In this document: positions 1 to 64,000 of the stretch, piece after piece
How positions within the stretch are numbered: position 1 is the first letter of the stretch
How the letters are laid out: the number at the start of each line of letters is the position of its first letter
Assembly: GCA_947625655.1 (NCBI GenBank)
Contig: CANQPD010000013.1
Coordinates: 1-64,000 of the forward strand
DNA: 64,000 nt
Source: an uncultured Dysosmobacter sp.
GTDB lineage: Bacteria > Bacillota > Clostridia > Oscillospirales > Oscillospiraceae
Direction of reading: 5' to 3'
Notes under the pieces: generated by a model
What the model was told of the DNA's origin: nothing
The model's database searches: none
What the model saw: only the letters and a program-made list of their open reading frames with translations
Translations under genes and position numbers: made by a program

Positions 1-564
1 CTGCGCTGGGAAGACTGCGACTTTGTAAACAACGTCATAAGTATTAACCACAACCTCATATTCAGAAAGCTCGAAAACGAAGAACACCTGGAATACCATA
101 TCACAACGCCAAAATCAAATACGGGCATTCGTGAGATCCCAATGCTGTCAGAGGTAAAAGCCGCTTTGCAGGCAGAATACGATAAACAGCTTGAAATCGG
201 ATTTAATGAAACGGTGGTAGACGGATACTCAGGATTTATCTTCACCAATAGGTTTGGCGGCGTATTCTCCCCTCATGTTATAAACCGCGCAATCGAACGG
301 ATATATAAATCATACAATAAAGAAGAAACTGAGCGCGCGGAGCAAGAAGGGCGTGAACCTATTTTGATACGACATTTCAGCGTCCATAACCTCAGACATA
401 CATTCTGCACACGTTTTTGTGAGAACGAAACAAATCTGAAAGTAATCCAGGAGATCATGGGACACGCAGACATTGAGACCACCATGAACATCTACGCCGA
501 AGCGACGATGGACAAGAAAAGAGAAGCCTTTAATAATCTCGACGGGAAAATCAGAATATCTTGA
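1..564 (+). CDS. Tyrosine recombinase/integrase, C-terminal part (5' end outside window)
   Basis: Frame is open from base 1; C-terminal catalytic motifs HNLRHTFCTRFCE...LKVIQEIMGHADIETTMNIYAEAT. Confidence 0.93.
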   Translation: MRWEDCDFVNNVISINHNLIFRKLENEEHLEYHITTPKSNTGIREIPMLSEVKAALQAEYDKQLEIGFNETVVDGYSGFIFTNRFGGVFSPHVINRAIERIYKSYNKEETERAEQEGREPILIRHFSVHNLRHTFCTRFCENETNLKVIQEIMGHADIETTMNIYAEATMDKKREAFNNLDGKIRIS

Positions 565-574
565 GGTTTTGCAT

Positions 575-1153
575 ATGAGTAAATTCGTAAATCTTACTGG
601 CCGCAAATTTGGTATGCTGACAGTTATAAAACGTGTAGAAGACATGAAACCAGGCAGACCTATGTGGCTGTGCCAGTGCGAGTGTGGAAATACCGCGATT
701 GTATCATCTACCGCCCTTACAAAAACAGGCGGCACAAAATCATGCGGTTGTCTGAGACACGCTATGCCGAAAAACTTGATTGATCTGACAGGCCAGACAT
801 TCGGAAAGCTCACCGTACTACGCAAAGACAGCTCCGCAGAAAAAGGAAAAGCGCGCTGGATTTGCAAATGCGAATGCGGAAATGTCGTGTCCGTTCTGTC
901 AGACAGTTTGCGAAACGGGAAAACAACATCCTGCGGTTGCGCTCAATTCACATTGAAACATGATTTGACCGGACAGACGTTTGGATATCTCGTTGTCTTG
1001 GGAAGAACCACAAATAAGAGAATCAAAGGAAATGAAATCAGGTGGAAATGTCTGTGCCAGAACTGTGGCCGCACCATAGAGGTTGGAAGCTATTGGCTCA
1101 GAACAGGTAATCCATATGGACATTGTAGGTGTACAAGGTTCAAGAAAATTTAG
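575..1153 (+). CDS. Protein with three tandem Cys-rich (zinc-ribbon-like) repeats, mobile-element associated
   Basis: Three ~60-aa repeats of LTGQxFGxLTV...WxCxCxCGN...SCGC. Confidence 0.75.
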   Translation: MSKFVNLTGRKFGMLTVIKRVEDMKPGRPMWLCQCECGNTAIVSSTALTKTGGTKSCGCLRHAMPKNLIDLTGQTFGKLTVLRKDSSAEKGKARWICKCECGNVVSVLSDSLRNGKTTSCGCAQFTLKHDLTGQTFGYLVVLGRTTNKRIKGNEIRWKCLCQNCGRTIEVGSYWLRTGNPYGHCRCTRFKKI

Positions 1154-1205
1154 CGTAAAAAATAGGGTACAGGCTTAGTCGTCTGTACCCTTTTTATTAT
1201 GGCGC

Positions 1206-1553
1206 TTACAGCTTTTGAACAAGCGAATGATCCTCCTGAATCAAGAACATCAGCTTCTTTGCGGTGGGAGTCGGGGTGCTTTTACCGCTCTCCCATGCCT
1301 CCACTGTCCGGCAGGACACACCAAGTATTTCAGCAAACGCCTTTTGTGTCATAGATAATGCGGATCTGATTTCAACAACATTTACCGTAGGGAGCGATCT
1401 CTTTCTGACAAATGTATCCGCAGCGGCTTTTCCCTTTTCAAAGGCAAGCGCCTCCTGCAATCCGTCCATAACGCTGGAGAAAAAATCAATATCCTTAAAA
1501 TTGTCTTCGATCTCGTCCATTGTAAGAGAGGATTTGAGTTTCAATTCAGACAT
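1206..1553 (-). CDS. XRE/HigA-like antitoxin, HTH transcriptional regulator
   Basis: HTH segment IRSALSMTQKAFAEILGVSCRTVEAWESGKSTPTPTAKKLM; directly follows a RelE/HigB-like ORF. Confidence 0.85.
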   Translation of the reverse strand: MSELKLKSSLTMDEIEDNFKDIDFFSSVMDGLQEALAFEKGKAAADTFVRKRSLPTVNVVEIRSALSMTQKAFAEILGVSCRTVEAWESGKSTPTPTAKKLMFLIQEDHSLVQKL

Positions 1554-1558
1554 TATAA

Positions 1559-1888
1559 TCACTCCTTCCGAATTTCCTCTATCATCTTGCGGATCGCCTT
1601 TTTCTGGTCTGGGGTAAGGTCATCCTGCACATTCTTAGGATATGCGAAGAGCAGATATAAATTCTCATGCTCAAACACATCGAGATAGATAACTCTTCCG
1701 CCTCCGCGCTTTCCACGTCCCTCAAGCTGGATACGCATTTTTCTTGCGCCGCCGGTTCCTTCTATAACGTCGCCAACCTGCGGGTTCTCCAGCAAAATCG
1801 CTTCAAGATCGAGCAGATTATCGTCGTTAAGACCCATAGCGCTCCAACTTTTGCGAAACGGTGTTGTATAGATAAATTTTCTTGTCAT
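1559..1888 (-). CDS. RelE/HigB-like type II toxin
   Basis: RMRIQ/GKRGGGRVIYLDVFEHENLYLLFAYPKNVQDDLTPDQKKAIRKMIEEI typical of RelE/HigB; operon with antitoxin. Confidence 0.85.
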   Translation of the reverse strand: MTRKFIYTTPFRKSWSAMGLNDDNLLDLEAILLENPQVGDVIEGTGGARKMRIQLEGRGKRGGGRVIYLDVFEHENLYLLFAYPKNVQDDLTPDQKKAIRKMIEEIRKE

Positions 1889-1902
1889 TCCGCACACCTG
1901 CC

Positions 1903-1951
1903 TACGATTTTATCGTACCTATATAATATACGATTTTATCGTAGTTGTCAA
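1903..1951 (-). promoter_or_regulatory. TA promoter with two identical operators
   Basis: Minus strand TTGACA (1946-1951), 17-bp spacer, TATTAT (1923-1928); perfect dyad TACGATTTTATCGTA at 1903-1917 and 1929-1943. Confidence 0.8.
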
Positions 1952-1975
1952 TAGGGTTCACTAAAAATTTTCAAC

Positions 1976-2419
1976 TCATCTGTAAAGCTGATACTTCCTG
2001 CTGATTTCATGTGCAACATCGTCAGGCAGCGGCCTAAACCATATTCCAGTAAGCGTCGTGCCGTTCTCTTCCTCCGGCTCCAACTCCGTCAGGCAGTTGT
2101 CATAGATCAATCCAAAGTCCACATTCTCTTCCAGCCCTAAATCTTCTGCCTTGGCTTTTGCTTTCAAGAGCTGGTTTTTATTTTTAGCCTCGCAAATTAT
2201 TTTTACGAACGAACCGCATATATACTGCTCAAAGATATCCTTTGGAACTCTTACCGGCATCAGATAGTCGTCACCGTCTTGTACGGCCTGGGTTCCTATC
2301 AGGCGTGTCCAGTATGCCTCCGCACAATGACCAACTTGTGCCGCCAGCTTACCAGCAGACATGCTTAAATCTTTACGCATAATAAATAATCTTCTGTATC
2401 CCATGTTCTTCTCCTGCAT
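1976..2419 (-). CDS. Pth2-type peptidyl-tRNA hydrolase-like protein
   Basis: YRRLFIMRKDLSMSAGKLAAQVGHCAEAYW resembles the PTH2 family N-terminal motif (VRxDLxMxxGKxAAQxxHA). Confidence 0.7.
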   Translation of the reverse strand: MQEKNMGYRRLFIMRKDLSMSAGKLAAQVGHCAEAYWTRLIGTQAVQDGDDYLMPVRVPKDIFEQYICGSFVKIICEAKNKNQLLKAKAKAEDLGLEENVDFGLIYDNCLTELEPEEENGTTLTGIWFRPLPDDVAHEISRKYQLYR

Positions 2420-2683
2420 ACTTGCGAATGATTATCCAAAAAGATTTTGAGGAAAAAATAGGGAGCCAACCGAAAAGGTCAGCTCCCTTGAATTGCGATA
2501 ATAACCTGGCTCAATGGTGTCTGCCAGACCTCCAAAAATGCTGGTTTCATAGCCGGACGATCCTACCCCGCTTAAAAATGAAATGGGGTAAACCTGGGGT
2601 AAGATCCAAAACGTGCATTTTGTGGACACATTATATGGTGTTCGTAATACTTACAGCACACCATATATTGCGCTTTTTCTGAT

Positions 2684-4186
2684 TTATTCCGAAAGCGGCT
2701 TCATGGTCGGGAACAGGATGACCTCCCGGATGGTGTCGGCGCCGGTGAGAAGCATCACCGTGCGGTCGATGCCCATGCCCATGCCGCCGGTGGGGGGCAT
2801 GCCGTATTCCAGGGCGTTCAGGAAATCCTCGTCCAGCATCTCCGTCTCGTCATCGCCCCGCTCCCGCTGCTCCACCTGCTTTTCAAAGCGCTGGCGCTGG
2901 TCGATGGGGTCGTTCAGCTCGGAGTAAGCGTTGGCCAGCTCGCTGTGGCAGACGAACAGCTCAAACCGCTCGGTGAGCCGGGGATCGGCGGGAGAGCGCT
3001 TGGTGAGGGGGCTGACCTCCACGGGGTACATGGTGATGAAGGTGGGCTGGATCAGCTTCTCCTCCACCTTCTGGTCAAAGCAGGCGTACAGGGCGTTGCC
3101 CCAGGTCTTTTCCGCGGCGTCCGCCAGCTCCACGCCGATGGCCTTGGCGGCGGCCACGGCCTCCGCGTCGTCGGTGATGGCGCCGAAGTCCACGCCGGCG
3201 TATTCCTTGACGGCGTCCACCATGGTCAGGCGGCGCCAGCCGGGGGTCAGGTCGATCCGCTCGCCCATCCACTCCACCTCATAGGTGCCCAGGATCTTCT
3301 GGGCCGCGCCGGAGATGATGCCCTCGGCAATGTCCATCATGCCGTGGAAATCGGTGTAGGCCTGATACAGCTCCACCGTGGTGAATTCGGGGTTGTGCTT
3401 GGGGTCCATGCCCTCGTTGCGGAAGATGCGGCCGATCTCATACACCCGGTCCATGCCGCCCACGATCAGCCGCTTCAGGGGCAGCTCGGTGGCGATGCGC
3501 ATGTACATGTCGATGTCCAGGGTGTTGTGGTGGGTGATGAAGGGCCGGGCGGCGGCGCCTCCGGCGATGGTGTTCAGCACCGGAGTCTCCACCTCGATAT
3601 AGCCCATGCCGTCCAGGTAGTCCCGCATGAACTTGATAAACTGGGAGCGGATGACGAAGTTCCGCTTCACCTCGGGGTTCACCATCAGGTCCACATACCG
3701 CTGGCGGAAGCGCAGCTCCTTGTCCTGCAGGCCGTGGAACTTCTCCGGCAGGGGCAGCAGGGACTTGGAGAGCAGGATGATGTTCTTGGCCCGGACGCTC
3801 ATTTCGCCCCGCTGGGTGCGGAAGACCTCGCCTTCCACCCCCACGATGTCGCCGATGTCGTACTTTTTGAACTTCTTATAGACCGTCTCGTCCATCTCGT
3901 CCTGGCGGGCGTACAGCTGGATGCGGCCGTCCCGGTCCTGGAGGTCGCAGAAGCTGACCTTGCCCATGCCGCGCTTGCTCATCAGGCGGCCGGCCACCCT
4001 GACGGCCTTGCCCTCCATGGCGTCGAAATTGTCCTTGATCTGCGCAGACGTGGCGTCCCAGTCAAAGCGGGTCTGCTGGAAGGGGTCCTGGCCCTCGGCC
4101 TGGAGGGCGGCCAGCTTTTCCCGGCGGACCCTGGTCTGCTGGCTCAGATCCTGCTCCGGCTGCTGGTTGTTCTTCTGTTCAGACAT
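2684..4186 (-). CDS. lysS: Lysyl-tRNA synthetase (class II)
   Basis: Class II LysRS motifs, e.g. GRIFRNEGMDPKHNPEFTTVELYQAY and GMGMGIDRTVMLLTGADTIREVILFPTMK. Confidence 0.98.
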   Translation of the reverse strand: MSEQKNNQQPEQDLSQQTRVRREKLAALQAEGQDPFQQTRFDWDATSAQIKDNFDAMEGKAVRVAGRLMSKRGMGKVSFCDLQDRDGRIQLYARQDEMDETVYKKFKKYDIGDIVGVEGEVFRTQRGEMSVRAKNIILLSKSLLPLPEKFHGLQDKELRFRQRYVDLMVNPEVKRNFVIRSQFIKFMRDYLDGMGYIEVETPVLNTIAGGAAARPFITHHNTLDIDMYMRIATELPLKRLIVGGMDRVYEIGRIFRNEGMDPKHNPEFTTVELYQAYTDFHGMMDIAEGIISGAAQKILGTYEVEWMGERIDLTPGWRRLTMVDAVKEYAGVDFGAITDDAEAVAAAKAIGVELADAAEKTWGNALYACFDQKVEEKLIQPTFITMYPVEVSPLTKRSPADPRLTERFELFVCHSELANAYSELNDPIDQRQRFEKQVEQRERGDDETEMLDEDFLNALEYGMPPTGGMGMGIDRTVMLLTGADTIREVILFPTMKPLSE

Positions 4187-4198
4187 ATTCCCGCTCCT

Positions 4199-4672
4199 TT
4201 ACCGCTCGATCTTCTGTACCTTATACACGATGGGGCCGCTGGGGGCCTCCACGGTGACGGTGTCGCCCTCCTTGGCGCCCAGCAGGGCCTTGCCGAAGGG
4301 AGACTCCTCGGAGATGATGCCGTGCATGGGGTCGGCCTCCTGGGAGCCCACGATCTTGTAGGCGGGCAGCTCCCGGCCGTTGGCGTCCGCCACCGTCACG
4401 CTGCAGCCGATGGTCACCTCGTTGGTGGAGGTGTTGCTCTCGTCCACAATCACCACGTGCTGCAGGATCTCCTCCAGCTCGGCAATGCGGGAGTACAGCT
4501 TGCCCTGCTCGTTCTTGGCCTCGTCGTACTCGCTGTTTTCGCTGAGGTCGCCGAAGCCCCGGGCCACCTTGATCTGCTCGGCCACCTCGTCGGAACGGGT
4601 GGTCTTCAGGTAATTCAGTTCCTCCTGCAGTTCCTGGGCGCGGGCGGCGCTCATTTTGTATTCTCTTTCCAT
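4199..4672 (-). CDS. greA: Transcription elongation factor GreA
   Basis: ELNYLKTTRSDEVAEQIKVARGFGDLSENSEYDEAKNEQ. Confidence 0.97.
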   Translation of the reverse strand: MEREYKMSAARAQELQEELNYLKTTRSDEVAEQIKVARGFGDLSENSEYDEAKNEQGKLYSRIAELEEILQHVVIVDESNTSTNEVTIGCSVTVADANGRELPAYKIVGSQEADPMHGIISEESPFGKALLGAKEGDTVTVEAPSGPIVYKVQKIER

Positions 4673-4755
4673 GTCGGCATATTCCTTTCTGGCATCTTTT
4701 GAAGACGCTGTACTTATTCTATATTATGACAGAGTAGTATTATAGTGGCTGAAAT

Positions 4756-5535
4756 TCAGAATGTCAAGCCTCGGGCGGCCGGTGAGGCCGCCGCGCCCAG
4801 GGATATCTGGCCCGGGCGGAGCACGCCCCCCTCCCGGAGCGCCGCCAGGAGCTGGGGGCGCTCCAGGCCCGCCGGCAGCCTCTCCTCCAGCGCCGGCGGC
4901 AGGGACAGCGGCGGCAGGGGGGCGGTCTCGTCATACAGAGCCAGGACCGCCGGATTTTTGCGGGCCAGGTCTGTCCGCTGGTCAAACAGCACCAGGGCCT
5001 CCGCCCCCTCCAGCTGTTCCCTGGCCGGCCCCAGCAGCAGCGACACGCCGTACTCCCGGCGCAGCTGGCGGCACAGCTCCTCCCCGCCGCAGGGCAGGTC
5101 CAGCAGCACGTAGCGGTGGCGCAGGGTCAGCTCCGTCACCGTCCGCGCCACCTCGCCGGTGAGCTGGGCGGCGGTCACCGCCACCCGGGCCCCTGCCGCC
5201 GAAAGGCCCTTTTCCGCCAGCAGCCAGCGGACCCAGTCCGCCGCCAGCTCCCGCCGCAGGGCCAGGGTGGACACCGGACGGAGACCGCACCTGGCAAGCT
5301 GGGCGCCAAAGGCGAAGCCCTCCGGCAGGATCACCCGCGTCACGCCCTGCCGGCGCAGGCGCTTTCCAGCCGCCGCCACCCGGCGGCGGAGCACCGTCTC
5401 CGGGGTCTTCGGGCCCCGGAGGACCTCCGCCTGTAAAAACCGCATGTGCAGGAGACTGACCTCCCGCACCGTTACGGACCGCCGGCGCCCGCCGTCCTGC
5501 GGCCCCTTCCACAGCAGCATACCAACCATACGCAA
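4756..5535 (-). CDS. Conserved hypothetical protein
   Basis: Long ORF in gene-dense strand; no recognised domain. Confidence 0.6.
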   Translation of the reverse strand: MRMVGMLLWKGPQDGGRRRSVTVREVSLLHMRFLQAEVLRGPKTPETVLRRRVAAAGKRLRRQGVTRVILPEGFAFGAQLARCGLRPVSTLALRRELAADWVRWLLAEKGLSAAGARVAVTAAQLTGEVARTVTELTLRHRYVLLDLPCGGEELCRQLRREYGVSLLLGPAREQLEGAEALVLFDQRTDLARKNPAVLALYDETAPLPPLSLPPALEERLPAGLERPQLLAALREGGVLRPGQISLGAAASPAARGLTF

Positions 5536-5582
5536 AATACCTCCCGCTCCATGGTATGGAGCGGGAGGCCGGTTTATGTGCC

Positions 5583-6827
5583 TTAAGCGCTGCCGGAGAG
5601 GGTATATCCGGTGAGATACCCCTTCCGCGGCTCCGCGCCGTGGCTCAGGGGATTGATGCGGACGCCGTTTTCCGTGATCTCAAAATGCAGATGCGGGCCG
5701 GTGGAGTTGCCGGTGGAGCCGGTGATGCCCAGCACCGCGCCCTGGGCCACGGTCTGGCCCACGGAAACCTTGATGCTGCTCATGTGGGCATACAGCGTGG
5801 TGTTGCCGCTGCCGTGGGCCACCACCACATAGTTGCCGTAGGAGCTGGAATACTGGGCCACGATGACAGTGCCCGCCTTGGCGGCGTAGACCGAGGAGGT
5901 ATAGCCCACCCGGCCGATGTCAGTGCCCTTGTGGTTGGTGGAGCCGATGCCGCCGGGGGAGGCCCGGCCGCCCACCGTGGAGGTGATATAGCGGCTGTCC
6001 ACCGGCCAGATATAGCCGCCGGGGTTGGACTGGGTGGAGCCGCCCTTGGCGGCCTGCTCCTGCTCCCACTGGCGGGTGAGGCGGGTGATCTCCGCCTGGA
6101 TGGCCTCGGCTTCGGCCTCCATATCGTCCAGGGCCGCCTCGGTGGCGTTCTCATTCTCCGCCAGCTCCTGGATCACCTTGTTGGCGGCGGCGCGCTGGTC
6201 GCTCAGTTCCTTCTTCCGGCTCACCAGCTCCGCTTTGGCGGTTTCCTCCTCCGCCTTGCTGGTCTCCAGGGCGTCTTTTTTCTCCGCGATCTCCACCTGC
6301 AGGGCCTGGAGATCGTCGATGACCTTCTGGTCGGAGTCCATGATCTCATTGATGATATCCAGGCGGCTCAGCAGATCCGTGAAGCTGTCCGCCTTGAACA
6401 GCACCGACCAGTAGGAGACGGTGCCCCGCTTTTCCATGGCCCGGACCCGCTGGCAGAACAGCTCGTACTGGGCCTCCTCCCGCGCTTCCGCGTCCGCCAG
6501 CTCCTCCTCCGTCTGGGTGATGAGGGCGGCGTACTGGGCGATCTGGGCCTCCACATTGGTGATCTGGGCGCTGGTGGTGGCGATCTGCTGGTCCAGGTTG
6601 GCCTTGCGGGCCATGGCCTGGCTCTTGTCGGCGGCCAGCTGGTCCAGCTTGGACTGCAGCTCCTTTTTCTGGCTGGCCAGCTCGCTGGACTCGCCCTTGA
6701 GCTTGTTGATATCGTCCCAGGTGACGGCCAGCGCCGGCGACAGCTCCGCCGCCGTCAGGGCAGCAACGCACAGCAGCGCCGCCAGCACCCGGAGGGCCCG
6801 GACAGGTCTCTTGTTCTTTCTCCTCAT
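5583..6827 (-). CDS. Murein hydrolase activator (EnvC-like coiled coil + M23 peptidase)
   Basis: Signal peptide, long coiled coil, C-terminal NHKGTDIG...GNYVVVAHGSGNTTLYAHMS...GSTGNSTGPHLHFEI. Confidence 0.95.
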   Translation of the reverse strand: MRRKNKRPVRALRVLAALLCVAALTAAELSPALAVTWDDINKLKGESSELASQKKELQSKLDQLAADKSQAMARKANLDQQIATTSAQITNVEAQIAQYAALITQTEEELADAEAREEAQYELFCQRVRAMEKRGTVSYWSVLFKADSFTDLLSRLDIINEIMDSDQKVIDDLQALQVEIAEKKDALETSKAEEETAKAELVSRKKELSDQRAAANKVIQELAENENATEAALDDMEAEAEAIQAEITRLTRQWEQEQAAKGGSTQSNPGGYIWPVDSRYITSTVGGRASPGGIGSTNHKGTDIGRVGYTSSVYAAKAGTVIVAQYSSSYGNYVVVAHGSGNTTLYAHMSSIKVSVGQTVAQGAVLGITGSTGNSTGPHLHFEITENGVRINPLSHGAEPRKGYLTGYTLSGSA

Positions 6828-6836
6828 GGCTCCTCC

Positions 6837-7724
6837 TTACACCTGCAGGAATTTCCGGATGGCGGACAGGCTGCCGCCCACGCCGATGACGATGCCCGCG
6901 GCGGCAAAGGAGCCCGCCACCACCGGCCAGAGCTTCTGGAAGGACACGATGTGGATCAGCTGCATCGTGTCGTTATTGCCCACGCCCCGGGCCACCGCCT
7001 CGTACAGCCCCCACTGCAGGAAAAAGCCGATGACCGCGCTCAAAAGCCCCAGCATGAAGCCCTCGTACACAAAGGGCCAGCGGATGAAGCCGTTGGTGGC
7101 GCCCACCATCCGCATAATGGCGATCTCGTCCCGGCGGTCGAAGGTGGTGAGCTTGATGGTGTTGGAGATAATGAAGACCGACACCACGAACAAAATGGCG
7201 ATCAGGGCCACGCACACCACCGTGGCCACGTTGCGGACGGTGATGAAGCCGCCGGCGATCTCCTCATGGGCGTTGACGTCGGAGATGCCCTCCAGGGCCC
7301 GCACCTGCTCCACCGTGTCCTTCTGCTGCTCCAGGTCCAGGATCTTGATGGCGTAGCGGTCCTCGAAGATCTCCGGGTCCAGGTCCTGGAACAGCTCCTC
7401 GTCGGGGTACTCGGCGGCGAAATTCTCCATAGCCTGCTGCTTGCTGATGTAGGTGGCGGAGGCCACGTTGGGCACCGCCTCCAGCTCTTTCTGCAGGGCC
7501 TTGGCCTGGGCGGCGGTGTAGCTGTCGTCCACATAGGCCAGGATCTCGTTTTCCCGCTCCAGGTCCGCCAGCAGCTCGTTGGCGTTCACCGCCACCAGGG
7601 TGAAGGTGCCCATGATCAGCAGGCAGGCCACCGTGATGCCGATGGCGGCAAAGGACATGAAGCCGTGGCTGAACATGTTGGAAAGGCCCTCATGGGCAAA
7701 ATATCCGAAATTGTGCTTAGCCAT
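6837..7724 (-). CDS. ftsX: Cell division protein FtsX
   Basis: FtsX-like permease, overlaps ftsE; MAKHNFGYFAHEGLSNMFSHGFMSFAAI. Confidence 0.95.
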   Translation of the reverse strand: MAKHNFGYFAHEGLSNMFSHGFMSFAAIGITVACLLIMGTFTLVAVNANELLADLERENEILAYVDDSYTAAQAKALQKELEAVPNVASATYISKQQAMENFAAEYPDEELFQDLDPEIFEDRYAIKILDLEQQKDTVEQVRALEGISDVNAHEEIAGGFITVRNVATVVCVALIAILFVVSVFIISNTIKLTTFDRRDEIAIMRMVGATNGFIRWPFVYEGFMLGLLSAVIGFFLQWGLYEAVARGVGNNDTMQLIHIVSFQKLWPVVAGSFAAAGIVIGVGGSLSAIRKFLQV

Positions 7725-8409
7725 GGATGTGCCCCCCCACATAGCCGCCCACGCTGTCGTTGATGACGTGGCCGGAGTCGATGGTGATGACCCGCTTGCC
7801 GAAGCGGTCCACCAGGTCCTTTTCATGGGTCACCACCACCACGGTGGTGCCCAGCGCGTTGATCTGCACCAGCAGGTCCATCAGCTCCAAAGACCGCTCC
7901 GGGTCCAGGTTGCCGGTGGGCTCGTCGGCGATGATGGTGTTGGGATTGTTGACCAGGGCCCGGGCGATGGCCACCCGCTGCTGCTCGCCGCCGGAGAGCT
8001 CCGTGGGATAGCTCTTCGCCTTGTCCTCCAGCCCCACCAGCTTCAGCACATAGGGGATGCGCTCCTGGATCTCCCTGGGCCGGGCCCCCACGGCCCGCAT
8101 GACGAAGGCCAGATTGTCATAGACCGTCTTCTTCTCGATCAGGCGGAAGTCCTGGAAGATGACGCCCAGGGTCCGGCGCATCAGGGGGATCTGCCGGCCG
8201 GAGATGTTGCTGACGGAAAAGCCGTTGATCATGATGCGGCCCCCGCAGGGCTCCACCTCTCCGGTCAGCAGCTTGATGATGGTGGACTTGCCGGAGCCGG
8301 AGGGGCCCACCAGGAAGACGAATTCCCCGTCCTCGATGGTCAGGGTGATGCCCCGGATGGCCCGGGTCCCGTTGTCGTACTCCATTTCCACGTCTTTCAA
8401 ACGGATCAT
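7717..8409 (-). CDS. ftsE: Cell division ATP-binding protein FtsE
   Basis: Walker A GPSGSGKST, signature LSGGEQQRVAIARAL, Walker B IIADEPTGNLDP. Confidence 0.96.
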   Translation of the reverse strand: MIRLKDVEMEYDNGTRAIRGITLTIEDGEFVFLVGPSGSGKSTIIKLLTGEVEPCGGRIMINGFSVSNISGRQIPLMRRTLGVIFQDFRLIEKKTVYDNLAFVMRAVGARPREIQERIPYVLKLVGLEDKAKSYPTELSGGEQQRVAIARALVNNPNTIIADEPTGNLDPERSLELMDLLVQINALGTTVVVVTHEKDLVDRFGKRVITIDSGHVINDSVGGYVGGHIHG

Positions 8410-8694
8410 GCGGCGTTTCGCTCCTCACTTTACGGAAATACCGGCCCCCGCGCCGGGGCGGAGGCCCCATATGGCGGTCAGGTCGACATAATTCTTGAAC
8501 GTATCACATTATAAACGGTTTTTCCCGCCAATGCAAGAACCCTTTGCAAGAATCCAGAACTTTCTGCAAACTACCGCGATAGTTTCCCTTTTTTGTCATA
8601 CTATCACAGTAGTGTGGCAATGTCAAGGGGGTGAAAAAAGCGGCAGACAAATGCCCGCCGCTGTGGTATACTGTTTTCAAGAGAGGGTGGTGGG

Positions 8695-9213
8695 ATGCTG
8701 GTCTATCTGCAGGTCATCGAAGAGCCGGAGGGCAAAAACAAGTTCCAGCGGCTCCACGACCGCTATCTGGGCCTGATGCTGCACACCGCCCGGAAGATCC
8801 TGGACAGCGAGCAGGACGCGGAGGACGCGGTGCAGGAGGCGTTTTACGCCATCGCGAAAAATATTTCAAAAATTTCTGACCCGGAGTGCATCAAAACGCG
8901 AAGCTACGTCGTTACTATAGTTGAGAACAAAGCCATCGACATCTACCGGGCCAGGCGGCGCAAGGCGGCGGAGCCCCTGAACGAGGACACCGCCGGGATC
9001 TCCTTCGGCGTGCCCGGCAACGCCGTGGCGGAGGCCATCGCCCGGCTGCCCGCCCGGTACAGGGAGTTCATCATCCTGAAATACGCCGAGGGCTACACCA
9101 ACGAGGAGCTGATGCACATGCTGGGACTGGGCTATTCCGGCGTCCGCAGTCTGGACGAGCGGGCGAAGAAGAAGCTGAAGGAACTGCTGGAAGAGGAGGG
9201 GATCGACGTATGA
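8695..9213 (+). CDS. ECF-like sigma-70 family RNA polymerase sigma factor
   Basis: DAEDAVQEAFYAIAKNI...RSYVVTIVENKAIDIYRARRRK...LPARYREFIILKYAEGYTNEELMHMLGL. Confidence 0.93.
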   Translation: MLVYLQVIEEPEGKNKFQRLHDRYLGLMLHTARKILDSEQDAEDAVQEAFYAIAKNISKISDPECIKTRSYVVTIVENKAIDIYRARRRKAAEPLNEDTAGISFGVPGNAVAEAIARLPARYREFIILKYAEGYTNEELMHMLGLGYSGVRSLDERAKKKLKELLEEEGIDV

Positions 9214-9878
9214 ACATTACGGACGAGATGCTGCGGCAGGCGGCGCCCCTGGCCCGGGACGCCATGCTGGCCTCCCTGCCGGAGCCGGAGGACTGCCCGG
9301 CGGACTGCTCCCCCCGGCTGCGGCGGCGGCTGGACCGCATGCTGCGCCGCCAGCGGCACCCGGCGCTCTACAGGACCGTGGGGCAGGCCGCGGCCTGCTT
9401 CCTGGCGGTGCTGGTGCTGGGGGGCGGCTGGCTGGCGGCGGACCAGGAGGCCCGGGCCAGCTTCTTCCAGTGGACGCGGCAGGTCTATGAGACCCAGATC
9501 GTCTACCGCTTCGCCGGCGAGGGCGCGAAGCACGGCGTGTACCGCGTGGGCTGGGTGCCGGAGGGGTATACGGTGTGGAAAATTTTAGATTCCTCTATCG
9601 GATATGTCAACGAAAACGATCAGTTGCTCTGGTTTTCTTACGGTTCTATGCAGGAAGGCTCCTCGCTCTATATTGTGGAAGCTGATCACGCCACCATGTA
9701 TCCCGTTGAGATCAACGGCATTCCCGGGGAATTTTATGTATATGATAACGACACCGCCAACGTCCTTGTGTGGCTGGACGAAACCAGCGGCATGTGCTTC
9801 TCAATCGGCGGCTTTCTGGATGAACCTGACATTTTGCACATGGCGGAGAGTATTTATTTGGAAGAATCTACAAAATAA
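9210..9878 (+). CDS. Anti-sigma-like membrane protein, DUF4367-type C-terminus
   Basis: ATGA overlap with sigma gene; single TM (AACFLAVLVLGGGWLA); extracellular GWVPEGYTV-type domain. Confidence 0.75.
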   Translation: MNITDEMLRQAAPLARDAMLASLPEPEDCPADCSPRLRRRLDRMLRRQRHPALYRTVGQAAACFLAVLVLGGGWLAADQEARASFFQWTRQVYETQIVYRFAGEGAKHGVYRVGWVPEGYTVWKILDSSIGYVNENDQLLWFSYGSMQEGSSLYIVEADHATMYPVEINGIPGEFYVYDNDTANVLVWLDETSGMCFSIGGFLDEPDILHMAESIYLEESTK

Positions 9879-9959
9879 AAAAATTTCAAAAACGCGCGCA
9901 TCAAATTCGCCTCCTTTCGTCGTTACTATAGACAGAACGCCGCAAAGGAGGTGATTTTC

Positions 9960-10322
9960 ATGAAAAGGCGTATCTGTATCCTGGCAGCGGTTTTCCTTCT
10001 GGTTCTCTCGGCAACCGCCGGAGCCGTGGAAACAAGAGAACTGACTCCCCGTCCCTCGCTGTCTTTCAGCGGCACCACGGCAACCTGCAAAGTTGATATC
10101 TTTGCAGAAGCCCCTTCTGCCAAAATCAGCGCCACGGTCAAGCTGTGGGACGGCGGCACCTGTCTCAAGACCTGGACGGATTCCGACACCGGTGTTTTGT
10201 CCTTCTCCGAGACCCACAGCAGGAACATCACGGCGGGCAAGTCCTACCAAATGACCGTGGACTACACCATCGCGGGCAAGTCCTATCCCCAGCTTTCCAC
10301 ATCCGCAGTTTGCCGAGGATAA
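9960..10322 (+). CDS. Small secreted protein, unknown function
   Basis: RBS AAAGGAGG, signal peptide MKRRICILAAVFLLVLSATAGA. Confidence 0.7.
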   Translation: MKRRICILAAVFLLVLSATAGAVETRELTPRPSLSFSGTTATCKVDIFAEAPSAKISATVKLWDGGTCLKTWTDSDTGVLSFSETHSRNITAGKSYQMTVDYTIAGKSYPQLSTSAVCRG

Positions 10323-10405
10323 TACAGTATCAAAAGAATCGTTGTTCATCTCAGTTGCAAGGATATGAAGCTACTCATCATGCACATTTTTAAGGAGAAT
10401 TTTAT

Positions 10406-11356
10406 ATGATAAAAAAATTCAGCGCATTCTTATTAGCGCTTGTCATGCTTGCATCTATATCGGCTTCGGGATGTGCAAGTGAAGGCCCCGTTTCTCAAGG
10501 AAGTCCGCAGGACTTGGACCCGGAAACTTATACTGCTATCCGTGAGGCAGAATTAGTCGAATGGCGGTTGCACGCCAGTGAAGAAACTCTGCGAGAGAAC
10601 GGATTTTCTGAAAGCTCCATCCAAAAAATCCGTTCCGGAGAATATGAGCAGTCTTTGAGAGATGAAGTGATGTACCGCGCCAGCTTGGACGAAGAAACGC
10701 TGGCTTCTTCCCCCTATCATTATACGCCCGAACAAATCGAAGCTCTCAAGAGTTTTTCCGGCGACGAGCCCATAGTCCAGATGCTTGCCGTCACAGGCGC
10801 AAAAGTATTGATTGACAAAAACCTGATCCTGTATTACTACTACACTTCCCTGGACATGACTCATTTTGTCGTGGAATTTGACTGGGAGTGGACTTCCGCT
10901 CCCGTTGATTTTGGGGCCGAGGAACTGATCGGTATTTCCTGGAATAACGATTATATGCTCGGATATCCCATAAGGCGTTCGTGGAATTATCACTACGTTA
11001 CTTATCAATCTGTAAATAATCCAAAAGATAATTACAACGTCTCCGTTCCCTTGGAGGAAACACAGATGTGCCTTTCAGAATATCCTTTCAAATTTCAAGA
11101 AGATGTCTACCAAGCTATGTCCGGAACTGTCACAGTTTCGTTGTGCGCGGCGGGACGTCTGACCAATTCCAAAATCGTCCTCAAATACGGCCACACTTCC
11201 ATTGAAGGGGAGACCCCTTCCATTTCTCTACCGCTTGGTATTGGTTTTGGATTTGAAAATGTAACAGACGTATATACTTCAAATGTATATACCGCAAGGA
11301 CTCCTACAACAAAAGACGGTCCCGTGCAAATGTCAATTGATGATTTGGAAAGCTGA
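10406..11356 (+). CDS. Putative lipoprotein/secreted protein, unknown function
   Basis: RBS AAGGAG; MIKKFSAFLLALVMLASISASGC lipobox-like. Confidence 0.7.
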   Translation: MIKKFSAFLLALVMLASISASGCASEGPVSQGSPQDLDPETYTAIREAELVEWRLHASEETLRENGFSESSIQKIRSGEYEQSLRDEVMYRASLDEETLASSPYHYTPEQIEALKSFSGDEPIVQMLAVTGAKVLIDKNLILYYYYTSLDMTHFVVEFDWEWTSAPVDFGAEELIGISWNNDYMLGYPIRRSWNYHYVTYQSVNNPKDNYNVSVPLEETQMCLSEYPFKFQEDVYQAMSGTVTVSLCAAGRLTNSKIVLKYGHTSIEGETPSISLPLGIGFGFENVTDVYTSNVYTARTPTTKDGPVQMSIDDLES

Positions 11357-11439
11357 CACATCCTGCATAGGTCATCGCAAAAATATTTTTCCATGTCATC
11401 TATTGTATATAGCCAGTCCCGGTACCTCAGAAAGGAGCG

Positions 11440-11581
11440 CCTGTGAAAAAGGCAGGCCTCCTTCTCCGAGACCCACAGCAGGAACATCACGGCGGGCAAG
11501 TCCTACCAAATGACCGTAAGCTATACCATCGCGGGCAAGTCCTATCCCCAGCTTTCCACATCCGCCCTCTGCCGGGGATAA
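11440..11581 (+). pseudogene. Truncated duplicate of the 9960..10322 secreted-protein gene
   Basis: 11459-11581 nearly identical to 10200-10322; 5' two thirds missing. Confidence 0.75.
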
Positions 11582-11625
11582 AAATCTCCTTTTCTCTTTC
11601 CAAAAAATATTTAGAAAGGAAATGC

Positions 11626-12047
11626 ATGATGAAAAAGAAAATTTGCGCTCTATTTCTGGCCCTCGCAATGTGTTTATAGATGCTCCTGCATTGCTCGGGA
11701 CTGCCATCAGCGCTACTGAATTTACCACTGTCGCAGCAATTATTTCGGCCTTTTCTGCAATCAATTATCCAAGTAGTCCCTATACTACGTCTACCGCTAT
11801 CACCGATGCAAATACACGGGCAATTGGCGCTACCTGGAAATCTAGTCTTCGTCTGCAAAATAGTGACCATGAACTATGGGCTGAAAGCAGTCTTTCAACT
11901 CAAAAATCTAGCCTAGCCACAAATGTTTCAACATATGCTGCAACTGAGTGGGCATATGATGTCTTTTACGGCGCGGGTTCTATAGTTCCCCAATTTTCAA
12001 ACGTCACTCTTAGTGCATCGGGAAGTTACTTGTCAAATATGAAATGA
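11626..12047 (+). pseudogene. Secreted protein with signal peptide and mature part in different frames
   Basis: MMKKKICALFLALAMCL stops at TAG 11677-11679; body DAPALLGTAISATEF...SNMK continues in another frame. Confidence 0.5.
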
Positions 12048-12736
12048 ACCGACCATATTTTCGTATCTTTTTAGTTATATTGCTGCCGTTAGTTATTTTT
12101 TTCAGCATTTGTATTCCCGTCAAAACAGAGTTCACATCTATTTCAGTCTCAGAATTATATGAGAGCACAAATTCCCGTCTTGCTGCGGCAGGTGCCGCTT
12201 TAACTAGCTACACTAACCGCAAGACAGATTTCCCCGTACAATATCAAACCGCATACATAGCAGAAAATACATATCTGTTTGGCAAAGCGGAAACTATGTA
12301 TATCATCCCCTATCTGACAGCAGAGGTCGATGATGTCCGCACTGCGGGGAAATCTGATTGGATTTTTCACCTGTATCTGTCGGCATTCGTACAAAATCAA
12401 AGCGGTGCTATCCGAGAAAGCAAATCCTATCGGATAAAGGATTCTTTCTTTGATGTCGAATCTGATTCAAACACGTCTATTATGAATCGTCAACTGGCAT
12501 CAACCTATGATAATCGCTTTTCGGTGTCGCTAGACGGTGCAGCTTGGAAACCTACAGAACCATATACAATAGTCCTCCATGCTTCTACACAAGATTCAAC
12601 AACAGCACAAAACGCCCCCTGCACAGCTATTTATCAGTGGAGTGGAAGTATCTCCGCATGGCCCATCGCCCTTTTCAACGATCCGATTGTTTTCAGCGTA
12701 AACGCATGCTCTTCGTATCAAAATAATATGTTGTAG
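12044..12736 (+). CDS. Predicted secreted/membrane-anchored protein, unknown function
   Basis: N-terminal hydrophobic segment IFLVILLPLVIFFSICIPV; overlaps the upstream ORF stop. Confidence 0.6.
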   Translation: MNRPYFRIFLVILLPLVIFFSICIPVKTEFTSISVSELYESTNSRLAAAGAALTSYTNRKTDFPVQYQTAYIAENTYLFGKAETMYIIPYLTAEVDDVRTAGKSDWIFHLYLSAFVQNQSGAIRESKSYRIKDSFFDVESDSNTSIMNRQLASTYDNRFSVSLDGAAWKPTEPYTIVLHASTQDSTTAQNAPCTAIYQWSGSISAWPIALFNDPIVFSVNACSSYQNNML

Positions 12737-12781
12737 AATCACACAAATCTGATATGCTAAAAAGCGTTTTAAAAAAGTTCT

Positions 12782-12816
12782 ACAGAAAAGGCCGCCTGTT
12801 AGGCGGCCTTTTCTGT
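12782..12816. terminator. Bidirectional intrinsic terminator
   Basis: acagaaaaggccgcc-tgtta-ggcggccttttctgt, perfect inverted repeat. Confidence 0.85.
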
Positions 12817-12840
12817 AGAATCCAAATTAAATCATGCAAT

Positions 12841-13932
12841 TCAGGAATCAATCCCCCGGCTGGTCAAATACTTCTTGACCATGAGGGCCACCTTGAAGGT
12901 GATGGCGTCGTCGAATTCCCGCAGGTCCAAGCCCGTCAGCTTCTTGATCTTCTCCAGCCGGTACACCAGGGTGTTGCGGTGGACGAAGAGCTTCCGGGCG
13001 GTCTCGGACACGTTCAGGTTGTTCTCGAAGAATTTATGGATGGTGAAGAGGGTCTCCTTATCCAGGGCGTCGATGGGATTCTTCTTGAAGACCTCCTGGA
13101 GGAACATCTCGCACAGGGTGGTGGGCAGCTGATAGATCAGGCGGCCGATGCCCAGGTTCTCGTAGTTGATGACGTATTTTTCGGTGTCGAAGACCTTGCC
13201 CACCTCAATGGCGATCTGGGCCTCCTTATAGCTCTTGGCCAGGTCCCGCAGATGGGTGGCGATGGTGCCGATGCCCACCACCACGGTGCTCTCGCTGCCG
13301 GAGCGGAGCGCCTCCTCAATGGAGCCGGCGATCTTGTTCAGTTCCCGGATGCCGGAGCCCTCGGGCATCTGGCGGATGAGGACCACATCCCCCTCCCCCA
13401 CGCTGAGGACGAAATCGTTCTGCCGGTCGGGGAACATGGACTGGACCACGTCGGTGGGGACGGACTCGCCCCGCTTCAGGGAGCGGACCACAAAGACGCC
13501 CCGGGGGACATCGGCGGTGACCCGCAGTTCCTTGGCGCGCATATAGATGTCGCCCAGCATGATATTGTCGGAGATGATATCCTTGATGAAAGAGCCGCGG
13601 TCGTGCTTCTCCTCATAATAGGATTTGGCGGCGTTCAGGGCCACGGTGGCCATGGCGCAGGCGGTCTTGCTGACCTCGTTGTCGCCGAAGGTGAACGCCG
13701 CGTAGTCAAACTGGTTGCCCCAGCCGTTCAGCGCCTTGAACGTCTTGCCGTCGGAGGAGATCATGCCGCCGGAGGCGCCGTTCACCACCGGCACGTACTC
13801 CGCCCACCGCTGGCCGATCATGGACAGCTCGCTGCAGGCGATCACGATGCCCTCCCCATCGATGACGCCAATGGTGCGGTCAGTATTCTCCTTCAGCTGC
13901 AGCACCACGTTTTGAAAAATTCTCCCAGACAT
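12841..13932 (-). CDS. CdaR/PucR-family sugar-diacid-type transcriptional regulator
   Basis: C-terminal PucR HTH: FFENNLNVSETARKLFVHRNTLVYRLEKIKKLTGLDLREFDDAITFKVALMV. Confidence 0.9.
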   Translation of the reverse strand: MSGRIFQNVVLQLKENTDRTIGVIDGEGIVIACSELSMIGQRWAEYVPVVNGASGGMISSDGKTFKALNGWGNQFDYAAFTFGDNEVSKTACAMATVALNAAKSYYEEKHDRGSFIKDIISDNIMLGDIYMRAKELRVTADVPRGVFVVRSLKRGESVPTDVVQSMFPDRQNDFVLSVGEGDVVLIRQMPEGSGIRELNKIAGSIEEALRSGSESTVVVGIGTIATHLRDLAKSYKEAQIAIEVGKVFDTEKYVINYENLGIGRLIYQLPTTLCEMFLQEVFKKNPIDALDKETLFTIHKFFENNLNVSETARKLFVHRNTLVYRLEKIKKLTGLDLREFDDAITFKVALMVKKYLTSRGIDS

Positions 13933-14089
13933 GGTCTTCCTCCTCACCGAAATCACACGAAATTCTTTGTGCAATTTGTCAACAACTATATTATATCGGC
14001 ACTTTCGGCAAAATGCAAGATGTTTTTTCTTTTTTCAACAAAAAAGTCCTTGGCTTTTTGGTGAACTTTTGTTCTTTTACTTGGAAACG

Positions 14090-14809
14090 TCAAAAATTCC
14101 GAAGCGCTTCGACCTCTGCATCCGTTAAAAACCGAAATTCCCCCCGTGAAAGTGACGTATCCAACGGCAAATTGCCCATCCGCACCCGCTCCAGATACAC
14201 CACCGGCTTTCCCAGGCAGGCCAGCATCCGCTTCACCTGGTGGAATTTTCCCTCCCGCAGGGTAACGCGGGCCTCGCTCTCCTCCCCTGCCGCCAGGATC
14301 TCCAGGCCCGCCGGACGGCAGACCAGGCCGTCCCCCAGGGTCATGCCGGCGGCAAAGGCGCGGCAGTCCTCCTCCGTCAGGCGGCCGGCCACGCGGGCGT
14401 AATAGACTTTCTCCACGTGGTATTTGGGGGACAGCAGCTCGTGGGCAAGGCCGCCCTCGTTGGTCAGCAGCAGGAGGCCCTCCGTGTCCTTGTCCAGCCG
14501 CCCCACGGGGAACAGGCCCTGTTTTTGCAGCTCCGGCGGCAGCAGGTCCAGCACGGTGGCACCTTTGCCGTCCTCCGTGGCGGAGAGATACCCCGCGGGC
14601 TTATTCAGCATGATCCAGGTGAAGCGGCGGTAGGCCAGCACCTCCCCGTTTACCGTGATCTCCGCCGTCTCCGGGTCCGCCTTTTCCTCGGCGGAGCGGG
14701 CGGGGATGCCGTCCACCAGCACCCGGCCCTGACGCGTCAGGTTCTTCACCTCCCGCCGGGACCACCGGCCCGTGGAGGCGATGATCTTGTCCAGCCGCTG
14801 CTTTTCCAT
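14090..14809 (-). CDS. Pseudouridine synthase (RsuA/RluB family)
   Basis: RLDKIIASTG...GRLDKDTEGLLLLTNEGGLAHELLSPKYHVEKVYYARV. Confidence 0.95.
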   Translation of the reverse strand: MEKQRLDKIIASTGRWSRREVKNLTRQGRVLVDGIPARSAEEKADPETAEITVNGEVLAYRRFTWIMLNKPAGYLSATEDGKGATVLDLLPPELQKQGLFPVGRLDKDTEGLLLLTNEGGLAHELLSPKYHVEKVYYARVAGRLTEEDCRAFAAGMTLGDGLVCRPAGLEILAAGEESEARVTLREGKFHQVKRMLACLGKPVVYLERVRMGNLPLDTSLSRGEFRFLTDAEVEALRNF

Positions 14810-14880
14810 ACTGCCACCCTCCTTTTGTTCTCTATTTTATCATATTCCGCGGCAAAAATGAATAGGAACAAGCAGGAGGG

Positions 14881-15357
14881 ATGGATATGTTGATTTGGAT
14901 TGCCCGGTTTTCACGGAAAAAGGCCGCTTTCGCCGTCATCGCCATGGGCGTCGTCATGGCGGCGCTGATCATCCTGATGGGGCGGCTGCCGCCGGACGAG
15001 GACGCCGCCCCGCCGCGATTGGCCGACAACGGCCAGCGGGTGGCCTATCTCCAGTCTCTCGGCTGGGAGGTGGAGCCGGAGCCGCTGGAGACACTGCAGT
15101 TTTTGCTGCCGGAGGCTCTGGCGGAGCCGTATCTCAGCTACAACGACCTGCAGAAGCGCCAGGGGTTTGACCTCACGAATTGCTGCGGCAAGCAGGTGGC
15201 CCGGTTCACCTATGCCGTCACCAACTATCCGGGGCGGCCGGAGGGCGTGCAGCTGAATCTGTATGTCTGTGAGGAGGCGCCGGTGGCGGGGGATATTTTC
15301 TGCGCCGGGGCCGACGGGTTCCAGGAGACGCTGGCATATCCGGAAGCGGAGTCGTGA
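14881..15357 (+). CDS. DUF4830-like membrane-anchored protein
   Basis: TM segment plus NGQRVAYLQSLGWEVEPEPLE...FDLTNCCGKQVARFTYAVTNYP. Confidence 0.65.
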   Translation: MDMLIWIARFSRKKAAFAVIAMGVVMAALIILMGRLPPDEDAAPPRLADNGQRVAYLQSLGWEVEPEPLETLQFLLPEALAEPYLSYNDLQKRQGFDLTNCCGKQVARFTYAVTNYPGRPEGVQLNLYVCEEAPVAGDIFCAGADGFQETLAYPEAES

Positions 15358-15473
15358 GGGACACCGTCAGCGCCGCGGTCAGCTGCCGTCCGTCCCCGCA
15401 AGGTGACGGAACCGCGCGCCGGGATCGCCGCGCCCTAACGGGTGTAAGAACAGCACGGACACCTGACAGCAAA

Positions 15474-15505
15474 AAAGAAGACCGGTCGAATGACCGGTCT
15501 TCTTT
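15474..15505. terminator. Intrinsic terminator of the tuf operon
   Basis: aaagaagaccggtc-gaat-gaccggtcttcttt. Confidence 0.8.
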
Positions 15506-15518
15506 CGCAATCAATTGA

Positions 15519-16721
<1,203 letters not shown>

Positions 16722-16834
16722 TTGAAAATCCTCCTATCAATTTGCAAAATCAACTTGCAGCAATGCGCACGTACTCAGCATTGCTTATTTTACAGTATAT
16801 CGCAGGGAAAATCAATCCCTTTTTCCAAACACGC

Positions 16835-18937
16835 TCACTCGTGCTTGGTGCGGGTCTCCACGATCTTGTCCCGCAGGCTCTTGGGCAGCTCACAGTAGCT
16901 GTGGGGCTCCATGGTGTACTGGCCGCGGCCCTGGGTGGAAGAGCGCAGGTCGGTGGCGTAGCCAAACATGTTGGCCAGAGGCACCAGAGCGTCCACCTGC
17001 TGTGCACCGGGACGGGCCTCCTGGCCCAGGATCTGGCCGCGGCGGGCGGTCAGGTCGCCGATCACGGTGCCCAGATAGTCGTCGGGGGCGATGACGCTGA
17101 CCTTCATGATGGGCTCCAGCAGGACGGGATCGGCCTTGCGCATGGCCTCCTTGAAGGCCATGGAGCCGGCGATCTTGAACGCCATTTCAGAGGAGTCCAC
17201 CTCGTGATAGGAGCCGTCGTACAGGGTGACCTTGACATCCACAACGGGGAAGCCGGCCACAACGCCGGACTGCAGGGCGCCGCGGATACCGGCGTCGACA
17301 GCGGGGATGAACTCCTTGGGAATGGAGCCGCCCACCACGGCGTTGACAAACTCGTAGCCCTTGCCGGACTCGTTGGGCTCGACCTTGATCTTGACATGGC
17401 CGTACTGGCCGGAACCGCCGCTCTGGCGCTTGTACTTGGTCTCCTGATCCACGGCCTTTTTGATGGTCTCCTTATAGGCGACCTGGGGAGCGCCGACATT
17501 GGCCTCCACCTTGAATTCGCGCAGCAGGCGGTCCACGATGATCTCCAGATGCAGCTCGCCCATGCCGGCGATAATGGTCTGGCCGGTCTCCTCATCGGTG
17601 TAGGTCTTGAAGGTGGGGTCCTCCTCGGCCAGCTTGATCAGGCCCATGGTCATCTTCTCCTGGCCGGCCTTGGTCTTGGGCTCGATGGCCACGCGGATGA
17701 CGGGCTCGGGGAATTCCATGGACTCCAGGATGATGGGGTGCTTCTCATCGCACAGGGTGTCGCCGGTGGTGGTATTCTTCAGGCCCACGGCGGCCTCGAT
17801 ATCGCCGGAGTAGACCTCCTCGATATCCTCCCGGTGGTTGGCGTGCATCTGCAGGATGCGGCCCATGCGCTCTTTCTGGTTCTTCACGCTGTTCAGCACG
17901 GTGGAACCGGTGGTCAAATGGCCGGAGTACACCCGGAAGAAGCTCAGGCGGCCCACATAGGGGTCGGTCATGATCTTGAAGGCCAGGGCGGCAAAGGGAG
18001 CGTTATCGTCGGAGGGACGCTCCTCCTCCTCCTCGGTCTTGGGGTTGACGCCCTTGATGGCGGGGACATCCAGGGGAGAGGGCATATAGTCGACGATGGC
18101 ATCCAGCATCTTCTGCACGCCCTTGTTCTTATAGGACGTGCCGCAGACGACGGGCACCATGTCGTTGTCGATGGTGGCCTTGCGGATGGCGGCGCGGATC
18201 TTCTCCTGGGGGACTTCCTCGCCGGCCAGGTACAGCTCCATGATCTCGTCGTCGAACATGGAGACGGCGTCCATCAGCTTCTCATGGTACTCGTTGGCCA
18301 GATCCATCATGTCCTCGGGGATAGGCTCCACACGCATGTCCTTGCCCAGGTCATCGTAGTAGATGTCGGCGTCCATCTCGATCAGGTCGATGATGCCCTT
18401 GAAGGTATCCTCGGCGCCGATGGGCAGCTGGATGGGCACGGCGTTGCACTTCAGGCGCTCGTCGATCATGCGCAGCACGTTGTAGAAGTCCGCGCCCATA
18501 ATATCCATCTTGTTGACGTAGATCATGCGGGGGACATGGTAGTTATCGGCCTGACGCCACACGGTCTCGGACTGAGGCTCCACACCGCCCTTGGCGCACA
18601 GCACGGTCACAGAGCCGTCCAGCACGCGCAGGGAACGCTGGACCTCAACGGTGAAGTCCACGTGGCCCGGGGTGTCGATGATGTTGATGCGGGTAGGCTT
18701 GAACTGGTTCTTGGAACCGGACCAATAGCAGGTGGTGGCAGCGGAGGTGATCGTGATACCACGCTCCTGCTCCTGGGCCATCCAGTCCATGGTGGCGGTG
18801 CCATCATGGGTCTCACCGATCTTATAGTTCACGCCGGTGTAGAACAGGATACGCTCGGTGGTCGTGGTCTTGCCTGCATCGATGTGAGCCATAATGCCGA
18901 TATTTCTGGTATTTTCAAGAGCTGTTTTTCTCGGCAT
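16835..18937 (-). CDS. fusA: Elongation factor G
   Basis: [35 protein letters not shown]. Confidence 0.99.
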
Positions 18938-18952
18938 ACTGTTTCTCCTAAC

Positions 18953-19423
18953 TTACCAGCGGAAGTGTGCGAAGGCCTTGTTGGCCTCGGCAGCCTTGTG
19001 GACTTCCTCGCGCTTCTTCACGGCGGCGCCGGTGTTGTTGGCGGCGTCCATAATCTCGCCGGCCAGACGCTCGGCCATGGTCCGCTCGCTGCGGGCGCGG
19101 GAATACGCGGTCAGCCAGCGCAGCGCCAGGGTCTGGCGGCGGGCAGGGCGGACTTCCATGGGGACCTGATAGTTGGCGCCGCCCACACGGCGGGCCTTGA
19201 CCTCCAGGCTGGGCATAATGTTTTCCATAGCCTGGGTGAACACTTCAACGGGGTCCTTCTCGGTCTTCTCCTTGATCTGGTCGAAGGCCGCGTAGACCAC
19301 CTTCTGCGCCACACCCTTCTTGCCGTCCAGCATGACGCTGTTGACAAGTTTGGTCACCAGAATGGAGCCATATACGGGATCGGGCAGAACTTCTCTCTTG
19401 GGAACATTACCTCTTCTGGGCAC
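18953..19423 (-). CDS. rpsG: 30S ribosomal protein S7 (GTG start)
   Basis: [20 protein letters not shown]...[15 protein letters not shown]. Confidence 0.98.
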
Positions 19424-19514
19424 TATGCTTCCCTCCTTCATAATATTCTATGATCTCATAGGTACTCGAAAAGCATATTGCAGCCTTCCGTGTATGCCTG
19501 CCAAAGAGGCAATG

Positions 19515-19612
19515 ATGAATTGACAATGTACAATGGACAATTGACAATGAACCATGATCTGCGCTGGGCAAATCCCCATTGTCAATTGTCAATTTTCAAT
19601 TGTCAATTGATC
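19515..19612. repeat. MITE-like inverted repeat in the rpsL-rpsG intergenic
   Basis: gatgaattgacaatgtacaatggacaattgacaatg ... cattgtcaattgtcaattttcaattgtcaattgatc, arms of ~36 bp. Confidence 0.75.
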
Positions 19613-19654
19613 TATATAAACCTATTCGGCAAAGCTTTCAGTGTTTTGCAGAAC

Positions 19655-20071
19655 TTACTTCTGCTTGGGACGCTTGGCACCGTACTTGGAACGGCTCTGC
19701 ATACGGCCCTGGACACCCTGGGTATCCAGCGTACCGCGGATGATGTGGTAACGAACGCCGGGGAGGTCCTTGACACGGCCGCCGCGGATCATGACCACGG
19801 AGTGCTCCTGCAGGGAGTGGCCCACGCCGGGAATATAGGCGGTGACCTCATAGCCGTTGGTCAGACGCACACGGGCGATCTTACGCAGAGCGGAGTTGGG
19901 CTTCTTGGGGGTCGCGGTTCTCACGGCAGTGCAGACGCCTCTCTTCTGGGGAGAAGGCAGATCGGTGGTCTTGGTCTTCAGGGTGTTCAGACCGAACTGC
20001 AGTGCGGGAGAAGTGGACTTGTAGGTAGCCTGTTGTCTTCCTTTACGGACCAGCTGGTTAAAAGTAGGCAT
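19655..20071 (-). CDS. rpsL: 30S ribosomal protein S12
   Basis: [13 protein letters not shown]...[34 protein letters not shown]. Confidence 0.99.
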
Positions 20072-20166
20072 TGAATTTCTCCTTTCTTACATATTTTTGG
20101 CAGCCGCTTTCGCGGTCAGCCTTTATTTTTTGCGGAAAGCCGTGGGGCTATTCCGAAAAAACCAAA

Positions 20167-20439
20167 TTATTCAGACAGGACCGCCACCACAGATGCCCCC
20201 ACGGTGATGCGGCAGGCCTGGCCCAGCTGGGCCATGGTGCTGTCCGTCTCCACAGGGATGCCGGCGGCGGCGCAGCTGGCGGCCACGGGCTCTGTAATGG
20301 CGGGGTCGGCGTCGCAGGCGAGATACACCCGCTTGGCCCGTCCCTCCCGGATCGCTTTGCGGGACTGCTTCACGCCGATGACCTTGTCCTGGGAAGCAAG
20401 TTCCGTGATCACGGGAAGTTCCTCCTGTTTGCATGGCAA
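20167..20439 (-). CDS. L7Ae/L30e-family ribosomal protein
   Basis: VIGVKQSRKAIREGRAKRVYLACDADPAITEPVAASCAAAGIPV; placed between rpsL and rpoC. Confidence 0.93.
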   Translation of the reverse strand: MPCKQEELPVITELASQDKVIGVKQSRKAIREGRAKRVYLACDADPAITEPVAASCAAAGIPVETDSTMAQLGQACRITVGASVVAVLSE

Positions 20440-20612
20440 AATTCGCGGAATCTACCCGCGCATTTGGAAATTATAGCATAGGTCTTGCAAGCCGTCAAGT
20501 ATTTCTGAAAAACGGATTTTTATTTTTTGCGGGGCGGAAAATTTCTCATTTCCGGCGGCTTTCCCGCCTTTTTTTGCAAGCCGTATCCACTCCTCCGCCC
20601 CATGGGCGGGAA

Positions 20613-20640
20613 AAGGCGGCCGCGTTCCCGCGGCCGCCTT
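20613..20640. terminator. Intrinsic terminator 3' of rpoC
   Basis: aaggcggccgcg-ttcc-cgcggccgcctt. Confidence 0.8.
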
Positions 20641-20661
20641 TGGCGTTCAGTTGACCAGGTC

Positions 20662-24444
<3,783 letters not shown>

Positions 24445-24506
24445 GTTTCGATATCCTCCTTCAATGATCCAGAAATATTAGCGTGACGAATGGGGCGTGT
24501 TCTGGA

Positions 24507-27500
24507 TCATTCGTCATCGAAGTCAACATCGATGTCCGCGCCGGCGTCCTCCGGGGCGTCCTCGATATCGAAGCCGGACTCCTGGAAGTCGGCGTCCTCG
24601 GCAAAGGCGCGGTGGCGGTCGTCATCGGCATCCATCCGGGCCAGGTTGAAGGTATCCATGGCGTCCTCGTCCTCCTTCAGCTCGATGGTGTTGCCGTCGG
24701 CGTCCAGCACCTGGATATCCAGGCACAGGGACTGCAGCTCCTTCACCAGGACCTTGAAGGACTCCGGCACGCCGGGCTGGGGCACGTTGTGGCCCTTGAC
24801 GATGGCCTCGTAGGTGCGGACACGGCCCGTCACATCGTCGGACTTGACGGTCAGGATCTCCTGCAGAGTGTAAGCCGCGCCGTAGGCCTCCAGGGCCCAG
24901 ACCTCCATTTCGCCGAAGCGCTGGCCGCCGAACTGGGCCTTGCCGCCCAGGGGCTGCTGGGTGACCAGGGAGTAGGGGCCGGTGGAGCGGGCGTGGATCT
25001 TATCGTCCACCAGGTGGTGCAGCTTCAGGAAGTACACATAGCCCACGGTGACCTTGTTGTCAAAGGGCTCGCCGGTGCGGCCGTCGTACAGCACGCTCTT
25101 GCCCTCGGGGTCCAGGCCGGCCTCTTTCAGCAGGTCCTGGATGTCGCCGTAGGTGGCGCCGTCGAAAATGGGGGTGGCCACCTTGATGCCCAGCTTCTGG
25201 GCGGCGTAGCCCAGATGGACCTCCAGCACCTGGCCGATGTTCATACGGGAGGGCACGCCCAGGGGGTTCAGCACGATGTCCAGCGGGGTGCCGTCGGGCA
25301 GGAAGGGCATATCCTCCTGGGGCAGGACCCGGGAAACGACGCCCTTGTTGCCGTGGCGGCCGGCCATCTTGTCGCCCACCTGGATCTTGCGGCGCTGGGC
25401 GATATACACCCGGACCACCATGTTCACGCCGGGGCCCAGCTCGTCGCCGTTCTCCCGGGTGAAGACCTTGGTGTCCAGCACGATGCCGCTCTCGCCGTGG
25501 GGGACCTTCAAAGAGGTGTCCCGGACTTCCCGGGCCTTTTCGCCGAAGATGGCCCGCAGCAGGCGCTCCTCGGCGGTGAGGTCGGTCTCGCCCTTGGGGG
25601 TGACCTTGCCCACCAGGATGTCGCCGGACTTGACCTCCGCGCCCACGCGGATGATGCCGTTCTCGTCCAGGTCCTTCAGGGCGTCCTCGCCCACGTTGGG
25701 GATGTCCCGGGTGATCTCCTCGGGGCCCAGCTTGGTGTCCCGGGCGTCGATCTCGAACTCCTCGATGTGGATGGAGGTGTACAGGTCCTCCCGCACCAGG
25801 CGCTCGTTCAGCAGCACGGCGTCCTCGTAGTTATAGCCCTCCCAGGTCATGAAGCCAACCAGGATGTTCTGGCCCAGGGCGATCTCGCCCTGCTCGGTGG
25901 CGGGGCCGTCCGCCAGGACGGTGGGGTCCGCGCCGCCGTGGACCCGCTCGCCCACGTCCACGATGGGGCGCTGGTTGATGCAGGTGGTGTGGTTGGAGCG
26001 CAGGAACTTGGTCAGCTTGTAATCCTTGGTCTCGCCGCTGTCGTACTTGACGGTGACGTGGCGGGCGTCCACGGAGGTGACCACGCCGTCGCCCTCGGCC
26101 AGAACCACGATCTCGGAGTCAATGCAGATCTTATGCTCCATGCCGGTGCCGACGATGGGCGCGTGGGGCCGCAGCAGAGGCACGGCCTGCCGCTGCATGT
26201 TGGCGCCCATCAGGGCGCGGTTGGCGTCGTCGTTGGGCAGGAAGGGGATCATGGCGGTGGCGATGGAGACCATCATCCGGGGGGAGACGTCGATATAGTC
26301 CACCCGCTCCCGGTCCACCTCCACGATCTCGTCGCGATGGCGGGCGGTGATACGGGCGTTGATGAGGCAGCCGTTCTCGTCCACCGGCTCCACGGCCTGG
26401 CCGACGATGTAGTTGTCCTCCTCGTCGGCGGTCATGTAGGTGATGGTGTCCGCCACCTTGCCGGTGGCCTTGTCCACCGCGCGGTAGGGGGCCTCGATGA
26501 AGCCGTACTCATTGATGCGGGCATAGGTGGCCAGATAGGAGATCAGGCCGATGTTGGGGCCCTCAGGGGTCTCGATGGGGCACATGCGGCCATAGTGGCT
26601 GTAGTGCACGTCCCGGACCTCCATGTTGGCGCGCTCACGGCTCAGGCCGCCGGGGCCCAGGGCGGACAGGCGGCGCTTGTGGGTCAGCTCGGCCAGGGGG
26701 TTGGTCTGGTCCATGAACTGGCTCAGGGGGCTGGAGCCGAAGAATTCCTTGATGGCGGCGGTGACGGGCCGAATGTTGATGAGGCTCTGGGGCGTCACGA
26801 TGTCCAGGTCCTGGATGGTCATGCGCTCCCGGATGACCCGCTCCATGCGGGAAAAGCCGATGCGGAACTGGTTTTGCAGCAGCTCGCCCACGCAGCGCAG
26901 GCGGCGGTTGCCCAGATGGTCGATATCGTCCTTGGAGGAGATGCCCCGGGCCAGGCCGTTCATATAGTTGATGGAGGTCAGGATGTCGTCGATGATGATG
27001 TGCTTGGGCACCAGGGCGTCCTTGTGCAGCTTGATCTGGTCGATCAGCTCCTCGCCGGAATACTGGCCCAGCAGCTCCTGCAGCACCTCATAGCGGACCC
27101 GCTCCTTGATGCCGCACTTCTCCAGGGGATCGAAGTCCACATAGTGCCCCAGATCGCACATCTTGTTGGAGAAGACCCGCAGGGGCTCGCCCTCCACGTC
27201 GATGGTGACCTCGCCCACACCCACGGCGTCCAGCATCCGGGCGTCCTCCTTGCTCAGCAGGTGACCCGCGTCAAACAGGATCTCGCCGGTGGCGGGGTCC
27301 GCCGCGGGGTAGACCAGCTTATAGCCGGTGACCCGCTGCCACAGAGACAGCTTTTTATTGAACTTGTAGCGGCCCACGACGGACAGATCGTAGCGCCGGG
27401 CGTCGAAGAACAGGTTGTTGATCAGGGTCTCCGCGGCCTCCACCGTGGGGGGCTCGCCGGGACGCAGCTTGCGGTAGATCTCCAGCATGGCGTCCTCATA

Positions 27501-28184
27501 GTTCTTGCAGGGGTCCTTCTCCAGGGTGACGGCGATCCGGGGATCATCGCCGAAGCGGTCCAGGATCTCCGCGTCAGTCCGCAGGCCCAGGGCGCGGATC
27601 AGGCAGGTGATGGGGATTTTGCGGTTCTTGTCGATGCGGACCCAGAAGACCTCGTTGGCGTCGGTCTCATACTCCAGCCAGGCGCCCCGGTAGGGGATGA
27701 CGGTGGAGGTCAGGATGGGCAGGTCGGTCTTGATGTCCGTCTCCTTGCCGTAGTACACGCCGGGAGAGCGGACGATCTGGGAGACCACCACGCGCTCCGC
27801 GCCGTTGATGACGAAGGTGCCGGAGTGGGTCATCAGGGGGAAGTCGCCCATGAAGATCTCCTGCTCCTTGATCTCCTCGGTCTCCTTGTTGCGCAGGCGG
27901 ACCTTGACCTTCAGCGGCGCGGCGTAGGTGGCGTCCCGGGCCTTGCACTCCTCCACGTCGTACTTGGGGGCCTCGTCCATCTTATAGTCGATGAAGGTCA
28001 GCTCCAAGTTGCCCTGGTAGTCCGTGATCGCGCCCACGTCGTTGAAGACCTCCCGCAGGCCGGTGTCCAAAAACTCCTGGTAAGACGTCTTCTGGATCTC
28101 CAGAAGATTCGGCATGGGGACGACTTCCTCATACCGGGCAAAGTTCTTACGAAGGGTTTTTCCGTAAAGTCTGTCTTTGGCCAT
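24507..28184 (-). CDS. rpoB: DNA-directed RNA polymerase subunit beta
   Basis: [31 protein letters not shown]; start placed at MAKDRLYG. Confidence 0.99.
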
Positions 28185-28491
28185 CTTCTCATTCACCTTT
28201 CTTCTGCCCGCTCCGCCCTGTCCGGCGGCGGGGGCAAGTTGTTTGTTGAAAAAGGGGCGAAAAAGCGATACGCGCGGAAGCGTTGTTAAAAATCTTTCTT
28301 CCCGCCCTTGCATTGCCATGGGAAATGTGCTATCCTAACCGTAGGTAATAAAGATGGGGTTCTATCCCACCTCATCATATAAGCGATTCATTTTACCATG
28401 GCATCTCTTTGATGTCAAGGGATTTTTTGGCGTGACCGGGCGAAAGGCCCGGCTTTTTTTATGGCGAAAGGACGCCGCCCGCGCAAATTGC

Positions 28492-28527
28492 AAAAAGACC
28501 GGCTGACGATCCGTCAGCCGGTCTTTG
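28492..28527. terminator. Intrinsic terminator
   Basis: aaagaccggctgacg-at-ccgtcagccggtcttt. Confidence 0.75.
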
Positions 28528-28535
28528 ACCTCCCA

Positions 28536-28721
28536 TCAGTCGTACAGCTCCTCGTCGGCGTAGTCGTCGAATTCAGAGCCGAATTTCTTGCACAGGCGCT
28601 TCTTCATGCCGCAGCAGCCGACGCTCAGGTCGTGCCACCCGCCGATCAACAGGCAGACAAACGCGGCGAAGGCCAGGCTGGCGCCGATGATTTTCATGAC
28701 CATGCTTGCGGTTTTGCTCAT
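28536..28721 (-). CDS. Small membrane protein, unknown function
   Basis: 61-aa ORF with TM helix and RBS (AGGAGGGATCACC). Confidence 0.6.
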   Translation of the reverse strand: MSKTASMVMKIIGASLAFAAFVCLLIGGWHDLSVGCCGMKKRLCKKFGSEFDDYADEELYD

Positions 28722-28811
28722 GGTGATCCCTCCTGTTTTTTCATCGTTTTCGCGGTCATGAAGCTATCATACACCTTTTCTTCGGGTTTTACAACTGTTT
28801 TTCCGGGAAAT

Positions 28812-29510
28812 TCACCCCTCCGGCGCGTAGGGGGCAAATTCCAGCCGCTCCAGCCCGGATGTCTCCAGCAGGGCATAGCCCTCCCGGCCTTTGACGGCGT
28901 AGCGGAGCTGAAACACCTGCCGCTCCGGGTCGTAGACCGCGTCAAGGGAGACGGCCCCCCGGTCGTCGATGCCCGGCAGGCCCTCCTGGCTGTGGCGCCC
29001 CAGCCAGACCTCGTCCCCCCGGCGCTGGTAGACGTAGACGCTCCGGCGGCCGTCGCCGCCGTAGGTGACATTGCTCACCAGCTCCGCCTCCCCCGCCCCG
29101 TCCAGATCCACGGACCAATCCTGGGGCGGGCCCCAGCCGAAGCTCCGGGCGATCTCCCGGGCGGCGCCGTCCTCCACGGCATAGTAGGCGCGCAGGCTCC
29201 AGTCCTCCGCCGGATCCTCCACCGCCAGCCCCTGGCGGGCCGTCAGGCGGAAGCCGTCCCAGCCCATGACATCGGTAAAGGGCTCGGTGAAGATGTCCTC
29301 CGCCCGGACGTCGGCCAGTGTCCGGAGCACGCGCTCCTCCCGGCCGCCGGGGCACAGCACCACGTCCAGGGCGCCCGCCGTCCCGCTGTCCCGCAGGGAC
29401 ACCTGACAGCCCCCGTATTCCTCCGTCCAATAGGTCCGCGGAGACCGTGCCGCAGCGCCGCAGCCCGTCAGCAGCAGCAGACACATGCCCAGCAGCCATT
29501 TTCTCTTCAT
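28812..29510 (-). CDS. Putative lipoprotein
   Basis: MKRKWLLGMCLLLLTGCGAAA lipobox. Confidence 0.75.
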   Translation of the reverse strand: MKRKWLLGMCLLLLTGCGAAARSPRTYWTEEYGGCQVSLRDSGTAGALDVVLCPGGREERVLRTLADVRAEDIFTEPFTDVMGWDGFRLTARQGLAVEDPAEDWSLRAYYAVEDGAAREIARSFGWGPPQDWSVDLDGAGEAELVSNVTYGGDGRRSVYVYQRRGDEVWLGRHSQEGLPGIDDRGAVSLDAVYDPERQVFQLRYAVKGREGYALLETSGLERLEFAPYAPEG

Positions 29511-29566
29511 AGGGCACCTCCCTGATGGAATGCTCCATTGTATGGCGGCGGGTGGGAAAGCAGAAC

Positions 29567-29597
29567 GGAAAAAGCGGCCGCCCGATGGGCGGCCGCC
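29567..29597 (-). terminator. Terminator inferred to be the native rlmD terminator, displaced by the insertion
   Basis: gcggccgccc-gat-gggcggccgc followed on minus strand by TTTTTCC; immediately 3' of the recombinase/rlmD-tail fusion. Confidence 0.65.
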
Positions 29598-29605
29598 TGA
29601 GCGGT

Positions 29606-31291
29606 TCAGCAGGGCTCCTCCGGCAGGAGACTGACGACGGTCTCAGTATGTGTATCGCTGTCCAAACCGATTTCCATATCTTCCTCTATGGTAGGAAGTT
29701 TGAGTTTCATGGACTTCAGCCACTGACCGTTTGGCTGCCGTTCCTCGAAGATACGAATTTCGGAAATCAGCGACTCCATAATATGTCGCCTTTCCAGTTC
29801 GTCCATGACAGAGTATAGCCTATCGAAGTAAATCAGCACCTTATAGATATTGTCAGCCGTCAGCTTCTCCGCTTCAATGGCTGTTTTCTTTGCTCTGGCT
29901 TCGATCAGGAGAGACTCCGCATCCTCGATCTTATCATACATCTTGTAGAGACGATCATCAAGGTCTGATTTGCGTTTGAGGTAGTGTTTATCGTCCGGGT
30001 CAAGCGAGTCGATCTCATCTATCAGCTTAGACTTGATGGAGTAGCTCTGACGGAGCTGTTTCTCGTAGTTGGCGATCTCCTGCTCGATAGCGGAGGTGTC
30101 CACCTTCATGCTGATCTTCTGCTGCATCAGCGCGGCGAACTTCGGATTGCTGACCAGCTTGGTGATAACCTCTGCCACAGCGGTATCCAGAAGTTCTTCA
30201 TTGATCTGCTTTTTGTAATTGCATTTATGACCACGGGTCATGGTGCGGTGCTTGCAGCCATAGTAGAAGAAATCCTTGTACTTCGTACCGTCTGCCTTGT
30301 GCTTGACACTCTTATTGCCATACATGCCTGCTCCGCAGATCGGACACTTTACGATTCCGGAGAGCAGATGGATTTTTGTATCTTTTCCACGGTTGACATG
30401 CTCGTATTTTTTTGCCTGTGCCAGCAGCTTCACCTGTGCGTCATGCCACAGATCTTCGGATACAATGGCTTCATGCTGACCATCCACCAGCAGGTAATCG
30501 TCTTGCTCTACAAGCCGGTAATCGTTTCTTGTACCATGCACTTTTTCTGTCCTGCGCCTGCCGTAGGCGATTTTGCCGCAGTATACGGGGTTTTTCAGTA
30601 TTCTGCGGATGAGGGCAGCGTCAAACAGCGGCCTCTTACCATTCTGGCGTTGGATTTTGTAAATGCCGTGGTTAGCAAGGTATCTGGCAAGACCGTTTGC
30701 ACCCATGTCGGTATGCACATACTGGTCGAAGATCACACGGATCGCTTCGGCTTCTTCCTCGTTGATAAACAGTTGGCCCTTTTCCAGCGTATAACCATAG
30801 GGAGCAAATCCGCCGTTCCATTTGCCCTCGCGGGCTTTCTGTATCCTGCCCTCCATGGTCTGCACACGGATGTTCTCACGTTCGATCTCTGCGACCGCTG
30901 ACAGGACGGAGATCATCAGTTTGCCTGCATCCTTGGAGGAATCAATGCCATCCTCAACGCAGATCAGATTGACACCGAAGTCCTGCATGACCTGTAAGGT
31001 GGACAGCACATCCGCCGCGTTTCTGCCGAAGCGGGAGAGCTTGAACACCAGCACATAGGAGACGCCATCCTTACCGGATCTGATATCCTCCATCATCTGA
31101 CTGAACTGTGCTCTGCCCTCAATGGACTTACCGGATTTGCCAGCGTCCTCATATTCCCCAACGATCTCATAGTCATTGTACTCGGCAAATGCTTTCATTC
31201 TGGCTTTCTGCGCATCCAGAGAGTATCCATCCACCTGTATCGTAGTGGAGACTCTTGTATAAGTATATACTTTTATTTTGTCTTTTTTCAT
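29606..31291 (-). CDS. Large serine recombinase (TnpX/TndX-like)
   Basis: YTRVSTTIQVDGYSLDAQ; recombinase domain; zinc ribbon CPICGAGMYG...C; coiled coil. Confidence 0.97.
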   Translation of the reverse strand: MKKDKIKVYTYTRVSTTIQVDGYSLDAQKARMKAFAEYNDYEIVGEYEDAGKSGKSIEGRAQFSQMMEDIRSGKDGVSYVLVFKLSRFGRNAADVLSTLQVMQDFGVNLICVEDGIDSSKDAGKLMISVLSAVAEIERENIRVQTMEGRIQKAREGKWNGGFAPYGYTLEKGQLFINEEEAEAIRVIFDQYVHTDMGANGLARYLANHGIYKIQRQNGKRPLFDAALIRRILKNPVYCGKIAYGRRRTEKVHGTRNDYRLVEQDDYLLVDGQHEAIVSEDLWHDAQVKLLAQAKKYEHVNRGKDTKIHLLSGIVKCPICGAGMYGNKSVKHKADGTKYKDFFYYGCKHRTMTRGHKCNYKKQINEELLDTAVAEVITKLVSNPKFAALMQQKISMKVDTSAIEQEIANYEKQLRQSYSIKSKLIDEIDSLDPDDKHYLKRKSDLDDRLYKMYDKIEDAESLLIEARAKKTAIEAEKLTADNIYKVLIYFDRLYSVMDELERRHIMESLISEIRIFEERQPNGQWLKSMKLKLPTIEEDMEIGLDSDTHTETVVSLLPEEPC

Positions 31292-31394
31292 ATCATCATC
31301 CTTATCCGTAATTTGTTCTACAGGTCGTAGTGCCTTATGTAACCCCTACTCCGAAATGATTTTCAGAGTAGGTTTGGACGAACATCACACGATG

Positions 31395-31423
31395 ATTATA
31401 TCACGCGATCTCCGTTTTATCAA
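31395..31423 (-). promoter_or_regulatory. Promoter for the serine recombinase gene
   Basis: Minus strand TTGATA-17 bp-TATAAT, ~100 bp upstream of the start codon. Confidence 0.65.
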
Positions 31424-31584
31424 CGCTGTTCTCGAAAAGTTTGGACTTATTTTTAATCTCTTTTTGGGCATCGTCCAAACAAATCGGCGGTTCTGGAAGA
31501 TTTTCGATATCCAGAACCGCCGCATACTTCTCTATTAAGTTCGCAAGTAAATCGGCAAAGCCGCTCCATTCATCTTTCTTTCGA

Positions 31585-31716
31585 TTATCTATAATGGTGT
31601 ACCTCCTGTTTTTTACTGCTGCGTTTAATGTACTTGCGGATGATTTTCAGTGACCGGTACAACAAGCGCACATTGCCAACTTCGGTTTCTGCATACAGTT
31701 CAAATTCATTTTTCAT
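31585..31716 (-). CDS. Small hypothetical element protein (43 aa)
   Basis: MKNEFELYAETEVGNVRLLYRSLKIIRKYIKRSSKKQEVHHYR read manually on minus strand. Confidence 0.45.
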   Translation of the reverse strand: MKNEFELYAETEVGNVRLLYRSLKIIRKYIKRSSKKQEVHHYR

Positions 31717-31765
31717 AAAAAATCCTTTCTCCCGAATCGTATCGGGCAACAAAAATAGCAGACCG

Positions 31766-33232
31766 TCACATCATGGTCTGCCGCTGTGTTTGTTCTGCCT
31801 GCTGTTCTTCGGCCCGCTGCTGTTCCTCGACTGATGACTTGTCTTGCGTGAGTACCATGGTCACGCCAGCCGCCAGGCCGATGACTGCGCCGATGTTTTT
31901 GGCTTCCTGCTCCGCCTGGATGCGGCGATACCGTTCCTCGGCATCTTCGTCACCATCATCCAACAACGCTCCAGTCGCCGCCAGACCATACAGTCCAGCG
32001 TGGAGTGTCTTTAGAGAAACAGGTTGCGGATGTTGCTGACCACTGTCGCTGTACCGTACCCCATCCCCAGCAGTGCTGCCACGATGAGCAGCACCAGCAC
32101 GATCCACTTGGTCACCACGATTAGGTCGAAGTCCGGAAGCCAGTCCAGCCATTTGCAGGTACGCTTTTCTTTCTTCTTCCCAGCCTGTTCCAGCAGAGCG
32201 GTCATCTCCGTCAACGATTTCTGCATCTCTGTCATGGAGTTCTGCACCGCTGTCAGGTCTGTGTGGGATCTCAGGTTCGGAAGATACTCCCGCATCCCAC
32301 GCGCTTCCCGACCGATGGATTCTGTCTTCTGTGTCAGTATCGTCAGCGCCTCCGGCAGCGGACACTGGATGACGATGGGTGTGATCGGCGCACTCTGCTC
32401 CTGCGGTGTGGGCGTGGGACGATTCCGTTCCATGAGCTGGTCCATCGATAATTTCTTCTCTGATCCTGAATTCATATTCCATATTCTCCTTCAGATATTT
32501 GTCACCGAACAGCAGGCGGTCACGGCACTGCCAGCCGCTGGGTGTGGTGTAGGTGATGTTCCGCCGGGACTCCTCCCAGCGCACCTTGTAGCCCTCGCTC
32601 TCCATCAGCGCAATGAACTCCTCGCGGTTGGAGGCGTGGCGCATACAATCGTTGATGATGTTCATGAGCTGCAGTTTCTTGCTCTGACCACGGGCTGCTG
32701 TGTGATATTCCCCGATGGTCATGGTCTTCGTTTTCTGCTTCTGCTCCCTGGGTTGAAACACAGGGAGCGAAAAATCCATGCAGACCTGGTCGTTGCGCTG
32801 CCGCAGTTCCTGTAGCTGCTCTTTGGCGATGTGCAGTTTTCGTCCGGTATCGAAGTTGACCGAGTTGATGAGCAGGTGCGAATGGATGTGCTCCCGGTCT
32901 GTGTGGGTACAGACCAGAACTTCGTAACCCTCGTAGTACTCGGCCAGCTTCAGCGCCGCCGCGTGCGCGGTGACCGGGCCGACCGCTTCGCCTTTCGGGA
33001 AGCTCTGCACCATGTGGTAGAACAGCACACCGTCCGTTTTGTGATAGAGCCGCTTGGTGGTCATGAAGTCAGCGTAGACAGATTCCGGCTGGCAGTTGAT
33101 GCCTGTGACCAACCGCTGACCATCGAACTCTGTTTTCTTGTCCTGCATGGTGTAGCGCATCACGGCGCCCATGCATCCGGTGGTCTGTCCCCGCTTGTAG
33201 TTGGTGAAGCTGATGATCGCCATAGTCACCAC
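31766..33232 (-). CDS. Relaxase/mobilization nuclease
   Basis: MAIISFTNYKRGQTTGCMGAVMRYTMQ...HTDREHIHSHLLINSVNFDTGRKLHI (HxDxxHxHxHxxxN relaxase motif). Confidence 0.93.
   Translation of the reverse strand: MVTMAIISFTNYKRGQTTGCMGAVMRYTMQDKKTEFDGQRLVTGINCQPESVYADFMTTKRLYHKTDGVLFYHMVQSFPKGEAVGPVTAHAAALKLAEYYEGYEVLVCTHTDREHIHSHLLINSVNFDTGRKLHIAKEQLQELRQRNDQVCMDFSLPVFQPREQKQKTKTMTIGEYHTAARGQSKKLQLMNIINDCMRHASNREEFIALMESEGYKVRWEESRRNITYTTPSGWQCRDRLLFGDKYLKENMEYEFRIREEIIDGPAHGTESSHAHTAGAECADHTHRHPVSAAGGADDTDTEDRIHRSGSAWDAGVSSEPEIPHRPDSGAELHDRDAEIVDGDDRSAGTGWEEERKAYLQMAGLASGLRPNRGDQVDRAGAAHRGSTAGDGVRYSDSGQQHPQPVSLKTLHAGLYGLAATGALLDDGDEDAEERYRRIQAEQEAKNIGAVIGLAAGVTMVLTQDKSSVEEQQRAEEQQAEQTQRQTMM
32011..32475 (-). 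CDS. Nested MobB-like membrane protein, out of frame inside the relaxase gene
   Basis: 154-aa ORF with start, coiled-coil region and C-terminal TM WIVLVLLIVAALLGMGYGTATVV, wholly inside 31766..33232. Confidence 0.7.
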   Translation of the reverse strand: MNSGSEKKLSMDQLMERNRPTPTPQEQSAPITPIVIQCPLPEALTILTQKTESIGREARGMREYLPNLRSHTDLTAVQNSMTEMQKSLTEMTALLEQAGKKKEKRTCKWLDWLPDFDLIVVTKWIVLVLLIVAALLGMGYGTATVVSNIRNLFL

Positions 33233-33537
33233 CGCTTTCGTTCCAGGATCGACCGGATAGCTTCGCTGAGTTCAGAGAGCGCCTGACGCACACTCTCCAG
33301 ATCGATCACAGTCACTCGTCCCATGTGCGCCAGGGTGACGAGCTGATTCAGATTTCTGCCAATGGATTTCAGCTCCTTCAGCACATCTTTCAGTCCGTCG
33401 ATAACCACGACTTGCTTTCCCAGACAACAGGCGGTCACATAATCGCTCATGGACATACCGGACTGCTTCGCCAGTTCCTTAATGGCCTCCCGGTCTTCGG
33501 ATGCCATTCGGGTGCTGAATTTAATATCCTTTTTCAT
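33226..33537 (-). CDS. Plasmid mobilization relaxosome protein MobC
   Basis: MKKDIKFSTRMASEDREAIKELAKQSGMSMSDYVTACCLG...LKSIGRNLNQLVTLAHMG; overlaps relaxase start. Confidence 0.9.
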   Translation of the reverse strand: MKKDIKFSTRMASEDREAIKELAKQSGMSMSDYVTACCLGKQVVVIDGLKDVLKELKSIGRNLNQLVTLAHMGRVTVIDLESVRQALSELSEAIRSILERKRW

Positions 33538-33740
33538 GTTGTTTCCTCCAATCTTTCGTAAAAATGGGGTGTGGGGCAGCGCCCCGCAAACAGGCGGAAG
33601 GCGGGACAGCGGCGCTGCCGCAGACCAGACAAACGCGATGCTGGCCACCTCCAAGGAGGTGATTTCTCCCGCCGAACTCCTGCATTTTCAATTTCGGCCA
33701 CAAGCGGCCCAAAACGGCGTTTCTTTTTTCCAGCGGGAGT
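33538..33740. other. Candidate oriT region
   Basis: Hairpin-rich noncoding DNA between mobC 5' end and the ATPase gene (e.g. ggggcagcgcccc, cacctccaaggaggtg); position is the main support. Confidence 0.3.
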
Positions 33741-34814
33741 TTACTCGCCATGGCTGGAAACCTCCCGCAAATCGCCGCACTGCGCCCCGACAGGGTCAAC
33801 AGGGTCGACCGCCGGGACACCCCGGGCATCGTCACTTTCGGCACGGCGCAGCTCGATGAGCCGCTTTCCGTTGCTGCGGCGCACCACACCGGAAATGCCG
33901 ATTTTGCTTAGCGCGTCAAGGTTTTGCAGGATCAGGCGAGACACTTTCTTGGGCGTGATGCGCTCTGTACCGGCAGGGTCAATCTTCTCAGACAGCTCCG
34001 TGGGAGTGCCGATAAATTCTGTGCGGCCGCGCATCAGTTCAGAGACCAGATAGACGATGCGGTCACCCAGCAGCTCCGGCTGTGTTCTGCTGTCTGTTAC
34101 CATCTCCCACACATTTTCACCGTTGCGTTCCAGCGTCAACTCCCGGTACTCGATGTCGCGACCGATGCAGAAGAGCTTCGCCTTGCCACTGCCGCGCCGT
34201 TCCTCCACCAGCGTGAAGCTGGAATCCACCGCTCCGCTGATGGCTGTCGTACCGGAGATGCGGCTGAACACATCGTCGGCTGTTTCTTTGCGCAGATGGT
34301 GGATGAGCAGGATGGCGATACCGTGAGTGTCTGCGATTCGTTTCAGAGCAGAGAGGTCGCGGTAGTCGTTGGCGTAGGTGTTGTCGTAGTTGGTGCCGCG
34401 GATCATCTGCAACGTGTCGATGATGACCAGCACCGTGTCTGGATGTTCGGTGAGGAAAGTGCAGAGCTGTTCCTCCAGCCCCTTGCCCAGAATGTCACTG
34501 CCGGTAGAGAAGTGGACATTGGCGGGAGCATCCTCCGTGATCTCGAACAGCCGGTTCTGGATGCGGAGTGTAGAGTCTTCCAGACAGAGGTAGAGGGTTG
34601 TGCCCTGCTTGACGGGCATCCCCCAGACGGGTTCTCCCTTTGCCACCATGACGGAGAGCCACAGCGCCAGCCAGGACTTGCCCACCTTGGGGGAGCCAGC
34701 AAGGATGTGCAGTCCCTGAGACAGCAGCGTGTCCACCACGAAGTTGAGCGGCGTGAGTGGAAGGCTCATCAGGCTCTCGCCGTCGATGGTTTGCAGTCGT
34801 TTTTCTTGTTTCAT
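33741..34814 (-). CDS. RepA/RecA-like AAA ATPase (replicative helicase type)
   Basis: LHILAGSPKVGKSWLALWLS (Walker A), TVLVIIDTLQMIRG (Walker B), AILLIHHLRK. Confidence 0.88.
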   Translation of the reverse strand: MKQEKRLQTIDGESLMSLPLTPLNFVVDTLLSQGLHILAGSPKVGKSWLALWLSVMVAKGEPVWGMPVKQGTTLYLCLEDSTLRIQNRLFEITEDAPANVHFSTGSDILGKGLEEQLCTFLTEHPDTVLVIIDTLQMIRGTNYDNTYANDYRDLSALKRIADTHGIAILLIHHLRKETADDVFSRISGTTAISGAVDSSFTLVEERRGSGKAKLFCIGRDIEYRELTLERNGENVWEMVTDSRTQPELLGDRIVYLVSELMRGRTEFIGTPTELSEKIDPAGTERITPKKVSRLILQNLDALSKIGISGVVRRSNGKRLIELRRAESDDARGVPAVDPVDPVGAQCGDLREVSSHGE

Positions 34815-34958
34815 ATAGCACCTCTGAATAAAAAAGTAGAGGTGAAGCTGTGCGCCTCACCCCTCTGCTTGTATTGTGGAGGAAAACATGATATTCTTAT
34901 AAAAAGCATGGACAGATTAAAAGTCAGGTAGGACAAATTATTGCAGAGGAGGGTGCTT

Positions 34959-36281
34959 ATGGAAATGGAAGGCAACATTATATTTTATACCTACGGCAGC
35001 ACCCTGGAGCTGAACGGTCAGCAGTTTGATGCAGGAAGGCTGACAGAGGATCTGCTGAATCTGTCGCCCGATGACTATCATCCCATGCATGAACGGATGA
35101 AGCGCATCCGCACCTTTACGACGGCCTATGAGCACAATAAGGACACCGAGGTTTGGTGGAAGCTAAATGACGAGATGGACGCGCTCTGCCAGGAGCTGCG
35201 CCGGTATACGGTGTTCCGCTTACTGTTGGACGAGAGCGATGATGCTTTCTTTTCTGTGATCCGTGAAGTCACAGGACAATTCAGTTTATTTCCTTCGGAG
35301 AAACATGACCCGCCGGAGGATGAACAGATAGAACGGCTCCGAGCCGCTGCGGAGAAATTCTTTGCACTTAATGAGGCAGACTCCGCACCAGAAGAGGATG
35401 GCCTATGGAGACCGCTGGACCTGTTTCGCCCCAGTGAGGCCGACTCGGAAATGGACGAGTCATTTTATTACGAGATGTTCCGCATCCTTGGTGAGACAGA
35501 GGGAACCTGGGATACATACAAAAAGCATATCGACCGCTATGATATGTACCTCCACGACATCCGTGCGTTTAACGGCACGATCCGGAATTTTATCAAGTTC
35601 GCTATCTCCAAATTGAAAACCAACGGGCCGGAAAGCTATGCGGAGGCTCTCTACGGTTTCTATAATGATGACCGCATCGCAGAGAAGCTGATCATCAATC
35701 CAATCACCAGCCGCGGGGACTGTTACACGAGGCACGATGAGTATATGCTCTCCTATGTGCCGCGGGAGCTGCCGGATGGTTCCGCCGCCATCTGTCAGGG
35801 GCACGTGACCGACAGCTTGCAGGCGCTGATGAAAGCGGATTATATGCTGGCCCTGAACAGCGGCCATAACATTCGCCGCTGCATCATCTGTGGAAAATAT
35901 TTTATGCTCAAGAGTGGCGTTCACGCCTTGTACTGCGAAGGCGCCTGTCCTCACGCCCCCGGCTACACCTGCCGACAGTTCGGCACGGTGGAAGTGCAGA
36001 AGGAACTCGCCAGAGACATTCCGAAGGTCAAGGCCAAGCTGACCGCCTTTTCCCGCATCACGAAGGATATGCAGAGAGGCGCCATCTCCCAGGAAGATGC
36101 CAGAAGAGCCAAGGACTATGTGCGTGATCTGCTTTACGATGCTCTGCGTGATCCCAATGTTTCTGTTGAGGATTTTACAGAGAAGATAACCACAGAGCGA
36201 ATCTATAAACGTTGCCAGATTACCAGAGTCTCCAAACCCAGGGGCCGTCCACCGAAGCCAAAGGCAGGTGAGACTCCATGA
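34959..36281 (+). CDS. DUF6076-type protein with Cys-rich motif
   Basis: MLALNSGHNIRRCIICGKYFMLKSGVHALYCEGACPHAPGYTCRQFG. Confidence 0.75.
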   Translation: MEMEGNIIFYTYGSTLELNGQQFDAGRLTEDLLNLSPDDYHPMHERMKRIRTFTTAYEHNKDTEVWWKLNDEMDALCQELRRYTVFRLLLDESDDAFFSVIREVTGQFSLFPSEKHDPPEDEQIERLRAAAEKFFALNEADSAPEEDGLWRPLDLFRPSEADSEMDESFYYEMFRILGETEGTWDTYKKHIDRYDMYLHDIRAFNGTIRNFIKFAISKLKTNGPESYAEALYGFYNDDRIAEKLIINPITSRGDCYTRHDEYMLSYVPRELPDGSAAICQGHVTDSLQALMKADYMLALNSGHNIRRCIICGKYFMLKSGVHALYCEGACPHAPGYTCRQFGTVEVQKELARDIPKVKAKLTAFSRITKDMQRGAISQEDARRAKDYVRDLLYDALRDPNVSVEDFTEKITTERIYKRCQITRVSKPRGRPPKPKAGETP

Positions 36282-37216
36282 CCAACGAGAAACTGATCCG
36301 TCAGTATTACGACGGGGATGAGACTGCTCTGGACAAGCTGTACCGCAGGAACCTTGGTCTGATTCGGAGCATTGCCAAGGAAGCGGCCAAAGAGTTCAAC
36401 TGCCTGCACATGGACAGGAATCGTCCGGAGGACTTTTCCAGCTATACCAAGACGATCCTGGATGACCTTTGCGGTGAGGGTGCGCTGGAGTTTCTGACCA
36501 GAATCCAAAGCAGAGAATATGATGAAAGCCGGGCCTTGCTGACCACCTATTTGTATCCCCACTTGAAAGGGCGGATGACACGCTGGCTGGAGCGGAGCAT
36601 CGGCAATCTGGCTCTGAGCAAAGGCGATATGGAAGCCGTTCGGAAGGCACAAAAGATGTACCATTCGGATTGGCACAGCATCGACGAAATTGCAAAAGAG
36701 ATGAATATCGACAGTACAGAGGTCACTCGTCATATTCGCTACAACACCCATTTTCTTGGAGTGTACGATCTTGTTCCGGAGGACTATGACGGCGATCCCT
36801 TTGAGCTGCTGATGCCTGGGAAGCTCTCTGCTCCGGCGGAACAGATCGTGTATCGAAAGCTCAGCGTCGAGCTGTTCCGTGAGATGTTTGATGCCCTGCC
36901 GAAGAAGGACAGGGATATCCTCGGCAAATTTTACGGCGTGTTCGGTTTCAAAAAGACTCCGCTGAAAGAAATCGGTATGTACCACATGATGAAAGAGCCT
37001 GCTGTGGAAAAGGCAAAGGACCGTGCCATCAAGAAACTGGAGAAGGCCTATCCGGGCAGTAAACTTCAGCTTTGGAAGATTGTCCACCGGCTGATGCGGA
37101 GACCGATCCTGCCGCCGGATGATGATACCGAGCTGCGAACGCAGTTTCCCAGGTATGTTCATGCGTTGGCGGAGGTTTATGGTATTCTGAATGAAGCCAC
37201 CACAGATAAGGAATAA
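36278..37216 (+). CDS. Sigma-70-like / sigma-factor-related protein
   Basis: Overlaps upstream gene by ATGA; LYRRNLGLIRSIAKEAAKEF, IDEIAKEMNIDSTEVTRHI, C-terminal FDALPKKDRDILGKFYGVFGFKKTPLKEIG. Confidence 0.65.
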   Translation: MTNEKLIRQYYDGDETALDKLYRRNLGLIRSIAKEAAKEFNCLHMDRNRPEDFSSYTKTILDDLCGEGALEFLTRIQSREYDESRALLTTYLYPHLKGRMTRWLERSIGNLALSKGDMEAVRKAQKMYHSDWHSIDEIAKEMNIDSTEVTRHIRYNTHFLGVYDLVPEDYDGDPFELLMPGKLSAPAEQIVYRKLSVELFREMFDALPKKDRDILGKFYGVFGFKKTPLKEIGMYHMMKEPAVEKAKDRAIKKLEKAYPGSKLQLWKIVHRLMRRPILPPDDDTELRTQFPRYVHALAEVYGILNEATTDKE

Positions 37217-37219
37217 ACA

Positions 37220-37261
37220 AAAACCGGGCAGTACGGAAACGAATCCGTACTGCCCGGTTTT
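37220..37261 (+). terminator. Intrinsic terminator
   Basis: aaaccgggcagtacgga-aacgaa-tccgtactgcccggttt. Confidence 0.85.
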
Positions 37262-37414
37262 GCATGAACTGAGTTTACAACTTATATTTGAATTTCAAAA
37301 AACAATGTCACAGTCAATGCTTTTAGGGGTCAGAAAATCTCACAATCATAAACTTAGTTTTTCGACTGGTTACTGTGTATTCTCTAAGCTGTTCGTCGGC
37401 TAACGGCGTTTTCT

Positions 37415-38008
37415 CTACTTCCCTGCTCTCTGTTTATCCCAGGAGCGCTCTGCCGCCAAATCGTCCCGAATAAGCCGCAGCAATTCCATCTCGCTTCTGA
37501 ATACACAAACACCGTCCTTGCCAGCGCGGTTGATCACACCCTGCATACTGCTGTGCTACCGAGTCAGGACTCTGATAAAATAGCTGGCCAGCTTTCCTTC
37601 TTTTACGCGGAGAGTATCCGGATTAAATGCCGGAGGCATCCGCTCTGCCATACTGCTTGTCAGATAATCTGCAAATTGTTCATCACCCATGGATGTGTGC
37701 TTCACTGTCGGCTCTTTTTTGAATGTAGTTCTCAACCGGGTATCACGCTGGCACTCTCCCGCACGATCCAAAATATCGTCGATTCCAAGCAGCATCTGGT
37801 CGAGACTTGAAAATTCCGTTTTGCTTTCAAAATAATAATTGTGAATCCAGCCTTGAGCCAAACCACATTCAAAGGCATCGACGCAGACCGTCATGGTATG
37901 GCTAAATTCCGGGTGGATACTGCCTGTTCGTGGCAGATCGTCCTCGGCAAAATATTTATTTTGCAGGATCTTTCGCATATCAATCACTTTCTGATCCACG
38001 CCGCACAC
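37415..38008 (-). pseudogene. Hypothetical element gene interrupted by an in-frame TAG
   Basis: 150-aa ORF ends ...FIRVLTR-TAG; same frame continues HSSMQGVINRAGKDGVCVFRSEMELLRLIRDDLAAERSWDKQRAGK to next stop at 37415. Confidence 0.5.
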
Positions 38009-38082
38009 ATCCTTTCTGCCTGGCGTTTTTTCTAATGTCTGAGTTTCTTCTCCAAATTCTCCCCTTTTTCGCAGAGAACTTG

Positions 38083-38112
38083 GAGAAGAAGGGGGCCGAA
38101 GCCCCCGTCTTC
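38083..38112 (-). terminator. Terminator downstream of the SLH surface protein gene
   Basis: minus strand gggggcttcggccccc followed by T/C-rich tract. Confidence 0.6.
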
Positions 38113-38139
38113 CATTGTTAATTAAGTTGTCCCCTCGCG

Positions 38140-41100
38140 TTACTTGACCAAGTAACGATACAGGAAGGTCACGATCTGGCTACGCAGGCAGGGATCATCG
38201 GGACTGAAGGTAGTTGCACTGGTACCAGCGGTAATACCCTCATCGGCTGCCCACAGCACTGCGTCGTGATAATACATATCAGCGGCGACGTCAGTGAAGG
38301 GGTTCACAGCCTCAACGGCAGAAGACTCAGCCCAGCGCCACAGGAAAGTGACGTTCTGTGCGCGGGTCACGGTTGCGTTGGGGCTAAAGGTTGTGGCAGA
38401 GGTACCAGAAGTAATGCCGTTCTCGACTGCCCACAGGACAGCATCGTAATAATACTTGTCGGGGGTGACGTCGGTGAAGGGACAAACCGTGGTCTCGGGC
38501 TCAGGGCTGCCAGCAGCGCGCCACAGGAAGGTCACGGTCTGGGCGCGGGTGCAGGTCACAGCGGGACTGAAGGTAGTGGCGGAAGTGCCGCCGGTGATAC
38601 CATTTTCAGCTGCCCACAGCACTGCGTCGTAATAGTAGGCACCCTCAGCCACATCGGTAAAGGGATTCTCAAACGCCTCGATCTCAGCGAAGGTAGCCTC
38701 AATGGTGACCTTGCCGGAAGGCATCTTGAAGGTGTACTTGCTGTCGGACTTGCGGGTCAGCTTGATTTCCTTGCCGTTCTTATCCAGAACGGTCAGCTCA
38801 TCCAGTTCGTAGCCGCTGTCAGGATCGACAGTGATGGTCACGGTAGAACCAGAGGATGCACGGGAGGGAGACACGGTGATGTCACCATTCTCGGTGTCCT
38901 CAACAGTAATGGTGTATCTGGTAGAACCACCGCCACCGCCGCCACCGGAGCTGTTTCTGCTCCACTTGGCGTAGACCGTAGTGTCCTTAGTGATGGGTGC
39001 AGAGAAGTCGAATACGGTGGTCAGGGCCTCGTCACTGTACCAATTCACAAAGGTATAGCCACTCTTAGTGGGAGCGGTAGCAGGTCTGGTAGCCGGCTTT
39101 CCGCTTACGACTTCCTGCGCATCAACGGAAGATCCACCGTCGGTATCAAAGGTAACGGTGAAAGTCAAATCAAACAGTTCGATGTACTCCGCCTTTTCCT
39201 CATCGTTCAGGAAGCAGCCATTGGGGTCTACGTAGGTATCCGTCAAGACTCCGTCCGCATAGACTTCGATCTTTGTGGGTACGTTCTTGCGGGTCAAGTC
39301 CACAACCCACGCCGTCTCCCAAGAGCCAGACGCTTCACCAGTGATCACATTGTTCACGGTGCATTCATCGTACGTTGCGGGATACAGAGGCTCACTGGTG
39401 TCTCCATCCTCGTATTCACGCAGGGTAGTGGTGCCCAGCAGAGTCTCACCGGAGTAAATCTTCAGAACCAGGGATTCGCTGGCATACACATTTTTCAGCG
39501 TCGTGGTGATGGACTCACGAGACTTACTGTTATCGATAATAGTCTGGAAACCATGATCGATTTCTGCCTTGCCTTTCGGCCAAACTTTTTCACCGCCTAC
39601 AGTGACCGTCAGGTTGGTCTGATCCTTCTTATCATTCCACAGTTCATTACCGCTGACAGAGCCCTGATCAAAGCCAGTGGCGATGGTATCGGCATCGATG
39701 ACGATATTCGTGCCCTCAGGCATGAGGCTCGTGTCAATTTCGATGGCGGCCTTGCCCTTAACAGCAGAGGTTGCAATGAAATCGGTGTCAGTCACGGTCA
39801 GGTCGGTGGCACCGGCGCCCTCGTTGTAGACCAGGACGGACCTGCCAACGCTGTTGAAGGTACACTCGTTGAACTTAACAGCCTTTGCACCATAGGTCCA
39901 GACGTTGTAGGCGTCAGCGCTGTTCTGGTTGAAGGTACAGTTGTTGAAGGTTTCGCTGGTGCCATACAGGAACACCTGGCCGTTGAAGGTGCAGTAGTTG
40001 TAGACCATGGTACCGGCGTGCTGCAGGCCGGTATAATTGGCATTGGGATAGTATTCGAAGGTTACATTGTTGAAGGTGACATCCGCACCACCCATGTTCG
40101 TTGAGCCGATGTTGTTGAAAACAACGCCGGGCACGCTACCGGTGATAGTCAGGTCCTTGCCGGTGGGGACAGTATAAGTGCCAGCCTGCAGGATAACAAC
40201 CGTATCACCGTCCTTAGCGGCGTTGACAGCAGCCTCCAGAGTTTTATGCTTCACCCCGTTGACACTGGCGACCATCTTAACACCAGCATCCGCCCCTACA
40301 TAGTACAACTGATTGCTGCTCTGATAGGAATAATATCCTTCAGCCAGATATTGCTCGGGATCCTGATCGAATCCGCCGCCGGCGACGGTCAGAGTTCCCG
40401 TGCTGAGCAGAGTGTCGTTCTTGCCACCTGAGAAAGTGCCGCCGGTGATGACAACGGAGGAATTCTCCTGCACACGCACGGCCGAGCCGCTATCGTTGAC
40501 CGTCAGGCCCTTGGGACCGGTGAAAGTGCCGGCCTGAATGATCACAAAGCCGCCATCGGAAACATTGACGGCATGGGTGGTCATCCCCGCAGATTCAGAA
40601 ACCTTGTACTCGCCGCCATCCACAGTGACATCCACCTCGCCGTCCACACGCAGAGCGTGGCGGGCGCTGGTCACATTCACGTCAGTCAGAGTCAGGGCAC
40701 CGGCATTGATCTCAACGCCGCTGACATTGGAATCTTCATTGACGATGGAGCCGTTCTTGATCTCGAACTCGCCGCTCGTGATCAGGAAGGAGCCGGTGAG
40801 GGTGTTATTGTTCAGGTTAATAGTCGCCGCACCATCCTCAATCTCAACGACCTCAATCGCATCGTTCAGCAGAGTGACAACATCGCCGGCTTCCGCGGCG
40901 GCAATGGCGGCAGACAGGGTGCCGTACTTCACACCGTTCACTTCCGCAACCAGAGGCCACTTCTTCTCCTTATCCACGATCAGGGTTCCGCTGGTGCTGT
41001 CCGTATCGTCAGAGGTTTCGTAGGCTGCACCGATCAAACCATTGTTGGGAAGGGTCACGTCTGCGTTGGGGGTGGAAACAGTGCCCCCCTCGGCGGAACA

Positions 41101-44085
41101 CCCGTTGAAGGTCACGGAATAGCCAGCTTCGTTATGCCACACACCGGCGATCAGGCCGGTTTCCAGAGCGGCCTCCGGGTCGGAGCTGGTGTTGGTCACA
41201 TTGCCGGAGCAGGCAATATTCTCAAACTTGTTGCCGTAGTGGGCAATACCAAAGACGCCGCCAACATCGCAGACATCACCGATGACATCAATGTTAGAGT
41301 CGATGTTCTTGAATGTATGGCTTCCTTCACCATTAAAGCCAACTACGCCACCGACATAAGTGCGGTATGCAGTGCCGCTCTCGGTAGAGGTTGCCTTCAC
41401 GTAGGACGTATCGTCCACGTCTACAATAATATCCGTCCAGTTGGCATAAGCGTTCTTGCCGCCCACGCCGCCAACATAGGCCATGCCGTTGACTTCCACA
41501 TGGCCGGTCACTTTGATGTTGGTGTACTCGCTGGTATAGGGAGTGCCAGCCACAACGCCAACATTCAAGCGGCCGGAAACCTTTGCATTATCGATCGTCA
41601 GGTTCCCGATCGTGCCATTGTTGGTGCGACCAAAGAAGCCCTGATCATTACTGGAACCGCCGTTAACGACCAGATTGCTGATCGTATTATTATTGCCATT
41701 GAAATTTCCATTGAACGGGCTTTCCGTGGTACCAATAGGTGTCCACGCCTCTCCAGCAAGGTCAATATTGGCCTTTAGTTCAACGTATTTATTGGAATAA
41801 TTGTTCCCGTTATTGACATTGTCTCGGAAATTCTTCAACTCTTCCAGCGTGCTGATAACATAGGGATTAGATTCTGTGCCTTCACCGATCAACTTTTTGG
41901 CAAAGGTGACCGTGCCATCGCTGTTCTTCGTAGCTTCCATTGCCACACCATCAGCGATGCTGACGTCTGTGGCGCTGACGGAGCTGGTGCCATCAACAGA
42001 AATAGAAGGCTGAGCGCCAGTCAGAATATTGAAGTCGCGAACACCCTTGATTGCAGAGCCATTCTGCAGGGTCAGAATCGCCTGATCGTCGATCTGGAAA
42101 GAGTTTTGACCATCGCTAGTGCCGGTCACGGTGATGGTCGAGTTGTCCAGCGTCACATCCATGGGAGGATACTTCGTATCCGCATCCTCCTCCTCGGTGT
42201 CATAGGAGGGCTTCAGCAGGAAGTAGCCGCACTCCACATTGGCGTCCTCAGCATAGAAGGTGCCGGAGTAAGCGCCAATATAGTAGGCACAGTCGAACTC
42301 CACAGTGGATTCATCGTCGTCGCCATAGATGTACAGACCAGAAGCCTCGTTCTCGTTGTAGCGCAGGATGGTGGTACCAGAGACCTTGATGCTGCCTCCA
42401 TTCTGAACGGTGGTCTTGGCATCGTAGCCGTGGTAGAAGACTTCTTCAACTTCCAGAGTTCCCTCAACGGCATTCACGCCGTCGGTTTCATAGAAGAAGT
42501 TGCCAGCCTTCATAGTCACACCATTGCCGATATTCAGATCATTGGCGTAGACGTATTTGTCATAGGTGCTGGTAATCGTGACACCGCCAATGACGTTGGT
42601 TGTCAGGGTGCAGCCGTTCATCACTGCGATGGACTCAGTTACATCCCGCAGGACGTTGACCTTGCGGCCATTGAAGTTGCCCATGGCGTCGGCAAGGGTC
42701 GTATAAGCCTTCACGCCGCCGGTATTGCCTTCAGCCAGAGCTACGATCTTATTCAAGTTGTCCGGGGCATTGAAGTAAACATTATTTGTGGCAACGGTCG
42801 TACCGTCTACAACCAGCTTGACCGCATCCGGATTCATATCATACTTAGGATAACCGGAAGCCCATTCGACATCCCAGTTGTCGCTATCCACACCATCGAA
42901 GGGGATGGACCAGGTCACGTAGACGTCGCCGTTGATAATGTTGTCCTTGTTGATCAGAGAAGAGGATGCAATCTTTGTGCTGCCCTCATACAGCTCAACT
43001 ACAAAGCTCTCAGTGGCGTTGGCGGTACCCTCGCCCCAGAACTTAGTTTCTTCCGTGTAGGCAGGAGTGACGGTTCCCTTGGGTGCCGCCTTGATCGAGG
43101 TCACACCACCGGTAACAGCGACAGACTGAGGAGCGCTCTCGGTACCAGTCACAACATAGCTATTGACCTTTGCAGTAGTTGTCGAACCGTCAGCGATCAC
43201 GGTGCATTCGCTCAGGGTAGAAGCGGCATCAACCGTCAGCGTATTGTCGGTCTTGAAGCGAATGTCTGCCTCTCCGTTGCCCGAGAGATTCAAAGTAGAA
43301 TTCTCGACAGAAACATCATAATCAGTCACAGTCAACGCACGGCCGGCGCCGCCGGTGATCGTGATATCAGAGTCCTTCACGGTCAGCTTGGAGCCGTTGA
43401 TGCCATTGTCGCCGCCGGTGATAGTTAAATCAACATCATCCAGAACGACCGTCGCACCGGCAATACCGCGCTCGACATCTGCGAACTGCATGGTGGTGCC
43501 GGTGATATTAACATTGCCGGAATCGCCAGCGCCGCTCTCATTTTTGATAACGCCACCAGCAGTGCTCTGGTCATCGGAAAGGTTCCACTCGCCACCCTTG
43601 ACGTTCAGCGTGCCGTTGCCATAGACCATAAGCACCGCAAATGCGGAGCTATAATCAGAACCGGTCAGGTTAACATCTTCAAGGGTCAAAGTCGCATCAG
43701 CATTGCGATCGCCGATGCCCATGATGCAGTCGCCGCTCGCAGTCACATCAGTGATGTCGATGGTGCCGTTCTTGACGACCACATTACCTTTGAAGTAATT
43801 GCCGCCAGCACCGACCGTCAGCTTATTGCCACCGAGGTCGATGGTGACATCGGTAACTGTAAAAGCCTCATCCGCCGTAACATTCTCCTTGATGATGATT
43901 TGGTCACCAACAGTAGCTTGAGACAACACTTCATCAAAGGTGTAGAAATCAGCACTGTCCGCACCGTCCAGATCATTGCCATCAGCCGTGACATTAAAGT
44001 CTGCAGCCAAAGCAGTGGCCGGAAGCATGGAGAGCAGCATTGCAAATGTCACAAGCATCGACAATACTTTTTTCTTCATAATCAT
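38140..44085 (-). CDS. 1981-aa cell-surface protein: signal peptide, beta-helix repeats, GLUG motif, InlB-type repeat, Gly linker, three SLH domains
   Basis: MKKKVLSMLVTFAMLLSMLPATALA; NLTIDNAKVSGRLNVGVVAG; VTFDTDGGSSVDAQ...YTFVNWYSDEALTTVFDF; FTDVAEGAYYYDAVLWAAENGITGGTSATTFSP x3. Confidence 0.95.
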   Translation of the reverse strand: MIMKKKVLSMLVTFAMLLSMLPATALAADFNVTADGNDLDGADSADFYTFDEVLSQATVGDQIIIKENVTADEAFTVTDVTIDLGGNKLTVGAGGNYFKGNVVVKNGTIDITDVTASGDCIMGIGDRNADATLTLEDVNLTGSDYSSAFAVLMVYGNGTLNVKGGEWNLSDDQSTAGGVIKNESGAGDSGNVNITGTTMQFADVERGIAGATVVLDDVDLTITGGDNGINGSKLTVKDSDITITGGAGRALTVTDYDVSVENSTLNLSGNGEADIRFKTDNTLTVDAASTLSECTVIADGSTTTAKVNSYVVTGTESAPQSVAVTGGVTSIKAAPKGTVTPAYTEETKFWGEGTANATESFVVELYEGSTKIASSSLINKDNIINGDVYVTWSIPFDGVDSDNWDVEWASGYPKYDMNPDAVKLVVDGTTVATNNVYFNAPDNLNKIVALAEGNTGGVKAYTTLADAMGNFNGRKVNVLRDVTESIAVMNGCTLTTNVIGGVTITSTYDKYVYANDLNIGNGVTMKAGNFFYETDGVNAVEGTLEVEEVFYHGYDAKTTVQNGGSIKVSGTTILRYNENEASGLYIYGDDDESTVEFDCAYYIGAYSGTFYAEDANVECGYFLLKPSYDTEEEDADTKYPPMDVTLDNSTITVTGTSDGQNSFQIDDQAILTLQNGSAIKGVRDFNILTGAQPSISVDGTSSVSATDVSIADGVAMEATKNSDGTVTFAKKLIGEGTESNPYVISTLEELKNFRDNVNNGNNYSNKYVELKANIDLAGEAWTPIGTTESPFNGNFNGNNNTISNLVVNGGSSNDQGFFGRTNNGTIGNLTIDNAKVSGRLNVGVVAGTPYTSEYTNIKVTGHVEVNGMAYVGGVGGKNAYANWTDIIVDVDDTSYVKATSTESGTAYRTYVGGVVGFNGEGSHTFKNIDSNIDVIGDVCDVGGVFGIAHYGNKFENIACSGNVTNTSSDPEAALETGLIAGVWHNEAGYSVTFNGCSAEGGTVSTPNADVTLPNNGLIGAAYETSDDTDSTSGTLIVDKEKKWPLVAEVNGVKYGTLSAAIAAAEAGDVVTLLNDAIEVVEIEDGAATINLNNNTLTGSFLITSGEFEIKNGSIVNEDSNVSGVEINAGALTLTDVNVTSARHALRVDGEVDVTVDGGEYKVSESAGMTTHAVNVSDGGFVIIQAGTFTGPKGLTVNDSGSAVRVQENSSVVITGGTFSGGKNDTLLSTGTLTVAGGGFDQDPEQYLAEGYYSYQSSNQLYYVGADAGVKMVASVNGVKHKTLEAAVNAAKDGDTVVILQAGTYTVPTGKDLTITGSVPGVVFNNIGSTNMGGADVTFNNVTFEYYPNANYTGLQHAGTMVYNYCTFNGQVFLYGTSETFNNCTFNQNSADAYNVWTYGAKAVKFNECTFNSVGRSVLVYNEGAGATDLTVTDTDFIATSAVKGKAAIEIDTSLMPEGTNIVIDADTIATGFDQGSVSGNELWNDKKDQTNLTVTVGGEKVWPKGKAEIDHGFQTIIDNSKSRESITTTLKNVYASESLVLKIYSGETLLGTTTLREYEDGDTSEPLYPATYDECTVNNVITGEASGSWETAWVVDLTRKNVPTKIEVYADGVLTDTYVDPNGCFLNDEEKAEYIELFDLTFTVTFDTDGGSSVDAQEVVSGKPATRPATAPTKSGYTFVNWYSDEALTTVFDFSAPITKDTTVYAKWSRNSSGGGGGGGSTRYTITVEDTENGDITVSPSRASSGSTVTITVDPDSGYELDELTVLDKNGKEIKLTRKSDSKYTFKMPSGKVTIEATFAEIEAFENPFTDVAEGAYYYDAVLWAAENGITGGTSATTFSPAVTCTRAQTVTFLWRAAGSPEPETTVCPFTDVTPDKYYYDAVLWAVENGITSGTSATTFSPNATVTRAQNVTFLWRWAESSAVEAVNPFTDVAADMYYHDAVLWAADEGITAGTSATTFSPDDPCLRSQIVTFLYRYLVK

Positions 44086-44158
44086 CCTCCTTGTTAAAAT
44101 ATTTATATGAACTCATATCAATTTCCCGCATCACGATGCAGAGGAGCAAATCCTTATC

Positions 44159-44203
44159 ATGCTCTCTCAGAAAAGAGAGCATGGCAATGGACTGTCCATT
44201 GCC
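44159..44203 (-). promoter_or_regulatory. Two adjacent hairpins in the leader of the SLH protein gene
   Basis: atgctctctcagaaaagagagcat (44159-44182) and ggcaatggactgtccattgcc (44183-44203). Confidence 0.55.
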
Positions 44204-44242
44204 CGTTCTCCGTTAAATACTCAATGAGATTATCTTCAGGTT

Positions 44243-44503
44243 TTACTCAATCTGCCGGTCACAAAGTTTTCGCATCAGCGCTGCGCGAGCCTCTTCCGCC
44301 GTCAGCTCTGCCGAACCATGCACTATGTATTGCAGAGCATCGTTCCACTCCTTGAGCGGGTAAACATCCGCTGATACATCGTCCAAGACATGAACTGCTT
44401 TCATTTTCCCCAGCCCGTCCAGCCCGGGCAGATCGCTGATATAGGTGCAGCCCACCTTGTAAGATATGTATTCCACCAACGACAACAGTTGAGTTGTACT
44501 CAT
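44243..44503 (-). CDS. 86-aa hypothetical protein between recombinase switch and surface protein gene
   Basis: RBS AGGAGG, ATG start; MSTTQLLSLVEYISYKVGCTYISDLPGLDGLG... Confidence 0.65.
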   Translation of the reverse strand: MSTTQLLSLVEYISYKVGCTYISDLPGLDGLGKMKAVHVLDDVSADVYPLKEWNDALQYIVHGSAELTAEEARAALMRKLCDRQIE

Positions 44504-44564
44504 AAAAGCAAACCTCCTATATCTCGAACTGGTACGGTTGCGCTCCTGCAAGTTACATTTGACT

Positions 44565-44705
44565 GAGCACAAAGGTACACCTTAATGCTCGCGTGGGTAT
44601 TGCTTTTTGGGGACGGGTTATGTATAGTGATAAGTGTGAAATTGCACCAACAAGGCGCAAATCAAGGTCTCCACAGTGAGAGCATTAAGGTGTACTTTTC
44701 TGCTC
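44565..44705. promoter_or_regulatory. Putative invertible DNA segment bounded by 26-bp inverted serine-recombinase sites
   Basis: Left 44565-44590 GAGCACAAAGGT-AC-ACCTTAATGCTC; right 44680-44705 (reverse complement) GAGCAGAAAAGT-AC-ACCTTAATGCTC; 24/26 identical, inverted, 89-bp spacer. Confidence 0.75.
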
Positions 44706-44712
44706 AAAATTT

Positions 44713-45318
44713 TCAAACCTGCGTGCTGGCCCATTTGGTAAAGGTATGTTGAGCCACCCCGAGCATTCTGGCTGCACCCCTGCCAGATACCTCACCACGT
44801 TTCCATAGGTTATACACCGGGGTGAAATCCTCCGGTATTTCCATGGGCGCTCTCCCCATGTGAACGCCTCTGGCTTTTGCGGCGGCGATCCCTTCCGCCT
44901 GCCGTTGACGGATGAATTCTCGTTCTGTCTGCGCTACATAGCTCAGAAGCTGGAGCACAATGTCCGCGATGAGCGTTCCGGTGAGATCTCGCCCCTGCCG
45001 GGTGTCCAGCAACGGCATATCCAGAACCACGATGGCTGCTTTCTTTTCTCTGGTGATGATGCGCCACTGCTCCAGTATTTCTTCATAGTTGCGTCCCAGC
45101 CGGTCGATGCTCTTGATGACAAGGGTGTCGCCCGGTTTTAGTTTTCTGACGAGTTTTTTATAATTGGGGCGCTCAAAATCTTTGCCGGACTGCTTGTCCA
45201 TGTAGAGGTCACGGTCCGCAATGCCGAATTCATGCATGGCCACCCGCTGACGGTCTTCGTTCTGTTCTTTCGTAGATACACGGATGTATCCATAGAGTTT
45301 TCCTGTGTTTTCGTTCAT
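44713..45318 (-). CDS. Small serine recombinase (resolvase/invertase family)
   Basis: LYGYIRVSTKEQNEDRQRVAM, DTLVIKSIDRLGRNYEEI, C-terminal HTH GEVSGRGAARMLGVAQHTFTKWA. Confidence 0.95.
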   Translation of the reverse strand: MNENTGKLYGYIRVSTKEQNEDRQRVAMHEFGIADRDLYMDKQSGKDFERPNYKKLVRKLKPGDTLVIKSIDRLGRNYEEILEQWRIITREKKAAIVVLDMPLLDTRQGRDLTGTLIADIVLQLLSYVAQTEREFIRQRQAEGIAAAKARGVHMGRAPMEIPEDFTPVYNLWKRGEVSGRGAARMLGVAQHTFTKWASTQV

Positions 45319-45419
45319 AACAGTTTCCTCCTTTTTCTATGCACCTAAAGTGTAGAGGAAACCTTGATTTACGACTAATTTTTCACACTTGGCCTTGTTT
45401 TAATCGCAGAGAATAATTA

Positions 45420-45463
45420 AAGGGCGTTCCGCCTGACCTAATCGGTCAGCGCAGAACGCCCTT
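45420..45463. terminator. Hairpin downstream of small ORF in element
   Basis: agggcgttc-cgc-ctgacc-taat-cggtcag-cgca-gaacgccct. Confidence 0.55.
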
Positions 45464-45610
45464 CGTCACATATATTTAATTCTTCGGTCAGCCTTTGCGC
45501 AAAATGGAAATTACAGTAACCTTCTTTCGTCAGTGCTCTCACTGTGTTCACCTCCCGTAGCAACACAAACTACCACAGAAAGTGGAGGAAAGCTATACCT
45601 AAAAGCAAAA

Positions 45611-45647
45611 AGACACCCACAAGCCATCATTGTGATAGCTTGTGGGT
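45611..45647 (-). terminator. Terminator of the chimeric rlmD
   Basis: acacccacaag...cttgtgggtgt, with minus-strand T tract (TCTTTTTGC). Confidence 0.65.
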
Positions 45648-45703
45648 GTATGATCTACCATACCGATTGTTCATGGCTCGCATTGTTTCTTTGTCTGTTT
45701 TCC

Positions 45704-47326
45704 TCAAATCATCCCGAAGTACCGGAGTGCCTCCTTGATTGCTTTCTCCTTATCCGACGGGCATTGAGGCTGTTTAGCATCCTCAGACTTCGGCTTATTA
45801 TAGTTCTCACGCTCGATGATACCGCACTGCTGTTTCACCTGTGCGATATACAAACTGCTGACTTTCAAGCCGCTATGCTCCAGCACGTAATCCTTGATTT
45901 CCTGGTAGGTGGCTTTCTTCTCCGCATCGGTCAAATCCAGCTCGTCCATATCCAAGTTGATCTCAATATGTTGCTTCGCATTAAGTTTGGACAATAACAC
46001 TACCGTCTCCACATGCCTTGTGCCGGGGAACATATCCACGGCGCAGGCGCGGACCGCCCGGTAGCCAAAGCCGGCAAAAATCTTGACGTCCCGGCCCAGG
46101 GTGGCGGGGTCGCAGGAGACGTAGACCACCCGCCGGGGCGCCATGCCCGCCACGGAGGCGATGACCTCCGGTGCCAGGCCCTTGCGGGGCGGGTCCACGG
46201 TGATGACGTCGGGCCGCAGGCCTTCAGCTTCCAGCCTGGCGGCAATGTCCGCCGCGTCGCCGCAGAAGAACTCCGCGTTTTCAATGCCGTTGCGGGCGGC
46301 GTTTTCCCTGGCGTCGGCGATGGCCGGGGCCACGATCTCCGCGCCGATGGCCCGCTTGGCCTGTCCGGCAAGGCACAGGGTGATGGTGCCGGTGCCGCAG
46401 TACAGGTCCAGCACCGTCTCCTCCCCCGTCAGGGCGGCGAACTCCAGTGCCTTGCCGTAGAGCACCTCCGCCTGGTCCCGGTTCACCTGGTAGAACGAGG
46501 GGACGGACAGCTTGAACCGCAGGCCGCAGAGGGTGTCCATCAAAAAGTCCTGGCCCCAGATGGCGCGGTACTTATCCCCCAGAATGACGTTGCCCCGGCG
46601 GGTGTTGGTGTTCAGCACCACGCCCACGGTTTTGGGCGCCGCCGCCAGCACCATGGCCGCCAGCTCCGGCTCCCGGGGGAGCTGCTTGCCGTTGGCCACA
46701 ACGCAGCACAGGCTCTCCCCCTTTTGGTTCGTCCGGACATAGATGTGGCGGACGAGGCCCTTGCCCGTGGTCTCGTCATAGGCGGAGATTTTGTAGCGCT
46801 TCATCCACTCCCCCACCGCTTTGGCCGTTTTGTCGGAGACCTCCGACTGGATCAGGCAGCGGGCGATGGGGACCACCCGGTGGGTCCGGGCCTGATAGAA
46901 GCCGATGGCGCCGTCGGCGCCCACGGGGTACTGGCTCTTGTTGCGGTAGTGGACGGGGTTTTTGGCACCGGCGATCTCCTCCACCCGCAGATCCGTGCCG
47001 CCCAGGCGGGTCAGGGCGTCCTGGACCCGCTGCCGCTTGGCCCACAGCTCCTCGGCGTAGTCCAGGTGCTGGAAATCACAGCCGCCGCATTTGCCGTAGT
47101 ACGGGCACTCGGGCTTGACGCGGGAGGGCGAGGGGGTATGGATCCTCACGATCTCCCCCGCCGCGCAGGTTTTCATCACCTTGGTGATCTTCAAGTCCAC
47201 GGTCTCCCCCCGGACGGCCTGGGGGACGAAGACCACCGCGCCGTCCAGGCGGACGATGCCCAGGCCCTCGCTGGAGTAGCCCTCTACGGTGCCGGTGTAG
47301 ATTTGGTTTTGGTGCAGTTTTTCCAT
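45704..47326 (-). CDS. rlmD: 23S rRNA (uracil-C5)-methyltransferase RlmD/RumA with element-encoded C-terminal tail
   Basis: TRAM-like N-term, CPYYGKCGGCDFQHLDY, YCGTGTITLCLAG, DPPRKGL, SCDPATLGRDV...GTRHVETVVLLS followed by ~95-aa extension. Confidence 0.95.
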   Translation of the reverse strand: MEKLHQNQIYTGTVEGYSSEGLGIVRLDGAVVFVPQAVRGETVDLKITKVMKTCAAGEIVRIHTPSPSRVKPECPYYGKCGGCDFQHLDYAEELWAKRQRVQDALTRLGGTDLRVEEIAGAKNPVHYRNKSQYPVGADGAIGFYQARTHRVVPIARCLIQSEVSDKTAKAVGEWMKRYKISAYDETTGKGLVRHIYVRTNQKGESLCCVVANGKQLPREPELAAMVLAAAPKTVGVVLNTNTRRGNVILGDKYRAIWGQDFLMDTLCGLRFKLSVPSFYQVNRDQAEVLYGKALEFAALTGEETVLDLYCGTGTITLCLAGQAKRAIGAEIVAPAIADARENAARNGIENAEFFCGDAADIAARLEAEGLRPDVITVDPPRKGLAPEVIASVAGMAPRRVVYVSCDPATLGRDVKIFAGFGYRAVRACAVDMFPGTRHVETVVLLSKLNAKQHIEINLDMDELDLTDAEKKATYQEIKDYVLEHSGLKVSSLYIAQVKQQCGIIERENYNKPKSEDAKQPQCPSDKEKAIKEALRYFGMI

Positions 47327-47339
47327 AGGGTACCTCTTG

Positions 47340-48060
47340 GTCTTAAGTCTGATGACTCTGACAGTATGGAAGATGGGGGGCCGCCCTGCGGGCGGGGACG
47401 GAATGTCGTGCCTGACAGGCACGTGGGGAATTGCACCCCCCATTCTCTTTTTGACGCGTCAAAAAGAGAACGGGCCGTGCACGGTCCAAGAGAAAAAACG
47501 CTTGGTCCCAACTTTCCTCATGGAACATGAGAAAAGTTGGGGATGCGGATTTGGCAAAAGACCGCTCTGGAAATTTACAGGTCTTCGCGTTGGGCGCGGG
47601 AAGGGCGTTGGATATCATCGTTACCTTTCTGCCACGCGAATCGGGACGGTGCGGGATTGGATCAGACTTGCATGGGCTTTTGCAACCGCCCCGCTGCCGC
47701 TACGTGGGCGGTTGTTTTGCGTTGGGTGCATGCGGCGGGCCGGGGACGGCCCGCCCTACGGGGGTCTGCCAACTTCGTAGGGGCCGATGCCTTCATCGGC
47801 CCTCAGCGCCAGGGTAAGGCGGGATGAAACGGGCCGATGTGGACATCGGCCCCTATGGATGTTCGAAAGCCCACGCAGCGGCAGCGGGGCCAGAGGCGGA
47901 AACCCTTGCGTCAATATCCCACAGGTCCGCACCCAACGTCTCAGCTTGCGGCTTAAACTCCCTACCGAACGCCAACGTACAGCGCAGCCGGATGAAACCC
48001 GGCAGGTTTATGCCAATCCCGATTCGCACGGCCCCCGCCCGCAGGGCGGACCCCCAAGCG
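47340..48060. repeat. Noncoding region rich in inverted repeats
   Basis: Long-range inverted pair ggggccgccctgcgggcgggg (~47376) / cccccgcccgcagggcggac (~48030); internal hairpins ggggccgatg...catcggccc. Confidence 0.5.
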
Positions 48061-48072
48061 GTGTTCCAACCC

Positions 48073-48285
48073 TCAGCTACGACTGTCAGAACGGCCCAAC
48101 AGGTAATCCGTGGTCACGTCGAAGTAATCCGCCAAGGCCACCAATCCCTCGTAATCAGGCCGGCGGTCTCCGCCCTCGTAATGTTGATAGGAGCGGAGCT
48201 TTATTTTCAGAAAATCGGCCATTGTCTGCTGGGTAACAGACCTTTCTTTGCGCAATTCCTGTAATCTTTCAGCAAATTTTATCAT
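48073..48285 (-). CDS. XRE-family transcriptional regulator
   Basis: MIKFAERLQELRKERSVTQQTMADFLKIKLRSYQHYEGGDRRPDYEGLVALADYFDVTTDYLLGRSD. Confidence 0.93.
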   Translation of the reverse strand: MIKFAERLQELRKERSVTQQTMADFLKIKLRSYQHYEGGDRRPDYEGLVALADYFDVTTDYLLGRSDSRS

Positions 48286-48303
48286 AAATTATCCCCATAC
48301 CCC

Positions 48304-48353
48304 TTGACACGACCAAATTGGTCGTTTATTATAGACATGACCAAGTTGGTCGT
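48304..48353 (+). promoter_or_regulatory. Promoter with two operators between divergent genes
   Basis: TTGACA (48304-48309)-17 bp-TATTAT (48327-48332); ACGACCAAATTGGTCGT 48309-48325 and ATGACCAAGTTGGTCGT 48337-48353. Confidence 0.8.
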
Positions 48354-48367
48354 AAGGAGGCATTTCT

Positions 48368-48616
48368 ATGACTGAACTGATGCAGGTCTTATACGACTAC
48401 ACCCTGAACACCGGTTTCACAGCCATCCTGTCCTGCGAGGAATACCGTTCCCTGAACGCCCTGCTGGACCGCTTAGGCGGCAGGCTCCGCCAGGAGCTGG
48501 CCGCCGACACCTGGGACACCCTGACAAAATACCAGGACGCGCTGGCGGAACAGCGGGACACGGAACTGGAAGCCATGTTCCGCGCCACCTACGCCATGTG
48601 CAAAGAGCTGCGGTAA
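48368..48616 (+). CDS. 82-aa hypothetical protein (DUF6809-like)
   Basis: RBS AAGGAGG; divergent from XRE regulator; MTELMQVLYDYTLNTGFTAILSCEEYRSLNALLDRLGGRL. Confidence 0.6.
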   Translation: MTELMQVLYDYTLNTGFTAILSCEEYRSLNALLDRLGGRLRQELAADTWDTLTKYQDALAEQRDTELEAMFRATYAMCKELR

Positions 48617-48619
48617 GCC

Positions 48620-50218
48620 TTACGCCTCCCACTTCTCCAGCAGCTGCCGCAGCTGGTCGGCGAACCGGGCCAGGGACTTGTTGTCCCGGCCCTTGCTGCG
48701 CTTGATGGACGCCATGAGCATCTCGCCCACGGCCACCAGCCGCTCGTAAGCGGAGCTGGTCCGCACGCCGCCCACCTTGGCTTTGCGCTCCGGCAGATAG
48801 CCGGGGGCCAGCTGTTTATTGGCCGCCAGGTCGTAGACCTCGGTATACTGAGGGGCGTGGGCCTCAAATCCCATGTTGTTCAGCGTCTGGGCGAAGAAAG
48901 GCGCCACCTCCCGGTCGCCGTGGACCACGAAGACATGCTCCGGCCTGGGGTTCTGGAAATCCGCGATCCAGCTGATGAGATGGTCCCGGTCCGCATGGGA
49001 GGAAAGGCCCTTGAAATTCACGATCTTTGCGTGAACGGCGATGTCCTCGCCGAAGAGCTTGACGTTCTGGGCCCCCTCCAGGAGCTGTCGGCCCAGGGTG
49101 CCCTCCCCCTGATAGCCCACGAACACCACGGTGCACTCCGGCCGCCAGAGGTTGTGCTTCAGGTGGTGGCGGATGCGGCCCGCGTCGCACATGCCGGAGG
49201 CGGAGATGATGACCTTGGGGGTGCGGTCCTCGTTGAGGAGCTTGGACTCCTCGCTGGTCTCCGTCATCCGCAGGTTGGTGAAGTTGAACATGTGGGTGCC
49301 GTCCTTCACCAGCTTCATGGCGTCGTCGTCCAGATAGCCGTGGAGGTTTCCGGTGAAGATGGTGGTGGCCCGCTTGGCCAGGGGGGAGTCGATGTACACC
49401 GGGAAATCCGGGTTGGACTTCACCAGCCCCGCGTCCTTGATCTCCCGGATGAAGTACAGCAGCTCCTGGGTGCGGCCCACGGCGAAGGAGGGGATGATGA
49501 CGTTGCCGCCTTTGGCGATGGTCTCGTCGATGATCTTCGCCAGGTCGTCGGTGTAGCTCCAGACCTCGGTGTGGTTGCGGTCGCCGTAGGTGGACTCCAT
49601 GACCACGTAGTCCGCGCCGTGGAAGTGGACGGGGTCCCGGATGATGGGCTGCTTGATGTTGCCCAGGTCGCCGGAGAAGACGATCCGCTTTTTCACATCC
49701 CCCTCTGTCAGCTCCATGGCGATGCAGGACGAGCCCAGCAGGTGGCCCGCGTCCACAAATTCCACCTCCACGCCCGGGCACAGGTCGATGACCTGGCCGT
49801 ACTCACAGGTGGTCAGGAATTCCTTCACCCGCAGGGCGTCTTCCAAGGTGTACAGCGGCTCCACACGGGGCGCGCCGGAGCGCTCGCCCTTGCGGTTTTT
49901 CCACTCGGCGTCGGACTCCTGGATGTGGGCGGAGTCCTGGAGCATGATGTCCAGCAGCTCCGCCGTCAGCCGGGTGGTGAGGATGCGGCCCTGGAAGCCC
50001 TGCTTCACCAGCATGGGGATGCGGCCGGAGTGGTCGATGTGGGCGTGGGTCACCAGCACATAGTCGATGGTATTGGCCGCGAAGGGAAACTCGGCGTTGG
50101 AAACCTCGTCCCGTCCCTGCTGCAAGCCGCAGTCCACCAGGATGCGCTTTCCGTTCACTTCCAGGCAGTGACAGCTGCCGGTAACGCATTGGTCGGCGCC
50201 GAAAAAGCTGAGCTTCAT
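48620..50218 (-). CDS. MBL-fold RNA metallo-hydrolase (beta-CASP family)
   Basis: VTHAHIDHSGRIPML...VFSGDLGN...FVVHGDREV; beta-CASP ASGMCDAGRIRHHLKHNL. Confidence 0.93.
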   Translation of the reverse strand: MKLSFFGADQCVTGSCHCLEVNGKRILVDCGLQQGRDEVSNAEFPFAANTIDYVLVTHAHIDHSGRIPMLVKQGFQGRILTTRLTAELLDIMLQDSAHIQESDAEWKNRKGERSGAPRVEPLYTLEDALRVKEFLTTCEYGQVIDLCPGVEVEFVDAGHLLGSSCIAMELTEGDVKKRIVFSGDLGNIKQPIIRDPVHFHGADYVVMESTYGDRNHTEVWSYTDDLAKIIDETIAKGGNVIIPSFAVGRTQELLYFIREIKDAGLVKSNPDFPVYIDSPLAKRATTIFTGNLHGYLDDDAMKLVKDGTHMFNFTNLRMTETSEESKLLNEDRTPKVIISASGMCDAGRIRHHLKHNLWRPECTVVFVGYQGEGTLGRQLLEGAQNVKLFGEDIAVHAKIVNFKGLSSHADRDHLISWIADFQNPRPEHVFVVHGDREVAPFFAQTLNNMGFEAHAPQYTEVYDLAANKQLAPGYLPERKAKVGGVRTSSAYERLVAVGEMLMASIKRSKGRDNKSLARFADQLRQLLEKWEA

Positions 50219-50589
50219 AGTGGGTCCTCCTTATTTAGAATCGTGTGGGCGTCTTTTCAGGTTTATTGTAACACGGGACGCGGAAAAGCACAATCGACGA
50301 TTTGGGGCAAATGTCTGGTTTCTCGCCGGAAATGCGCGAAAAGGCCCGGCAGTTCAGCGATCCCCCCATCGGCGCGGCCTGACCCGCACGGGCCGTGCAT
50401 GGAGCATAACAGCGGCGCCGTATGGATGGGCCTTGCCGCGCGGAAGGTACAGAAGGAAAAGGATAAAGCAAAATAAATCTGATGTAAAAAGTGGGAACAT
50501 CGTTTCCGATGTTCCCGCCCTGCCTTTTTATTACATTTGTCATCTTTAAAAATAACGTTTCCCTTTGCTTCGTCAAATTTCGAGACTCC

Positions 50590-51102
50590 TCATTTTATAA
50601 TAAACTCCGCTGCCAAAAAATGAGGCGTTCCGTCCTTCGCTTTCATTTCCAAAACCGCGCGGTAAAGGCCGGCTTTCAAGCGAGTCCCATAATAATCATA
50701 CTTTTGCACAATACTCCCTTCCAAAGCGGAACCTTCTGCTCCGCCCAACGCAAATTCAATCGTTGTAAAAGGAAAGGTATCCTGCGTATAACTCAACCGA
50801 TACCATTGACCATCAACATTGCATTCAAGATATTCAAAGGTATTCGGTGCTTCACCATCCTGAATAAAGTAATATACATTTTCGGAATCGGCCGTTACTT
50901 TCCATCTGATTGTATATCCCCGAAAAGGAGACCAAGACGGTTCATCTATCGTCAGTTCAAATCCGTCAATCTGATTGACAGGATAAGAAACCGGTTCACC
51001 AAGTGCGGGATATTCCGCTGTGACTTTCAAAGTAAGCCAAACCCCGCCAGCGCAAAGAGCAATGAAAAGGAGTAAGGCAAGCCACCCGCGGTATCGTTTC
51101 AT
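50590..51102 (-). CDS. Exported/membrane-anchored hypothetical protein
   Basis: MKRYRGWLALLLFIALCAGGVWLTLKVTAEYPALGE; Ig-like C-terminal region. Confidence 0.6.
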   Translation of the reverse strand: MKRYRGWLALLLFIALCAGGVWLTLKVTAEYPALGEPVSYPVNQIDGFELTIDEPSWSPFRGYTIRWKVTADSENVYYFIQDGEAPNTFEYLECNVDGQWYRLSYTQDTFPFTTIEFALGGAEGSALEGSIVQKYDYYGTRLKAGLYRAVLEMKAKDGTPHFLAAEFIIK

Positions 51103-51270
51103 CAGTTCAGCCCCTTTCCCGTTCATTTTATTATACAGGAATGCTGGTGAACAAACAAGGGAAAAATTCGTTCTCATCCTTGGCCATTAAAGGACATTCT
51201 CAATAGAAATGATAAATCCGAACTACATTACCCACCTGGATCACATAGTTCGGATTATCATTGTTTGTAC

Positions 51271-51571
51271 CAAGGCGGTAAACATACTATCCAAATCCGA
51301 GCCAAGCCCAAACCGCAGTCCAGCGAAGCGCGTGCGGTTTGGAAACGAAGAAACAGTACGTCCGGCGTATGAGAAAAGCCCTAAGGCATTTCTCATCGCC
51401 TTAGGGCTTTTTCTGAGCTGTATCAAGGCGTTAAAAATACTATTTTTACCGTCTCATCCCCCCAACCGCGAACCCAGCGAAGCGGATCGCGGTTGGAAGC
51501 GAAGAAAAAGTACGTCCGGCGATGAAAAGGCCCTAAGGCCTTTTCATCGCCTTAGGGCTTTTTCTGAGCTG
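51271..51571. repeat. Two tandem ~153-bp copies of a structured repeat with terminator-like 3' hairpin
   Basis: CAAGGCG start at 51271 and 51424; stems ccaaaccgca/tgcggtttgg and ccaaccgcga/tcgcggttgg; shared agtacgtccggcg; 3' ccctaaggc/gccttaggg-ctttttctgagctg. Confidence 0.7.
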
Positions 51572-51648
51572 GTCGGAGTGTAATTATAGGACTTAAAGAA
51601 ATGTAGTAATATCAACGGTTTGCAGGCCGTTGGCAAGAGGCTTTGTTC

Positions 51649-52993
51649 TTAAATTGTACGATCAAGAACGGTGACTTGTGTAATCACATCACGCAGACGA
51701 TCAGAGCCAACCATATATTCCAGTACATCATCAGCGGTCTCAAAGCACCTAGTGGAGGACGGTTGATCCCAAATGTAAATATTTATTTTTCCCATGGCAT
51801 GAGATATTCCATATTTTCGGTCATCCCAAACAAATTCAATCTCTGCACCGCGCTTCATACTCCACTTAAAATCACTAATAGTCTTAAATCGATTTTCCTC
51901 TGGCGCACTAGTATCATAGATTATAGATGGCATGAGTTTCCTCCAAATAAAACATTTCAAGAAGTCAGAGCCGATTCCATTGATAGGATCACTCCAGCTG
52001 GGAAATCCGGTCATAGGATCATATGTAATGATATGCCCATGCGGATTATGATGAATGTTGCCATTTCCGTGTGTGGAGTAATGGATTTCCTTGATTGCTT
52101 TCCCATCGTCACCGATCAAGGTCTCTGTTTTTTCTCCGCGTTTGGAATAGGCGACTTTAATTTCGCCCGGCGTGCCGCTTAAACGGCTATCTTTTGCTTG
52201 GGTGGGCCGCCATTTTCCGCCGTATGCGCTGCCGCCGCCTTTTCCGATCAGGTATGCCTCTATTGTATCACAAGATTTGCGGTATGCGCCATCAATTTTG
52301 AATGCCTCCAGATTTTCTTTCTGAAAGCTCCGTTCATAGCTCATGTATTTCCATGAACTGCGCTCATAATCCACATATACGATGTCTCCCTGCATTTCAG
52401 GAAACGGCGTGTTGTAACAAATGATCTTCTCCGGCTCAATCCGCCGCAGCATCTCATTGTAGCCAGCCATGAACCACTCTTTCTGGTCGCGGCTATTATC
52501 ATGTTCGGATGCCATATAGGTGGAGACAGCAACAACGCTACCTTTTTCAATCCCCTCAAAGCAAAAATCGAACGTGGATTCATCGCCCCAGTTTACCGTG
52601 GGAATGACACGGATTCCTTTGCTGGCCCAGTAAGCGCCGCACCAGCGGTTGCGGAACACGTTGTAAAGCTGCATAACTGGGGCCATCTCCAAATACATAC
52701 TGAAATCAGGGGGACAGTACCGCCCGATAGCGAGACAACTTCTCAATATCGCTGTCAGGATTCTTCCATACCCGCTCAAAACGGTAGTCATAGAGGAAAA
52801 AGTGCACCATGCGGTCAAGGTGATTTTGATCCTCCAGATGGGTTTTGTCGAATCCGATGAGCAGAAGATCGTCAAAGTCACCAGATTTTTCCTGAAACTT
52901 TGGAATTATGGGAATTTGCAGTTTTCCTTTGCCGGGAAACTGGTTGTGGAGCAGGGATTGGCTGGTACGGTAATTGTAATGTTCTTCGGTCAT
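51649..52993 (-). pseudogene. DUF4417-type protein, second copy, frameshifted
   Basis: N-terminal part (to ...AVLSP) and C-terminal part (DFSMYLEM...) in different frames; C5 tract at 52709-52713 where in-frame reading needs C4. Confidence 0.8.
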
Positions 52994-53223
52994 ATGGAAC
53001 CTCATGTACATAGTAAGGAACAAATCCTTCTATATGCAGGTTCTAAATCACAAAAAGTTGCACATTTCCATGCAACAATAATTATGACTATTCGGAAATG
53101 AGAAATATAAATAAAAAATCAGTGAGTCCTATAAGGACTCACCGATGGTCGGAGTGTAATTATAGGACTTAGAAAAATCCAGTCATATCAGTGTTTTAGC
53201 GCAGCAAGCAAGAGGTTCTTATC

Positions 53224-54573
53224 TCAAATTGTACGATCCAAAACTGTAACACGTGTAATCACATCACGCAAGCGGTCTGAACCAACCATATACTCCAACG
53301 CATCATCAGCGGTGTCAAAGCAGCATTCCGTTTCAGGATGATTCCAAACATAGATTGTGATTTTATCATCTGTCCCATATCGGATAATGCCATAATGAAT
53401 GCCGTTCCATTCGATTTCTACTTCTCCACCACATTTCATGCACCACTTGAAATCGCTGATCGATTTAAAGCGGTTATCTTCCAATGAGTTTTGGGATTTT
53501 AAAATGTGATAGGACATGTCACACCTCCAATATGACTTGAAATCAGGAATATCTCCATCCCAATAGTTTTCTGCTTTACCCCAGTTTGGTCGGTTTCCTT
53601 CCCATGAAATCCTATGGTCGTGAGGAATAGAATGTTGTTTGGGACTGCCATGATCTGAATAGTGCCGCTCCTTGACTGCCCTTCCGTCTGCACCGATCAT
53701 AGTTTCTCTTAAATTCCCGCTACGATCTGTTGTGCGGTTGATGCTGCCAGGTTCACCTATAAAACGTCCATCATCCGGCTTAGAAGGTTTCCATTCTCCG
53801 CCATAGGCACTACCGCCGCCCTTGCCAATGAGGTACGGCTCTATTGTATCACGATTATTACTGTATGTGCCGCCAATTTTAAAGGCATCCAAATCTTCAC
53901 GATGGAAACTACGTTCATAGTTCATATACCGCCAGGAACTGCGTTCGTAATCCACATAGATAATGTTGCCCTGCATTTCGGGAAACGGTGTATTGTAGCA
54001 AATGATTTTTTCCGGCTCAATGCGCCGCAGCATCTCGTTGTATCCAGCCATGAACCACTCTTTTTGATCCTGGCGGTTGTCGTGTTCGGACGCCATGTAG
54101 GTGGAGACAGCCACCACACTGCCTTTTTCGATCCCGTCAAAGCAGAAATCGAACGTGGATTTATCGCCCCAGTTGACGGTGGGAATGACCCGGAGCCCTT
54201 TGGATGCCCAGTAAGCGCCGCACCAACGATTACGAAATACATTGTAAAGCTGCATGACAGGCGCCATTTCCAGGTACATACTGAAATCCGGCGACAGCAC
54301 TGCACGGTACCGGGACAGTTTTTCAATGTCGTTGTCTGGGTTCTTCCAGACCCGCTCGAAGCGATAGTCATATAGGAAGAAGTGTACCATGCGGTCGAGG
54401 TGATTCTGGTCCTCCAGGTGGGTTTTGTCAAAACCGATCAACAAAAGATCATCAAAATCTCCGGGCCTTTCTTGGAACTTAGGAATGATGGGGATTTTTA
54501 ACTTTCCTTTGCCGGGAAACTGGTTGCGAAGCAGCGTCTGACTCGTTCGGTAGTTGTAGTTTTCTTCGGTCAT
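53224..54573 (-). CDS. DUF4417-type protein, intact copy
   Basis: Full-length paralogue of 51649..52993; IPIIPKFQERPGDFDDLLLIGFDKTH...VIPTVNWGDKSTFDFCFDGIEKGSVVAVST. Confidence 0.8.
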   Translation of the reverse strand: MTEENYNYRTSQTLLRNQFPGKGKLKIPIIPKFQERPGDFDDLLLIGFDKTHLEDQNHLDRMVHFFLYDYRFERVWKNPDNDIEKLSRYRAVLSPDFSMYLEMAPVMQLYNVFRNRWCGAYWASKGLRVIPTVNWGDKSTFDFCFDGIEKGSVVAVSTYMASEHDNRQDQKEWFMAGYNEMLRRIEPEKIICYNTPFPEMQGNIIYVDYERSSWRYMNYERSFHREDLDAFKIGGTYSNNRDTIEPYLIGKGGGSAYGGEWKPSKPDDGRFIGEPGSINRTTDRSGNLRETMIGADGRAVKERHYSDHGSPKQHSIPHDHRISWEGNRPNWGKAENYWDGDIPDFKSYWRCDMSYHILKSQNSLEDNRFKSISDFKWCMKCGGEVEIEWNGIHYGIIRYGTDDKITIYVWNHPETECCFDTADDALEYMVGSDRLRDVITRVTVLDRTI

Positions 54574-54715
54574 ATGGAACCTCCTGTATGTAGTAAGGAA
54601 CAAGTCCTTCTACATACAGGCTCCCAAACAACGAAAGTTGCGCATTTCTGTGCGACGACATGAGAAATTTTACAAATTGGTAATAAAAATCGGAGCATCC
54701 CGAAGGACACTCCGA

Positions 54716-54791
<76 letters not shown>

Positions 54792-54967
54792 ATGCATGTT
54801 TTTTGCTTTTTGAAGTCAGCTTATATATATTAGCACGACTTTCCACAAAACGCAAGCCCTATTTTCAAATTTTTTAAAAATTTTTGTGGGCTGGCCGGAG
54901 GTCCCCAAAATTTTCTCTTGACAAGCCGCTTTTCTTCCTGTATTTTAGTGTTCAACAGCAAAATGAA

Positions 54968-55252
54968 CAGATACGATGACAGGGAGAAAGTCTTTTCAGG
55001 ACGCTTCAGAGAGCTGCCGGACGGTGCGAGGCAGCGCAGATGGGAAAGACGTCACTGGCCCTCGAGTATTTCCGCTGAGACCGTTTTGGTTTAGGCGGAA
55101 ACGGGTTTCCTCACCGTTACCAGAGAGGCGGGATTCGCGCGGCGACGCCGTGCCGATGCCGGGAGCGGGCATTTGATATGCCAATGAGAGTGGTACCGCG
55201 GAAGTTCAGGCTTTCGTCTCTTCTAAATGGAGGGGACGAAGGCTTTTTTTGT
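54968..55252 (+). promoter_or_regulatory. T-box leader upstream of leuA
   Basis: T-box motif GAGAGTGGTACCGCGG (~55186-55201) and terminator ggctttcgtctcttctaaatggaggggacgaaggcttttttt. Confidence 0.92.
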
Positions 55253-55294
55253 TGTATGATGACAAATTCGAGATAAGAGCAGGAGGAACCAACC

Positions 55295-56809
55295 ATGAAG
55301 CGCATCAAAATTTTTGACACGACCCTGAGAGACGGCGAGCAGTCCCCCGGCTGCAGCATGAACCTCTCCGAAAAGATCGAAATGGCCAGGCAGCTGGAAA
55401 AGCTGGGCGTGGACGTGATCGAGGCCGGCTTTGCCATCGCGTCTCCCATGGACCACAAGAGCGTCCAGGCCATTGCCGGGGCCGTGACCAACTGCACGGT
55501 GGCCTCTCTGGCCCGCTGCGCCAAGGGCGACATCGACGCCGCCTGGGACGCGGTGAAGAATGCCAAACATCCCCGCATCCACGTCTTCCTGGCCACCAGC
55601 GACATCCATATGGAGTATAAGCTGCGGATGACCCGGGAGCAGGTATTGGAGCGCATCAGCGAGATGGTGGCCTACGCCAAGAGCTTCTGCGACGACATCG
55701 AGTTCTCCGCCGAGGACGCCTCCCGGTCTGACTGGGCGTTCCTGGCCCAGTGCTACTCCAACGCCGTGGCCGCCGGCGCCACCACGCTGAACGTGCCCGA
55801 CACCGTGGGCTACTCCACCCCCCAGGAGATGGCGGACCTGATCACCTATCTCCGGGAGAACATCGCGGGCGTTGAGAATACGGACATCTCCGTCCACTGC
55901 CACAACGACCTGGGGATGGCCGTGGCCAATTCCCTGGCCTGCGTCAAGGCCGGCGCCACCCAGGTGGAGTGCACCGTCAACGGCATCGGCGAGCGGGCGG
56001 GCAACGCCAGCCTGGAGGAGCTGGCCATGGCCCTCAAGACCCGGCGGAGCTACTATGACGCGGAGACCGGCATCAACACCAAGCAGATCTACCGCTCCAG
56101 CAAGCTTCTCAGCAACATCACCGGCGTGCCCATCGCCCCCAGCAAGGCCATTGTGGGCGCCAACGCCTTTGCCCACGAGTCCGGCATCCACCAGCACGGC
56201 GTGCTGGCCAACGCCCAGACCTATGAGATCATGACCCCCGCCGAGGTGGGCGTGCCCCAGAACACCATGGTGCTGGGCAAGCACTCCGGCAAGCACGCCC
56301 TGCGGGAGAAGCTGGAGACCATGGGCTACGAGCTGACCGACGCGGAGCTGGAGGCCGTCTTCGCCCGCTTCAAGACCCTGGCGGACAAGAAGAAGAACAT
56401 CACCGGCTCCGATCTGGAGGCCCTGGTGCTCCACCGCCGCAACAACACCCACGGCGCCTGCCGCCTGGTCAGCCACGTCATCAACGCCGGCGACGGCGTG
56501 CCCAACACCTCCTGCATCAAGCTCAAGCGGGACGACGAGGTGCTGGAGGAGGTGGCCATCGGCTCCGGCCCCCTGGACGCCTCCTTCAAGGCCATCAACC
56601 GGATGCTGGGCATGGACATCAAGCTGGAGAGCTTCAGCCTGAACGCCGTCACCGACGGCGAGGACGCCATCGGCGAGGCCGTGGTGAAGCTGGAGGACCC
56701 CAGCAACGGCGAATCCTACACCGGCACAGGCCTGTCCACGGACATCATCGAGTCCTCTATCCGGGCCTATGTCAACGGCATCAACAAGATCATGGAAGCA
56801 AACGCCTGA
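55295..56809 (+). CDS. leuA: 2-isopropylmalate synthase
   Basis: [41 protein letters not shown]. Confidence 0.97.
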
Positions 56810-56835
56810 CCGTGAGGAAATAAGGAGATAAGACA

Positions 56836-58095
56836 ATGGGAATGACCATGACACAAAAGATCCTGGCGGCGCACGCCGGGCTGCCCGAGGTCCGGGCGGG
56901 ACAGCTGATCCAGGCCCGGCTGGACCTGGTGCTGGGCAACGACATCACCACCCCCGTGGCCATCAACGAATTTGAGGCCGCTGGCTTTGACAAGGTGTTC
57001 GACAAGAGCAGAATTGCCCTGGTGATGGACCACTTCGCCCCCAACAAGGACATCAAGGCCGCCACCCAGTGCAAGCAGTGCCGCACCTTTGCCCGGAAGT
57101 TCGACATCGACCACTATTACGACGTGGGCGCCATGGGCATCGAGCACGCCCTGCTGCCGGAAAAGGGCCTGGTGGCCCCCGGCGAGGCGGTCATCGGCGC
57201 CGACTCCCACACCTGCACCTACGGCGCCCTGGGCGCCTTCTCCACCGGCGTGGGCTCCACCGACATGGGCGCCGCCATGGCGGCGGGCGAGACCTGGTTT
57301 AAAGTCCCCTCCGCCATCAAGGTAAATCTGACCGGCAAGCTCCGCCCCTACGTCTCCGGCAAGGACGTGATCCTGACCCTCATCGGCATGATCGGCGTGG
57401 ACGGCGCCCGCTACCAGTCCCTGGAGTTCACCGGCCCCGGCGTGGCCTCCCTCTCCATCTATGACCGGCTGACCATCTGCAACATGGCTATCGAGGCCGG
57501 CGGCAAAAACGGCATCTTCCCCGTGGACGACGTGACCCGGGCCTATGTGGCGGAACGGGTGGACCGCCCCTGGACCGCCTATGAGGCGGACGCAGACGCC
57601 GAGTACGAGCGCACCGTGGAGATCGATCTCTCCAGCGTGGACTGCACCGTGGCATACCCCCACCTGCCGGAGAACGCCCACAGCGCCCGGGAGGGCAAGG
57701 ACATCGCCATTGACCAGATCGTCATTGGCTCCTGCACCAACGGCCAGCTGGCGGACATGGCCGCCGCCGCCGAAATTTTGAAGGGCCGTCACCTGGCCAA
57801 GGGCGTCCGGGGCATCGTCATTCCCGCCACGGAGCACGTCTACCGGGAGTGCATGCACCTGGGCTACACCGACATCTTCCTGGACGCGGGCTGCATCGTC
57901 TCCACCCCCACCTGCGGGCCCTGCCTTGGCGGCTACATGGGCATCCTGGCGGAGGGCGAGCGCTGCGTCTCCACCACCAACCGCAACTTCGTGGGCCGCA
58001 TGGGCCATGTGAAGAGCGAGGTCTATCTGGCCTCCCCCGCCGTGGCCGCCGCGTCCGGCATCGCCGGGCACATTGCGCACCCCGAGGAGATTTAA
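56836..58095 (+). CDS. leuC: 3-isopropylmalate dehydratase large subunit
   Basis: [41 protein letters not shown]. Confidence 0.97.
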
Positions 58096-58211
58096 AGGGG
58101 GGAGCAGGCTCCCCCTTTAGATCCCCCACCACCAGTGACACGGTCACTGGTGAACGCCGCCCAAGGCGGCTGGGTCAATGTATTTTTGTCAGGCGCATGT
58201 CCTGACAAAAA
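58094..58211. repeat. Run of four hairpins in the leuC-leuD intergenic
   Basis: aaaggggggagcaggctccccctttt-like, caccagtgacacggtcactggtg, gccgcccaaggcggc, tttttgtcaggcgcatgtcctgacaaaaa. Confidence 0.65.
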
Positions 58212-58256
58212 TGATTTCAATATTCGCCGGTCTGCGGCGAAATGGAGGATTTATCA

Positions 58257-58754
58257 ATGAACGCACACGGAATCGCGCATAAATACGGGGACCATGTGGA
58301 CACCGACGTCATCATCCCCGCCCGCTATCTCAACACCCAGAGCCATCAGGAGCTGGCCTCCCACTGCATGGAGGACATCGACAAGGAATTCATCAACAAG
58401 GTCCACGACGGCGACATCATGGTGGCCGGACTGAACTTTGGCTGCGGCTCCTCCCGGGAGCACGCCCCCATCGCCATCAAGGCCGCCGGCGTCTCCTGCG
58501 TCATCGCCAAAAACTTCGCCCGCATCTTCTACCGCAACGCCATCAACATCGGCCTGGCCATCCTGGAGTGCCCCGCCGCCAGCGAGGGCATCGACGCGGG
58601 GGACGAGGTGTCCGTGGACTTTGACACCGGCATCATCACCAACGTCACCAAAAACGAGACCTACCAGGCGGAGCCCTTCCCGCCTTTCATCAAGGACATG
58701 ATCGCCAAGGGCGGCCTAATGGCCTCCCTGAAGGCCAGGGAGGCGCGAGCATGA
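58257..58754 (+). CDS. leuD: 3-isopropylmalate dehydratase small subunit
   Basis: [35 protein letters not shown]. Confidence 0.97.
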
Positions 58755-59821
58755 ACAAGACAATCGCCATCATCAAGGGCGACGGCATCGGCCCTGAGAT
58801 CGTCACCGAGGCCATGGGCGTGCTGGACGCCGTGGCCGCCAAATTCGGCCACACCTTCACCTACCAGGACGCCCCCATGGGCGGCAACGCCATCGACGCC
58901 TTCGGCGTTCCCCTGCCGGACTCCAGCCTGGAGACCTGTCTGGCCGCCGACAGCGTGCTGCTGGGCGCCGTGGGCGGCCCCAAGTGGGACAGCCAGCCCT
59001 CCGCCAACCGCCCGGAGCGAGGCCTTTTGAAGCTGCGCGCCGCCATGGGCCTTTATACCAATGTCCGCCCCGCCCGGATGTTCAGTGACCTCTCCGCCGC
59101 CTGCCCCCTGCGCTCGGACATCGCCGCCAAGGGCATCGACTTCATGGTGGTGCGGGAGCTGATCGGCGGCGTGTACTTTGGCAGCCATTCCACCGAAGAA
59201 GTGGACGGTGAGCAGAAGGCCACCGACATCATGGCCTATTCTGAGCACGAGATCCGCCGGGTGGCCCATGTGGCCTTCCAGATGGCCCGGAAGCGCCGGA
59301 AGCGGGTCACCTCCATCGACAAGGCCAACGTGCTGGACACCTCCCGCCTGTGGCGGAAGACCGTCACGGAAGTCGCCAGGGAGTACCCCGACGTGGAGCT
59401 GCTGCACATGTACGTGGACAACGCCGCCATGCAGATCGTCCGGGACCCCAGCCAGTTCGACGTCATCGTGACGGAGAACCTGTTCGGCGACATCCTGTCC
59501 GACGAGGCCAGCCAGATCACCGGCTCCATCGGCATGATCCCCTCCTCCAGCATGGGCGAGGGCACCCGGGGATTGTATGAGCCCATCCACGGCTCCGCCC
59601 CGGACATCGCGGGCCAGAACAAGGCCAACCCCATCGGCACCATCCTGGCCGCAGCCATGATGCTGCGGTACAGCTTCGACATGGCCGCCGAGGCCGACGC
59701 CATCGAGAACGCCGTGGACCGCGTCCTGAAGGACGGCTTCCGCTGCGGCGACATCATGCAGAGCGGCGGCACGCTGGTGGGCTGCAGGGAGATGGGCCAG
59801 CAGATCAGAAGCCGCATCTGA
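58751..59821 (+). CDS. leuB: 3-isopropylmalate dehydrogenase
   Basis: [47 protein letters not shown]. Confidence 0.97.
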
Positions 59822-59838
59822 TCATTTAGCAACATCTT

Positions 59839-60160
59839 CAGGCTGTCGAAAAAGTCCGCTGGACTTCTTCGACAGCCTGAACAATACCTCGCTTTTTGTC
59901 TGCTTCGCATCCAAAAAAGCAGCCTCGGCCCAAAGGAACGGGCCTCGGCAGACTGCACGGAGAGATGTGCAGCCTGCCGCTTCGCGGCGCAACGGGCTGC
60001 TGCCGCAGCCCTTTTGCAGGCATTCGATTCAACACGAGGGAGCTCCCACCCCCTCGTACTCCCCCTGCAAAACGGAACGCTCTTTCTCCAAACAGGTTTT
60101 TTTCGACAAGCTGAAAAGGGCCAGCCGTCTGCGGACGGCTGGCCCTTTTTCCTCTTATCC
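59839..60160. repeat. Intergenic repeat-rich region after leuB, including terminators
   Basis: aggctgtcgaaaaagtccgctggacttcttcgacagcct and aaaagggccagccgtctgcggacggctggccctttt. Confidence 0.55.
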
Positions 60161-60297
60161 GGGGCCACGGGGGCGGCTGTCGGCCGCCCGCCGCAGGCGC
60201 TTTGGGATATGCGCCGCCGTTTTTGTAACCGCTCTGTTCTTGTAATCCGCCCCAAATTCCTCTATGCTGGAAAAAAAGCCGGAAAGAGGTGCGCGCC

Positions 60298-61479
60298 ATG
60301 ACGCCAAAGACGCTGCTGATCCCCGCCCTGCTGGACGACCACTTCCCCCTGCTGCAATATGTGTTTGCCTCGGAGCGCTGGCAGCCGGTGCTGCTGACGG
60401 AGGAGGGCCCCCGTCTGGCGGACCTGGGGCTGCGGTACATCCACAGCGAGATGTGCTATCCCGCCATTCTGGTGACCGGGCAGATCCTGGCGGCGCTGGG
60501 CTCCGGGAAATACGACGTCACCCGCTGCGGCGTGCTGATCGGGCAGGCCGGGGACGAGTGCCGCGGCTCCTGCCTCATCCGCCTGCTGCGGGGCGCGCTG
60601 GACCGGGCGGGGTATCCGCAGGTGGCGCTGCTGTCTTTAAACGTCCGGGCCATTGACCGGGAGGACCGCCTCCCCATCCGCCCCGCCATGATCCATCAGG
60701 CCCTGGCCGCCGCCGTGTGGGGCGACACCCTGGCTGCTCTCCGGGATCAGACCCGACCCCGGGAGGCCGTGCCCGGCGCGGCCGCGGCACTGTGGCTGCA
60801 GTGGATAGAGCTTCTGGGGGAAGATCTGCGGGACGGACAGGCGCTTTCCCGCGCCGCCATCCTGGCCCGGTGCCGGGAGATGACCGCCGCCTTTCAGGCC
60901 CTTGCCCAGGTGGAACAGCCTGTGCAGAAGGTGGCCGTGGTGGGAGAGATCTACACCAAAAACTGCCGTCTCGGCAACTGGGACCTGCGGGAATATCTGG
61001 CGGCGGAGCACTGCCGCGTCGCCGTGGGCGGCCTCACCTGGCAGGCCCTCTACTATATGGATTCCCACGCCCTGAAGGGCCCGCCCGTCCAGCGGGCCTT
61101 TTACCGGGCGGTCCGGCGGTATGCCGCCGCCGTGCAGCGGGATATGCTGGAGATCCTCCACGGCGCGGGCTTTGAGACCCTGCCGCCCTTCGCGGAGCTG
61201 AAGCGGCAGGCGGAGGGCTTTGCGCCCCTGAACTGCACCGTGGCGGACGGCTGGCTTATTGCCGCCGAGGCCGCCGCCTGGGCCAGGCTTGGCTACCGGA
61301 AGATCCTGTGCGTCCAGCCCTTCGCCTGTCTGCCGGGGCACATTTTCGGCAAGGGACAGTACGCCGCCCTCCAGCGCAAGCTGCCAAACGTGCGCCTTGT
61401 CAGCGTGGACTACGACGCCAGCACCGGGGAAGGCACCGTCCAGAGCCGTATCCGCATGCTGCTGGACGAGGCACTGTAG
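60298..61479 (+). CDS. 2-hydroxyacyl-CoA dehydratase/DUF2229-type protein
   Basis: HSEMCYPAILVTGQIL...GQAGDECRGSCLIRLLRGAL; C-terminal QPFACLPGHIFGKGQY...NVRLVSVDYDAS. Confidence 0.8.
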   Translation: MTPKTLLIPALLDDHFPLLQYVFASERWQPVLLTEEGPRLADLGLRYIHSEMCYPAILVTGQILAALGSGKYDVTRCGVLIGQAGDECRGSCLIRLLRGALDRAGYPQVALLSLNVRAIDREDRLPIRPAMIHQALAAAVWGDTLAALRDQTRPREAVPGAAAALWLQWIELLGEDLRDGQALSRAAILARCREMTAAFQALAQVEQPVQKVAVVGEIYTKNCRLGNWDLREYLAAEHCRVAVGGLTWQALYYMDSHALKGPPVQRAFYRAVRRYAAAVQRDMLEILHGAGFETLPPFAELKRQAEGFAPLNCTVADGWLIAAEAAAWARLGYRKILCVQPFACLPGHIFGKGQYAALQRKLPNVRLVSVDYDASTGEGTVQSRIRMLLDEAL

Positions 61480-61652
61480 GCCACTCATACGGATCCTTTC
61501 CTGTTTGTGAACTTTTTTCGTAACTTTCCATTTTTCTTTGCATTTCCAGTTCCATTGTGGTATGCTATCATTGCTTTTTTATGAGCTGTACCATTTTAAT
61601 AAATGTATTTATTTTTCTTCCCGCTCTCCAGGGAGAGCCGGGATCGGAAAGG

Positions 61653-64000
61653 ATGTTTTCAGAAACTATGGGTCTGATGAAAAAAATCTTTGGCGATTAC
61701 AGCTCCCGGGAGCTGAAGTCCATCTATCCCATCGTGGATAAAATCGAGGCCATGGCCGACATGTACAAGGCCATGACCGATGCCCAGCTCCAGGCCAAGA
61801 CGGCGGAGTTCAAGGAGCGCCTCGCCAATGGCGAAACGCTGGACGACATTCTGCCGGAGGCTTTCGCCACCGTGCGGGAGGCCGCCGACCGCGTGCTGGG
61901 CATGCGCCCCTACCGGGTGCAGCTGGTGGGCGGCGTGGTGCTGCACCAGGGCCGCATCGCCGAGATGAAGACCGGCGAGGGCAAGACCCTGGTGGCCACC
62001 CTCCCCGCCTACCTCAACGCCCTGACGGGCCGGGGCGTCCACATCGTCACCGTCAACGACTATCTGGCCAAGCGCGACAGCGAGTGGATGGGCAAGGTCC
62101 ACCGCTTCCTGGGTCTGAAGGTGGGCCTGATCGTCCACGGCCTGACCTCCCAGCAGCGCCAGGAGGCCTATAACGCCGACATCACCTACGGCACCAACAA
62201 CGAGATGGGCTTCGACTACCTGCGGGACAACATGTGCATCTACTCCCAGGAGCTGGTGCAGCGGGGCCACGCCTTCGCCATCGTGGACGAGGTGGACTCC
62301 ATCCTGATCGACGAGGCCCGGACGCCCCTCATCATCTCCGGCCAGGGCGAAAAGTCCACCCAGCTCTATGACATGGCGGAAATGTTCGTCTCCCGCCTGA
62401 AAAAGCAGGTGGTGGTCCAGGTGGACAACAAGGAGGAAGAGGACGCCGACATCGACGCCGACTATGTGGTGGACGAAAAGGCCAAGTCCGCCACCCTCAC
62501 CGCCCGGGGCATCGCCAAGGCGGAGGAATTCTTCCACGTGGAAAACCTGTCCGACCCCTCCAACTCCACCCTGAGCCACCACATCAACCAGGCCCTGAAG
62601 GCCCACGGCACCATGAAGCGGGACATCGACTACGTGGTGAAGGACGGCGAGGTCATCATCGTGGATGAATTCACCGGCCGTCTGATGTTCGGCCGCCGCT
62701 ACTCCAACGGCCTGCACCAGGCCATCGAGGCCAAGGAGCACGTCAACGTCAACAGCGAGAACAAGACCCTGGCCACCATCACCTTCCAGAACTACTTCCG
62801 GCTGTACGACAAGCTCTCCGGCATGACCGGCACCGCCATGACCGAGCAGGAGGAGTTCGGCACCATCTACAACCTGGACATCATCGAGATCCCCACCAAC
62901 CGCCCCAACCAGCGCAATGACCACCACGACGTGGTGTACAAGACCGAGGCGGGCAAGTTCCGGGCCGTCATCCAGCAGATCAAGGAGTGCCACGAAAAGG
63001 GCCAGCCGGTCCTGGTGGGCACGGTGTCCATTGAGAAGAACGAGCTGCTCAGCAAGCTGCTGGCCCGGGAGGGCATCCAGCACAACCTGCTGAACGCCAA
63101 GAACCACGAAAAGGAAGCGGAGATCGTGGCCCAGGCGGGCAAGCTGGGGGCCGTCACCGTGGCCACCAACATGGCGGGCCGCGGCACTGATATCATGCTG
63201 GGCGGCAACGCCGAGTACCTGGCCAAGGCCGACCTGGTGAAGGCGGGCTACTCCGAGGAGGTCATCGTGGACGCCACCGGCTACGCCGACACGGACAACC
63301 AGGAGATCCTGGACGCCCGCAAGCTGTTCGCCGAAAAAATGGCCCAGCACAAGGCGGAGATCGCCGACGAGGCGGAGCAGGTCCGGGCGGCGGGCGGCCT
63401 GTTCATCATCGGCACCGAGCGCCACGAGTCCCGCCGCATCGACAACCAGCTCCGGGGCCGTGCTGGCCGTCAGGGCGACCCCGGCGAGACCCGGTTCTAT
63501 ATCTCCCTGGAGGACGACCTGATGCGCCTCTTCGGCGGCGATCGCATCACCAACATGATGGAGCGGTTCGACCTGGACGAGGACACCCCCATCGAGAACA
63601 AGATGCTGACAAAGGCCATCGAAAACGCCCAGACCACCGTGGAGAGCCGGAACTTCCAGTCCCGCAAGTCCGTGCTGGAATACGACGACGTCATGAACAA
63701 GCAGCGGGAGATCATCTACGCCCAGCGCCGCCAGGTGCTGGACGGCATGGACATCAAGGACACCGTGCTGAACATGATGCACACCTCCATCGCCAACCAC
63801 GTCTCCCTGGCCTTCGCGGAAAATCAGTCCCTGGACGCCAACAGCTACCGCGAGATGCTGCGGGGCCTGGAGGGCATGTACTTCGCCAAGGGCGCCGTCC
63901 GGCTGGACGAGTCTGAGATCGCCGGAAAGAGCCAGGAGGACTTCAACGACCTCTTTATCGAAGCCGCCGAAAAGACCTACGCCGCCAAGGAGGCGGAGAT
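61653..64000 (+). CDS. secA: Preprotein translocase subunit SecA (3' end outside window)
   Basis: [67 protein letters not shown]; frame open to window end. Confidence 0.99.

Follow-up and report, generated by a model that had tools for sequence, protein, structure and literature searches.

The window, a stretch of 64,000 nucleotides from an uncultured Dysosmobacter sp., contains a small serine recombinase gene whose stop codon is separated by 7 bp from an inverted repeat, with a small open reading frame and a gene for a very large surface protein beyond it, all on the minus strand. A sequence-only reading had proposed that the repeat delimits a DNA-inversion switch for the surface protein. 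The locus comprises the following features:

37556..38008, minus strand: 150-aa protein, probably the last gene of the unit; look-alikes in L207 and L218 (resemblance by eye)
38140..44085, minus strand: probable target, a secreted SLH protein of 1981 aa with three SLH domains and Flg_new and Flg_new_2 repeats
44159..44203, minus strand: two tandem RNA hairpins (9 + 10 pairs, no T run) between the 86-aa ORF and the SLH gene
44243..44503, minus strand: 86-aa protein of an unnamed family with the motif GCxYLSDL, first gene behind the putative switch
44565..44590, plus strand: putative distal crossover site, 24/26 inverted match to the proximal site; fits the family half-site matrix
44591..44679, no strand: inner part of the predicted invertible segment, 89 bp; related loci hold homologous segments in opposite orientations
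44600..44628, plus strand: promoter-like TTGCTT-17-TATAGT, score 9.5, pointing at the recombinase gene
44680..44705, minus strand: putative recombinase-proximal crossover site, 24/26 inverted match; fits the family half-site matrix
44713..45318, minus strand: serine recombinase (invertase), 201 aa; PF00239 with E 8e-31; PHROG_125

The site pair and its recombinase

The 26-bp inverted repeat described earlier around the spacer was confirmed with 24/26 matching positions, and 12 Markov-1 shuffles of the window yielded no pair of this quality. In the 64-kb window it is the sole inverted pair of at least 24/26 at an outer span of 82-301 bp, barring its own one-base shift, and the arms match at 25/27 positions once they are lengthened to 44564 and 44706. 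The distal core is AC (44577-44578) and the proximal core reads GT on the plus strand (44692-44693; AC in gene direction), giving a core-to-core distance of 115 bp, about 10.9 helical turns. The half-sites facing the segment are identical, both GAGCATTAAGGT; the outer half-sites are unlike each other. The gene order also proved to be as claimed: the recombinase (44713..45318, minus strand), the 86-aa ORF with AGGAGG and an ATG at 44503, and the 1981-aa SLH protein. A second copy of the site pair was not found in the 3.15-Mb assembly, and an exact-site search showed that the arm sequence, the centre excepted, is not conserved in relatives. Searching viral contigs for exact half-sites gave a single match, within an unrelated coding gene (L295), and the plasmid search returned only short recombinase matches with 70-79% identity.

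The resolvase N-terminal domain (PF00239) covers residues 9-152 of the 201-aa recombinase, and together with a short C-terminal DNA-binding part this is the make-up of a small serine recombinase. The protein matches PHROG_125 'DNA invertase' (E 2.5e-52), resembles gamma-delta resolvase over residues 8-193, and has a serine, Ser15, that aligns with the Ser of the RVS motif. Its nearest solved structures are Sin and gamma-delta resolvase, with the DNA-invertase entries 4m6f and 3uj3 lower, and thus Hin and Gin are not its nearest relatives among solved structures. The top NCBIfam match is the Mpi model (NF009949, E 1e-15); its score of 57.6 bits is far below the family cut-off of 272. The gene is intact and all residues invariant among relatives are kept (the alignment rows are the locus sequences). 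Judged by its sequence, the protein is a small serine recombinase without close kinship to Hin, Gin or Mpi. The Hin/Gin-family geometry assigned to the locus earlier holds for the inverted 26-bp sites and the 2-bp core; for the rest it is an analogy only, the recombinase being closer to Sin and gamma-delta resolvase.

The sequence-only reading had also placed the switch on a mobilizable element, and here support was lacking. A large serine recombinase and a MobA relaxase are encoded at 29606-33232 (minus strand) and probably belong to an integrative mobilizable element. Nothing links the switch to these genes at 29.6-33.2 kb, and no boundaries of an element spanning 38-45 kb were detected. Beside the switch lies a methyltransferase gene (45.7-47.4 kb) whose neighbours vary among relatives; with these differences and no boundary, insertion of the switch locus as part of a mobile element is not supported. 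Further along the window, two adjoining DUF4417 genes (51649-52881 and 53224-54603, minus strand) apparently represent a tandem duplication. The Pfam scan of the window included several long plus-strand ORFs that are probably shadows of opposite-strand genes, and their non-matches are uninformative.

Paired sites and flipped segments in related loci

Homologues of the recombinase were gathered from genomes and viral contigs. In a motif-free search for inverted repeats, the pairs downstream of the recombinase were better than those on its upstream side, and from the best pairs a half-site matrix was derived (consensus TACAAAAAAGT, adjoining the 2-bp core). With this matrix, 63 of 68 first-set loci passed the threshold downstream, compared to 5 of 171 stretches taken upstream and 1 of 121 taken at a distance, where the 68 are the loci with any scorable pair and the other two denominators are of a different kind. 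In an independent set, obtained by two further genome searches, a pair was present downstream in 26 of 47 loci and upstream in 1 of 46. Altogether, 80 related recombinases have two sites just downstream. Some relatives have no downstream pair, among them the closest one, L034, with an 89% identical recombinase.

The arm sequences differ between genomes and the arrangement recurs in many of them. This argues against a chance or terminator-like inverted repeat and against the ends of a small mobile element, readings that draw on the fact that inverted repeats are common beside recombinase genes. Furthermore, shuffled windows held no such pair, and a terminator scan was negative at the repeat, whose loop would be 89 bp long. 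We therefore give these readings hardly any credence.

Without a core bonus in the scoring, the two cores were identical in inverted sense in 77 of 80 pairs, compared to a mean of 24 and a maximum of 36 for shuffled partners. Among the non-palindromic cores (n=66), 63 match in inverted and 0 in direct sense. The AC/GT cores of the window, non-palindromic and inverted as had been proposed, thus follow the pattern of the relatives. In some pairs the core is AT, a palindrome that by itself could not set the orientation. Since strand exchange needs identical overlaps, the matched cores point to strand exchange rather than to operator binding.

Presence of the spacer in one orientation only across genomes had been named as an observation that would speak against a switch; related loci show both orientations, while among the genomes searched, one per species, the window's own segment occurred in the deposited orientation only. 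L006 and L012 have colinear recombinase genes with 85% DNA identity, but their segments align only as reverse complements, with a score of 82 compared to 19 in direct orientation and a shuffle maximum of 31. Likewise, the segment of L006 matches that of L057 as reverse complement (61 versus 16 direct), with weaker reverse-complement matches to L010 and L049. A promoter read by eye, TTGCAA-17-TGnTAAAAT, faces downstream in L006 and backward in L012. L058 and L077 have TTGACA-17-TGATACAAT in common, 21 bp from a core and in opposite orientations; their weak direct segment alignment is compatible with opposite promoter orientation. When all segment pairs were compared, the shuffle maximum was exceeded by 23 pairs in the same and by 9 in opposite orientation; since most of the 9 barely exceed it, the solid cases are L006 versus L012 and L057.

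Segment promoters and helical phasing

Promoters scoring at least 11 were found in 37 of 60 family segments and in 4 of 247 control stretches, in line with the earlier suggestion of a switch that carries promoter-like elements and is placed to control the SLH gene. In 16 of the 37 strong promoters the -35 element starts 20-22 bp from a core, and in a second group the -10 element ends 37-39 bp from the other core. The best promoter is aimed at the recombinase in 44 and away from it in 12 of the 60 segments; in the independent set the numbers are 18 and 4. At the window locus, the plus-strand -35 element (TTGCTT at 44600) begins 21 bp from the core, which is the position seen in one large group of switches with strong promoters, with a lower score (9.5) and a rank of 0.1 among shuffles. 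The window promoter is thus weak. On the minus strand the best candidate, TTGGTG-18-TATACA, scores just 3.9. Weak elements had been suggested on both strands; the one on the plus strand looks real and the one on the minus strand does not. Because the only promoter that looks real is aimed at the recombinase, the deposited orientation is probably OFF for the SLH gene, a call that is approximate since the promoter matrix was set from general knowledge. Transcription in the OFF state would enter the recombinase gene in antisense; as a speculation, this might lower recombinase levels and stabilise the OFF state.

A decayed switch, locked OFF in this strain, would account for the weak promoter, the arms matching at 24/26 positions and the closest relative lacking a site pair. 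We consider such a relic improbable, as the recombinase is intact with its invariant residues, the cores match, the inner half-sites are identical and the spacing is in phase.

The core-to-core distances in the family cluster at 93-95, 105, 114-117, 125-128, 134-139 and 146-149 bp, with gaps between. These distances are best described by a period of 10.55 bp (R 0.75; p<=2e-4 compared to a smoothed null, with relatedness among loci inflating the significance to some extent), which also holds in representatives with less than 70% identity (p=6e-4). When the core was not rewarded, 77 pairs gave an R of 0.74, and the independent set gave R 0.84 and a V-test u of 5.8 with the phase fixed beforehand. 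Since the distances approximate multiples of 10.55 (94.9, 105.5, 116.1, 126.6, 137.2, 147.7), the cores lie on the same side of the helix. Segments with a promoter at a fixed distance from one core vary by whole turns at the other side, with 105, 127, 137, 148 and 169 bp. Presumably, both recombinase dimers have to face into the small loop to form the tetramer. The promoter inverton is a known kind of switch; the whole-turn spacing goes beyond the sequence-only reading, and a literature search of limited reach retrieved no report of helical phasing between two inverton sites.

Whole-turn spacing is also typical of repression loops, and a promoter lies between the two sites, as expected if they were operators that the recombinase binds and loops together so as to repress transcription, strand exchange being slight or absent. 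This reading would leave unexplained why homologous segments occur in both orientations and why cores vary among loci yet agree within a pair, in inverted sense only; we regard it as quite improbable.

At the family level, sequence comparison established paired inverted sites, identical cores, segment promoters, both orientations and whole-turn spacing. For the window itself, inversion, its catalysis by the adjacent enzyme, the operon structure, the geometry of the loop and a surface phenotype are inferences. The original proposal of an inversion switch with its own serine recombinase agrees with the recurrent architecture, the paired cores, the segment promoters, the flipped homologous segments and the helical phasing, and the locus is very probably a promoter inverton; the family pattern strongly suggests that its segment would invert in this organism as well. 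The adjacent recombinase would bind the two 26-bp sites, which would be drawn together on a very tight DNA loop with 115 bp between the cores; the enzyme would then cut at the 2-bp core, rotate and rejoin the ends, leaving the segment inverted. As deposited, the single segment promoter would read toward the recombinase gene, whereas once inverted it would drive transcription of the 86-aa ORF, of the gene for the 1981-aa SLH protein and probably of the 150-aa gene.

Genes behind the switches and comparison with known systems

The 86-aa protein matches no Pfam, NCBIfam or PHROG family; a Pfam hit to Ntox1 (E 0.16) was below the cut-off and was discarded. Its predicted fold consists of five helices (pLDDT 85) and has no match in the PDB, so the fold gives no function. 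The intergenic stretch between the 86-aa ORF and the SLH gene has a fold z-score of -4.25, and its tandem hairpins belong to no Rfam family. Homologues of the 86-aa protein are encoded behind the recombinase in several loci, and a search with an alignment of homologues detected members in 40 of the 400 genomes from the bacterial family. Of the small-protein loci, 34 were examined: about seven of these lie downstream of a serine recombinase (including one fragment and one locus known via the recombinase search and missed by the context search) and five downstream of a tyrosine recombinase; the seed sequences came from serine-recombinase loci, so that only the tyrosine association is unbiased. 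In four of the five tyrosine loci an inverted repeat of 18-21 bp, perfect in three, lies between recombinase and small ORF. Thus, the family also occurs behind putative tyrosine-recombinase switches, a further addition to the earlier reading. Most other members have no recombinase within reach, and the family is therefore not tied to switches.

One of the tyrosine loci, L211 (G000:C1:368000-383950, 4672-10044), is a second probable switch in the same genome. It contains a tyrosine recombinase and a perfect 21-bp inverted repeat with 229 bp between the repeats, followed by a paralogue of the 86-aa protein and surface proteins, one with SLH domains; its segment carries a strong promoter in OFF orientation. 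Another tyrosine-recombinase switch, L196 (1143-1454 in recombinase-first orientation), carries the site three times, twice on the distal side, so that alternative inversions or a deletion would be possible.

SLH proteins also lie behind recombinases of the window's serine type in L217 and L218, where they measure 1758 or 1679 aa. Look-alikes of the 150-aa protein, recognised by eye, adjoin the small protein in L207 and L218. The family switches are followed by genes for surface proteins of the SLH, SpaA and LRR_5 types, by NRPS genes and by genes for Eco57I-type methylases and for helicases, and the predicted control of an SLH protein in the window is one of several uses of such switches. L022, L088, L098 and L066 have two-gene units behind the same kind of switch, probably those with matches to a helicase and a restriction-modification methylase, which suggests phase-variable defence.

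We think it possible, with considerable doubt, that mini-invertons of this class are widespread in Clostridia and that their two sites must lie 9 to 14 whole turns apart, so that a planar loop by itself would select the productive synapse and no separate enhancer would be needed; the first gene would encode a new small helical protein, common to tyrosine switches, that reports or stabilises the ON state. If the spacing rule has a physical basis, the distance between the sites may by itself take the place of the Hin/Gin enhancer; this would account for the inversion of such short segments and would make for compact, designable switches. With the rule, such switches could also be recognised in individual assemblies, even where read data are lacking. 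The small protein behind two unrelated recombinase classes hints at a common step in the phase variation of surface proteins in gut Clostridia.

Hin and Gin (hix and gix sites, Fis enhancer) likewise combine a small serine recombinase with two inverted 26-bp sites and a 2-bp core, and Hin also inverts a promoter. In contrast to these systems, the segment here is about ten times shorter, the recombinase is encoded outside it, its sequence is nearer to Sin and gamma-delta resolvase, and the sites are spaced by whole turns. The 89-bp segment leaves little room for a Fis-bound recombinational enhancer, and we know of no Fis in these bacteria. The fimS element of Escherichia coli is a short promoter inverton right behind a recombinase gene; unlike the enzyme here, FimE is a tyrosine recombinase, and the fimS segment measures about 300 bp. 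The invertible promoters of Bacteroides resemble the present locus in that a serine recombinase acts on promoter invertons governing surface structures. Mpi, however, is a master invertase of at least 13 regions (PMC5903667), whereas here a dedicated enzyme abuts a single switch. In Clostridioides difficile the cwpV and flg switches depend on RecV, a recombinase of the tyrosine type (PMC2784873, PMC5903667); cwpV is alike in being a phase-variable large cell-wall protein in a clostridium, but RecV belongs to the other recombinase class and serves several switches. Inverton groups linked to tyrosine recombinases have been described for Clostridia, including gut Clostridia with a recombinase nearby; in the accessible part of that source, the most significant named Clostridia group is of the tyrosine type and a serine group like the present one is not named (PMC11892184). 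The tyrosine groups resemble the second probable switch of this genome, L211.
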